From NCBI GenBank assembly GCA_008690995.1, contig VRMN01000030.1, positions 1 to 51,439 of the forward strand: DNA of 51,439 bases, given 5' to 3'. Below are positions 1 to 51,439 of the stretch, in pieces. The position numbers and the translations under genes were made by a program. Origin of the DNA: Porphyridium purpureum (Eukaryota; Rhodophyta; Bangiophyceae; Porphyridiales; Porphyridiaceae). How positions within the stretch are numbered: position 1 is the stretch's first letter; the number at the start of each line of letters is the position of its first letter. A model generated the notes under the pieces. That model was given only the letters and a program-made list of their open reading frames with translations, was not told the DNA's origin and did not search any database.

Positions 1-3000
1 ATCCTCGCTTCGGATGGGCATGGGAACGTACGCCAAGAGCGCAACTGAGCATGTTGTTCTGGGCGGAGCGCCTCGCTTTCGGCTCGTGCAGAAATTTCTT
101 GACGAGTTTTACTCGTTCCCCGAGCATTACAACACCCACGTGGTGCTCCTGTGCAACGCACGCGATTGGCTCGACGACGAGTGGCTTTCACTAATGAACA
201 GCAACGCACATCTGCAGAAGCAATGTGTGTACCTGGAAGGCTCACTATCCAACTTGCGCGATCTCGAGCGCGCGCAAGTGGCGGACGCGCTGTGTGTCTT
301 CATCATGTGCGACACTGCAGCCGAGATTGCGTATCGGGAAGAGTCCGAAGTCACCATGAGCATCTTGTCAGTGCGCGCATTTGCCGGACGCATACCAGTT
401 TACGCGCTGTGTCTCGTGCGTGAGTCAGTGCTGCAGGTCAACATAGCATTGTCCGAGCGGCAGCAGGATAATGACGACGAGTACGGCGTTGCGCTGTGCG
501 GTTCTGGCGATCTTCAAGTGCGCCTGGAGCGCCTGAGTGCATCATTTTGCCACCAGGTCATCACCTGGACGCTCGTGACGGAAAGTTTGTTCTCGAATGG
601 GCTTTCAACGCTGGTGGCCAATCTTGTCCGTGAGGACAAGCCCAAGCCAGACCTGGCTGATTTGCCGTGGCAGATTGAGTACAAGGTGGGGGCGAGTGTG
701 CGTTTAGCTTACGCCGTGGTGCCGCGCGCGCTGGATGGCATGCGTTATTTTTCGCTTGCCTCGGTGCTAAATGACTTTGGTGTGGTACTGTTGGCCATGC
801 AACGAGACCCAGACGAGCAAGACTGGGAGCCCATGCGCACGACATCCGTGCTCGAACACGGGCGGGTATTGATTTGTTTCACCTTCCATCCCAAAGAAGT
901 GATCTCTGCAATTCTAGAGAGTGCCGCCAACTTTATTGCTCGGCAGCATTCCGAGCAAGGTCTCAGCGACACCGATTCGAACGCGTCCGACCATGGCCAG
1001 AATGAGCTCGGCTCAGCTGGCGCTTCCGTGCATCACCATCACCCAAGCGACCTGTATGACTTGATTTTCGGCGGAGACCAGATCGACTTTGAACTCGCCA
1101 CTGAGCATTTTGATCCTATTGCTGGCTTCCATGGCTCGGCTGCAGATATTTCGTCGCATTCTTCAGGGAGCGATGTCGCCACGGCTACGCCACAGTCCGT
1201 AACAGCGCCGCCGCCGAACAAGTCTGCGACCATCGCATCGCACGCGTCTGCGGTGATTGCGGACATTCTTCGTGAAAAGGCATCAGGGACGTTCGCCTAC
1301 GGCTCGTCCACAGCATCGCGCACCCCTTCCAAGACCGTCGCTAAGGATTTGAGCATGGCTGAGCTTGTGGATATTCGCAGGAAGGCAAAATTGCTCTACA
1401 TCAATCAAGCGCTGCCCGTTGAGCTGTCAGGTCACATCGTGATCTGCTTTTCTCAGCGGCGCGAGATGAGAAACAATCTTGATTACATTTTAACGTCGAT
1501 CTGGCAGGACCGGCCGGCGTTCCACGCGACACGCGTACCGATTGTGGTGGTGTGTGCAGAATTTCCTGCCGGCATCGATCACATGTACCACCGGTTCCGG
1601 GGCATCCTCTACTTTGTGCAAGGAAACCCGTCTTCCGTTAAAACGCTACGATACGCCCAGTACAGCCGTTCGCGGGCCATTGCCATTTCAGCAGCATACG
1701 CGGTGAACGTGCTGGAAGCGGATGCCATGAACCTATTTACCGTCATGGTACTTGACTTCTTACTCGAAACGTCCTCCAAGGCATTTGTTTGCTCGCTGCT
1801 GCACTCGGAGGATTCTTTGAAATTTCTGCGACCGCCGCCTCGTGCACGCCGACGCAGAGTGCACTTGGGCGAAGTAGGCGAGATTTCTATGCATTTGGCA
1901 GAGTCGCATCCAGCAGAAACTATCCTCGCGGTCGAGGAGCATCGCGAAGGAAGTGAAGCTGGTGAAAATGCGCCTGAGGGTGATGTGTACATTGATAGTG
2001 ATGATGAAGCTGCTCCTGCTGGAGGAAGGTTTGGTGCTCGTCCCTTGAGTAGCCCCAGACTTATTCACAGAACCGCGGCTATTTCACAGAATTTAGCTAA
2101 TCAGCGCATTGCACGCACACGGTCGCTTTATCTGCTTGACGGCGGTAGCTTGGACGCAGAAGACGAGGAAGAAGAAGACGATGGCGATTTCGAAGATGGA
2201 GATGAAGGCGGCGAAGAAGAACAGAGAACAGAATTCCATACACAGGATTCTGATACACGGCATTCCGTGGAATATGGGCGCGCAAGGCCGCCGAAGTCGC
2301 AATTTCTGACTCTTTCTCGAGATAGAGAAGCCGGCACCTGTTCGTCGCGTCGCATCGTGGACGAGAGCTCAGAACGGCAGCGATTTGCCTCCGGCGAAAC
2401 GTACATTCAAAATCTGTATGTGGCGACCATGGTGCGCGAGTTTGCACAGCCGGGTATATGGTCCTTCCTGCAATTGCTGCTCGGTATGAAGACGAAGAGA
2501 AAGTTGAAGAAAAAGGGCAACCTTGTTGCGAACCAGAATTGGATCCGACTGCTTGATATTCCGCTCGCGTGGGTCGAGGAAGGCGAGCTGAGCAGCGGCG
2601 GCCGAACGTACCGTGAAGTATTTGAGAAAATGCTCGAATTCGGTTGCTTGGCGCTGGGCCTATATCGTGGCGGAGGTGCGTGCGTGCGCCTTGCCATCAG
2701 CGACGAGCAGGCCTCGGAACTTAATCAGTTCATCCCGCAATCATCATCAGCTTCTGCACCGGCGTTCGTGGAGCAAACGCCTCTGCTGACACGCAAACGC
2801 GGCCAGTATAAGTGCAAAGTCACGGGACGAACGACAGTATACGAAGAATTCCCCACTGCCGGAAACGACCTGCCGTACGTGCTCACGTCCCCGGAGCCGT
2901 TCTGTCAGGTGTCGAATACGGACGGCGTGTACGTGCTGTGTCACCCATCGTCCGAAATTCCAGCAGACTGGTCACGACGCAGTAGGCATGGGGACACTTG

Positions 3001-3001
3001 A
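1..3001 (+). CDS. Slo/BK-type calcium-activated potassium channel, cytoplasmic RCK region (5' partial)
   Basis: This frame is open to the left window edge, so the first ATG at 14 is probably internal and the pore segments S0-S6 lie outside. Counting from that ATG, residues about 13-210 match the RCK1 domain of BK channels (EHVVLGGAPRFRLVQKFLDEFY, then GLSTLVANLVR, the equivalent of the Slo GLSTMLANL segment). Residues about 470-600 match RCK2 (LSGHIVICFSQRR, AISAAYAVNVLEADAMNLF). A long acidic run of Glu/Asp lies near 716-745. The end has the BK-like FGCLALGLYR and YVLTSPEP motifs. In the family, the RCK gating ring opens a K+ pore in response to Ca2+ and voltage. A clear animal-style calcium bowl is not visible; the acidic run occupies roughly the same interval but that is only a positional comparison. 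The stop is at 2999-3001. The convergent neighbour NSE1 ends 287 bases away. Confidence 0.85.
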   Translation, partial: SSLRMGMGTYAKSATEHVVLGGAPRFRLVQKFLDEFYSFPEHYNTHVVLLCNARDWLDDEWLSLMNSNAHLQKQCVYLEGSLSNLRDLERAQVADALCVFIMCDTAAEIAYREESEVTMSILSVRAFAGRIPVYALCLVRESVLQVNIALSERQQDNDDEYGVALCGSGDLQVRLERLSASFCHQVITWTLVTESLFSNGLSTLVANLVREDKPKPDLADLPWQIEYKVGASVRLAYAVVPRALDGMRYFSLASVLNDFGVVLLAMQRDPDEQDWEPMRTTSVLEHGRVLICFTFHPKEVISAILESAANFIARQHSEQGLSDTDSNASDHGQNELGSAGASVHHHHPSDLYDLIFGGDQIDFELATEHFDPIAGFHGSAADISSHSSGSDVATATPQSVTAPPPNKSATIASHASAVIADILREKASGTFAYGSSTASRTPSKTVAKDLSMAELVDIRRKAKLLYINQALPVELSGHIVICFSQRREMRNNLDYILTSIWQDRPAFHATRVPIVVVCAEFPAGIDHMYHRFRGILYFVQGNPSSVKTLRYAQYSRSRAIAISAAYAVNVLEADAMNLFTVMVLDFLLETSSKAFVCSLLHSEDSLKFLRPPPRARRRRVHLGEVGEISMHLAESHPAETILAVEEHREGSEAGENAPEGDVYIDSDDEAAPAGGRFGARPLSSPRLIHRTAAISQNLANQRIARTRSLYLLDGGSLDAEDEEEEDDGDFEDGDEGGEEEQRTEFHTQDSDTRHSVEYGRARPPKSQFLTLSRDREAGTCSSRRIVDESSERQRFASGETYIQNLYVATMVREFAQPGIWSFLQLLLGMKTKRKLKKKGNLVANQNWIRLLDIPLAWVEEGELSSGGRTYREVFEKMLEFGCLALGLYRGGGACVRLAISDEQASELNQFIPQSSSASAPAFVEQTPLLTRKRGQYKCKVTGRTTVYEEFPTAGNDLPYVLTSPEPFCQVSNTDGVYVLCHPSSEIPADWSRRSRHGDT

Positions 3002-3287
3002 CTTGAAATCCATGCAGTCCGCTTGTATGCACATGAATGCAACATTTGTCGTGCAAAGCACACGTAATCGCGGCATGGCTTCCTCGATAATGCCTTTACT
3101 GTACATTTATTCTGCGGCACATCCCCGAACACGTCGACATGTCAGTGGTTCTCGGTAAGACTTGCAAATGACACATTCGCTCATTTGTCGACTCTGCAGT
3201 TTACAATGCGTTCACGCGGGAGCGTCGGTGCCGCTCGTATTGATCGTGCTCACTATTGTCTGAGCTTAAAGCCCTTCTGTACATGAT

Positions 3288-4004
3288 CTAGCCTCTCATC
3301 AGTCGGTTGTTGTTCCATTCTCGCGCTTCAGAAAGTTCGAGAACTGCGCGCGGCCCGAGCTGGACGTACTCGATGTTGTGGATGGTGCGAATCAGACGAA
3401 GCCAATGCTTGTCGGCGAGTTCCAGGACACACGCCTCAACGTCTGAGGGACGAAGGTGGAGGTTGCCTTGTGCAGATAATCCAAGTGACTCGACCTCTGT
3501 GTACTCCAGGCCACTAGAGTAAATGGTCTGGATGGCTTGCCTCGTCGCGTGGCTGCGCGGGTCATCAACATTCAGGGTGTCCTGCTCTAGTTCTGCGCTG
3601 GTCTCCAGGAGCTTGCTCACAACAGCGTAGAACAATGCGCGCTGCGCCTCGCTCATCTTGGTCGCGTGCTTGGTCACCTCGTCGGCTGTCGTGTTCACAA
3701 ACCCATAATACACCTTCCCATCCACGCAGAACGTAAGCGTCGAAATTTCCATGTCAAGCCACGAAATCTTTTCGTTCAGCATTCCTAGCGCCGCGGTCAT
3801 AACCGCTGCCTCGACCGGGCGAGTCAGTACCATTGGCGCATCCTGCCACTGTCTCGCCAACGCATTCTCAGCGTCAGCGACCTGATCGGCCATCCGCAAG
3901 GTCATGCACCGGTAGAACAACTCTGCAAACGACGAGGCCTCGGCAGCGCCATGTGAAATCATTGCCTGGATCAGCGTCTTTTCCTGATACGTTGTCGGGC
4001 TCAT
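3288..4004 (-). CDS. NSE1: NSE1, non-SMC element 1 of the SMC5/6 complex, without visible RING
   Basis: The 238-residue protein starts at an ATG at 4004. The region DGKVYYGFVNTTADEVTKHA followed by MSEAQRALFYAVVSKLLE is the hallmark NSE1 stretch, and the C-terminal part (WLRLIRTIHNIEYVQLGPR) matches the second winged helix. NSE1 pairs with NSE3 and NSE4 in the SMC5/6 complex, which acts in DNA repair and chromosome segregation. Known NSE1 proteins end in a variant RING that promotes ubiquitin ligase activity. Here the frame stops a few residues after the winged helix (AREWNNNRLMRG), so the RING is absent from this frame. It may be lost or sit on a 3' exon that I cannot establish. The gene is divergent from the OTU protease gene, with 260 bases between the start codons. 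Confidence 0.8.
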   Translation of the reverse strand: MSPTTYQEKTLIQAMISHGAAEASSFAELFYRCMTLRMADQVADAENALARQWQDAPMVLTRPVEAAVMTAALGMLNEKISWLDMEISTLTFCVDGKVYYGFVNTTADEVTKHATKMSEAQRALFYAVVSKLLETSAELEQDTLNVDDPRSHATRQAIQTIYSSGLEYTEVESLGLSAQGNLHLRPSDVEACVLELADKHWLRLIRTIHNIEYVQLGPRAVLELSEAREWNNNRLMRG

Positions 4005-4115
4005 CTTTGACCGGACCTGACTTGACGTGACATGCCTTCATCCACACGCGAGACTCAGCTTTCGGACTCGCACACGCGCGCACGAGCGTTGTCGATCCAC
4101 GCGCCATGCGCGCAC

Positions 4116-4146
4116 TTTATATGAAAGGAGGCCGCATTTATATGAA
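4116..4146. promoter_or_regulatory. Duplicated TTTATATGAA in a divergent promoter
   Basis: The 260-base gap between the NSE1 and OTU start codons holds two exact copies of TTTATATGAA at 4116-4125 and 4137-4146, 21 bases apart, which is close to two helical turns. They sit in otherwise GC-rich DNA. They could be TATA-like or activator sites for the OTU gene. The role is inferred from position only. Confidence 0.35.
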
Positions 4147-4264
4147 GACGAGTCGGCCAGACCGAGTTATTCTCGCGCGGAGGTGAGGGAATGGCGACCA
4201 CGGGCCAGAGCGGAGACTTGGTTGTCCGGCGCTCGACGAAACACGAACCTCACGCGACGGTGAC

Positions 4265-5338
4265 ATGGGCGGAAAAAGAGCAGGTTCGACGGGAAAGCGG
4301 GCGAAAAAGAGCCAGTCTCAACAACATCAGCAGCACCAGCGGCAGCAGTCGAATAAGGGAGGCAGTACTCGACGACGGAATGGTGGTAAGGGCTCGGCGA
4401 AGGTTCACGGAAAGGACACGCTCAGCGCCAGTGATCTGGAAGATCTGGCTAAATTCAACTTGTTCCTGGAGCCGGCGAGCAAGACAATTTTCGACACAGA
4501 GCGCGATGGAAATTGCCTTTTCCGCGCGGTTATGGACCAGTTGTGCGTTCATCGCGAGAAGCATCGCGCGCGGTACGTGGAGGCTGGCATAACTGAAATG
4601 ACAACTGTCGATGATGAGAATGACGATGTACAGAAAGATGAGCCCGGCGTAGAAGAAGAAAGTCCCGGCGACGATGGAAATTCTTCAGCAGAAAATGAAG
4701 GGGACTGGATTCCTGTCATAGGAAGCTATTCACGCTCGCAAAGAACGCCTGAACGAAATCAGGTCAGGAGCATGGACACGTCTGACCGAAAAAAGTCCGT
4801 TCTGAGCTGCAGAGCTTGTCGGTGGGCTCATTCGAGCATCGAGGAGCTGAGAGCGCGATGCTGCGACTACATGGAGAAAGACGAGGAAATCTTTGCTCCG
4901 TTCGTTGATGAGGATCGCAAGTTTGACGTGTATGTATCAGAAATGCGCGAGGACGGCACTTGGGCCGGCAACATGGAGTTGCAAGCACTTTCCATGCTAC
5001 TTCACGCCAACTTTCGTATTTACATCCTCGACGCAAGACCAATCGAAATCGTTAACTTTGACCCCAAGTCACTAGACAATGCTGGCGTCCGCGTGGATCC
5101 GGACCGGACATCAACGATGGGCGAGATACTGGACACCCAGGTGCAAGACACAAATCCCCGCATGCTCGAATTTCCGACGCTACTTCTTAGTTACCACCAG
5201 CAAGAGCATTACGGGAGCGTGCGGGACTTTGAGGAAACCGACGACTCACGCGCAGCTCGTCTGGCCCGACGGAAGCGGATTGAAGCGAAGCGGGTCGTGA
5301 TCGAAGACGACGGCGAAGATGAGGAAGAAGGCACATAG
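4265..5338 (+). CDS. OTU-domain cysteine protease (deubiquitinase), OTUD3-like
   Basis: The 357-residue protein starts at ATG 4265. Residues 1-55 are a basic, Gln/His/Ser-rich low-complexity tail. The OTU catalytic block is DTERDGNCLFRAVMDQL at about residues 77-93, with the Asp and Cys in the DGNC motif. The helix ELRARCCDYM and the GTWAGNMELQALS block follow, and the catalytic His lies in QEHYGSVR near residue 318. Enzymes of this family cleave ubiquitin chains. An acidic insertion of about 80-90 residues separates the DGNC motif from ELRARCC, where relatives usually have a short linker. The C-terminus is basic then strongly acidic (EDDGEDEEEG). The gene is divergent from NSE1. Assignment to the OTUD3 branch rather than OTU1 or OTUD6 is tentative. 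Confidence 0.85.
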   Translation: MGGKRAGSTGKRAKKSQSQQHQQHQRQQSNKGGSTRRRNGGKGSAKVHGKDTLSASDLEDLAKFNLFLEPASKTIFDTERDGNCLFRAVMDQLCVHREKHRARYVEAGITEMTTVDDENDDVQKDEPGVEEESPGDDGNSSAENEGDWIPVIGSYSRSQRTPERNQVRSMDTSDRKKSVLSCRACRWAHSSIEELRARCCDYMEKDEEIFAPFVDEDRKFDVYVSEMREDGTWAGNMELQALSMLLHANFRIYILDARPIEIVNFDPKSLDNAGVRVDPDRTSTMGEILDTQVQDTNPRMLEFPTLLLSYHQQEHYGSVRDFEETDDSRAARLARRKRIEAKRVVIEDDGEDEEEGT

Positions 5339-6399
5339 AAAGCAATGGTGCTCATCAATCGTCCGTTATTTTCGCACCTAATGCTTCAGATTCTTTGTGC
5401 TGCGAGAACTATACCTTTGGAGCCTACGCTTTCCCTAAGACTGCAAGTCCTCGTACCTACGGAGCTGGACCAGGGGAACCGAACGAGAGTTCTAGTCAGC
5501 CACGGTGGCGCTTGACTGTCGCCCGCCTCGCCTGCGCTTTCATGCTGATTTATCTTTCTATCCCTGATACCGGGAAACGACGCCCACAGGGATTTAGATC
5601 CGCGCATGAATGCCATGTCAATGCCAAGCAGACACGCCATCTTTAAAGTTGATGCCGAAAGCTCATGCGGCGTCTCCGGTAGCGAGCCTGAAAGGATTCG
5701 TCGACGCCCTGGACGACTTGTTAATCGTTGGCCTGCCATCACCTTCACGCACGGGATCAATTGACACAACAAGTTCGAATCACTTGTTCGAAAGTCATTC
5801 AATCTTCCCGTGTAGGTGCGCTGCCCCCATGGGGAGAGAGCCGAAGGGGGGAAGTACGCACTCACTGCATCATGCGCAAGTACGACACAGACTGAACCAT
5901 TTCGTGCCCATGCTCACGCATCGGCCTCTTGTTCCTTATTGTGACCTTCTGCAACGGAGGAACGCAAAGCGAGCCTGTCTTATGAAGGTTTTGATCGTGA
6001 TGCTCGCGTCCCAGAGAGGCGTCTTACTAGCCTTCAGGCTCTCAAGCCAACGGTCATCTACGTCTTGGTGTCCAGCAGATTGGAACTCACTGGCTCTTTC
6101 GACTCTGTCGTTGTCTGAGTACGCTGACAAGTCTCGTTTCGGCTCGAGAAACCGCGGGCTTTGCCTGATACTGATCCGAACGCACCTCGACCTGCTTAAA
6201 TAAATATCTTTCGCTCCATCGCGTCGATGTTAACCGCCGCTGTCCGCTCTTGCGGCTCCGCGTGCCGCGCGCCGCAGCGAGCGTATCTCTGGTCTGCCGA
6301 GACCGAAGCGCAAATGCACATCACTTCCGCTGACGCAGTGAATCCAGCTATCCCACGGAAGTTTGAGGTGCACATTGACAACATTTAGCGCTTCACAGC
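5339..6399. other. Intergenic stretch, no gene recognised
   Basis: Between the OTU protease and the YAE1 gene there are only short open frames (the longest is 197 codons at 5610-6203) with no recognisable family, biased composition and no supporting context. No RNA gene or repeat was seen by eye. Confidence 0.5.
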
Positions 6400-7005
6400 A
6401 TGGCAAGGCAGGCGCTCGACGCAGAGGACAGTGTTGGAGACGATGACGACTTTTTCGGACCGCAATATGGAACCCCACCAGGTCGTGACGGCGGCTTGGA
6501 CTTAGCCGAGGTCCGCAAGCGACTAGAGAAACAAGGCTTTCGCGACGCGCTATCAGCGTACAGCGAACACACCGCGCAAACAGGATTCGACTGCGGCTTC
6601 TCCAGCGCAGTTCGCGACACCGAACGCGCCGCTCGTGTTCTAGGCACTATTGAAGCTGTGCTGTCATGTTCTCCCGCTGTGAACTCGACAAAGTGGCCCT
6701 TCGCAGCCTTTGTGCTGGATGCTGAGCAGCGGAATGTGCTGGAATCGTGCAGAGCAGCGCTGCGCATTGTCGAACGCTCGCACATGTCGTGCGTGAAGCA
6801 CGTTGCTGTTGCTGCTGCGGAAAATGAGTTTCACGCAAGGCACCATGATCCTGCTGGAGCTCAGGAGGACGCGCCCACGTTGTGCTCGTGTGGTGACAGT
6901 CTTGCACGCGCTCACGCTATTCATGTAGAAAGAATGCTGCTGGAGTCCCGGAGTATTACCGAGAGTGCAGAACGCATCCTGACCGCGCTCGGCTTGTTTC
7001 CGTGA
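6400..7005 (+). CDS. YAE1: YAE1/LTO1 family protein (essential protein Yae1, N-terminal type)
   Basis: The 201-residue protein starts at ATG 6400. It opens with an acidic segment (DAEDSVGDDDDFFGPQYG). Residues about 36-80 carry the spaced-Gly signature of the Yae1 domain: KRLEKQGFRDALSAYSEH, then QTGFDCGFSSAVRDTERAARVLG. In yeast, Yae1 with Lto1 is an adaptor that recruits the cytosolic iron-sulfur targeting complex to the ABC protein Rli1/ABCE1, needed for ribosome recycling. Cysteines at CSCG (near residue 164) could bind metal but this is not a family feature I know. The gene is convergent with VIPP1, whose stop lies 147 bases further on. Confidence 0.75.
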   Translation: MARQALDAEDSVGDDDDFFGPQYGTPPGRDGGLDLAEVRKRLEKQGFRDALSAYSEHTAQTGFDCGFSSAVRDTERAARVLGTIEAVLSCSPAVNSTKWPFAAFVLDAEQRNVLESCRAALRIVERSHMSCVKHVAVAAAENEFHARHHDPAGAQEDAPTLCSCGDSLARAHAIHVERMLLESRSITESAERILTALGLFP

Positions 7006-7151
7006 GCTATGCCTTCAAATTTCAAGTCAATGACCAAGACCTTTTATTACCACCAGTATGTAAAGGAAGCGGAAAGGTATGTGCGCGTTACATGACAGCG
7101 TCCATCCGGCGGAGCCACATTATCAAACTTTGTTTCTCTTTTCTTTTTTTT

Positions 7152-8035
7152 TTACAGCCCGGCCTCCTTCCTAAGTCGTTCCAGTTCGTCATCCACCCTT
7201 GGGTTTTTTGCCGAGGGCAGCTGAGCCTTCATTTTCGCAAGCTCGGCATCGACGGCGCTGCCGGATTCGAGCTGCTTGAATCTACTCTCCAGGCTCGGAG
7301 TGGCCTTGCTATTGCCCTGGCCGAGCGCCATCTGTGACGAGATCTCGCTCTGCGCCTCGAGTGTCTCAACCTTTTCGCGCATGCGCTCGAACGCGGCGAG
7401 ACCGCTGGACGTGCCGACGTTCCCGAGCATGTCATTGACCTTGTTGGTGGTCTGAGCGGTGCGAGCGCGCGCAATCAGCTCATCTTTCATACCCTGCGCT
7501 TCGGCAATCTTTGATTCGATTTCACTCATTGACTCCTGCAGTTTCGCCACACTGGCAGACATGTTTTCAAGCTGCGAGGTGAGCGACGCCGCAGTCTCAT
7601 CCTGTTGCGTCTTGCGTACGAGAGCCTCGCGCGCGAGCTCCTCGTCGCCCTTTTGCAGCGCGAGCTGCGCGCGGCTCTTCCACTCTGTCGCTGTCTGGAC
7701 GGCCTGCTCGCGCTGTCTCTCAATCCTCTTTGCCGTGGCCGAGACCTCGGCGTACGCCTGCCTGACCTTGACCAAATCGTTGTTCATATCAATCATGGTC
7801 TGCTCGAGGATTTTCTCCGGGTTCTCCATGGAGCCCACAATCTTATTCCCGGTCGCGCGGACGACGCGCCCGAAGCGCTCGAACAGGTTCATCTGCATGT
7901 GGCGCGCGCCCGCAGCCTCTGCGCGTGCGGCCGGCTGCGCGCGCACGCACAGCGCGCCATCGCGCGGCGCGCGCGTGAACCCACCCTGGCGACGGTGCCC
8001 AGCGCCGCGCCACTCTGCCCCACAAATGCCGCCAT
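7152..8035 (-). CDS. VIPP1: VIPP1/IM30 (PspA family), plastid membrane-remodelling protein, probable 50-nt intron
   Basis: The core frame 7898-7152 encodes MQMNLFERFGRVVRATGNK onward, the amphipathic helix 0 of PspA/VIPP1. It is followed by the all-helical coiled coil and ends with a short DDELERLRKEAGL tail; the long C-terminal extension of plant VIPP1 is not evident. VIPP1 builds ESCRT-III-like rods and rings that maintain thylakoid membranes. Upstream in another frame, an ATG at 8035 begins MAAFVGQSGAALGTVAR, with a Phe near the N-terminus as in rhodophyte plastid transit peptides. A GT-AG interval at 7984-7935 (50 nt, starting GTGGGT and ending GCGCAG) is of the length that puts this leader in frame with the core through a basic/Ala linker. 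A 68-nt alternative also fits. The core call is firm; the intron and leader are inferred. Confidence 0.8.
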
Positions 8036-8710
8036 AATACGTGTCCTGCCTAGCCCTCACGCCTCCCCCTCCGCCTCTCCCCTTCTCTCCCTCTCTATCC
8101 CTCCCTCCCTCTCTCTCTCTCTCACTCAGTGCCCTGCACGTCCGCTCTTCCACCCCCTCCACACCCCCATCCACCCACCCCACTACCCTTATCTCCCCAT
8201 CTCCACGCGTCCACTCAACCGCACCAACCCGTCGCCATCGATTCAACCAGCACCCACCACCACAAGGCGCCACAAGCCCATCATCATCGACCGCTCCCAT
8301 GACCACAGCGGCTGCGGCTGCGGCTGCGGTGTAGAACATGGCGCTTGCCCTCCACCACCACCACCAACACGCCCACGCGGAAGGAGGGCGTGGGGCAAAA
8401 GGGGGGTTTCCACTCACTCTTCGTTGGCGTGGCGTGTAGGGACAACATCGCACTGTCCAAGCAGCACACACCACAATGAGAATGCGGCGCGGTACAGTTT
8501 GTCGATCAAAGAGCAACCGCACTTTTTTGGTAGGGTTCTGTTCGCCGCATGGGCGCGCGTGGGACAGGAGCGTGGTGGCATGCGCACACGGCTGGGACAC
8601 AACGCAGCAGCATCAAAGAGGGACAGCCAAGCACGAGCAACGCAGCGCAGGCTCGCTAATGCGCAGCGTCATGAGCGGTGGTGGGTTCCGCGAGGGTCTG
8701 CATTTACCGC
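8036..8710. other. VIPP1 upstream region with pyrimidine tract and simple repeats
   Basis: This gap between the VIPP1 start and the 3' end of the Hint gene has a long C/T-only style tract at about 8062-8128 (on the - strand a purine tract), GCGGCT triplet repeats at about 8307-8330 and CCA triplets near 8353-8370. Long open frames crossing it on both strands are composition artefacts. It probably includes the VIPP1 promoter. Confidence 0.5.
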
Positions 8711-9694
8711 TCAGGCAAGGCCCGCCTGGGCAAGCGCTCGGGCAACGTGGCCCTGCTTCAAGCTGACGTACAGCCGGTGCACAACCGAGTCCAGCCGCTG
8801 CACCACATCAGTCAGGCCGAGCTTGTACAGCGCCTTGAGCGGCGTTACAGATAACTTCTGCATCCACAGTGGCATCACGTCCGTTCCGACCGACGCCAGC
8901 ACGCCGTCCACAACGACATTGTCGTTCATCGTGTGCACGTTCAGCTTCTTGGCGTTCATCCCCGTCACCTTGGTCACGCGCGCACGGCTCATCGATGCCG
9001 AAGATTCGCCCTCACCTCCAAGCACCGCAATCTCGTCGCCCTCCTTGATGCGCTTGGTCGCCACGTGCACAAGCTCGTTTCCGGTTCCCACGGCAAGAAG
9101 CATGTGCGACGGTGACGCCATCACAGCCCCTTCGCGTCCGTCTGCTGTTAAATACTCGATGCGGTTCATCCTGGTCGTCGACTCGTCGTTGCCGTGCTGG
9201 ATCAGGAACACCTCGGACCACACGCGCTGCTTGCTGACGCTGTCCCAACTCTCGACCATATCACCCACTGACACATCCGCGAGTCGCTTCTCGTCCCCGC
9301 TCTGCAGCTTGATCCTCGAGTTCCGCGCAAAGCAGTCTCCAGTCTTGCACTTGAGCGTAAAGTAAATGGTCTCCGGCGATCCCGTGAAGCGGACACACGC
9401 ACCATTCGCCAGTCCTGCAAGATCCGCCGTTCCGCTGCAGTCATCGCTGCTCCACATCCTGAATGTCGCGGTTTCACCATCGCACTTGCTGACAATGACC
9501 CCCAACGTATTCAAGGTGTCGTCAACATCGACCGCCTTGCACTTGCCCACGTCCGAGTCCGTGCACTCCTCGTCTCCCGTGCATCCGCTGTTGCGATAGG
9601 TACAAATGTCGTAGTCGTCCGCACGCACGGTCACCACGCGTGTGAGCAGCAGCAGTGCAAACAGGATCACCGGAGCAGCCATCGTATGAGCCAT
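8711..9694 (-). CDS. Secreted Cys-rich protein with Hedgehog-type Hint (autoprocessing) domain
   Basis: Starting at the ATG at 9694, the 327-residue protein has a signal peptide (MAAPVILFALLLLTRVVTV, cut near RADD). A small Cys-rich N-terminal module follows (residues about 30-118, 9-10 Cys). The Hint domain runs from about 121 to 270. It starts with the nucleophile Cys in GDCFARNSRIKL, has the LADVSVGDMVES turn, the block-B like SPSHML with its His near residue 197, and the closing VHTMNDNVVVDGVLAS, equivalent to the VVD-x-VLAS end of Hedgehog Hog domains. In the family, Hint cleaves at the Cys and releases or modifies the N-terminal module. A C-terminal helical tail of about 60 residues follows. 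Substrate and sterol transfer cannot be judged. Confidence 0.8.
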   Translation of the reverse strand: MAHTMAAPVILFALLLLTRVVTVRADDYDICTYRNSGCTGDEECTDSDVGKCKAVDVDDTLNTLGVIVSKCDGETATFRMWSSDDCSGTADLAGLANGACVRFTGSPETIYFTLKCKTGDCFARNSRIKLQSGDEKRLADVSVGDMVESWDSVSKQRVWSEVFLIQHGNDESTTRMNRIEYLTADGREGAVMASPSHMLLAVGTGNELVHVATKRIKEGDEIAVLGGEGESSASMSRARVTKVTGMNAKKLNVHTMNDNVVVDGVLASVGTDVMPLWMQKLSVTPLKALYKLGLTDVVQRLDSVVHRLYVSLKQGHVARALAQAGLA

Positions 9695-10605
9695 CTTGTT
9701 CGTCACGGGGCAACGTCAGATCCTCCAGCTGTGTTCAAGAGGGGTCTCCTCAACAAACACGACAAAGATAAACTTCACACCCAACCTTGCCCTCTTCGCT
9801 ACCTTTCACGACACCCGCACGTGGCCAACCGAGTCTTACGTGCCAAAATAAACGATGTCGCGGCCGCTTTTAAACCCGACAGCGGAAGCTGTTGAGGCTT
9901 GCTGGGTTCACGCACGGTTACGCAAACGGCCCGCAGGCTCAAGGCCTCTACTGACATCGCGCATGATTCCCACTCACGAGCAATGAGGAAAAGTAGTTCT
10001 TGTCAGATTTCCGCGACCCAGATTTTTACCGTCCGCTAGAAAGGATTGTCTGATTTTTGGGCCGCATCCACTTTGCCACGAGTCACGGTCGAATCGAACC
10101 CTGGAAAAACACAGAACACCCTCCCTTTGGGGTCGTTCTGTGATTCGCACAGAGACCTCCGAACAGAGCGCGCACGACTCCGTGTCGCAGCGATCGATCT
10201 CATACAGCCAGTGACACTCAATGAAAAACACCCGCTGGTCGTTACTTTTTATAACAAAACATGGTAACTTTGGTGTAAACTCGTTGAAGTCGAGATTTTA
10301 CGCGCCAAGGGAAAGTGACAAACGATTAAAAAAGAGAGGAAGTTCAGAGAGTTTACCGCAGCAGTGAAGGGTAGAAGCGAGTTCTAAAAGCACCACGTCC
10401 TTGCTTGGCCCAAGACCTTTCCAACGAGTCTTTTTGACACACTGTCACGCGAGCCTGTGACGCAGGAGCCCTCCATTTTCGCCAGGGCGTCCTAATCTGC
10501 CTCTCGCAGCTCTTTCAAGCTATAAAGCTGCTAGAATTCACCGTAAACGTGGCTTATTACATGTCTCCGAACATGGTCAATTGAATCCAAGTCTCGCGGG
10601 AGCGC
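9695..10605. other. Intergenic stretch before the retroelement nest
   Basis: No gene is supported here. The first part is the upstream region of the Hint gene. Open frames of 60-85 codons on both strands resemble nothing known. The last five bases before element A (10606-10610, AGGAC) are its left target duplication. Confidence 0.5.
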
Positions 10606-10610
10606 AGGAC

Positions 10611-10905
10611 TGTTATCCGTTCGACCCCAGTCACCTAGAACGGTTCGGTTACTCCGAAACCGGTAAGCCGTTAAACCGGTAGACCGTTTAACCGTTTCTA
10701 GAAGCTTCTAGAGGTTCCAGAACCTTCTAGACGCGCGCCGAAATGCCAATGGTTTGCATTGTCATTTCTCTTGGCGCCTTGCTGTCCCTAGCGGAAGTAA
10801 GGGTATAAAAAGGCGACGCGCCTGCCCGGACTAGCCGGTCAGGTCTTGCTCGGAGACAGAAGAGGTAAGACGGAGAGAGAGAATAAAGGCACAGCATTGG
10901 TAACA
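10611..10905 (+). repeat. 5' LTR of element A
   Basis: It starts TG and ends CA. A TATA-like GGTATAAAAAGG lies near 10801 and an AATAAA signal near 10881. Several short inverted motifs (ACCGGT and TTCTAGAAGCTTCTAGA types) fill its first third. The partner is at 27452-27746. Confidence 0.92.
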
Positions 10906-11202
10906 TTTGCTATCATCGCTGGTTACCTGGGGTTGCTCTAAGGTTCTCTTAGAGTTTCTCTGGGGTTGCCTGGGTGGGAGAGTCTGCGAGTAAGGGGGTT
11001 CGAGTAAGTCGATCCGGAGGGTGCGACGGGTGGAAGCGGGTCTCAGTCTTGGCTGTACGATAGGCCTAGGCCTTGACGGCGGACTCGCTCTCTGCCTTAG
11101 CACGTATTAGTAGGCAAGAGCCGTAACGGTCAGCCTTCACTAGGATTCATCCTAGTGTCGCACGACCACCTTTGCGAAGGTAGGCGCCGAACACCTCCAT
11201 AT

Positions 11203-11494
11203 TGTCGCGAGCGACCTGATGCAGGTCTCAGTACAGCGAGTACGCAGAGGTACAGTCCCTAAGTGTACTGAAAGTACAGCTGTGGGTGTACCGTGTGGTA
11301 CAGCTGAGTTATGTTGAGGGCCGCGGGATTGGGTTATTCCGAGGGCTGAACCCGCCGGGCAAGCCGTTGCGGCGCCGGAAGGCGGGTATAAAACAGAGCG
11401 AGCGGCAGCCGAACGAAGAAAAAAGGCTAGGAAGAAGAGAGTAGGTAGAGGAGGAGAGAAGAAGAAGTAAAGAAAAGAAGCTCCGTTTGTGACA
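11203..11494 (+). repeat. 5' LTR of element B
   Basis: A 292-bp TG...CA repeat, apparently identical to 17137-17428. It has a TATA-like GGTATAAAACAG near 11386 and a purine-rich stretch of A/G before its end. It shows no similarity to the LTR of A and C. Confidence 0.92.
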
Positions 11495-11551
11495 TAATTT
11501 GCAAATTGGTCGTGTGGGAGCGAGGAAGTGTGGGGTTGGGAGTGGGATAGG

Positions 11552-12850
11552 ATGGCGCGTGGGCGTGGGGCAGGAGTTGGAGAGGCAGGTGGGCCTCGCG
11601 AGGCAGCAGTTGTGGCAGGACTTGGGGAGCCACGCAGCGGATCCGCGATCATCGAAGCAGGGGCCGCTCGTGCCGGGGGCCCAGCGCCAGAAGACGGGCC
11701 TGTCGTGGAGCACCAGGGTGAAGCTGTCGACAATGAGCAGGGGACGCCAGGTCACCTGGAAGCCGCAGCCGACGCAGAGTCCGTTGTCCCGGTTGGAGAC
11801 CTAGCTGCACCGGGCGGAGCCGAAGTGATGGCCCTTCGCGCTCGCGTTGCTGAACTGGAGGCCCAGGCGCACAGCCGCAACTCGGCGCAGACCTCGGGCC
11901 GTACCATGGATCGGTCGTTCTGGGAGGAGCAGTTGAAGCTCGCAGCAACCTTTCGCGAGGCGGTCCGCAGTGCTCAAGTTCTTATCAAGGCCCCAGGTGA
12001 CGCTCATTTCTTCGCGTCGCGGACCTGCTGGGAGTCGCACGCGGACACACTTGGCCTCGCAAGGGACAATGTCGCGGAGCACATCAGCGCTTGCTTTGGT
12101 GGGCCCGCGGTGTCAAAGTACCAAGCCGTGATCAAAGATGTCGATGCGGCAGGGCCCGGCGCAGCGAACCGTGTGTGGAAGGCACTGGAGTCCATGTTTT
12201 TCAATGTCGAGCACCGCCAGGCTTTGAAAGCCGAGCTCCGCCGCATGAAGTTCCAACCGGGGAAAGCCAGCTTGAGTGTCTTTCTGAACGACCTGGAGAC
12301 CAAGGCTGACGGGCTCAAGATGGACGACGAGGACAAGAAGGACGTGTTGATCGAAGCCATGGACTCCGCGTTCTTGAAGAACACGGTCCGCATGATCGGC
12401 GTGAGCGTCTCGTTCACCAAGCTGCGCTCAGCTCTGGTGGACCACGTCGGTGAAGATGGTTTGAAGGGTCTACCGAGTCGCCCGCTTCCTCCGTTTGGCC
12501 AGCAACGCCCGCTTGGCCGCGAGAGAGTGGGCCGCATAGGCGAGGTCCCGGGCACGACGATCCAGAAGCGCGGTCGTGACTACGGCCTGTACGCAGAGGA
12601 TGTGTACCAGGTCGAGAGCTTCGGGCCACAGGCCAAGCGCCAAGCCCTTCCGACTGCTTTGCCCGGACAGCCGCAGTGCTGGCAGTGCGGCGAACTTGGA
12701 CACTTGAAGAGGGATTGCCGCAATGGATGGCCACGGGCCGATGGGGGAGTGCATCGCCCCGCGGGCCAAGGTGGAGCACCACGTGCGCCGTATCCGGACG
12801 GTGGCTTGAGCCACGGACCAAAAAACGGGCAGTGGGGCAGCAAGCAGTAG
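11552..12850 (+). CDS. Element B gag
   Basis: The first ATG in the frame is at 11552 (433 residues). The middle has a helical capsid-like region (about 130-310). A CCHC zinc knuckle, CWQCGELGHLKRDC, lies near residues 376-389. The frame ends overlapping the start of the pol frame by about 175 bases, an arrangement for which this family is known to use ribosomal frameshifting. Its product would form the particle and package the element RNA. Confidence 0.85.
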   Translation: MARGRGAGVGEAGGPREAAVVAGLGEPRSGSAIIEAGAARAGGPAPEDGPVVEHQGEAVDNEQGTPGHLEAAADAESVVPVGDLAAPGGAEVMALRARVAELEAQAHSRNSAQTSGRTMDRSFWEEQLKLAATFREAVRSAQVLIKAPGDAHFFASRTCWESHADTLGLARDNVAEHISACFGGPAVSKYQAVIKDVDAAGPGAANRVWKALESMFFNVEHRQALKAELRRMKFQPGKASLSVFLNDLETKADGLKMDDEDKKDVLIEAMDSAFLKNTVRMIGVSVSFTKLRSALVDHVGEDGLKGLPSRPLPPFGQQRPLGRERVGRIGEVPGTTIQKRGRDYGLYAEDVYQVESFGPQAKRQALPTALPGQPQCWQCGELGHLKRDCRNGWPRADGGVHRPAGQGGAPRAPYPDGGLSHGPKNGQWGSKQ

Positions 12851-15800
12851 CTGCCCCCTGCATGGAATGGTGGGAGCCGGGCGATGCCTCAGGTGAGGCA
12901 GAGTTGCAAGGCGCGGCGTACGCCAAGGAACAAGACGGCGACGCGGAGCTGGCCGTGCGTGCGGACAACAGTCCGACGTTGCGGGTGAAGCTCACCGCAT
13001 GTGGCCAGGCAGTGGTCGCACTGGCAGTTCTGGACACGGGCGCAAACTCAACATGGGTGAGCCCGAGCGTGGCTGACCGGCTCGGCTTGAAAACGCAGCC
13101 GTCAAGTTGGGGAGCGCGAGGGCCGGACGGCGCCTCCTTGGGCAGAGTCAGCGTTGGGTTTCTGGATCTGCATCTCGGGTCTTTCGTTTTTCCGTGCGAG
13201 ACGGTCCGAGTGGCGGAACACCTCAAGACAGATCTCTTAATCGGCTGGGACTTCCAGGTTCGAGAAGTCGCGGCCGTGCTGCCAGGTCAAGCTGTGTTCT
13301 TCAAGCGTGGAGGTTCTCTACCGTTCGAGCAAGTGAGTGGTCTGCCGGGCCCAGAACACATCGGTCATCTTGAAGAACCGGGCGAGATTGATCGTCGAAT
13401 CGCCCAGCTGGAGCAGAAGCACGCGGCCGAGAAAGAGGAAGCCCTGCGCAACGCCGCGGCCATCGAGCTTGGGCATCTCGAGCCCGAGCAGCGCAAACGA
13501 GTCGGCGACGTCCTAGCTGAGGCGTGGGTGCTGTTCAGGCCGTCCATGGGATTAACGGACCTGGTGGAACACACCATCACTGTCGAACCGGGCCAGCGCC
13601 CTCTGGTGGCCAAAGTGCGCAGGCGCTCAGAGGCCGAGAACGAGGCTGAGCGCAGCCTGGTCGAAGCCCTTGTCGCTAAGGGAGTGCTGCAGCCGAGCAC
13701 GTCGGAGTGTGCAGCAGCCAACGTACTGATCCGGAAACCAGATGGATCGTATCGGATGACTACCGACTTTCGCCCGCTCAATGCAATCACAATCAAGGAC
13801 AGGTACCCAATCCCAGACGTTGGGGAGATGCTCGACTGGCTTTCGAGGCGCCGATGGAAGAGCGCTCTCGATCTCAAGGACGGGTTTTTCCAGGTGCCCC
13901 TTGCGCCAGAAAGCATGCATTTGACTGCCATGATCACACGTGAGGGGCTATTTGAATACACGCGTCTGCCGCAGGGCTGCTGCAATAGCCCGCCAACGTT
14001 TCAGCGACTCAACAACCGGATTTTGGGCCCTATGCGCCATGCACACGCGCAGATCTACATTGACGATCTGACAGTGGGACATGAGACCTTCGAGGAACAT
14101 GTGGAAGGACTTCGTCAGATCTTGCGAAGGTTCGCGGCGTCGGGACTTACACTGTCGGCCCGCAAGTGCAAGATTGCTCTGGCAGAAGTACAGTTTCTGG
14201 GCCATCGCATTGGCCCGCAAGGTTTGCGGCCTGGGGTAGATAAGACGCGGGCAATCCTGGAGTGGCCAGAGCCAGAAGAAGCGAAGGACCTGCAGCGGTT
14301 CCTGGGACTGGTCGGCTGGTTTCGTAACTTCATACCGAACTTCGAGGAGCGTGCCCTCCCGCTGAGGCGAGCGCTGACTGGGCTCGGATTGACGGACAAG
14401 AAAGGTGGCTTCCACCGGAAGACGGCCGGTGGCGCAGAGTGGGCGAGCAGATTCGGGGACGACCAGCGCGCCGCGTTCATAGACCTACGCCATGCGCTAG
14501 GTGATCCGATGGACGACGGTAGCGCAGTCCTGGTTGCATTCAATCCGGCCGCCGAGATGGTTCTTGAAGTCGACGCGAGCCAGGTGGGCATTGGCGCGGT
14601 CTTGCTTCAAGGGGACCAGCGGCGCCCGGTGGCCTTTTACTCAAGGGCATTCCGAGGCGCAGAGCTGAACTACAGCGTCACGGAGCAAGAGTGCTTGGGT
14701 GCCATACTATCCATGGAAAAGTTCAGGCACTATCTGTTCGGCAAGAAGTTCATTCTCGTGACGGATCACTCGGCGCTGCTGTGGCTGCTTCGCCAGAAAG
14801 AGCCACGGGGTCGGACGGCAAGGTGGATCATGCGCGTGCAAGATTTCGAGTTTGACGTGAAGCACAAGCCAGGCGCAGCGAATATCGTGGCCGATGCGCT
14901 ATCGCGTACTCCTCTGGACACTGGCACGGAAGAAGAGGTCCGGGAGGTACGGGACACGCAAGACAGTGGGGCGCTATACGCTGTGCCCACGGACGACGAG
15001 CTCAGAGCAGCGTACGCAGAGGACGAGCAAATCTGCGCGGAGCTCAAGAACCTATCAGGACCCGCGCCAAAGTACTCCTTCCCTGAGTATATCGTGGACG
15101 AAGACGGGATTGTGTTTGCGTTGCTGAAAGACATGCCCAGGCGGGTGGTCCCTGACGCGCTTGTGTCGGCAGTTCTCAACGTCTATCACGGAGCCCCGCT
15201 GTCAGCTCACATGGGGACGGCGAGGACGGCGGCGAGGATAGCCGACGCGCAGTGGTGGTGGCCCGGGTGGACAGAAGACGTTCGGAAGTTCGTTCGGTGC
15301 TGCCACGAGTGCATAGCGCGCAAGGCACCACCACCCCGCCGGAACGCGGCGATGGTGCAGTACTCGGCGTCCAGACGCTTTGAAATTGTAGGCATGGACA
15401 TCCTCACCATCAGTCCGGAGACGCGAACGGGAAATATCAAGGTGCTCGTCATGATGGATGCTTGGACGCGATGGGCGGTTGCCGTGGCGCTCCCGGACGA
15501 GAAGGCAGAGACCGTGGCGCGGAGTTTCCTGCAGACGTGGTTGACTGTCTTTGGCCCGCCGGAGTCCATCTTGTCCGACCGGGGCTCAAACTTTGTCGGT
15601 GAGGTGATCACGTCGCTTTGCGCCAGACTCGGAATCCGGAGGCTCATGACGACAGCCTACCACCCGCAGACGAACGGAAGGGTGGAGCGCTTCAATGCGA
15701 CCCTGTGCAAGATGCTGTCGGCGTACGTCAGTGCAAGCTCGCGCGACTGGGATAGGTGGCTGTCCGTTGTAACCTACGCGTACAACACGTCGCGCCACGC

Positions 15801-16428
15801 AGCCACCGGCTTCTCGCCGTACGAAATGATGTTTGGGTCGCCAGCCAAGGACTGGGCAAGCATGGCCGGACCGCGAGCGGTTGAAGGGGGCCAGCAACCG
15901 CAAGATATCTCCGCACAGCTGGCGCGCGCCTATCGGCTCGCCGGGAATAAGATGTCGGAGAACGCCGAGAGGTTTGCAAGGTACTATGACAGAAACATTC
16001 ATCGGAACAAGGAAACGTTTGCCGAGGGCGACATCGTATACGTGTGGTGCCCAAGTACGAGGCAGGGTCGCAAGCTGACAAAGCCGTGGCTCGGACCTTT
16101 CCGCATCACAAAGCGGAACGGGGTTCACGCAGTCGTGGTCAGCGCAAACGGCCGAGATGACGCAGAGCTCCATGGCCAGCTCGTGCATGTGAACCGCTTG
16201 CACAAGGCAGACCCGGACGTGGTAGACATGGCCGGCACGAACGTGTTCGCTGGAGGAGATGCAAGTTGGGTGGTGGAGGCAATTGTGGAAGATCGGGCTG
16301 CGGGTGGAGGCCGCGAGTACAAGGTGAGATGGCGGGGTATGGGGAAGCGAGGCGACACATGGGAGGCTGAGAAGACGCTCCCGCCCATGCTGGTAGCCGC
16401 GTACCGAGACATGGCAGAAGGTGTTTGA
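12676..16428 (+). CDS. Element B pol: protease, RT, RNase H, integrase, chromodomain
   Basis: The open frame is 1250 codons. In order it shows an aspartic protease (LDTGANSTWVS, near 120), reverse transcriptase (YIDDLTVG near 461), RNase H (LEVDASQVGIGAVL near 630), the integrase HHCC finger (about 838-880) and core (GMDIL, SDRGSNF, NGRVERF at about 905, 967 and 1001). A C-terminal chromodomain (WVVEAIVEDR...YKVRWRGMG...TWEAE, about 1197-1242) follows. In chromoviruses, this module steers integration to marked chromatin. Domain order RT-RH-IN is that of Ty3/Gypsy. Confidence 0.9.
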   Translation: MLAVRRTWTLEEGLPQWMATGRWGSASPRGPRWSTTCAVSGRWLEPRTKKRAVGQQAVAAPCMEWWEPGDASGEAELQGAAYAKEQDGDAELAVRADNSPTLRVKLTACGQAVVALAVLDTGANSTWVSPSVADRLGLKTQPSSWGARGPDGASLGRVSVGFLDLHLGSFVFPCETVRVAEHLKTDLLIGWDFQVREVAAVLPGQAVFFKRGGSLPFEQVSGLPGPEHIGHLEEPGEIDRRIAQLEQKHAAEKEEALRNAAAIELGHLEPEQRKRVGDVLAEAWVLFRPSMGLTDLVEHTITVEPGQRPLVAKVRRRSEAENEAERSLVEALVAKGVLQPSTSECAAANVLIRKPDGSYRMTTDFRPLNAITIKDRYPIPDVGEMLDWLSRRRWKSALDLKDGFFQVPLAPESMHLTAMITREGLFEYTRLPQGCCNSPPTFQRLNNRILGPMRHAHAQIYIDDLTVGHETFEEHVEGLRQILRRFAASGLTLSARKCKIALAEVQFLGHRIGPQGLRPGVDKTRAILEWPEPEEAKDLQRFLGLVGWFRNFIPNFEERALPLRRALTGLGLTDKKGGFHRKTAGGAEWASRFGDDQRAAFIDLRHALGDPMDDGSAVLVAFNPAAEMVLEVDASQVGIGAVLLQGDQRRPVAFYSRAFRGAELNYSVTEQECLGAILSMEKFRHYLFGKKFILVTDHSALLWLLRQKEPRGRTARWIMRVQDFEFDVKHKPGAANIVADALSRTPLDTGTEEEVREVRDTQDSGALYAVPTDDELRAAYAEDEQICAELKNLSGPAPKYSFPEYIVDEDGIVFALLKDMPRRVVPDALVSAVLNVYHGAPLSAHMGTARTAARIADAQWWWPGWTEDVRKFVRCCHECIARKAPPPRRNAAMVQYSASRRFEIVGMDILTISPETRTGNIKVLVMMDAWTRWAVAVALPDEKAETVARSFLQTWLTVFGPPESILSDRGSNFVGEVITSLCARLGIRRLMTTAYHPQTNGRVERFNATLCKMLSAYVSASSRDWDRWLSVVTYAYNTSRHAATGFSPYEMMFGSPAKDWASMAGPRAVEGGQQPQDISAQLARAYRLAGNKMSENAERFARYYDRNIHRNKETFAEGDIVYVWCPSTRQGRKLTKPWLGPFRITKRNGVHAVVVSANGRDDAELHGQLVHVNRLHKADPDVVDMAGTNVFAGGDASWVVEAIVEDRAAGGGREYKVRWRGMGKRGDTWEAEKTLPPMLVAAYRDMAEGV

Positions 16429-16487
16429 CGCTGGGTGGCTATCGGCCGTCGCTGCTCTCAAAAAAAATGTTCGAATAAAGATGGAGT

Positions 16488-16611
16488 GTCCGTGGCTGGA
16501 CGGTAAAGAAGGAGCTGGGTCCGTTGCTGGACTATAAAGAAGGAGCTGTGTCCGTTGCTGGACATTAAAGAAGGAGCTGTGTCCATGGCTGGACGGTAAA
16601 GAAGGAGCCGT
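16488..16611 (+). repeat. Four tandem 31-bp repeats in the 3' region of element B
   Basis: Units at 16488-16518, 16519-16549, 16550-16580 and 16581-16611 share the pattern GTCCRTKGCTGGAC followed by TAAAGAAGGAGC. They lie just after pol and before the purine tract. They are slightly diverged from one another. The function is unknown. Confidence 0.85.
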
Positions 16612-17136
16612 GCCCGCAGCAAGACGGTAGAACGAATGATAAAGAACAAAATGAAGTACAGTCTGTGTACAGTGAAGTACAGTAATACTGTACCTGAGTC
16701 CATATTTGGGGGTGTATATACTCTAAATTTCGGCAGTTTGGCAAACGAGAATTGAAGAGGATCTTAGGCACTCCCTGATTAGAGAAAACTGCCCCTGTGA
16801 AATGCTGGGGATCCGTGGCTAGGGTAATTCCCCGGGGTGACATTGGGCAGAGCCGTAACAGCGCACCTTTCCTTTAAGGTTAGCGGGGGAGGGGGATGGC
16901 AGCCTGTACGGGGTCTTGTCAGTGGGCGTCACTTGTGAGCGGCACCGGCCACCTTATTTTTTTGGCCCTGTTGCTGGCACTGTACCCTGTCAGCTTACAC
17001 TGTACTTCGTCCGCTCGATCTCAGCTCATTGTGCTTGAACCTGTTGAGCGGCACGGGAACGGCTGCTATGCATGCGGCGCGTGGGCTTAGAACACGCTAT
17101 CGCAATGGTCGCTGTGGATAAGCGGGAAGTGTGGGA

Positions 17137-17428
17137 TGTCGCGAGCGACCTGATGCAGGTCTCAGTACAGCGAGTACGCAGAGGTACAGTCCCTAAGTGT
17201 ACTGAAAGTACAGCTGTGGGTGTACCGTGTGGTACAGCTGAGTTATGTTGAGGGCCGCGGGATTGGGTTATTCCGAGGGCTGAACCCGCCGGGCAAGCCG
17301 TTGCGGCGCCGGAAGGCGGGTATAAAACAGAGCGAGCGGCAGCCGAACGAAGAAAAAAGGCTAGGAAGAAGAGAGTAGGTAGAGGAGGAGAGAAGAAGAA
17401 GTAAAGAAAAGAAGCTCCGTTTGTGACA
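17137..17428 (+). repeat. 3' LTR of element B
   Basis: Apparently identical to the 5' copy at 11203-11494. It is followed by ATAT, the right target duplication, after which the leader of element A resumes. Confidence 0.92.
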
Positions 17429-17703
17429 ATATAAGATCGCATCTATAATCCCCGCCCCAGTGCAAAGGCCCGGGCCGCTCCCCATCCAGCGCAACAGAGG
17501 AGGATTGCTGTGTGCTTTCTTGTGTGTGCGTGAGCGGATTGCTGTACGTGTGTGTGAGTGAGAGGACTGCTTCGTGTGTCGGTTTGTGTTCGTGAGGGCA
17601 ATCGAAGCCCGTTCGTGTTGCGCGCAGCTGTTCGAGAGTGTGAGCAGCGGAGACTCGCGGTTTGTGTCGTTGTCGTCGTTGAGTGTGCTTGTTTCCAGAA
17701 AGC

Positions 17704-18510
17704 ATGGAGATTGATTCGGAGACGCTGGGACCACGTGGCCCGAAGGAGGCCCGTCTGATGAGGTTCGACGGGAAGAGGGACCTTCTGGTTGTGAAGACGT
17801 GGTTGTTCCAGGCGAGAAAGAAGATCTTGGGCCGGCTGTTGGAGAGCATCCACCCGGACGATTTGGAGAAACGTCTGCTTGCGGAGAGGCGTGCTGTGGA
17901 CCTGGCATCAGACTATTTCGAGGGAGAGGCGCTTCATTGGTGGGTTCTAAACTGCGAACGCTACCCGCAGGAGATCCCCACGACGTGGAATGATTTTGCT
18001 GCCCTCGTGAGTGCTCGGTTCACGCCGCAGGATTCGATCAGGCGTGCAAGGGACAAGTTGACGCGTCTTTCGCAGAAAGGCCCGGCCCATGCGTATGTGG
18101 CGGCTTTTCAGGACGCGGCACTTGTGATTCCGGACTTGTCGGACGCAGAAATGATGGACCGCTTTGTGAGGGGTCTGAAGCCCGAGGTCCGCCTGGAAGT
18201 TTACAAGCGAGGAGTGAGTACGTTTGCGGAGGCTGCGCAGGTGGCGGTGGTCGTGGATGACGCCATTCATGCGACCCGCGGCGTGCGTGATTCAAGTGTG
18301 AGGACGCCATTTTTCGGTCGTGCAGCGCAGGAAGGACCTGTCCCTATGGAGCTCGGGAACGTGCAGGGTCAGAGGCGTGTTCGAAGCGAGCTCAAATGCT
18401 GGAATTGTGGAAAGCCGGGACACATCGCCAGGAAGTGTCCCGAGGCAAGGAAGACTATTCAGCAGCTGGAGGGAGACTCGCTGGAGTCAAAAAACGAGGA
18501 GCTCGAGTAA
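17704..18510 (+). CDS. Element A gag
   Basis: From ATG 17704 ([18 protein letters not shown]) the 268-residue protein has the retrotransposon gag region (about 60-180, [25 protein letters not shown]) and a CCHC knuckle, [14 protein letters not shown], near 235. It is almost the same as the gag of element C. Its end overlaps the pol frame by about 115 bases. Confidence 0.88.
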
Positions 18511-20044
18511 AAAGGTTCCTCGGACAGTCAGAGGGAAAGGAGGCTCGCAGGCGTTACGAGACCTCTAGGGGCGGCAATGGAGACCGCTGTGGTGGCCTTG
18601 GTAAGCCAAGGTCTGGCTGTCCGAAACCTTGTGGGCGAAACTCGAGCGCAAATCAGCCCGTGATCAAGGAACTTGGAGGGATGGGAGCTGCCATGCTTCT
18701 TCGAGTTCGAGGAAAAGTGCACAAGTCCGACGGAGAGGCCACGTTTTTGATTGACAGTGGCGCGACGGACAACTTCATGAGCGTGGACTTTGTGCAGAAA
18801 TCCGACGGCCTGAAGCAGAAGGCGTCGTGGAAGAGAGATCATGTGACCCTAGCGGATGGGTCTGTATTGGAAACAGCCGGAGAAGTTTCCAATGTCAAGT
18901 TTGAACTGAGCGATGGGTACTCAGGGGCCGCTAACTTTGCCATTTGCCGGATTGCGGGACAAGACGCAATCTTGGGCATGGAGTGGCTGAAGCGGGAGAA
19001 CCCAGTGATTGATTGGCAGTCTGGCATGTTGGCCTACGGAGAGAAGAAGGCCTGGAGCATGACGCAGATGCTGGTGCCACGGAAAGAGCTCCGTCGGCTG
19101 TTGAAGAGTCAGGAGGTAGAAGAGTGCTACCTCGGCGTGCTGAAAGGAAGGGAGGAGCCCTGTTCAGTGGAGCGCAAAGGAGATGACTCTGTGAAGAAGA
19201 TGCTCAATGATTTCGAAAATCTGTTCGAGGAGCCGCGAGGGCTGCCTGAGAGCCGAACAGTGGAGCATGTGATTAGGCTCAAAGATGAGAAGCCTGTGAG
19301 AGTGGGCAGGGTCTACCGACTGAGCCCTGCGGAGCTGAAAGTCCTCCGAGAGACTTTGGACGACTTGCTGGATAAGGGATTCATCCAGCCGAGTCAGAGC
19401 CCGTTTGGAGCACCCGTGCTGTTCGTGAAGAAGAAAGACGGCAGCATGAGGATGTGCGTCGATTATCGGGCGTTGAACGACGCGACTGTGAAGGACCGGT
19501 ATCCGTTGCCGAACATGGATGAGTTGCTGGATCGACTGGGCGCAGCTCACTGTTTCTCAAAGTTGGATTTGGCATCGGGATACCACCAGTTGCGTGTTCG
19601 GAGAGAGGACGTGCCGAAGACCGCGTTCCAGACCAGGTACGGACAGTTCGAGTTCCGTGTGATGCCGTTTGGTCTTTGCAACGCGCCAGCAACTTTTCAG
19701 AGGGCCATGAACGAGCTGTTTGCAGATCTGCTGGACAAGACCGTCATTGTCTACTTGGACGATATTTTGGTCTTTACCAAGGATAGGCAGTCGCACGGCG
19801 AGGTCCTGAAGGAAGTGTTGTCGCGCTTGCAAAAGGCAGGGTATCGTTTGAAGCGCAAGAAGTGCAGCTTTTTCGTTTCTGAAGTCGAATACCTGGGGAA
19901 CATTGTCGGCAACGGTTGCGTGAAGATGGATCCACGGAAGGTGGAAGCTTTGAGAGATTGGCCAGTGCCAAAGACGGTGACGGAGTTGAGATCCTTTTTG
20001 GGAATGACAAACTGGTTTCGCAGGTTTGTCAACGGATACTCTAC
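18396..20044 (+). CDS. Element A pol, part upstream of the C insertion
   Basis: This part covers the aspartic protease ([13 protein letters not shown]) and reverse transcriptase ([22 protein letters not shown]). It stops being element A at 20044, where element C begins; the open frame merely runs on into the LTR of C. The start is uncertain because the frame overlaps gag. Confidence 0.85.
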
Positions 20045-20341
20045 TGTTACCAATGCTGTGCCTTTTACTCTGCTTCTTCTTTCTTTCCTCTTCTGTCTCC
20101 GAGCAAGACCTGACCGGCTAGTCCGGGCAGGCGCGTCGCCTTTTTATACCCTTACTTCCGCCAGGGACAGCAAGGCGCCAAGAGAAATGACAATGCAAAT
20201 CATTGGCATTTCTGCGCGCGTCTAGAAGGTTCTGGAACCTCTAGAAGCTTCTAGAAACGGTTAAACGGTCTACCGGCTTAGCGGCTTACCGGTTTCGGAT
20301 TAACCGAACCGTTCTAGGTGACTGGGGTCGAACGGATAACA
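20045..20341 (-). repeat. 3' LTR of element C
   Basis: 297 bp, inverted, with the same TG...CA ends as the LTRs of A. It is identical by eye to 25187-25483. Confidence 0.92.
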
Positions 20342-20460
20342 TCTCCCCCCCTCTTGGCTCGACGTCTCGGCGAGACTCCAAACTAAGTTGCATTCTTGGC
20401 TCGAGGAACCCGCGCTCCGGGAGAAAACCTCTGCCTAGCAAACTTCTCACAGTACCCAAG

Positions 20461-23400
20461 TCATTCAGAGTCAGACTCTTCGATAATTTTCAACAAGTCT
20501 GGCTCAGAATCGGACGCCGGCATTTCGTCGGGTACTTCTTCATCATTTTCCCCTGCCATGTATTCTTCGCGTCCATAGTATGGCCTCAGATGCTGGATCG
20601 GAAAAACATCATGACAAGCCACACCCTCGGGCAAAATCACTCGGTAAGCATGCGAGCTTACCTTCTCAATGACAGGCACCGGACCAAGAAACTTTGGTGC
20701 CGCCAAATCACTCTTGTTCGGCCGCAGTTGCGGCGCCGTGACCAACACTTGATCACCAACTTGAAACTCCCGGGCATCCTTGCTTCGATCGAAGAACTTC
20801 TGCATTCTCCCCTGGGCTTCGATCAAATTGTCGCGGACTTCTTCATGGACTTTGCACAGGCGAAACCAGTGCTCCGCCATGTCCTTCGTCTGTCCGTCGC
20901 GCGCAGGCCTCCACCCTTCGCTCGGTGGAAACCAAGGATCCCTTCCATATACCACTTTGAACGGCGCGAATCCAGTGGCACTGCTTGGTGCAGAGTTGTA
21001 CGCAAACTCGTACAACGGCAAGTCTCGCACCCAGCCACTATTCGTCGCCATCAACTTGAGCATTTCCCGAATCACGCGGTTCACTCGCTCAGTTTGGCCA
21101 TCTGTCTGCGGGTGGTTGGCGGTAGACATTGCCAACTTCATGCCCACCCGCTTGCTCAGCTGCTGCCAAAGCGTGGACGTGAACAGCGGATCTCGGTCAG
21201 ATACAATTGACTTGGGGTATCCGAAACGGCTCACGACGTGCTTCACGAACAAGTCAGCACAACGCTTTGCTGTCAAGTCCTTGCGCGTCGGGATAAACAG
21301 CGCCATCTTCGAATAGCGATCCACCACAGTCATGATTGCATCACAGCTGCCTTCGCTCCGAGGCAGCTCCGTCACAAAGTCCATCGAGATGTCGACCCAA
21401 GGTCCTTCTGGGATCGACAAGGGCTTCAGCTTTCCAAACGACCGATTCTCTGACTTTGTCACTTGGCACGCGTGACAAGTCTTCGCAAAACGGCTCACGT
21501 CTCGCTTCATCTTTGGCCAGTAGAAGCGAGTTATCAAAGATGCATAAGTTGTGTCCGCTCCACGGTGCCCTGCTGTCGAGATATCGTGGTGGAGTTGCAT
21601 GACACGCTCTCTGAACTTCCTCGGTACGCAAACGCGATTCCTCAAGTACAAGAGCCCAGCTTCCGTTCGAAAACCCTGGTGGGTCGGTAAATCTCCCATC
21701 AAAGTACCAAAGTCCGGGTCACTCGAGTACGAACCCACGAATGCCTGGAAACCCGCACCAAATTCCTCACACCGAACTTGGTACTCTAGCGCGTGCACCT
21801 CTGGCTTCCTCGACAAAGTATCGGCTACCACGTTCGACTTTCCCTTCACATAGTCGATCGTGATGTCAAACTCGGCTAAAAAGTCCAGCCACCGTGCCTG
21901 ACGGCCATTCAGCTCCTTCTGCGTCATCAAATGTTTCAACGCCTCATGATCTGTATGCAGCACAAACTTTGCTCCGTACAGATAAGGTCGAAACTCTCGC
22001 AGACAGTGAATGACGGCCATGAGCTCACCTTCATAGCTGCTGTACCTGGTCTCTCGGTCCAGCAGCTTCCTCGACGTAAACGCGACCGGTCTGCCTTCCT
22101 GTGCCAGCCATCCCCCCACCGCGACTTCAGAGCGGTCCGTGTACACCTCAAATGGCTTTTCAGGGTCTGGCAAGGCCAACACCGGCGCTTCCGTCAACAT
22201 CCCGACAATCTTCTTGAAGGCCGACTTGCCTTCATCTCCCAGTTCGATCAGCTGCTTCTTCGACTTTGCGTTCTGCAACAGCGAAGTCAGCGGCGCCACG
22301 ACGGTAGAGTATCCTTTGACAAACCTGCGAAACCAGTTTGTCATTCCCAAAAAGGATCTCAACTCCGTCACCGTCTTTGGCACTGGCCAATCTCTCAAAG
22401 CTTCCACCTTCCGTGGATCCATCTTCACGCAACCGTTTCCCACAATGTTCCCCAGGTATTCGACTTCAGAGACGAAGAAGCTGCACTTCTTGCGCTTCAA
22501 CCGATACCCCGCCTTTTGCAAGCGCGACAACACTTCCTTCAGGACCTCGCCGTGCGACTGCCTATCCTTGGTGAAGACCAAAATATCGTCCAAGTAGACA
22601 ATGACGGTCTTGTCCAGCAGATCTGCAAACAGCTCGTTCATGGCCCTCTGAAAAGTTGCCGGCGCGTTGCAAAGACCAAACGGCATCACACGGAACTCGA
22701 ACTGTCCGTACCTGGTCTGGAACGCGGTCTTCGGCACGTCCTCTCTCCGAACACGCAATTGGTGGTACCTCGATGCCAAATCCAACTTTGAGAAACAATG
22801 AGCTGCGCCCAGTCGATCCAGCAACTCATCCATGTTTGGCAACGGATACCGGTCCTTCACAGTTGCGTCGTTCAACGCCCGATAATCAACGCACATCCTC
22901 ATGCTGCCGTCTTTCTTCTTCACGAACAGCACGGGTGCTCCAAACGGGCTCTGACTCGGCTGGACGAATCCTTTGTCCAGCAAGTCACCCAAAGTCTCTC
23001 GGAGGACTTTCAACTCCGCAGGGCTCAGTCGGTAGACCCTGCCCACTCTCACAGGCTTCTCATCTTTCAGCCTAATCACATGCTCCACTGTTCGGCTCTC
23101 AGGCAGCCCTCGCGGCTCCTCAAACAGATTTTCGCAATCATTGAGCATCTTTCTCACAGAGTCAGCTTCTTTGCGCTCCACTGAACAGGGCTCCTCCCTT
23201 CCTTTCAGCACGCCGAGGTAGCACTCTTCTACCTCCTGACTCTTCAACAGCCGACGGAGCTCTTTCCGTGGCACCAGCATCTGCGTCATGCTCCAGGCCC
23301 TCTCCTCTCCGTAGGCCAACATGCCAGACTGCCAATCAATCACTGGGTTCTCCCGCTTCAGCCACTCCATGCCCAGAATTGCGTCTTGTCCCGCAATCCG

Positions 23401-23952
23401 GCAAATGGCAAAGTTAGCGGCCCCCGAGTACCCATCACTCAGTTCAAACTTGACATTGGAAACTTCTCCGGCTGTTTCCAATACGGACCCATCCGCTAGG
23501 GTCACTCTATCTCTCTTCCACGACGCCTTCTGCTTCAGGCCGTCGGATTTCTGCACAAAGTCCACGCTCATGAAGTTGTCCGTCGCGCCACTGTCAATCA
23601 AAAACGTGGCCTCTCCGTCGGACTTGTGCACTTTTCCTCGAACTCGAAGAAGCATGGCAGCTCCCATTCCTCCAAGTTCCTTGATCACGGGCTGATTTGC
23701 GCTCGAGTTTCGCCCACAAGGCGTCGGACAGCCAGACCTTGGCTTACCAAGGCCACCACAGCGGTCTCCATTGCCGCCCCTAGAGGTCTCGTCAAGTTTC
23801 CGAGCCTCCTTTCCCTCTGACTGTCCGAGGAACCTCTCTACTCGAGCTCCTCGTTTTTTGACTCCAGCGAGTCTCCCTCCAGCTGCTGGATAGTCTTCCT
23901 TGCCTCGGGACACTTCCTCGCGATGTGTCCCGGCCTTCCACAATTCCAGCAT
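20461..23952 (-). CDS. Element C pol: protease, RT, RNase H, integrase
   Basis: The open frame is 1163 codons. In order: protease ([11 protein letters not shown], near 116), RT (VYLDDILVF near 454), RNase H (EVYTDRSEVAVGGWL), the integrase HHCC finger (HRGADTTYASL...CHACQVTKS) and core (SMDFVTELP, SDRDPLF, DGQTERVNR). The end has a GPVPVIEKVSSHAYRV-type C-terminal module and an acidic tail. No chromodomain is seen, unlike element B. The start overlaps gag by about 115 bases in a different frame. Confidence 0.9.
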   Translation of the reverse strand: MLELWKAGTHREEVSRGKEDYPAAGGRLAGVKKRGARVERFLGQSEGKEARKLDETSRGGNGDRCGGLGKPRSGCPTPCGRNSSANQPVIKELGGMGAAMLLRVRGKVHKSDGEATFLIDSGATDNFMSVDFVQKSDGLKQKASWKRDRVTLADGSVLETAGEVSNVKFELSDGYSGAANFAICRIAGQDAILGMEWLKRENPVIDWQSGMLAYGEERAWSMTQMLVPRKELRRLLKSQEVEECYLGVLKGREEPCSVERKEADSVRKMLNDCENLFEEPRGLPESRTVEHVIRLKDEKPVRVGRVYRLSPAELKVLRETLGDLLDKGFVQPSQSPFGAPVLFVKKKDGSMRMCVDYRALNDATVKDRYPLPNMDELLDRLGAAHCFSKLDLASRYHQLRVRREDVPKTAFQTRYGQFEFRVMPFGLCNAPATFQRAMNELFADLLDKTVIVYLDDILVFTKDRQSHGEVLKEVLSRLQKAGYRLKRKKCSFFVSEVEYLGNIVGNGCVKMDPRKVEALRDWPVPKTVTELRSFLGMTNWFRRFVKGYSTVVAPLTSLLQNAKSKKQLIELGDEGKSAFKKIVGMLTEAPVLALPDPEKPFEVYTDRSEVAVGGWLAQEGRPVAFTSRKLLDRETRYSSYEGELMAVIHCLREFRPYLYGAKFVLHTDHEALKHLMTQKELNGRQARWLDFLAEFDITIDYVKGKSNVVADTLSRKPEVHALEYQVRCEEFGAGFQAFVGSYSSDPDFGTLMGDLPTHQGFRTEAGLLYLRNRVCVPRKFRERVMQLHHDISTAGHRGADTTYASLITRFYWPKMKRDVSRFAKTCHACQVTKSENRSFGKLKPLSIPEGPWVDISMDFVTELPRSEGSCDAIMTVVDRYSKMALFIPTRKDLTAKRCADLFVKHVVSRFGYPKSIVSDRDPLFTSTLWQQLSKRVGMKLAMSTANHPQTDGQTERVNRVIREMLKLMATNSGWVRDLPLYEFAYNSAPSSATGFAPFKVVYGRDPWFPPSEGWRPARDGQTKDMAEHWFRLCKVHEEVRDNLIEAQGRMQKFFDRSKDAREFQVGDQVLVTAPQLRPNKSDLAAPKFLGPVPVIEKVSSHAYRVILPEGVACHDVFPIQHLRPYYGREEYMAGENDEEVPDEMPASDSEPDLLKIIEESDSE

Positions 23953-24644
23953 TTGAGCTCGGTACGAACACGCCTCTGACCCTGCACATGTCCCAGCTCC
24001 ATCGGGACAGGTCCTTCCTGCGCTGCACGACCGAAAAATGGCGTCCTCACACTAGAATCACGCACGCCGCGGGTCGCATGAATGGCGTCGTCCACGACCA
24101 CCGCCACCTGCGCAGCCTCCGCGAACGTACTCACTCCTCGCTTGTACACTTCCAAGCGGACCTCGGGCTTCAGACCCCTCACAAAGCGGTCCATCATTTC
24201 TGCGTCCGACAAGTCCGGAATCACAAGTGCCGCGTCCTGAAAAGCCGCCACATACGCATGGGCCGGGCCTTTCTGCGAAAGACGCGTCAACTTGTCCCTT
24301 GCACGCCTGATCGAATCCTGCGGCGTGAACCGAGCACTCACGAGGGCAGCAAAATCATTCCACGTCGTGGGGATCTCCTGCGGGTAGCGCTCGCAATTCA
24401 GAACCCACCAATGAAGCGCCTCTCCCTCGAAATAGTCAGAAGCCAGGTCTACTGCACGCCTCTCCGCAAGCAGACGTTTCTCCAAATCGTCCGGGTGGAT
24501 GCTCTCCAACAGCCGGCCCAAGATCTTCTTTCTCGCCTGGAACAACCACGTCTTCACAACCAGAAGGTCACGCTTCCCGTCGAACCTCATCAGACGGGCC
24601 TCCTTCGGGCCACGTGGTCCCAGCGTCTCCGAATCAATCTCCAT
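23838..24644 (-). CDS. Element C gag
   Basis: The ATG at 24644 gives a 268-residue gag with the same layout as in element A, including a CCHC knuckle ([14 protein letters not shown]). Only a handful of residues differ between the two copies. Confidence 0.88.
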   Translation of the reverse strand: MEIDSETLGPRGPKEARLMRFDGKRDLLVVKTWLFQARKKILGRLLESIHPDDLEKRLLAERRAVDLASDYFEGEALHWWVLNCERYPQEIPTTWNDFAALVSARFTPQDSIRRARDKLTRLSQKGPAHAYVAAFQDAALVIPDLSDAEMMDRFVRGLKPEVRLEVYKRGVSTFAEAAQVAVVVDDAIHATRGVRDSSVRTPFFGRAAQEGPVPMELGHVQGQRRVRTELKCWNCGRPGHIARKCPEARKTIQQLEGDSLESKNEELE

Positions 24645-25186
24645 GCTTTCTGGACTAAAGCACGCTCAACGACGACAACGACACAAACAGCAAGCCTCCG
24701 ATGCTCACTTTCTCCAACAGCTGCGCGCACCACGAACGGGCTCGGTCGCCCTCACGAACACAAACCGACACACGAAGCTGTCCTCTCACGCACACACACG
24801 CACAGCAATCTTCTCTCTCCTCCTCTGTTGCGCTGGATGGGGAGCGGCCCGGGCCTTTGCACTGGGGCGGGGATTATAGATGCGATCTTGTATGGAGGTG
24901 TTCGGCGCCTACCTTCGCAAAGGTGGTCGTGCGACACTAGGATGAATCCTAGTGAAGGCTGACCGTTACGGCTCTTGCCTACTAATACGTGCTAAGGCAG
25001 AGAGCGAGTCCGCCGTCAAGGCCTAGGCCTATCGTACAGCCAAGACTGAGACCCGCTTCCACCCGTCGCACCCTCCGGATCGACTTACTCGAACCCCCTT
25101 GCCCGCAGACTCTCCCACCCAGGCAACCCCAGAGAAACTCTAAGAGAACCTTAGAGCAACCCCAGGTAACCAGCGATGATACCAAA

Positions 25187-25483
25187 TGTTACCAATGCTG
25201 TGCCTTTTACTCTGCTTCTTCTTTCTTTCCTCTTCTGTCTCCGAGCAAGACCTGACCGGCTAGTCCGGGCAGGCGCGTCGCCTTTTTATACCCTTACTTC
25301 CGCCAGGGACAGCAAGGCGCCAAGAGAAATGACAATGCAAATCATTGGCATTTCTGCGCGCGTCTAGAAGGTTCTGGAACCTCTAGAAGCTTCTAGAAAC
25401 GGTTAAACGGTCTACCGGCTTAGCGGCTTACCGGTTTCGGATTAACCGAACCGTTCTAGGTGACTGGGGTCGAACGGATAACA
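25187..25483 (-). repeat. 5' LTR of element C
   Basis: 297 bp, inverted. The primer-binding site lies immediately to its left on the + strand. TATA-like and AATAAA-like signals match those in the LTR of A. Confidence 0.92.
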
Positions 25484-27331
25484 TCTACCGTCGTGGCGCC
25501 GCTGACTTCGCTGTTGCAGAACGCAAAGTCGAAGAAGCAGCTGATCGAACTGGGAGATGAAGGCAAGTCGGCCTTCAAGAAGATTGTCGGGATGTTGACG
25601 GAAGCGCCGGTGTTGGCCTTGCCAGACCCTGAAAAGCCATTTGAGGTGTACACGGACCACTCTGAAGTCGCGGTGGGGGGATGGCTGGCACAGGAAGGCA
25701 GACCGGTCGCGTTTACGTCGAGGAAGCTGCTGGATCGAGAGACCAGGTACAGCAGCTATGAAGGAGAGCTCATGGCCGTCATTCACTGTCTGCGAGAGTT
25801 TCGACCTTATCTGTACGGGGCAAAGTTTGTGCTTCACACAGATCATGAGGCGTTGAAACATTTGATGACGCAGAAGGAGCTGAATGGCCGGCAAGCACGG
25901 TGGTTGGACTTTTTAGCCGAGTTTGACATCACGATCGACTACGTGAAGGGAAAGTCGAACGTGGTAGCCGATGCTTTGTCGAGGAAGCCAGAGCTGCACG
26001 CGCTAGAGTACCAGGTTCGATGTGAGGAATTTGGTGCGGGTTTCCAGGCATTCGTGGGTTCGTACTCGAGTGACCCGGACTTTGGTACTTTGATGGGGGA
26101 TTTACCGACCCACCAGGGTTTTCGAACCGAAGCTGGGCTCTTGTACTTGAGGAATCGCGTTTGCGTGCCGAGGAAGTTCAGAGAGCGTGTCATGCAACTC
26201 CACCACGATATCCCGACAGCAGGGCACCGTGGAGCCGACACAACGTATGCATCTTTGATAACTCGCTTCTACTGGCCAAAGATGAAGCGTGACGTGAGCC
26301 GTTTTGTGAAGACTTGTCACGCATGCCAAGTGACAAAGTCTGAGAATCGGTCGTTTGGAAAGCTGAAGCCCTTGTCGATCCCAGAAGGACCTTGGGTCGA
26401 CATTTCGATGGACTTCGTGACGGAGCTGCCTCGGAGCGAAGGCAGCTGTGATGCAATCATGACTGTGGTGGATCGCTATTCGAAGATGGCGCTGTTCATC
26501 CCGACGCGCAAGGACTTGACAGCAAAACGTTGTGCTGACTTGTTCGTGAAGCACGTCGTGAGCCGTTTCGGATACCCCAAGTCAATTGTATCGGACCGAG
26601 ATCCGCTGTTTACGTCCACGTTTTGGCAGCAGTTGAGCAAGCGGGTGGGCATGAAGTTGGCTATGTCTACCGCCAACCACCCGCAGACAGATGGCCAAAC
26701 TGAGCGAGTGAACCGCGTGATTCGGGAAATGCTCAAGCTGATGGCGACGAATAGTGGCTGGGTGCGAGACTTGCCGTTGTACGAGTTTGCGTACAACTCT
26801 GCACCGAGCAGTGCCACTGGATTCGCGCCGTTCAAAGTGGTATATGGAAGGGATCCTTGGTTTCCACCGAGCGAAGGGTGGAGACCTGCGCGCGACGGAC
26901 AGACGAAGGACATGGCGGAGCACTGGTTTCGCCTGTGCAAAGTCCATGAAGAAGTCCGCGACAATTTGATCGAAGCCCAAGGGAGAATGCAGAAGTTCTT
27001 CGATCGAAGCAAGGATGCCCGGGAGTTTCAAGTTGGTGATCAAGTGTTGGTCACGGCGCCGCAACTGCGGCCGAACAAGAGTGATTTGGCGGCACCAAAG
27101 TTTCTTGGTCCGGTGCCTGTCATTGAGAAGGTAAGCTCGCATGCTTACCGAGTGGTTTTGCCCGAGGGTGTGGCTTGTCATGATGTTTTTCCGATCCAAC
27201 ATCTGAAGCCATACTATGGACGCGAAGACTACATGGCAGGGGAAAATGATGAAGAAGTACCCGACGAAATGCCGGCGTCCGATTCTGAGCCAGACTTGTT
27301 GAAAATTATCGAAGAGTCTGACTCTGAATGA
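25484..27331 (+). CDS. Element A pol, part downstream of the C insertion
   Basis: After the right target duplication of C this part holds RNase H (EVYTDHSEVAVGGWL), the integrase HHCC finger, the integrase core (SMDFVTELP, SDRDPLF, DGQTERVNR) and the C-terminal module. It is close to the corresponding part of element C. Confidence 0.85.
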   Translation, partial: STVVAPLTSLLQNAKSKKQLIELGDEGKSAFKKIVGMLTEAPVLALPDPEKPFEVYTDHSEVAVGGWLAQEGRPVAFTSRKLLDRETRYSSYEGELMAVIHCLREFRPYLYGAKFVLHTDHEALKHLMTQKELNGRQARWLDFLAEFDITIDYVKGKSNVVADALSRKPELHALEYQVRCEEFGAGFQAFVGSYSSDPDFGTLMGDLPTHQGFRTEAGLLYLRNRVCVPRKFRERVMQLHHDIPTAGHRGADTTYASLITRFYWPKMKRDVSRFVKTCHACQVTKSENRSFGKLKPLSIPEGPWVDISMDFVTELPRSEGSCDAIMTVVDRYSKMALFIPTRKDLTAKRCADLFVKHVVSRFGYPKSIVSDRDPLFTSTFWQQLSKRVGMKLAMSTANHPQTDGQTERVNRVIREMLKLMATNSGWVRDLPLYEFAYNSAPSSATGFAPFKVVYGRDPWFPPSEGWRPARDGQTKDMAEHWFRLCKVHEEVRDNLIEAQGRMQKFFDRSKDAREFQVGDQVLVTAPQLRPNKSDLAAPKFLGPVPVIEKVSSHAYRVVLPEGVACHDVFPIQHLKPYYGREDYMAGENDEEVPDEMPASDSEPDLLKIIEESDSE

Positions 27332-27451
27332 CTTGGGTAATTGTGAGAAGTTTGCTAGGCAGAGGTTTTCTCCCGGAGCGCGGGTTCCTCGAGCCAAGAA
27401 TGCAACTTAGTTTGAAGTCTCGCCGAGACGTCGAGCCAAGAGGGGGGGAGA

Positions 27452-27746
27452 TGTTATCCGTTCGACCCCAGTCACCTAGAACGGTTCGGTTACTCCGAAA
27501 CCGGTAAGCCGTTAAACCGGTAGACCGTTTAACCGTTTCTAGAAGCTTCTAGAGGTTCCAGAACCTTCTAGACGCGCGCAGAAATGCCAATGGTTTGGAT
27601 TGTCATTTCTCTTGGCGCCTTGCTGTCCCTAGCGGAAGTAAGGGTATAAAAAGGCGACGCGCCTGCCCGGACTAGCCGGTCAGGTCTTGCTCGGAGACAG
27701 AAGAAGCAAGAAGAAGAGAGAGAATAAAGGCACAGCATTGGTAACA
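27452..27746 (+). repeat. 3' LTR of element A
   Basis: Preceded by the purine tract at about 27437-27450 and followed by AGGAC, the right target duplication. It differs from the 5' copy at a few positions, clustered mostly near the end of the LTR. Confidence 0.92.
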
Positions 27747-27751
27747 AGGAC

Positions 27752-29136
27752 TATCTATAGCCTCCACCTTTTTGCTTTTCAATCGGTATCAGGTTTGCTC
27801 TGCCTTGAGGCAAGCTACATAGAGCGACATAAATATGAAGCAACTGAGCTTTTTTACGGCTCTCACATTCACCCGAAGTCTGTCCAACATGTTCACGTTT
27901 CTTGCGCTCCTCTCAACAGGGATACGATAGTCGCATGCGAAGGAGAAGTCTAAATTTTCGGGTGCGGTTGGCACTCCCAAGTTATCAAGCTGTGTGCACC
28001 AAAAGTACAGATGAAATAGTTGACTGAGGTAAGCTTTGGCCCTCCCGAAGAGAAGAGGATGTCATCAGAACCCTCCAATTCGAGCCTTTTAGGTCCGTAA
28101 ATAACACTTGCAAGTTTTCTCTGTTTTCAGCAGTAAAAACAACTCATTCATTTGGTGTGTGTCCATGACAGTTCTCCAAAGCTGGTGCGACCGTTTTTGT
28201 CTGGTACGTGCGCTTATTTCTGGTCCCAAGTCTGGCGCGTTGCGCTGAAATTGGCTCGGCACATGCTGATTTGAGTTCTGTGCACACCAAAAACGCAGCA
28301 AAAGAAGGCCTTGCTTTGGGACATTTTCAAGCTTTGGGTGCGGTTTGCATTTTATTCTTGCGTCATTCTTATCGGGTCTCCATTTGCTTTCCGTTTTGAG
28401 GCTATTCAAATACCTTTGTACTAATGCAACGGAGCAAAATCTTAATGATCAGTTCGTGATCACCCGCATCATGCATTCCTCCGTAACTACGCCACAAATC
28501 ATGCTGGGCTCTTGTCCACTGAAAGACATTGCTGTGCTCCTGATGAAACCGCGCCGCGCGCTCGTGTCCATGCTCTATGACCCCTGGAATGTGTGTTTGA
28601 CTGCACTTTTTTTTAATCGCTTGGACGCTCGCACGGTGTGATGACATCGCTGTACGCCCCAACGGCGAGACCGGCAGCGGTTCGGTCCCTGTCTCCAGGG
28701 CGCCGCAACCGGTCGGGCTGGATGGAGACGCTCCGTTGGGGCAGCTAGTTCGCCCGACGGCGAAGACGCGGGAGGGGGCGCGACCCCTCACCTCCACTCG
28801 GGCGACCCCTCCGCAGGGCCGTGCCCGCACGGCAGAAGCGAAGTGCAATGCAGCGGCTCTATTTAAGCGCCAGCCTCCTCTCGCCTGGCGACTCGGCACC
28901 ACTTGGAGATAGGCTCAGAGGTAAGGTCTTTCGGTTTAGTAAAGAGAATGGCCTTCTACTACAATCCGCACCACGGCGCTGCCTCTACCTCTCATGACAC
29001 GGTCACCGGAATGTCGACCTTCTTCAATTTTATTCTAAAATTACCTATTTTCATAGAAAATGTGCAAAACAGCAGGAGTTTTTAATTGATTGTCACTGGC
29101 TGTATATTTCAACTTCCTGTACCCGGTCTACATGGA
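27752..29136. other. Intergenic stretch with a GC-rich block at its end
   Basis: No gene is supported. From about 28650 to 28900 the base composition turns very GC-rich. GCCCCAACGG at about 28656 is mirrored by CCGTTGGGGC at about 28733, giving a possible stem with a loop of about 70 bases. A TATTTAA motif follows near 28860. This block might be a promoter or a terminal repeat of an element; I cannot decide. Confidence 0.4.
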
Positions 29137-32100
29137 TCATTCTGTGCTGTCAGCGTGGTCACGGAATTGCCTCGGTGACCACGTCAATATTGACGGCACC
29201 TGGTACGTATTGAGCGGTCCCGTCACGGAGCCGTGGTTCGCATATGCGATGGCCTTCTTGGCAAGGTACCACGCGATCTTCATGTCGTCCGCCAGCCCTG
29301 GGTATCTTCTCATATGAGCAGCCACGCCTTGCCCTGTCCTGCACTCGTCGCACACGCAAAGCTCTCGCAGTGGCGGCGGTATTAACCCGGTGCCGCCTTC
29401 CTGCAGCGAGACCAAATGATCGCTTAGTGCCTGCCGCATGCGGAGCTTGGTTTCCGACACGAAGTAATCGCACCAGCAGCGAGCCCGCTGTCGCTCATAT
29501 GAAAGGATATCCTCCATCATGCGCTGACCCCGAGAATGCCGGATATACCCAGGTCGCCACGTACTGTTCATATGTTGGCACCAGGGCAAGTTCGGCGGGT
29601 GAGGCCAATCTGGGCTCGAGCCAATTGCCTGTACGACCGGTCGGATATCCCAGTACATGTTGTACTTGTTGACGATATCGTCCCACACAGGAAATCGGCG
29701 CGTGTCCAGAACGTCAAACGCAAGCTTGCGGGATATTCCATACGGCCTGCGTCGATTTCCAGGGAAGTACTCCAGCAACTCCTGGATATCCTCCACTTGC
29801 AAAGCCATCTGGCGAGCCCGGGCCCGGCGCATTTCGACGAGCATTATGCGCACAATATTGTGGCATATGCTGTGCGCGAAGTGGCGCCGCGCCTGGCCTG
29901 CTACCAGTTCGACGAGCGGTGGGTTCGTGGATATCCGCCACCTGCCCGAGCTTCTGGGTTCGGCGATGCAGCCGGCCAAAGCAGCAAAATCTGTGACATG
30001 CCATGTTAAAAGGCATCTCTCCATGTGGTCGACGAAAGCGTCCGAGAAGCCTTCCGTACAGATTGCACCGGCAAGATGGAAGGGCACGAATGCGTAATTT
30101 TGCTCGCATATGCGGCAGACGCCAACGGCCTTCCTGCACAATTCGCACATGCTGTAATTGCGCATGAACCTGTCATTCATATGGAAGTTCGACAGTTCTA
30201 CGCTGTACATGTTCGCCACCTTCAAGACATATGTCATGCGCAGGCAGCTGGTGCATGTCGGGTGCAGGGTCGCGCACTCGTAGATGAACTGGCCTGTCAC
30301 TGGAAATTGACAGATCAAGCAGTCTTGGATATCCACGTGTGCGGACGCCGGAAGTGCACGCACAGCTGCTGATATCGGACTTTGCACGATGTCCACATCG
30401 CTCCAACTTTGGCTGGCCGCTGGCAATGGCACATCCCCGTAAGTACCGCTTGCGAAGCTGGACGTGCGGTGCGTTTGCGGGGCAAAAGGCTCCTCAAAAC
30501 GGGTGCCATATGGCGTGCGCGGCTCGGACGGGCGTGGTAGCATCTCCGCTGCACATTCAAGGCCCCTCTGCAGCTGCCAGCCATCCACCCACAATCGCCT
30601 GAGCATGGCGATCCAGACACCATATGGCGCGGTCCCCCCATGCTCTATTGATCGCACATTAGATGTGCACTGGTGTCCGCGGTACGTATGTCTTCGGGTC
30701 ACGTTGCCAGATAACCATCGTACCCACACGCTGCTGCTCCCCCGATCCCAGGCAAAGGCAGTCTCTTGCGCCTTCCAATACTGGATTGCTGCCGTGTCGA
30801 GCTCGATGGATGCTGCGTGCGAGGCTGCATCAATATTGAGGTCTTCAGGAAGGCCAAAGTTGATCCTGCTACCTCCGTGCTCCATATGGAAGCTGCCAAA
30901 CACCTTGGCAATGGCCAAGTCCGTGTCCCTCGGTGTGGCATGCAGTTCGGGCAGGTCGTCCCACAGGTAGTCATGCGTCGCATGTGCGAATATTCGATTG
31001 TGCGCCTCTACCGTGTGGTCCCATAGCTCAATGCCCCATTCCAGGATGTTGCCCATGCCGACATCGAAGCGTGGTGCGAGTAATTCTGGAACGTGCGTTC
31101 CATCTGGATTTATCGCGTCCCGGAACGCATACAATTGCGTCCTCGCAATCGAAGGCCAAGCATACAGCTGAGCGCTCCGCAGCCGTGCTACACATATATC
31201 GACGGCGTGCCGCTCGGAGTAGCGTGGGACGGTATAAGTCTGCCCATCTGCAGAAATCTGCTGGGTCGGGACGTTTTCCATCCTGAAGGCTTCGCGCAGC
31301 TGGCGCCCATGATACTCTGTATGGTGTGGCGGCCAGCGAAACACCCTTTGCAGCTGTTCATCCATCTCGGTGGGCCCGTATGGGAAGACCGATCCCGAGT
31401 AGTCAGCGGACATGACACGGCTCCGAAGCTCTTGGACCAAGTTTCGCATATGCGCAAGAGCGCCATCTCTGCCAAACCATACGATAGCATACGTGCTGAT
31501 ATCGAGGAGCGTTGTCGCAAAGTCCATCATCACGCGCGCGGCGCGGATGCGTTCTAAGCGCGCCAAGCATCCCTTCGGGAACAATTGGTCAACGTCTCTT
31601 GCCCTGCGCGGACCTGTCGGCATCGTCTCCACATGGAACCTTGGGCCTTCGTGGACGAAAATGACGGCCGGGCATGCTTCTCTGTTGCACGGGAATGCAA
31701 TATTGCGCGGCAATTGAGGAAGCCGATAAGCGTTGCGAGTAAGCCTCAAGATGCGCTCCACCGCATCATCGTCAACGCGAACCACCAATGCAGCATCATA
31801 TGATAGCGCACCGTACGCAGCAGGCATAAGCGAGCGCAAATGGTAAAAATGAGCATATGCGCTGTTCCAGCCGTCACTTCGCGTCGGCTTTGGGCTGAGC
31901 TCATATGGGCCAACGGTTGTCAGGCGGCGAGGCCACTCGCATCTCTGCTTCAGCAGCCACGCCTCCAAGTCTAGACTCTCTTCAATGCGTGCACGGCTCG
32001 GATATCCGAGTGCACCTGCGTCAGTGCGCCTGCGCTTATGTCCATATGAAAGCTGGCGCGGAGCACTTTGGTCGGCAACCGCACCCGTGAATTCGTCATA

Positions 32101-32559
32101 TGACCACGCAAAGAGGCGTTCCGTGCGCTGCGCCGCCAGAAACATGCGATACAGTGCCACCTCCCGCTCTCCCATATGGGCTGAATAGTGATGCTGCCCA
32201 TATGGGGTTTCTGCGATCCAGTGGGCCACCGTGACGCCGCCACGTAGACACTTGAGAGCTCCAACAATATTGCTGAAGTACATCAAAAAGGCATGGCTCA
32301 CAGCGATGCCCAGGTGCGCCTCGCGGGCTCCGATATCGGCGTGAGACATCGGGTCCGACGCGGCCGTCTCGTCACGGCGCAAGGCTTCCGTGCGCCGCAC
32401 CCGAGAGACCTGCGGAAGATCGGGCGGCAGCAGCGGCCCGAACCACATCCTTTGTCCATATGGAGTGGCGTCCAAGTCATCCTGGGTGATATCTCCGGAC
32501 GCGTACAAGTCCTCCAGCTCCCATGCCTCCGCCCGGTATGAACCGAGCGAGCGTTCCAT
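29137..32559 (-). CDS. Large RING-HC finger protein of unknown family (possible ubiquitin ligase)
   Basis: The first ATG is at 32559 (1140 residues); the frame is open for 46 more codons upstream without an ATG. A perfect RING-HC pattern lies at about residues 745-805: CLIC, 11 residues, C-x3-H-x2-C-x2-C (CATLHPTCTSC), about 32 residues, then CELC. Further Cys pairs (CRIC) follow. In the family, RING-HC domains recruit ubiquitin-conjugating enzymes. The remaining 1000 residues are not recognised; there is no signal peptide or membrane segment. The tripeptide Pro-Tyr-Gly occurs six times because CCATATGG-type palindromes fall in that reading frame. The gene is divergent from family X copy 1. 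Function as ligase is inferred from the RING only. Confidence 0.7.
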   Translation of the reverse strand: MERSLGSYRAEAWELEDLYASGDITQDDLDATPYGQRMWFGPLLPPDLPQVSRVRRTEALRRDETAASDPMSHADIGAREAHLGIAVSHAFLMYFSNIVGALKCLRGGVTVAHWIAETPYGQHHYSAHMGEREVALYRMFLAAQRTERLFAWSYDEFTGAVADQSAPRQLSYGHKRRRTDAGALGYPSRARIEESLDLEAWLLKQRCEWPRRLTTVGPYELSPKPTRSDGWNSAYAHFYHLRSLMPAAYGALSYDAALVVRVDDDAVERILRLTRNAYRLPQLPRNIAFPCNREACPAVIFVHEGPRFHVETMPTGPRRARDVDQLFPKGCLARLERIRAARVMMDFATTLLDISTYAIVWFGRDGALAHMRNLVQELRSRVMSADYSGSVFPYGPTEMDEQLQRVFRWPPHHTEYHGRQLREAFRMENVPTQQISADGQTYTVPRYSERHAVDICVARLRSAQLYAWPSIARTQLYAFRDAINPDGTHVPELLAPRFDVGMGNILEWGIELWDHTVEAHNRIFAHATHDYLWDDLPELHATPRDTDLAIAKVFGSFHMEHGGSRINFGLPEDLNIDAASHAASIELDTAAIQYWKAQETAFAWDRGSSSVWVRWLSGNVTRRHTYRGHQCTSNVRSIEHGGTAPYGVWIAMLRRLWVDGWQLQRGLECAAEMLPRPSEPRTPYGTRFEEPFAPQTHRTSSFASGTYGDVPLPAASQSWSDVDIVQSPISAAVRALPASAHVDIQDCLICQFPVTGQFIYECATLHPTCTSCLRMTYVLKVANMYSVELSNFHMNDRFMRNYSMCELCRKAVGVCRICEQNYAFVPFHLAGAICTEGFSDAFVDHMERCLLTWHVTDFAALAGCIAEPRSSGRWRISTNPPLVELVAGQARRHFAHSICHNIVRIMLVEMRRARARQMALQVEDIQELLEYFPGNRRRPYGISRKLAFDVLDTRRFPVWDDIVNKYNMYWDIRPVVQAIGSSPDWPHPPNLPWCQHMNSTWRPGYIRHSRGQRMMEDILSYERQRARCWCDYFVSETKLRMRQALSDHLVSLQEGGTGLIPPPLRELCVCDECRTGQGVAAHMRRYPGLADDMKIAWYLAKKAIAYANHGSVTGPLNTYQVPSILTWSPRQFRDHADSTE

Positions 32560-32841
32560 ATGGACAAGTGCTGTCGTCAGCCGGCAAATCCCCGTCTCCG
32601 CAGAACCTGCCTCTGTCGCAATATCGCCGCTCCCCTTTTTCTCCGCGAGCAAGCGACCCCTTCGCAACTTGACGGCATGTGATCCCTTCCCCAACACCCC
32701 ACACGGGTCACGTCCAAGAGGTCACGTTTTGATATGAAAATAGCTCTATTTTTCCAATCTAGACTTGTCTTTTGCGCGCGCTCTCGCCAAGGGGGAGAAG
32801 AGAGATAGGCGAACTTGTGCGTCTCGAAGGTGGCGCGCCAT
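32560..32841. promoter_or_regulatory. Divergent promoter region between RING protein and family X copy 1
   Basis: The two divergent start ATGs each lie within a CATATG palindrome (32557-32562 and 32839-32844), 282 bp apart. The middle is AT-richer (about 32725-32760). Promoter role is inferred from gene layout. Confidence 0.45.
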
Positions 32842-34476
32842 ATGGCAGACTTGGGAAGGGGTGCGCGTGTCCGTGGCGCGGGTGTCAATATTAGAATGAG
32901 TCGCAGCGCTGAGATATCGTCGCGCAGCGCAGTGGCCCGGCGGCTGCGGGGGGATGAGGACGCGCCGGCGGAGGCTGTGGTCACACCAGCCTTGTCTTCC
33001 ACAGTCGATGGCTCCAATTTTGGGCGGCGGCGCCGCGGGAAAGACAGAGCGAAGAAGCGAGCCAGAAGAGGCTCCGCGACCGATATCTTTGTGCGCAATA
33101 TTGTGAATCGTGGGCTGTTGCCTGCTGTTGTAAAGGTCGACGACGCGGGTACGGGCTGTATGGACTTCTGGCGCAACTTCGAGCGCCTTGCCGCTACATA
33201 TGATCATCGCGAGCCGTACACGCCAGCGGCATCGCCGGGCTTGACAATGTTTACCACATGGTACACTGACATTGGGTTTGTGGGTCCTCCGTCCATGATG
33301 GAAGACGAAGCACTTACTACTTTGATGCAGGAATCGCTGGAAGGTGCCAAAAATGGGCTCCGTAGGAATATTCGCATGTCGCTCGCGGCAGCTTTCAAGG
33401 CCCACTTGGGAACCGCGCGTCGCGTCGTCGACTGCATAACGCGAGACGGGACGGTTGAGGAACCGGTCAAGTCGTTTGCCTGTCGGCCATTATTAAGTAC
33501 TAGACTGTACAGAAAGTTCAGAACGCCAGTATCACCATATGGTACAAGTCTAGTTCCACTGGATGACAGCATCACGCCAAACGAGGAGAAGGAAGCTCTC
33601 GATCTCGGGATCACTTGGATGACTGCGATCTACTGCGCAATCACGCAGGTCCTGGGAAAGTATAGCCGATCAATATTGGCGCTTGAACGGGATCCATACT
33701 ACAGTGTCCTTTGTCGTGAGCTGAAAATCGATGAAGCGGACTCCATATGGCTACGTCCGGATAGGGACGGTTCCGAATCTGACAAGGCTTGGTCGTCGAC
33801 ACTGTGGTCAAACTCGCTCATGCTGTCACTATTGGACCTGCGCTCGGGTGCGAAGGATGGAAAAGACTATCCGTTTGCTGATATCGGACTCAACTTGGAA
33901 GGGCTCTGTATGCTGCAGATGCACTCCCTCGTTGTCTCTTCGGCTCAGGCGCGGGCACCATCGGTATCGAAAGTGTGTCAAGCACGTGATGACCCCGCAT
34001 CGGAGTGGCAAGACCGATCGGAGAAAAGTGATGACATGTCTGGAGATAATGAAGACGAATGGAATATTCCAGTACACTGGGAAGCATATACGTCTTGGGC
34101 TGATGAAAAGCTGCCTGAGAAGGGCTTCATGGGCATATTGAAGTGTATCCAGATATGCCGACGCTGGTTTCGCTCGGATATCCATTCCATACAGCTGGAC
34201 GAAGAGGGCCGAATTTGTGTCCGTGACAGCGATATCGCAATCAACGACGGAGACCTACGCTTGTGTCGAGCCATCCGATATCGTGCAACTCAATTGCGCC
34301 TCATCAATTGCCCGCGCGCGTCTGTTAGTCGTTTGCCCCGACCTTCACATGCTCCAACGGTGAACTCAATGAATGAAAGCGACGATATCGAACAAGCTAT
34401 GGGCGCACCATCCGCGGCATCTGCACCGTCGTTCCTGGACTACATGGAATATTCCGGTTCGGACACGAAACCTTGA
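32842..34476 (+). CDS. Family X protein, copy 1 (unknown function)
   Basis: From ATG 32842 the protein has 544 residues. A basic N-terminus (RRRRGKDRAKKRARRG, about 60-76) suggests nuclear location. I do not recognise the family, but it is related to the 758-residue protein at 48755-51031. Matching stretches in the same order are VRNIVNRGLLPA with VRGLVRRGIVPA, the MQESLEGAKNGLRRNIRMSLAAAF block with LHASYNGARCVALTRIRRGMVLAA, and DIGLNLEGLCMLQMHSLVV with TIGVNLEVLAMAQLRSIFI. A C-terminal ILKCIQICRRWFRSDI...EEGR...DLRLCRAI also matches. No catalytic motif is obvious. The gene lies inside the palindrome field and its start codon is within a CATATG. Confidence 0.7.
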   Translation: MADLGRGARVRGAGVNIRMSRSAEISSRSAVARRLRGDEDAPAEAVVTPALSSTVDGSNFGRRRRGKDRAKKRARRGSATDIFVRNIVNRGLLPAVVKVDDAGTGCMDFWRNFERLAATYDHREPYTPAASPGLTMFTTWYTDIGFVGPPSMMEDEALTTLMQESLEGAKNGLRRNIRMSLAAAFKAHLGTARRVVDCITRDGTVEEPVKSFACRPLLSTRLYRKFRTPVSPYGTSLVPLDDSITPNEEKEALDLGITWMTAIYCAITQVLGKYSRSILALERDPYYSVLCRELKIDEADSIWLRPDRDGSESDKAWSSTLWSNSLMLSLLDLRSGAKDGKDYPFADIGLNLEGLCMLQMHSLVVSSAQARAPSVSKVCQARDDPASEWQDRSEKSDDMSGDNEDEWNIPVHWEAYTSWADEKLPEKGFMGILKCIQICRRWFRSDIHSIQLDEEGRICVRDSDIAINDGDLRLCRAIRYRATQLRLINCPRASVSRLPRPSHAPTVNSMNESDDIEQAMGAPSAASAPSFLDYMEYSGSDTKP

Positions 34477-34662
34477 ACATAGTGTACTGCTTATAAATGG
34501 AGTTTATTGCTCGCCTTGCGCAGACAAAAAGTCATCAACGGGTCTTTGCGCCATTGAGTCTGATATCAGCATACTGTTTCGCCATGGCATACGCCGACGC
34601 CAACTCTTTCGATGGCTTTGTGCGCCCTTTCGGCGTACCATCTGCAAGGGTAAAATCGTGCT

Positions 34663-35502
34663 TCATATGTGTAGGTGCTCCATGAGGACCCACACAAAAG
34701 ATGCGGCGCTTTTCCCAAGGAAACGGACAACGATGCAACCCTTCCTCAATGTCATCGCATCTTCGTCGGCTTTCTTGCGGCTTTCTTCAGAGGTATCTCG
34801 CACGCACCCTTTCATAAGAACTTCAGGGCCAAGTCCGTCAATACTGAGAACCACCACGGCCGGCCACCATGGCCATCCGGCGTATCTTGCCAGAACCAGT
34901 TCATATGGGTAAGGTCTGTCATGCGGGGCTATGGAACGCAGCCATGTTTTTGCGATGCCGCATCTACGAGTGTAAATGTCGCGGATATTCCCGGCTACTG
35001 CGTCCGATATCGGGGCGGCTCTCGTGAACTGTGCAAGGCTCACGTCACCAATTACCGACTTTGGTGTCTCAATATCGCTGACATCCAGCGAGTCAACGGC
35101 GACGCTCCCGTGTATCCGAGTCTCCAATATTGTGACCTTCCGGGACAATGCTGCTACCCTCATCTCAAGCTCCTTGATCCGGGCACGGTCTTCTATCACG
35201 TCAGTGGCGAACATCAGTACGCGGAGCAGTCGATGGACAAGACCGTCGTCGTCACTGACCGCCATACCATCGCTCGCACGACCCAAGTCGTGCAAGTGCC
35301 GGATATCCGCAATGTCAATTGACTTTGCACTATCATGTTCACGTTGCATCTGGGCTGCGCGAGCCAAATGGGATGGCACCGCGCGTGGACTCACTGGCTC
35401 CACACCTGGTTCGACGCCGGTACGCTTGCGCTTTGAACCCCGCGCGTCATTCGTTTTTCTCGTCGGTTCGCTTGCTGTCTCCATAAGGACTGGCATTTTC
35501 AT
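34663..35502 (-). CDS. PWWP-domain protein, copy 1
   Basis: The 279-residue protein starts at ATG 35502. A basic N-terminal part (GSKRKRTG) is followed by a coiled-coil-like stretch (RIKELEMRVAALSRKVTIL, about 105-130). A C-terminal PWWP domain (about 200-279) carries the eponymous motif in ELVLARYAGWPWWPAVVVL and ends CIVVRFLGKSAASFVWV. In the family, PWWP domains read methylated histone lysines and bind DNA. The stop codon TGA is part of a CATATG palindrome (34664-34669). It is convergent with family X copy 1, 186 bases apart. It is homologous to the protein at 36614-38134. Confidence 0.75.
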   Translation of the reverse strand: MKMPVLMETASEPTRKTNDARGSKRKRTGVEPGVEPVSPRAVPSHLARAAQMQREHDSAKSIDIADIRHLHDLGRASDGMAVSDDDGLVHRLLRVLMFATDVIEDRARIKELEMRVAALSRKVTILETRIHGSVAVDSLDVSDIETPKSVIGDVSLAQFTRAAPISDAVAGNIRDIYTRRCGIAKTWLRSIAPHDRPYPYELVLARYAGWPWWPAVVVLSIDGLGPEVLMKGCVRDTSEESRKKADEDAMTLRKGCIVVRFLGKSAASFVWVLMEHLHI

Positions 35503-36613
35503 CCATAAACCACCTCCCTCTCCTTCGCTGGGAGCTCGAAGTAGTGTTGGGGAACGGTGTGACTTTGTATCGCTTCGTTACGCCCGGCGTAAACAATTTA
35601 CCGGACGCCTTCGAGGCCCTGCATGTGCAAAGGCAAACCCGTGGAGCCGCGCGCTCATGGGTGGGCTGGAGACACCGAGGCAGAGCGGGACGAGCTACGG
35701 AAGGGATCGCATTGTTGGTCTTCAAAGTGAGCGAAGGGGGCAAAATTCATCGACATGCTTTCCTCTACACATATGTTTCTACTCGCAAGAGACGACACGG
35801 ATCAACATTGATTGGATGCGCTAAACCTTAATGTACAAGGTAATGTGTTATAAACCTACAATATCAGGGTTACTCAAGGGTTACGATGAATTGTTGACGG
35901 TACAGTTGAAGTCACTTCAGCAAATGTATTTAATTATGTATTAAATCCGTTGCAATGACATTAAAAAAGTTGAGAGCGTATCATGAAGACTATCGGCCGA
36001 ATCGGTTATCATCATATTATGGTTTGAGCACGTGCGACCAATGCTTGCATTAAAAGTGTTCTTGGCAATAATACCGATGTCAGGGCTACATTACCCAGCA
36101 TCTTTTCACATTTGTACTGAGCTGTGCAAAATCTGGAGCAAGCTGGAATCTGAAGGGTTGAATTCGTTTGCCGCACCTGTCTTTTTAGCCTGATGCTTGA
36201 AATATTGCGAGGTCGTATGCTTCGTGCGTTCAAACGTCTCACTCTGCTGACGCGTGTCGTTCATCGTAACAGCACAGTTGACCGCACCAAGTAAGCTGCA
36301 TGCGAAGGCCTTTTATCTCCACGGACGCGCAGTGTCTTCGCGTTCGCGCCGCAGACTGACAGTAGCAAACGTTCGCAGCACTTTATGGCACGCCTTATCG
36401 GATACCGATAGCCGGTGGCCCTGAGGGTATAGGTTCTAGTCTTGAGTCTTCATTCGTTTGTCGTTTGGCTTTCAACAGGTCCACCAGTTCAAACGCATCT
36501 CAAAATTGGTATCACATTCGCACGTGCTGCAGCGTGTGTTTGGGTGTGTCGTTGTGTGTGTGTGCGCGCGCGAGAGGAGAGCAACGAGGTATTGTTTTGG
36601 GGCTGTTCGTACG
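35503..36613. other. Intergenic stretch between the two divergent PWWP genes
   Basis: No gene is supported. The palindrome field fades out here (last site ACATATGT near 35771). The part 35830-36010 is markedly AT-rich. It may hold the promoters of both PWWP genes. Confidence 0.45.
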
Positions 36614-38134
36614 ATGAATCATTATTCCTGTCCTCCCGCGCGCCAAACGTCTGGTTCGGGTGATATTGAGCTCGATGCGCGTGCGACACGTGAAGCTGGT
36701 CAACACATAGACACTTTAGATGGGGCCGAACGCAACGGACAATCTGAGGATGAGGCCGGATGGTACGCACGATCCATGGCGGTAGCCGGATGGTATGGTG
36801 AGTGTAACTATGACGGTCGATGCATCGAGGGTCCCGTAAACTTCGATCAGCATCATCTGATCCGACAAGGTGTCGGAGGAAGGCATGGTCATGTTGAAAT
36901 GGACCGGCGTGTGTTTCCGCATGGCGAGGTCGAAAGGTGTCACGAAGGTTCATTTGGTGGAGAACAAAGGGATCCTCCCTTGCATGGCATTAGGCATCGT
37001 GAATTTTATTCGCCATATGCCGGAGGCCATCAACACAGACTACAGGAGTCCGCTCGACACGTAGAGAACATACGGGCGTCAACATTGCGTGAATATGATA
37101 GACGTGGCGTGGCGGGTTGGCGAGGAGAAAGGTATCAGCCCGAGCACCTCGGTAATGGCTTACCTGATACTGAGCGACAGCATGGTGGCATTGATGCGAC
37201 GTTACGTCGTGATATGGCGTCCCCGCTGTCAGGGTCGTCTCGAAGTGTGCGTCATCTTGGTGCTGGTCAGGTAGAGCCCAACGCACAGAATCTCCTGCGA
37301 GCTTTAACACAAGCAGTGGCTGCGCTGGACTACACTCGAGAATTGCATGATGTGCTCCGACGATTACGTGAGCTCGAACGACAAAACGAAGTGTATGCAA
37401 GGGAACTACAAGCAATGAATGTAAGGCTGGACGAACGAGGCCGTCCGGGTTTTCGTCATTCTCCTGTACTCCATGGTTCTAAACGGGGCCAGGTGAGCGA
37501 GGAAAGCGACGGCTCAGACGATGATGAACAAACTAATTTGAAGGTGAGGAAGCTTGTGCGTGATGAAGTGGCAAACGACGCATTGTCTGATTCGGACCGC
37601 GTTGGGGAACGTAATGTGGTACACGTGAGGTCAGAACGTCGCCTGATTGACTTAAGCCGACAAACGTACAATCGACGTGTTTCGTCTGTGCGAGCGTGGT
37701 TGATTCGTTGTGCCCAGGCCGTCGGCATTTCGTATCCGGAGCTCGTTTTCGCCAAAGCCGGCAATCATCCGTTCTGGCCTGGTATTGTGATTCTAGATTC
37801 CGGTCATGTTTCAAGTGAATTTGATCAGGTATTTATTGTCCGGACGGCCAGTGCGAAACAAGAAACACGCGTGCTCGTGCGCTTCTTTGTCCCTTTAGGT
37901 CAAGATCAGTCGTACGCGTGGGTTGCGATGCACGAGTCGTGTATCAGATTTAGTCGCAAACTATATGTCGAAAGCGGGTTGAGAGTTTCGGCGCATGCGC
38001 AGGTCCAGAACTATCGTGACCCGTATCCAGGAGCGCGTGTCAAGGTGGACCTCAAGGCGTCCGTGGATCAGGCCAAACGCTATATTGTTGCTAAGAATGC
38101 ACGAGCCACTGTGGAAATCGGGACGGTTGTGTGA
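36614..38134 (+). CDS. PWWP-like domain protein, copy 2
   Basis: From ATG 36614 the protein has 506 residues. The first 200 residues are rich in His, Arg and Gly with no known domain. A coiled coil (LRRLRELERQNEVYARELQA, about 230-275) precedes an acidic patch (SEESDGSDDDEQ). The C-terminal part, about 350-450, is related to the PWWP domain of copy 1: TYNRRVSSVRAWLIRCAQ with IYTRRCGIAKTWLRSIAP, YPELVFAKAGNHPFWPGIVIL with the PWWP core (here PFWP), and VLVRFFVPLG...YAWVAMHE. It extends about 55 residues past the domain. It is longer at the N-terminus than copy 1 and lacks the ATAT palindromes. Confidence 0.7.
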   Translation: MNHYSCPPARQTSGSGDIELDARATREAGQHIDTLDGAERNGQSEDEAGWYARSMAVAGWYGECNYDGRCIEGPVNFDQHHLIRQGVGGRHGHVEMDRRVFPHGEVERCHEGSFGGEQRDPPLHGIRHREFYSPYAGGHQHRLQESARHVENIRASTLREYDRRGVAGWRGERYQPEHLGNGLPDTERQHGGIDATLRRDMASPLSGSSRSVRHLGAGQVEPNAQNLLRALTQAVAALDYTRELHDVLRRLRELERQNEVYARELQAMNVRLDERGRPGFRHSPVLHGSKRGQVSEESDGSDDDEQTNLKVRKLVRDEVANDALSDSDRVGERNVVHVRSERRLIDLSRQTYNRRVSSVRAWLIRCAQAVGISYPELVFAKAGNHPFWPGIVILDSGHVSSEFDQVFIVRTASAKQETRVLVRFFVPLGQDQSYAWVAMHESCIRFSRKLYVESGLRVSAHAQVQNYRDPYPGARVKVDLKASVDQAKRYIVAKNARATVEIGTVV

Positions 38135-39219
38135 CCGAAAGGTGCATGTCTTTCTGCACAGATAGTTGGCTGTTCCTGCGTGCGTCGGGAGGTTTCAGTC
38201 TGTCTCTGATTGTAGCATTCGCCTTCCGGCCTGCTTTTGTATCCGTGAACAGATCGCATCATATCCAGTGCGCTTTGACTGAATCTGCTTGGCGGATTAC
38301 GAACCAGCTCGGCTGGGCAGACTTTCGATGTTTACCTTAACATGAGCGTCAGAACGCATGGCCGTGTAATCTGAATGGTTGTGCTCGACCGTGCCAACAA
38401 GTGCCAGTGCTAAAGCACCGCATATTGGATAGGCTTCAAAGATTCTGAATTCGAATTCTAGTGATCTCTTACACATTCGCCGAGTACGTCCCTGTGACGA
38501 GAGATCCTTGTTTGCTTGGGTTTTGAAATGCTTGCCTAGCACAGGGATGGCAGGTGTTGCAAATAGTTTCGTTGAACATCGGGAGTTGGGGTGCGATTCC
38601 TAACTGTCCGTTGTGCTTCCGATCGATCGCTCTGTGCGCGCGCGCAATTCCGTAGAGGTCTGTACGCCACGTCATGCCCTTTAAACGCAAGCGCACTGCA
38701 ATCAAGAGTAGTCTTCAGCTTCGTGCCGTGCACGGAAAGCAGAATTGAATGTCCAAGTCTCAAATCCACAAGCTCATAGAGGCCGGAATGCATTATGACC
38801 GCTGGGTGCCGTGTCTTTTGTGAGCTACGTGAAGCCCCACCGGGCCTGAAATTGCATGCTTAGATGCGCGCATGTACATGAGGTTCATTGCGGTCATGCG
38901 TCAGACTTGCCAGTCATCATACTTTGTTACAATGCCTCTTTACTGGGATCGATTATTCCAAATTCTTGTCATGCACCTTGGTCCCGCAGACTTTGGACGC
39001 AAGTAACACAACATATGGCATGTTCGTCTGTCTGCTTGCCATTCTAAGCGCATCCATGCACTGTGCGAGACCCGTACATTTGTTTCATAGAGGCTGATCT
39101 GTATTTCTCACATGTAAATGTTGTTTGGCGTCCCCTCGTTTTCTTCACACGAGGGTATCGATCGATCCAGACTGCCCTATGCATGGAAACCCGTCGTTGC
39201 ACGTTCTCGCGATGAATAC
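38135..39219. other. Intergenic stretch, nothing recognised
   Basis: Convergent space between PWWP copy 2 and the transposase gene. Only short frames with no recognisable product; no repeat or RNA gene was seen by eye. Confidence 0.45.
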
Positions 39220-42200
39220 CTACGCGTACGTTTCAACACCTTCGCATAAATTAGGGCTTACGATGTAGTACTTTTGTTCCAGAGGCAGACATGTGTGGCT
39301 TTGTGATACATCCATGAATGCGGTGACCTTCTGAATGATAGACTCCACAGATATACAGATCAGGAACCTGCGCTTCTGCGAATCGATACCATAATCATTG
39401 CACGCATCATGAAGTGTATGTTCCCTGTTGATTTCATGCGCTCTCGTGCGCCTCTTGCTATGCATGAACACTTGCGCGATCTGCTGGCACGGACAGACGG
39501 CACCCGCGTTTCGTTCTCGGCAGAACGATTCTGTTTCCAATGGACAGATGAACGCAACTCCACGTGTTCCACTCAGGTTGGTGAGCAGGACGAGTTCGCC
39601 AAACCGTGGAGTATCGTTTGAGCCGTTCTCAGAGACATACTGAATGAAATCGTATCGCGGACGCCCCATATACGTAGGCGAGCAGACAAAAATGTCGTGC
39701 AGAGCCTCTGTACGTCCAGCCGAAACGTCCTCTTCGTAACCAGCTGCCTGATTGTTTGCGTCTGCATCAAGCAGAGGTGCTATCTGATCCATAACTTGGG
39801 TTCGACATCCTTCTTTGAACTTCCGGAGTACGAAAGCCTGCGTCAACATGATTGGAGCCCTGCGTGAGCGCTCCAAGAAATCTCGCACGCCCAAATGCAC
39901 CCGAGGAGACGCATGCTGCAGTGCGTCGAGAATATAGCTGGCAAATGCAACGCGGTCACGGGTACATATCGTACCTCGCGAAAGACTCTGAATGAAGCAA
40001 CCGTCCGGACGTGTATCGAAATTGGATGTCACATATGAGAACACACCCTCCACATCAAGTGATAGGTGGCTAGTCAGCGTGTTTGATGCAGCATTTGTGC
40101 GTCGTTGTGTTTTGTCTAGAACCGTGCGGATGTCGCCAGTCAAGAAGAAAACGTAGTGTTCGCGCACGCTCGGCGTACATCCTGTATTGTTTGCCTGCTG
40201 GGCCGAACTGCTTGGTTCTCCTGTGCATTCACCGCGTAGCCCATTTCCGGTCTTTTCTTTTCGACGCTCAAGCAGAGAAATCGCATATGAAAACGCTTCA
40301 TCGGTTTCGCAAGTTTGCAGTATTGTTTTATGCGCAAGATCACGGCGCACATTCAGGTTTCGAGCCGGAAGGCGATCAAAGATGCGGCGCAGGTACTTCA
40401 TCAGAGACTCTCCGCCACAGACGTCAAATAAACGCTGACGTCCGAGCAACTGCACCATTGTGGCCAAGTGGAGAATCGCATGGTACTTCGGTCGATCACC
40501 GACAGCCCTTGCAAATTGCGGACCCTCCTGCCGGATGCTGTTCATACACTTGCTAACCCTGGATAAGAAAAACTCTGCATTGTACATGTCCATTTTACCG
40601 GGGCACTTCAAGTACAGGTAACGATACGCGCCTAAGCTGGCAACGCAGACCCCAATCCAGCCTGACAGCACGCGCCCGTCCATTGAGCAACGTGTGTGTC
40701 CAGACGCAAGGATAACTAGAACACGTAACAAGATGCTGAGAGAATACTTGTTCTCGACAATTTTTCCGACCTCATCCGTCACTGGTACGGCGCGCATTGG
40801 AATTTGGAATTGGTTGTGTCCTCTTGTTGTGAGATCTTGCTGCATTCGAACAGCCTCAATTTTAATCCATCGACCAGCCGCCGAGTCCAACATGGAGTGT
40901 GTTACCTTTTCAGACCGGTTGCGTGCGGTGTTTTCGGCCTGGCGCACGCTCACAGCACGTACTCGAGACGTCTGAGCCGAAGACGCGTGTATAAGGCTAT
41001 CATCCGACCAGTCATGCTCTTCCTCCTGTTCGCACGCGGGCCCAACCTGCTTCGCTTTGTGACACAACAACAGCATTTCCAAGCCCACGGTTACCGAGTC
41101 GCGGAACAGCAGCTTCTTGAAAGCGTGCATTGCGTCTGCACACGTAAAGAGAAAAATGCCCCAAGGGTGGAACGCGTCGAGACCCTTGAACAAAGGAGAA
41201 CCCGGTCTGTCTACGGACATTTCATCAAGTGCAGCAATGTCATTTACCTCAATGGCGTGGATGGTCTCTGCTTCGAAGCGAAACCCGGAGCGAAGTCCGT
41301 TTAAACCGTTGTACAACGTCCAGTAGTCTTGGTCTGAGTTCCGAGGCCGCTTTCGACAGATAGTCTGGCCAGCCAGATCCGGGCGGTCTCTCCGATCATG
41401 CGCTCTCTCCAGCTCTTGCAGTTGCTGGCTAGACTGATTTTCGACAGGCCTTGCTTCCTGCCGTTGCTCCCGCTGACCGCCACCAGCGGCTTCGCACTGC
41501 TGACATGGCATTTTTTGGTCCTTCGGTCTTGAAAGACGTGTGAAAGACAGACGCGCAACCATTGGCATATCCATGCCAAGATTGTAGATCGTGGGGATGC
41601 ACGTCCACCTCTTACCGTGCGCGGACAGCTCAAAAAAGAAGGGCATCCCAGCGTGCCATGCACCGCGCAACCAGTCACCGAAAAGAAAGGCAAAGATGCC
41701 GTGGTACATGGACTTGCGGAACTCTTTCATAACGTTCTGAGGCATGTCTCTGCCTGTAGCCCTCGCCTGTGTTGAGCTCTGCATCCGTATACTGTCCAAT
41801 GTCTGCCATTCGTTCAAGGTCCCATCCGGCATGCATGCTACAGTCATGGGAAGACGATGATCTCCATTGTGTTCAAACTTCATTCTATGAATGATAGAAA
41901 TTGAAATTGGCGTCAGTTCATGCAGCGCATTTTTGTGCATATGCGCACCGTCTGCGTAAATGGCCACTGGGATGATAAGTGGGGGCGGGTTGCGCTCGTC
42001 TCTAAAATATGAATGCTCGAGGACGCGCGAGTAAACATGTCGCAGGTACCAAGCATCTTGAGCGTGGCGGAAGGATTCGCTCTCGGCGGGCGCAGAGCCT
42101 TCGAAAGGTGAACTGGCAACGCTTTCGTTCGCACCTGCCGTCTGCATTCCCGGTCCCTGCATTTGCCCTGCCACTGCGCTGTCAGTTCCGGCAAAGTCGT

Positions 42201-43740
42201 GAAGAAAATCCTCAACCGGACGATCCTTGAACTCTTGCATTTTACGTATTGTCTCCTCCACGTGTGCACGTGCCAGCCTATGGCGGGCGCCTCTTGCGGT
42301 CCTTTCCGTGCCACGCTGGTCATATGCTTCTTGAGCAGATACCCATGCAGGTGGCTGGTTCGCGCCGAGTTCGCAATTTAGACGCGTGATTTGGAATGCG
42401 TCTGCCCCGTACATCTGCATGATATGTTTCACGTCCCGTATAACCAGAGAGGTTGCGTCACGATATGCGATTTCGGTTGTGAAGCCTTCTGGTCGGTATC
42501 TTTTTAGATTGCGCCCGAAAGGGATTCGTGTTTGTTGGATCGCAATCCCTGGAATGAAAATCTTCTGCCGATGAAGGGCCGTGCTGATGTTGGCACTGAA
42601 AAGAGCTCTACATGCCTCTGTGATGTTTTCCGCGCTCTCTCTGCCGATGCGTGCGCGGTCCGTGTTCGCTGCCGGAATCGTTGCTCGCCCACCCTGTGCG
42701 TGGACTTCTATCTGGCTCGTTGTCCGACCAACTCCTCTGTAATGTAAAACGACTGCAAGTATTTGCTGCATCGTTTTGAACAAGGTATTATGTACATGAC
42801 GTGAGATGAAACCACTTGACTGGCGCAGACACTGCTCAATCTCGATACGAAATTTCGTGAGCTCAAGCTCAAGAAAGCTTAGATCTGCATTCCCGCAGAT
42901 TTGTTCTGTATCAGCCGCAGTCATATTTGCAGCAAAATTACCTTGACGAGCACTATCAGGAATACTTTCTGTCCACGCCAGCTCTATCTCCCGGCAGAAA
43001 TTGTCTGCGCTCTGCCTTCGAAGAACATGACGCTCCGCATAAGTCGTTGCATCCGGCACCGAGGCAAGTGCTCGTTCAAACTCCGTCGTCCGCTGATTCG
43101 CAATGGCGTTAAATAAGCGTATGTCGTCGCTCATTGCTTCTTCAGGTGCCTGAAATTCGTCTTCAGATTCGGGCAGCTCGGGCAAGTAATCCTCTTCGTC
43201 AGAATTAGGACGGGAATTTTCTTGTGGATACTCGAATATTTCCATTGTGTCGTCAGATCGTGCAGCGAAAGTGTTGTCTGCATCCATTGTTCTTCGTTCG
43301 TTTGTACTACCAATTCGAGCTACCGGTCCGGTCATACAACTTGGACCATGCCCTGTTCTCTGTTGGAATGTATCTGCGTCCCGTAGAAGCGCACTACGGG
43401 CGCCTGATAAGGGTGCTGGAGCGGAGCCATCGTCTGATAGTGTAGCTTCATGGGGGCATAGACCAGATTCGTGCCGTTCCGCCACAATAGATTCATATGG
43501 CCCATCGTGTGAACCCCTTATTCCGCAATGTACACAAGCGACACGCTGTGGTTCCGTGACCAACGCAAGCGCTGCTTCACCCGACCGTGATGTCGAGCTG
43601 GGTGCTGGCAGCGCTGAATGTACGTCGCCGCGTCTTGACCGTCCCGCTTCATGTACGTCTCTTGTATGTTGAGCATATTTTCGGTACCTCTGGGGCCGCT
43701 TTTCTTTCGAGTGCTTGTGCGTGTACTTGGTTTTCGGCAT
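39220..43740 (-). CDS. DDE transposase, CACTA/Plavaka (CMC)-like, full-length frame
   Basis: The 1506-residue protein starts at ATG 43740. A basic N-terminus, a Cys/His cluster (CVHCGIRG...CPHE, about 72-96) and an acidic stretch (about 165-205) precede a helical region. The catalytic core resembles TNP2/Plavaka transposases: IPVAIYADGAHMHK with the first Asp near 598, IPTIYNLGMDMP, a zinc-type CQQC near 745, FTCADAMHAF with the second Asp near 868, and PKYHAILHLA...CGGESLMKYLRR with a candidate Glu near 1110. The C-terminal PRYDFIQYV...RFGELVLL (about 1363-1385) is also typical of Plavaka-like proteins. Such enzymes cut and paste DNA transposons. The frame is uninterrupted. Terminal inverted repeats were not found by eye. 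A KDZ relation is the main alternative. Confidence 0.65.
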   Translation of the reverse strand: MPKTKYTHKHSKEKRPQRYRKYAQHTRDVHEAGRSRRGDVHSALPAPSSTSRSGEAALALVTEPQRVACVHCGIRGSHDGPYESIVAERHESGLCPHEATLSDDGSAPAPLSGARSALLRDADTFQQRTGHGPSCMTGPVARIGSTNERRTMDADNTFAARSDDTMEIFEYPQENSRPNSDEEDYLPELPESEDEFQAPEEAMSDDIRLFNAIANQRTTEFERALASVPDATTYAERHVLRRQSADNFCREIELAWTESIPDSARQGNFAANMTAADTEQICGNADLSFLELELTKFRIEIEQCLRQSSGFISRHVHNTLFKTMQQILAVVLHYRGVGRTTSQIEVHAQGGRATIPAANTDRARIGRESAENITEACRALFSANISTALHRQKIFIPGIAIQQTRIPFGRNLKRYRPEGFTTEIAYRDATSLVIRDVKHIMQMYGADAFQITRLNCELGANQPPAWVSAQEAYDQRGTERTARGARHRLARAHVEETIRKMQEFKDRPVEDFLHDFAGTDSAVAGQMQGPGMQTAGANESVASSPFEGSAPAESESFRHAQDAWYLRHVYSRVLEHSYFRDERNPPPLIIPVAIYADGAHMHKNALHELTPISISIIHRMKFEHNGDHRLPMTVACMPDGTLNEWQTLDSIRMQSSTQARATGRDMPQNVMKEFRKSMYHGIFAFLFGDWLRGAWHAGMPFFFELSAHGKRWTCIPTIYNLGMDMPMVARLSFTRLSRPKDQKMPCQQCEAAGGGQREQRQEARPVENQSSQQLQELERAHDRRDRPDLAGQTICRKRPRNSDQDYWTLYNGLNGLRSGFRFEAETIHAIEVNDIAALDEMSVDRPGSPLFKGLDAFHPWGIFLFTCADAMHAFKKLLFRDSVTVGLEMLLLCHKAKQVGPACEQEEEHDWSDDSLIHASSAQTSRVRAVSVRQAENTARNRSEKVTHSMLDSAAGRWIKIEAVRMQQDLTTRGHNQFQIPMRAVPVTDEVGKIVENKYSLSILLRVLVILASGHTRCSMDGRVLSGWIGVCVASLGAYRYLYLKCPGKMDMYNAEFFLSRVSKCMNSIRQEGPQFARAVGDRPKYHAILHLATMVQLLGRQRLFDVCGGESLMKYLRRIFDRLPARNLNVRRDLAHKTILQTCETDEAFSYAISLLERRKEKTGNGLRGECTGEPSSSAQQANNTGCTPSVREHYVFFLTGDIRTVLDKTQRRTNAASNTLTSHLSLDVEGVFSYVTSNFDTRPDGCFIQSLSRGTICTRDRVAFASYILDALQHASPRVHLGVRDFLERSRRAPIMLTQAFVLRKFKEGCRTQVMDQIAPLLDADANNQAAGYEEDVSAGRTEALHDIFVCSPTYMGRPRYDFIQYVSENGSNDTPRFGELVLLTNLSGTRGVAFICPLETESFCRERNAGAVCPCQQIAQVFMHSKRRTRAHEINREHTLHDACNDYGIDSQKRRFLICISVESIIQKVTAFMDVSQSHTCLPLEQKYYIVSPNLCEGVETYA

Positions 43741-44385
43741 CCTCGGCGATATATCGTGCGACGTTCTTCAGGAAGAAGGCCCTCTCTTTCCGTTGCCTTC
43801 ACGCGCGTTAGATGGCACTTGATTGGACTGTCAGATCGACTGGCGTGCACCGGGTTTCTCTGTTAGAAACGGTGGGTGACGCAAGCGCACACTCCACGTG
43901 CGCAGAGTCCCTGTATTCTAGCGTGTTTGAACGCACTTTCGCACACACGCAGACTCGCCCACGTGCATTCTAAGAAGCAACACCGCGCTGCTGTGTACTA
44001 AACATGCTCTCGTAGTCATGTCTGCAAGAGAAAAATCGAAACAAGGTTTGATGGAAGCGAAGAGGGCAGCGATTCATTTTCACAGATAGTGTCGGACGCA
44101 CAGGTGGGTTCTAATTTGCGACAAGAGGCAGATCGAATACGAATTGTGCAGCGTGAAGTACTTAAGAAGTAGGAAGTCTCATGTCATGCCGACGCCGAGA
44201 GACAGCTGGTCCTCAGGCAAAAGAAGAGAGCTGCTTCGGCAGGAAGGCCGCTGAAACAGCATCAATCACTGAGTTTTGCGTTGCGAAACAAGTCAAAAGC
44301 CAGGCCCGTGACAGAGAGACACAAACTAATATCACTGCAAGCACAGCCCGGCGCGAAACCCATTACTTGATTAGCCATTCTCAGG
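43741..44385. other. Intergenic stretch upstream of the transposase
   Basis: Lies between the 5' end of the transposase and the 3' end of DIS3. It should contain the transposase promoter and, if the element ends here, one of its termini. No repeat was recognised by eye. Confidence 0.4.
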
Positions 44386-47300
44386 TTATGCAAACTGGAA
44401 CTCGACGCGGCCTTCACGGTCAGGAACCTTGTCGACTGACACTATCACGTCAACCGTCTGCATGACATTGATTCACTACCCTGCTCGTACTGAACCGAAT
44501 GGCCACCGTGCGCGAGACGTTGCGTGCGCTTCTCATCCAAGTACAGAATTCCCTCCAGTCTGGCTGTGGAGATCAAACCTACCAGGCTATTCTCTGCATG
44601 CGCGCAGTGCGCGCTTGCTGTCGCATCGCCTTGTGCCGAAAGAACATCAGCGTGTGCAAGTGGACTGATTTACGCGGTGCATATTGTGCGCTGCGGTTAA
44701 GCTCATTCATCACATTGGAAAACCCCTTAATGTGCTTCGAATCGTACAGCACCTCTGGTAACGCCGAGTAGCCGATGCATGCCTGCAGTTGTCGATGGAC
44801 AATCACATCCGCGTAGCGCCGAATCGGTGAGGTGAAATGTGTGCACACAGGTGCTGCAAGGCCATAGTGCAAGTAGTCCGAATATCCTAGCTCGCCAGAA
44901 CTGAAGTAGACCGCTTGTGACATGCGCCATGTGGTCAACATGCGGAGAAGCGTCGAGAGGTACGGATCCTTCTTTCCAAACGCGAGCTCGACGCGATTCA
45001 GCGATTCATTCAGTGTTTTGTTGCTAGACACGTCCAACTCGATGCCGTAAGCCGCCGCCGTTTTCAGCAGCGGCTCAAACATCTCATCTGTCGGTTTCGG
45101 GTGGTGTCGCAGCAGGCTGCATTTCGGGAAATGCTTCAGAATCTTTTCCGCCACCTGAATGTTTGAAAGCAACATAAACTCCTCGACCATCTTATTTGTC
45201 TCGCGGATTTGGTAGAACTTCACATCAGTCACATCGTTTGTCTCAGCCTCTAACTCAAAAGAGACTTCAGGCGACGCCAACGACAGAGCTCCGGCGTCGG
45301 TGCGTCTTTGCCGAAGTTTCTCAGCGAGCGACGCGAGCCCCAACAGAGAATTTCCCAACTCGTCAGCGTGATCGCGTTTAGACCGAATTCCATCGAGCAT
45401 GTTCTGTGCCTGTTCGTACGTCATTGCGCGCCGTGATTTGATCACAGAGCGCCCAAACTCGGCTGATAACACGTTGGCGTCCTTGTCCATCACCAAAATC
45501 ACCGAGAAGGCGAGCCGCTCCACTCCTCCAACAAGAGAACAAAAGTTGGATGTTAGCATCGCGGGCAGCATTTCGAAGCGTCGGTCAACGAGGTAAACCG
45601 TGGTCCCGCGCTCAGCGGCTTCCATATCTAGAGCGCTTCCGTGCTGCACAAACGCAGTGACATCGGCGATGTGGATCCCCACTTCATATCCCTCGCCATC
45701 AGGCAAACTGACGCAATGCAGAGCGTCGTCAATGTCAGTACATTCCGGCGGGTCCACACTGGCGATGGGTTTGCTTTTTAAATCCCAGCGTTTGTGGATG
45801 TGCTCCTCCGACACCGCCCACTTTTCTCCGTCAGGCAAGCAGTCCAGTGCGGCCTTGCTGAACTTGCGGTGCGGTACGCTACTCTCTATGAGAATTACTT
45901 CAGTTTCCGCATTCTTATCGCCACTGCTGCCAATCTCCTGCACCACATGACCTGAAGGATTTGCGCTAAACCGGCTCCAACTATCGACAGCAACAATCAA
46001 TCGCTTTTCGAAAAGATTTCGGATTCTCGCCGACAGAACACGAACCAAAGGAATCTTTCGATCCGCCGGAACAAAAAGAGCGTTGCCTCCTCCGGAATGC
46101 GAAGATTGTTGCAGCGAACCACTACATGACTGCCACTTTCGCTGGCTGACTCGTACCACGCGGCCCGATGGCGTGGCATCCTTGCGAACTTGATCATGCG
46201 AGATGCCGTTCGTATCGCCATCGTCACTTTCCTTGTCCTGTGCTGCCTCCTGCTCCACAATACGATCAGAAACCGTTTTCCACTCGCTGCGATCAAGCAG
46301 CTCGATTACCACGCGGTCGCCGTCAAATGCGCGGTTGTGACTGCTTTTTCCAATGAGCATGATGGTGGTCCGGTCATCAGGATTTGACTTCTTATGGAGT
46401 GCGACCGACACAGACGCCTCAAGGAGGTTATAAGGACTAGAGCGAAACGTGCCTTCCACATAGCGGCCCGACTGAAGCCCTTCTAAAGCTGCAAGTTCCG
46501 AGATGTGCTCTGCGAAAAGCGTACGGCGTTTTTTGGATAATAGCTCCTCGTCGTCGAGCTCACCGCCTTCCTCCTCAAGGGCCTCATCATCCTCTGCGTT
46601 CCCTAATGCGCACAGCTCGACCAATCGCGAGTATCGTTTTGAGTACTTGTCTACCAGGGTGCGTATCGACATGACCGTCACGTCGCCGCCATACTTGACC
46701 GGAGCTTCACGCTCAAACGCCACACTATTCGTTAGGATTATCGGGATGAGGCCGAAGGGTTGCCAATGCGTTCGGAGAAACTTGACGGTCTCTGTGAGCC
46801 GTCTACGGTCATATTCAATGTCAGACTCGTGCGGGAGTCGATCCAAGTAAGTATGGACGTGATGCTCGTTCGAGAAGAGCGCAAACTGCTTCCTCTTCCT
46901 TTCTACAGCTTGAGCTTTCGTTTTAGAGCGGCGGAACCAGACCAGCCCATCTGCTCGTCCGACAGGGCCGTGCTCTTTTCACCCGTTGTCAAATCACGTG
47001 CACGCACCCACATCTTGGCCGAGCGCGTCAGAACCGCGCTAAGCACGCTCTGGAGAAGGAGCAGTTCGTCCATGAGCGGCGACACATCGCTCTCAAGTAA
47101 ATCCATTTGGTACAAGAGTACCAACGCGTCTGGAACAAAGCACACGGCCACCGACGCCGAGATGCGACCCAACGCAGCGCCGTACTCCGGCAGCGTTGCG
47201 CATGCGTCGCACGCGCTCGCGTGACATGGTAAATCGTCGCGCAAATACATCTGTCTCCATTCCATACAGACCCTATTGGGCCGATTTCTCCGCGCGTATA

Positions 47301-47430
47301 GGCGTGCACGAACCTCAACAGTCCATAGTGACTCGATCGCTCGCGCATCCTGTCTGTCATCTAGTCTGAGACGGCATTCGCGCCATAAACCACACGAATA
47401 TCGGCAGCAGTGTGCAACGCAGCGTGACAT
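44386..47430 (-). CDS. DIS3: DIS3/RRP44 exosome nuclease, with probable 80-nt intron and two apparent 3' frameshifts
   Basis: The N-terminal exon has YLRDDLPCHASACDAC and VPDALVLLYQMDLLE, the start of the PIN domain (ATG 47430 tentative). A GT-AG interval at 46982-46903 (80 nt, ending CTGTAG, with CTCTAAAAC as possible branch site) separates it from the frame beginning with KRKQFALFSNEHHVHTYLD, which matches FTNEHHRETY of human DIS3. Cold-shock domains and the RNB core follow (DPPECTDIDDALHC, HFTSPIRRYADVIVHR). After HTLMFFRHK (about 44630) the match passes to another frame (ENSLVGLISTARLEGILYL), and again near 44470 (VDVIVSVDK) to a stop at 44386, covering the S1 domain. Each step equals one missing base. 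RNB is the 3'-5' exonuclease of the RNA exosome. A PIN metal Asp (human ITND) is TNS here. Confidence 0.8.
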
Positions 47431-48220
47431 CTTCACTATTGCATCATACAGCAAGTGTGCATGATGGCGCGCACGGCCAGCACAACACTCGAAAGCTGTG
47501 TTTCTTCTTGTTTGTGACTAGAGGCGACCGAGCAGTGACTAGAGGCGACCGAGCAGTGACGCGACTGCGCTACAATCACACACTGCGTGATCTTTAGCAC
47601 GGTCGCACCAGAAATCGAGTCGCTGGACGACACGTTTGGCACGTTGGACATCGACTGCGATAACCACTTGTCGTTTTTGCTGCGGTGATGCGCCAAAATA
47701 CAAATCCACCAGGGCGTGCGCGCGATGAGTATATGTTGTACCAACATACAGAATGCGGTCTCTTTGCGCGTGCCCTGTGAGTTTGTCATGAAGGTGATCG
47801 CAATGCGCCATCCGTCACTGTTGGACGTACTGCAATTCAATTACGAAACTGCGCACTCTCGCCACATGCAGCCAAGTCGCGTTACTTGTGTATTGAACGT
47901 GGCAGTAGCACAGCTCACGCTCCCCGTGTCATGAACCTGCACCGCAATGTGCCACAAGCGTGTGGACGCGCGGGCAGAGGCAAATTTGACGTTTGTGCTA
48001 CCGAGCGGGCAGGAAGTGGGAGACAAGACGTGCCGTCTTCCGTGCACTGACTGCGTGAACGCATGTGGTATTGATTCTGGCGGAATAAGTCAGCAAAACT
48101 TTGATTCACCATGCGATTGAGTCTTCGCACACTGTCGAGCTGGTTTGAATCGGTGAGTCTTGATGCCCTGCGCCTGAGGTTCGACATCATTTTGCGGCAC
48201 GCTCCTTTGGTGGAGACACC
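47431..48220. other. Intergenic stretch with a 21-bp direct duplication
   Basis: Upstream of DIS3. It contains GTGACTAGAGGCGACCGAGCA twice in tandem at 47514-47534 and 47535-47555, with the first five bases again after that. Nothing else is recognised. Confidence 0.5.
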
Positions 48221-48760
48221 GTGTTCACGATCAACGACGCAGCGATTGCAACACTCGAAGGCGGCGTGGTCCTAGAAAACACGAACCGAGTTGGATTCAC
48301 GGATGCAGTTGCTGTAGTGCGAGACTTCAAGTCTGGCAAAATCGGTGCAATTGGCGTGGACGAGTTTGAGTGCAATGGCCACGTACTGCTGCGTGACCAC
48401 GTTTTGCATGGTGTACTAAACAAGATCACGTGTCGCCTGCTGGCCTATTCGCGAGCCATAATTTCGCCGCAATTGGCCAGCTTTATCGTGCAGAGTATAG
48501 GCTTTGCTTGCAAGGGCGTGCTCACACCAGTGGAACAATTCGAGCTCGGCAAACGCGTCGAAGCTTACCTGGGCACGTATCCGTCGGACACGGAGCGCTC
48601 CTCGCATTGTTTTTGTCAACGGAGAAGTCCAATGCTGCAAGCAATGGTTGCGCCTTTGCCGGACGTCCGCAGCAACCCGTTGACCCTATGCAATTGCAAA
48701 GTACTTTTGTGCACGAGCAATTTAACTTGCAGGAACGGTATTCACTTGCCCCTTTCATGA
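48221..48760 (+). pseudogene. Open frame without ATG; possible remnant or exon related to YlqF/MTG1-type GTPases
   Basis: The frame is open for about 195 codons up to a stop at 48760 but has no ATG near its start. The part GGVVLENTNRVGFTDAVAVV followed by RDFKSGKIGAIGVDEFE resembles the C-terminal region of YlqF/RbgA/MTG1 ribosome-assembly GTPases, where a basic segment similar to DFRSGKLGRISLE follows an Asp-containing helix. The rest is not recognised and no GTPase domain is visible upstream. It overlaps the end of family X copy 2 tail to tail by six bases. It could be a decayed host gene, a downstream exon, or chance. Confidence 0.25.
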
Positions 48761-51031
48761 TTCTGTTGGCGGGTAATCGCGTACACTATCGTACCACGCT
48801 TTCTGCAACGCACTCAGAGCGTCTTCTTCCTGCCTCTTTTTAACGTGCATAGGCTGATCACTGTTCGGTTCTGTCGACCCATCTGCATTGTCCTCGAGTC
48901 CTGCATGGTTTGGGCGGACTCGTTTGCGGACATTTTGAATCGCTAAGCACAATCGACGCTTGACTTCTGTCAAGTCTGCCACGTGCTGCAACTCTTTCAC
49001 GACGTGACCGTTTTCTTCAATTGGAATACCGTGCACTCGTAGCTGCTGAAGCAGCTCCCTGCGTTGCTTTCTAATCTGTATCTTTAGGGCTGTATACCCG
49101 TGCGTTCCATCGCATTTAACGCTGGCGTCTGTCCAGCTTATGCGATGGTTCCACGGAGGCTTGTCGGTCTTCCATTCCCACGACACAATGTCTTCAGGGT
49201 TAGACGTGTCACTTTCGTGCTCCATTGCGCTCTTTCGAACCGTCACAATGAAAATACTGCGTAGCTGTGCCATGGCTAAAACTTCCAGGTTCACTCCAAT
49301 CGTGCGCATGGACATCTGCGCCGGATTGTCTGGTTCAAACAGCATACGCTCCATGACTGGCACACTCCACATGTACGGCTGCCCTGTCGAACCAAATGCA
49401 CCGCGCTCTCCTGCATGTCCGATCATCGGCAAGTCGTCGCAATTACGCAGAAACGCATTGTAGATACGGTCCACATGAAAGCCTGTGAAGTCTTCGGCAA
49501 TAAGATGAGTCATGGCACTGTATATCACGTAAAATATGTCCAAGATAGTCTGGATACGGACGCAGTAGTCAGATGGGCTCTCCTCATACGCTCTATCCTG
49601 GCGTCGTACTTCCAAGCCTGCTGTGGTTACATGCCGCACATTTGCAGAAGATGACTGCTCAACCGTGGCACTTGTTTGTAATGCGCTATCGTATTCGACT
49701 TCCGACGCGGATGATTCTTGTGCCGCGACCACCGTGACTCCTGCTCCGCGCGTGATCATACTGCCACTTTGTGACGCTCCGTCGCCTGATCTCTCTATCC
49801 CGCCAATCACGTGTTTCTGTCCGGCTTGAACCGCGCTTACTTGCTGATCGAGATATGTCGCCACATGCGCGCTTTTGATGGACAGTAGTGTTCTAACATG
49901 CGCTTGCCACTGGAGCGAATTGGGAAAGAGTGCGAGGCGCAAAGTGCCTGCCAGCACAATCTGTCGCAACGCGGGAATACCGTCGATTTTTGGAACGTGC
50001 AATTCTTCATCACCCCAAACCTCGCGGGCTGCCAACACCATTCCTCGGCGAATCCTTGTCAATGCCACGCACCGCGCTCCATTATAACTTGCGTGCAAGG
50101 CGTTTGAAAGCTGTACATCACGAGCCATGGTCTCTGATTGTAGAGATGGTAAAATAGCGGCCGGTACTCCTTGAAAAGCAAATCCAAGACCATGCGCGTG
50201 ATCGGACCGCTCTTGTGGCTCTTCCATCCGCCAAGCAGTGGAACTTCTAATCCGCGACACTTCTGAATCAAGTTTTCGCGTCAGCGCATCGGGAGACAAA
50301 TTCTCCACTGTATACGATTGATTCAATGTCCCGCGACCATCGACTACTACAATGGCACGCTCTATTGCATGCCAATCGTGGACAAGACTTGCTTGGAGCA
50401 AATGGTCGAGGTTGCCTTTGTCGATACCGCCTTCAAACAGAAGGTCTGTGCAGGTTCCTCGGGCCGGTACAATGCCACGACGCACAAGACCTCGAACGGT
50501 AGCGAATGACTTGAGTCCCCGCTTCGAACGTCCTACTACGTCATTCGAGCGCTTCACGTACTTGGTACGGCAAGTTTGCAATTGGACACAGACAGCAGCA
50601 CTTGAATGCTTGTCATCTTCAATGTCTTGTTCATCGGCCTGCTCGGAACCGGCGCACTCACGCACTCGCTCTTCGGCCCTGGTATCCTCGATAGCCCGGG
50701 TTTCAGCCTCTGGATTCCGTACACTTCGAGTTTCGGCAACGGACATTTCCGGAGCTCGCCGTGCGGCCGCTTGATGCTCCTCAGCTCTCTGCTGAGCTTC
50801 AGCAGGGGAGCAACTGTGCAGCGAGCCATCTGAATCTTCGATCTCGTCCTCGTTTCGTGTTTTGCGCTTGCGGTTTCGACCCATCTCTGACACCTTGTTT
50901 GAACGACGCACTCCAGACCAACCCGCTTCATCATTCTTGGCTGGCAGAACCGAGGCAATTCGATTTTTTTTCGCATCATCGCTCTTGGGCAGACCAGCCG
51001 CAACGCGACGTGGATTGCGGCCTCTGCCCAT
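48755..51031 (-). CDS. Family X protein, copy 2 (unknown function)
   Basis: From ATG 51031 the protein has 758 residues. The first 150 residues are charged and disordered-looking, with basic clusters (NRKRKTRNED) and many Glu/Ala/Arg. From about 170 on it is related along its length to family X copy 1 (see the matched stretches there), including the C-terminal ALKIQIRKQRRELLQQLRV...LTEVKRRLCLAIQ. An insertion of about 80 residues rich in Ser/Gly (about 410-490) separates the two homologous halves. No known domain was recognised. It lacks the ATAT palindrome enrichment that marks copy 1. Confidence 0.65.
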   Translation of the reverse strand: MGRGRNPRRVAAGLPKSDDAKKNRIASVLPAKNDEAGWSGVRRSNKVSEMGRNRKRKTRNEDEIEDSDGSLHSCSPAEAQQRAEEHQAAARRAPEMSVAETRSVRNPEAETRAIEDTRAEERVRECAGSEQADEQDIEDDKHSSAAVCVQLQTCRTKYVKRSNDVVGRSKRGLKSFATVRGLVRRGIVPARGTCTDLLFEGGIDKGNLDHLLQASLVHDWHAIERAIVVVDGRGTLNQSYTVENLSPDALTRKLDSEVSRIRSSTAWRMEEPQERSDHAHGLGFAFQGVPAAILPSLQSETMARDVQLSNALHASYNGARCVALTRIRRGMVLAAREVWGDEELHVPKIDGIPALRQIVLAGTLRLALFPNSLQWQAHVRTLLSIKSAHVATYLDQQVSAVQAGQKHVIGGIERSGDGASQSGSMITRGAGVTVVAAQESSASEVEYDSALQTSATVEQSSSANVRHVTTAGLEVRRQDRAYEESPSDYCVRIQTILDIFYVIYSAMTHLIAEDFTGFHVDRIYNAFLRNCDDLPMIGHAGERGAFGSTGQPYMWSVPVMERMLFEPDNPAQMSMRTIGVNLEVLAMAQLRSIFIVTVRKSAMEHESDTSNPEDIVSWEWKTDKPPWNHRISWTDASVKCDGTHGYTALKIQIRKQRRELLQQLRVHGIPIEENGHVVKELQHVADLTEVKRRLCLAIQNVRKRVRPNHAGLEDNADGSTEPNSDQPMHVKKRQEEDALSALQKAWYDSVRDYPPTES

Positions 51032-51439
51032 CGTGGCTTCTCTCTGTACGACTCTTGATCTCTATATCCAGAATGCGTTTGCTTCAGCACAGAACTTGCA
51101 CAAAGTCCGCCACACTTTTGTTCTCGACTTGTTCTCTGCGCCCAGTTTGTACAGAACACATGGGGGTACAGGCAACTCGATTTGCACAATAAGCTTGCGC
51201 GCCAAATGTTTTCAAGTCGATGAGTCACTGGCGGACACACGACTAGGACATATCAAATTGCGTTCATTTTTTTTTTCTCACAAGCTGCTTTAGTGCTTTG
51301 CCGAAGAATACATACAAATGAATTACATAACAATTGATTTTCACTGATCTCAATAGGAATGCAGATGAACGTGCCAAACGCGTGAGAAAGAGAATTATTT
51401 CCAATTACCTATTCAAATGCCGTATCTTCGATATAAAGT
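51032..51439. other. Upstream region of family X copy 2, AT-rich at the window end
   Basis: No gene is supported. An A/T-rich stretch with a T-run of nine or more begins near 51268. It probably includes the promoter of family X copy 2. Confidence 0.4.

Follow-up and report, generated by a model that had tools for sequence, protein, structure and literature searches.

A field of 10-bp palindromes with free but self-complementary flanks in a transposon-like element family of Porphyridium purpureum

Results

The window, a stretch of 51,439 nucleotides of Porphyridium purpureum DNA, contains a copy of the mobile element F1 at positions 29103..35805 (no strand assigned). A search of the genome (22.16 Mb, 46 contigs) gave five F1 copies, the others being located at C1, C8, C11 and C13. 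The earlier note had described a three-gene locus; the three genes are present, but they belong to a truncated copy of an element that is longer in full and occurs several times in the genome, and this copy lacks the transposase-like gene found in the C8 copy. ORF A (29137..32559, minus strand, 1140 aa, or 1186 aa from a GTG start) belongs to no recognised family and shows a RING-like C/H pattern by eye only. ORF B (32842..34476, plus strand, 544 aa) has no Pfam family, and relics of its relatives lie at C3 and C30. ORF C (34663..35502, minus strand, 279 aa) contains a PWWP-like domain (E 4.1e-05; 24.4 bits, under the 25.6 cut-off), the only Pfam match apart from chance-level hits. The related neighbouring element F2 (36458..43740, no strand assigned), used as a control, shows no clear palindrome field. 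It encodes a PWWP-like protein, as F1 does (36458-38134, plus strand), and a transposase-like protein of 1506 aa (39220-43740, minus strand). The longest F1 copy carries a transposase-like gene with many paralogs; five of these proteins could be aligned and, on visual inspection, share invariant D, H and E residues, with no convincing Pfam match. Queries with the transposase-like protein, ORF A and the five-paralog alignment found no relative in the protein database among the best 8000, 8000 and 7999 candidates by shared words, and searches of PDB, phage DNA and viral contigs found none either. Inverted TTAATACTC units lie close to the left end and the presumed right end of the C8 copy. Scanning the window for Rfam families and tRNA genes gave no match.

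A field of NNNATATNNN palindromes, defined by ATAT counts and a flank-pair test, covers positions 29187..35774 without strand assignment. Our recount of 29187-35776 reproduced the figures of the earlier note: among 73 ATATs, 62, 48 and 31 are palindromic at at least one, two and three flanking pairs (61, 47 and 30 when sites are cut at the region edges), against approximately 18, 5 and 1 expected from random flanks. The remaining 44.9 kb of the window hold 72 ATATs, palindromic in 14, 4 and 1 cases, and within the field region the 15 remaining palindromic 4-mers all fall far short of ATAT as centres. Synonymous-codon shuffles (1000 per ORF) bore out the proposal that the protein code does not explain the pattern. 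ORF A contains 41 ATATs (37, 30 and 22 palindromic), compared with shuffle means of 18.9 ATATs and 10.0, 4.4 and 2.2 palindromes, and no shuffle reached the observed values; the same was true of the ATAT palindromes in ORF B. The result was weaker for the short ORF C, where 7 ATATs were reached in 54 of 1000 shuffles and the 2 full sites in none. A similar excess in ordinary host genes had been named as a possible refutation, but neither the two host genes tested nor the F2 transposase-like gene showed one under synonymous shuffling. Chance combined with codon usage was ruled out as a cause by the shuffles together with flank permutation. Longer repeats do not account for the field: among the matches listed for 27000-37500 (20 of 29 direct families and 25 of 31 inverted pairs), none exceeded 28 nt. 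Sites with at least two of the three pairs occur at 8.8 per kb within ORFs (52 sites) and 6.2 per kb outside them (5 sites in 805 bp). The proposed indifference to strand, frame and coding status thus largely holds, but ATATs are less frequent in the phase where ATA is read as a codon (8 of 41 in ORF A, 8 of 43 in the C8 transposase-like ORF), and coding status is not wholly ignored by the sites.

All five F1 copies carry the field. Two close SSATATSS words were found at 46 places genome-wide, 16 of them in F1 copies and 30 in scattered or repeated words; this dense, family-specific motif is largely confined to the F1 family. The suggested search for further loci yielded, besides the four other F1 copies, a distant paralog family, F3, with a like field around GTAC (102 GTACs in 9 kb, 60, 44 and 37 palindromic at one, two and three pairs). 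GTAC palindromes in the F3 transposase-like ORF exceeded all 1000 synonymous shuffles. In the genome-wide F3 search, 11 of the 50 places listed out of 104 belonged to F3 copies, and the reversed pattern used as a control was commoner (312 places), so that confinement to the family is claimed for F1 and not for F3. No clear field was seen in F2 or F5, and therefore not every element of this kind needs one. F5 and F6 show mild palindrome excesses at TCGA or TGCA (TCGA in F5). F6 is dense in a word of its own, ATCCGA, which is non-palindromic and without symmetry in the pair test.

The pair test defined the repeated unit. In the window copy and the C8 stretch, 94, 83 and 68 of 114 ATATs have complementary bases at pairs 1, 2 and 3, compared with 36, 33 and 30 after permutation, and pairs 4-8 are at chance, so that the excess ends exactly after the third pair, as had been noticed earlier. 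For 79 GTACs of F3, the corresponding values are 53, 52 and 50 against 24, 20 and 28, again with pairs 4-8 at chance. The flank triplets of full sites are diverse (29 different among 48 in F1, 16 among 37 in F3), unlike the one recognition sequence of a methyltransferase or restriction field. In agreement with the earlier description of a DNA-level unit, these data show 10 bp in which a constant core that is itself self-complementary, ATAT in F1 and GTAC in F3, is flanked by three nearly free pairs with Watson-Crick symmetry. Core words without any complementary pair remain near background density (0.69 versus 0.63 per kb for ATAT, 2.17 versus 1.59 for GTAC), while full sites are far above it (4.75 versus 0.03 and 5.74 versus 0.10 per kb). 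The excess therefore consists of extra whole units, not of old ATATs turned symmetric.

Free but exactly complementary flanks are required only by base pairing, which could also account for the sharp three-pair limit and the fixed core. Each strand would fold into a stem of three base pairs capped by a family-specific loop of 4 nt, as a short cruciform or single-strand hairpin, recognised or refolded by an element enzyme in the manner of telomere resolvases. We consider this unlikely: folding ten hand-picked sites as single strands gave energies between 0 and -1 kcal/mol, so that a hairpin would have to be stabilised by a protein, each of the two cores is self-complementary, which a loop does not need to be, and no single-strand stage is known for the element. 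The related idea of self-complementary RNA tags, here stem-loops with a specific tetraloop, gains from the fact that some RNA-binding proteins are known to recognise a particular loop irrespective of its stem. It is nevertheless extremely improbable: the 51 one-mismatch sites in sense orientation contained 14 G-T and 16 A-C mismatches and thus no wobble preference, sites also occur outside ORFs, and the self-complementary cores would be left unexplained.

Copies were then compared. In two F3 copies that are 76.5% identical (23.5% apart), the numbers of full sites are 10 and 9, and four sites are common to both, against approximately 0.14 expected by chance; the field therefore persists while single sites turn over. 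All ten bases were identical in the other copy for 4 of 10 and 4 of 9 full sites, compared with a background of 9% (p 0.009 and 0.006). Two-sided compensatory pair changes, which the base-pairing explanation would also predict, were found in 5 of 96 cases versus 28 of 6230 (p 1e-4), or 5 of 51 versus 28 of 940 among pairs complementary in both copies (p 0.02); near-cognate F3 cores alone showed none (0 of 396). Amino acids were changed at 16 of 44 codons of copy-specific F3 sites versus 195 of 736 overall, as raw counts, and full sites did not avoid invariant transposase positions (4 of 56 invariant codons touched versus 40 of 648 codons in the span). The eight F1 copy alignments (0.1-6.0 kb) have 0-4 gap positions each; the C13 copy has a separate insertion of approximately 255 bp. 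An ATAT is present in some F1 copies and absent from others at 15 places, 12 of which differ by one substitution and three by two to four within ten bases (window positions 30179, 30431 and 31479). The substitution rate was 1.5% inside versus 3.1% outside sites defined in the window copy, and 3.0% versus 3.1% for sites defined in C8.

These comparisons contradict the suggestion that the palindromes are scars of repeated insertion, since the copies are nearly gap-free, most changed sites differ by a single substitution and the excess consists of whole units. They also make directed mutation quite improbable. A family-specific nuclease acting at the core, followed by repair that copies three flank bases onto the other flank, would yield exact complementarity, a sharp limit and a family-specific core, and the three multiply substituted sites would fit it. 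The near-absence of gaps, the predominance of single substitutions, the background density of asymmetric cores and the tendency of sites to avoid each other all speak against it.

The units have a mean spacing of 140-150 bp and tend to stay approximately 50 bp or more from one another. At distances chosen once the spacings had been inspected, no F3 full sites lay less than 50 bp apart versus 7.8 simulated (0/5000), and in the C8 copy of F1 sites with at least two pairs did so 9 times versus 18.9 (7/5000). Avoidance was weak for F1 full sites (window, 1 versus 5.3, 87/5000; C8, 4 versus 6.7, 786/5000) and not seen for the F6 word (12 versus 11.9). The spacing CV of the window copy was not unusual (607-1202 of 5000), and no clear helical, codon or nucleosome periodicity was found, with F1 period 3 at p ~0.05 unadjusted.

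Discussion

We propose, with a probability of roughly 0.42, that F1 is a DNA-transposon-like element, of which the locus is one copy, and that its palindromes form a selected, family-specific array of recognition sites spread across the element, genes included. A symmetric DNA-binding factor or mark fits best among the three meanings suggested previously, although its methyltransferase variant fared less well. A symmetric methylation mark labelling the element would profit from a target that is palindromic, lies on both strands and has adenine in both cores. It is very unlikely: ApT is found in the ATAT core and is absent from GTAC, none of the four F1 products was recognised as a methyltransferase by Pfam, and to our knowledge such an enzyme would not need free self-complementary flanks. 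Under the recognition-array reading, an element-linked factor requiring exact dyad symmetry would read the sites as a self-address, and the array would be retained while F3 sites turn over and F1 sites come to differ between copies by base substitution. The mean spacing and the scarcity of close pairs fit sites that act locally and gain little from a close neighbour. Several observations count against a selected array. A homodimer that reads bases locally leaves the mutual match of otherwise free flanks unexplained, F2 and F5 have no clear field, the F6 word lacks symmetry and spacing avoidance, avoidance is weak for F1 full sites, near-cognate F3 cores alone lack compensatory change, and the lower F1 substitution rate inside sites holds only with the window-copy definition.

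CACTA/EnSpm and Plavaka are large multi-gene DNA elements with subterminal repeats, which F1 resembles in these respects; its transposase-like protein may also share their conserved D, H and E residues, as judged by eye. This protein has no match in Pfam, PDB or the protein database at the thresholds used, and we know of no internal palindrome fields in that superfamily. With regard to the array, VANDAL21/VANC21 of Arabidopsis has short, family-specific anti-silencing words that are packed into a single transposon family and scarce in other elements; VANC proteins related to one another can have different motifs, and the motif field shifts between related copies (PMC5735166, PMC10398659). The F1 words are similarly dense, family-specific and rare in other elements, in a field that changes between related copies. 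VANC motifs are fixed words (YAGTATTAY) in one orientation, mainly in non-coding tandem repeats (PMC5735166, PMC10398659), an arrangement not found in the F1 and F3 fields, where the flanks are free but self-complementary and the sites lie mostly in ORFs, not in tandem and tending apart. The DNA uptake sequences of Pasteurellaceae and Neisseriaceae are likewise dense self-identifying words, present also inside reading frames without orientation bias and thought to build up by molecular drive, but they are fixed, non-palindromic and spread over a whole bacterial genome, whereas the F1 and F3 fields each lie within one transposon family (PMC1939737). Targets of the telomere resolvase TelA depend for their function on self-complementary DNA able to fold back as a hairpin; they are sequence-specific sites at bacterial chromosome ends, while F1 and F3 have dozens inside a genome-integrated element (PMC3558466).

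By analogy, the best reading of the palindromes is a DNA-level, family-specific self-address, with a role comparable to that of the Arabidopsis VANC target motifs. It would most likely keep the chromatin of the element open against host silencing, as VANC does for VANDAL. More tentatively, this may be a new type of address: a family-specific 4-bp core in a 10-bp unit, whose outer pairs can be almost any if self-complementary, present approximately once per 140-150 bp, over genes as well, and kept by turnover. Its reader would sense symmetry or strand pairing, not sequence, with separate self-recognition for each family. The case for a new category would rest on the form of the sites, not on function; no precedent for such a palindrome field appeared in the titles and beginnings of abstracts listed by the literature searches, which covered mainly papers outside subscription journals. 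What is conserved in the flanks is that they pair with each other, almost whatever their bases, and this recurs with two cores in two distant transposon families, at an exact length and with few close neighbours. Recognition sites are normally words. If the units are read in the cell, they would need a recognition principle that we do not know from duplex-binding proteins and would be a clean case of DNA-level selection overlaid on protein-coding sequence, which would make it testable how transposons distinguish their own copies from the host.

Palindromic sites in the window

The interval 29187-35776 of the window contained 73 ATATs, and 62, 48 and 31 of these were centres of palindromes reaching one, two and three complementary flank pairs, respectively, in agreement with the earlier note (about 62, 48 and 31 of about 73). 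When all 16 palindromic 4-mer centres were counted in this interval, ATAT was the sole outlier. The field edge was abrupt, the ATAT density being 0-3 per kb across the preceding 20 kb and 15 in 29001-30000; on the right, the last site with at least two pairs lay at 35303, save one at 35771. The 6.7-kb field had 31 full sites (three pairs). The corresponding numbers for nine controls of 6.9-14.9 kb, a small set of host stretches, were 0, 0, 0, 0, 1, 0, 1, 0 and 0. Of the two control sites, one lay in a stretch (L027) with a relic of F1, the mobile-element family of the window locus. The codon-preserving shuffles proposed earlier gave a divided outcome: the ATAT field of ORFs A (29137..32559, minus strand) and B (32842..34476, plus strand) was not reproduced, and the evidence was weaker for the short ORF C (34663..35502, minus strand); these shuffles, like the flank permutations below, assume independent sites.

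When flanks were permuted among sites, complementarity exceeded chance at pairs 1-3 and was at chance at pairs 4-8, both in F1 and in the distant paralog family F3, which has a GTAC core. The palindrome unit is therefore 3+4+3 bp, and the fall-off past the third pair described previously was recovered. Flanks were diverse (29 triplets among 48 full F1 sites and 16 among 37 in F3), with mild preferences: T seldom preceded ATAT, A seldom preceded GTAC, and F3 sites favoured G or C in their outer pair. ATATs and GTACs without any complementary pair occurred near background density, and the excess consisted of sites with pairs, chiefly whole units. One-mismatch cores (chiefly ACAT/ATGT and GCAC/GTGC) carried full flanks in 26/301 and 31/288 cases, compared with roughly 1-2% of more distant cores, consistent with decayed cores or with a core that tolerates change. 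Transitions from a pair made up 30 of the 51 mismatches at one-mismatch sites, in line with the transition excess between F1 copies (144 to 64).

Element copies and related families

The F1 copy in the window spanned 29103-35805. A genome search with ORF A returned five copies and one diverged fragment, and searches with ORFs B and C recovered four of these five (contigs C12, C1, C8 and C13) plus distant pieces. Other loci do carry the signal, as the ATAT field was present in the F1 copies on C1, C8, C11 and C13 and a GTAC field in F3. About 210 bp past the left end of the window copy were common to C8, C11 and C13, with divergence outside, and TTAATACTC units were subterminal and inverted close to both ends of the C8 copy. 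The window copy and the C1 copy have flank in common and are distinguished by 5 positions, which suggests duplication of a single segment and not two separate insertions. Window 28281-35805 was 99.9-100% identical to C1, flank included, with a related retrotransposon inserted in C1 only; the pair may be a recent segmental duplicate or a second haplotype. The C11 copy was interrupted by a gypsy-type retrotransposon related to those at window 10600-27750, where several such ORFs end in chromo or SH3-like tails and have repeats of ~300 bp in common. As judged by eye, a fragment on C20 has a single F1 palindrome that is unaltered and others that are partly preserved, so the field predates the F1-C20 split. 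Separately, L030 1-2500 held tandem repeats with offsets of ~126 bp and roughly 75% identity.

The C8 copy extends into a 1121-aa ORF that gave 63 genome matches, those beyond F1 mostly 25-48% identical, including a 1506-aa ORF of the neighbouring family F2 (window 39220-43740). Five such proteins could be aligned, at 25-30% identity to the first. We call them transposase-like because of shared positions and dispersal; searches of Pfam, PDB and protein databases returned no named family with the thresholds applied. F2 (window 36-44 kb; 35850-44000) comprises a PWWP-like ORF and the 1506-aa ORF, directly adjoins the F1 copy and is without a field; a GGGTTACTC motif at the left edge of F2 resembles the F1 left end.

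A scan of loci with transposase-like paralogs revealed GTAC-centred palindromes on C3, a site of F3 together with C1:124k and C11:273k. The full field at C1:121000-130000 contained 102 GTACs, palindromic in 60, 44 and 37 cases at one, two and three pairs and in only 8 at four, and synonymous shuffles never matched the field of the F3 transposase-like ORF. The paired GTAC pattern also occurred at C1:117.5-119.5k, C3:193-195k and C11:265-270k. It was found at 104 places in the genome, at least 11 of them in F3 copies among the 50 listed; the reversed control gave 312, and paired GTACs are therefore not in themselves uncommon in the genome. The paired ATAT pattern occurred at 46 places, all listed, versus 1 for its reversed control: 16 lay within the five F1 copies and 30 were scattered, a few being repeated or low-complexity words. 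In an AT-rich subterminal stretch of F3, 17 GTACs had flank complementarity at or under chance. AT-rich stretches with many non-palindromic GTAC words lay beside the F3 transposase-like ORF in L034 (6450-7100) and L029 (2500-3200, as tandem repeats). At the 10-kb locus L031, 12 of 47 GTACs were palindromic at two or more pairs, 8 of them before position 2000 (C30:262000-264000), which may mark the border of a further F3-like element.

Figures for F3, F5 and F6 refer to portions of these families, F5 and F6 being parts of L023 and L024. F6 contained 50 ATCCGA words on both strands of L024 2400-10000 (C13:694400-701999; 7.6 kb), or 6.6 per kb versus 0.2-0.9 in ten other stretches (roughly tenfold), with no palindromic flanks and no spacing rule. 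No clearly enriched word was found in F2 or F5. Three of the five families sampled thus carry a dense family-specific word, two in palindromic form.

Spacing and turnover of sites

Sites tended to avoid distances under about 50 bp, a threshold set after a first look at the spacings. There were 0 such full-site pairs in F3 (7.8 simulated), 9 among sites with at least two pairs in the C8 copy of F1 (18.9 simulated) and 5 in the window copy (12.4 simulated; 16/5000); avoidance was weak for full F1 sites. One of four control words was randomly spaced and three were clustered; F6 word spacing was random.

Two F3 copies (76.5% identical over 2232 aligned positions) shared 4 full sites, with 0.14 expected by chance, and had 6 and 5 private ones. 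Full sites were unchanged over all ten bases in 4/10 and 4/9 cases versus a 9% background; the corresponding values were 2/16 and 2/9 for non-palindromic GTACs and 1/11 for other palindromes (8 bases compared). Two-sided compensatory changes affected 5/96 pair cells versus 28/6230, and 0/396 at near-cognate cores alone. Between F1 copies, ATAT presence differed at 15 places, 12 via one substitution.

Discussion

That flanks need to be complementary but are free in sequence suggests base-pairing, strict dyad symmetry or templated copying. The last of these could make the palindromes, but it leaves the surplus core words and the site spacing unaccounted for. Pairing of the sites in RNA is disfavoured by the absence of a G-U preference, and lone hairpins were weak according to single-strand folding energies of ten hand-picked sites. 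We therefore favour an array of DNA sites that is maintained and is read by a putative element-linked factor, which would recognise the sites via duplex symmetry or protein-held pairing. F1 and F2 encode PWWP-like domains, and ORF A has a RING-like pattern seen by eye only; these fit a chromatin role and prove nothing. The closest working analogue is VANC, the anti-silencing proteins of Arabidopsis VANDAL elements, which bind dense family-specific motifs and remove silencing (PMC5735166; PMC10398659).
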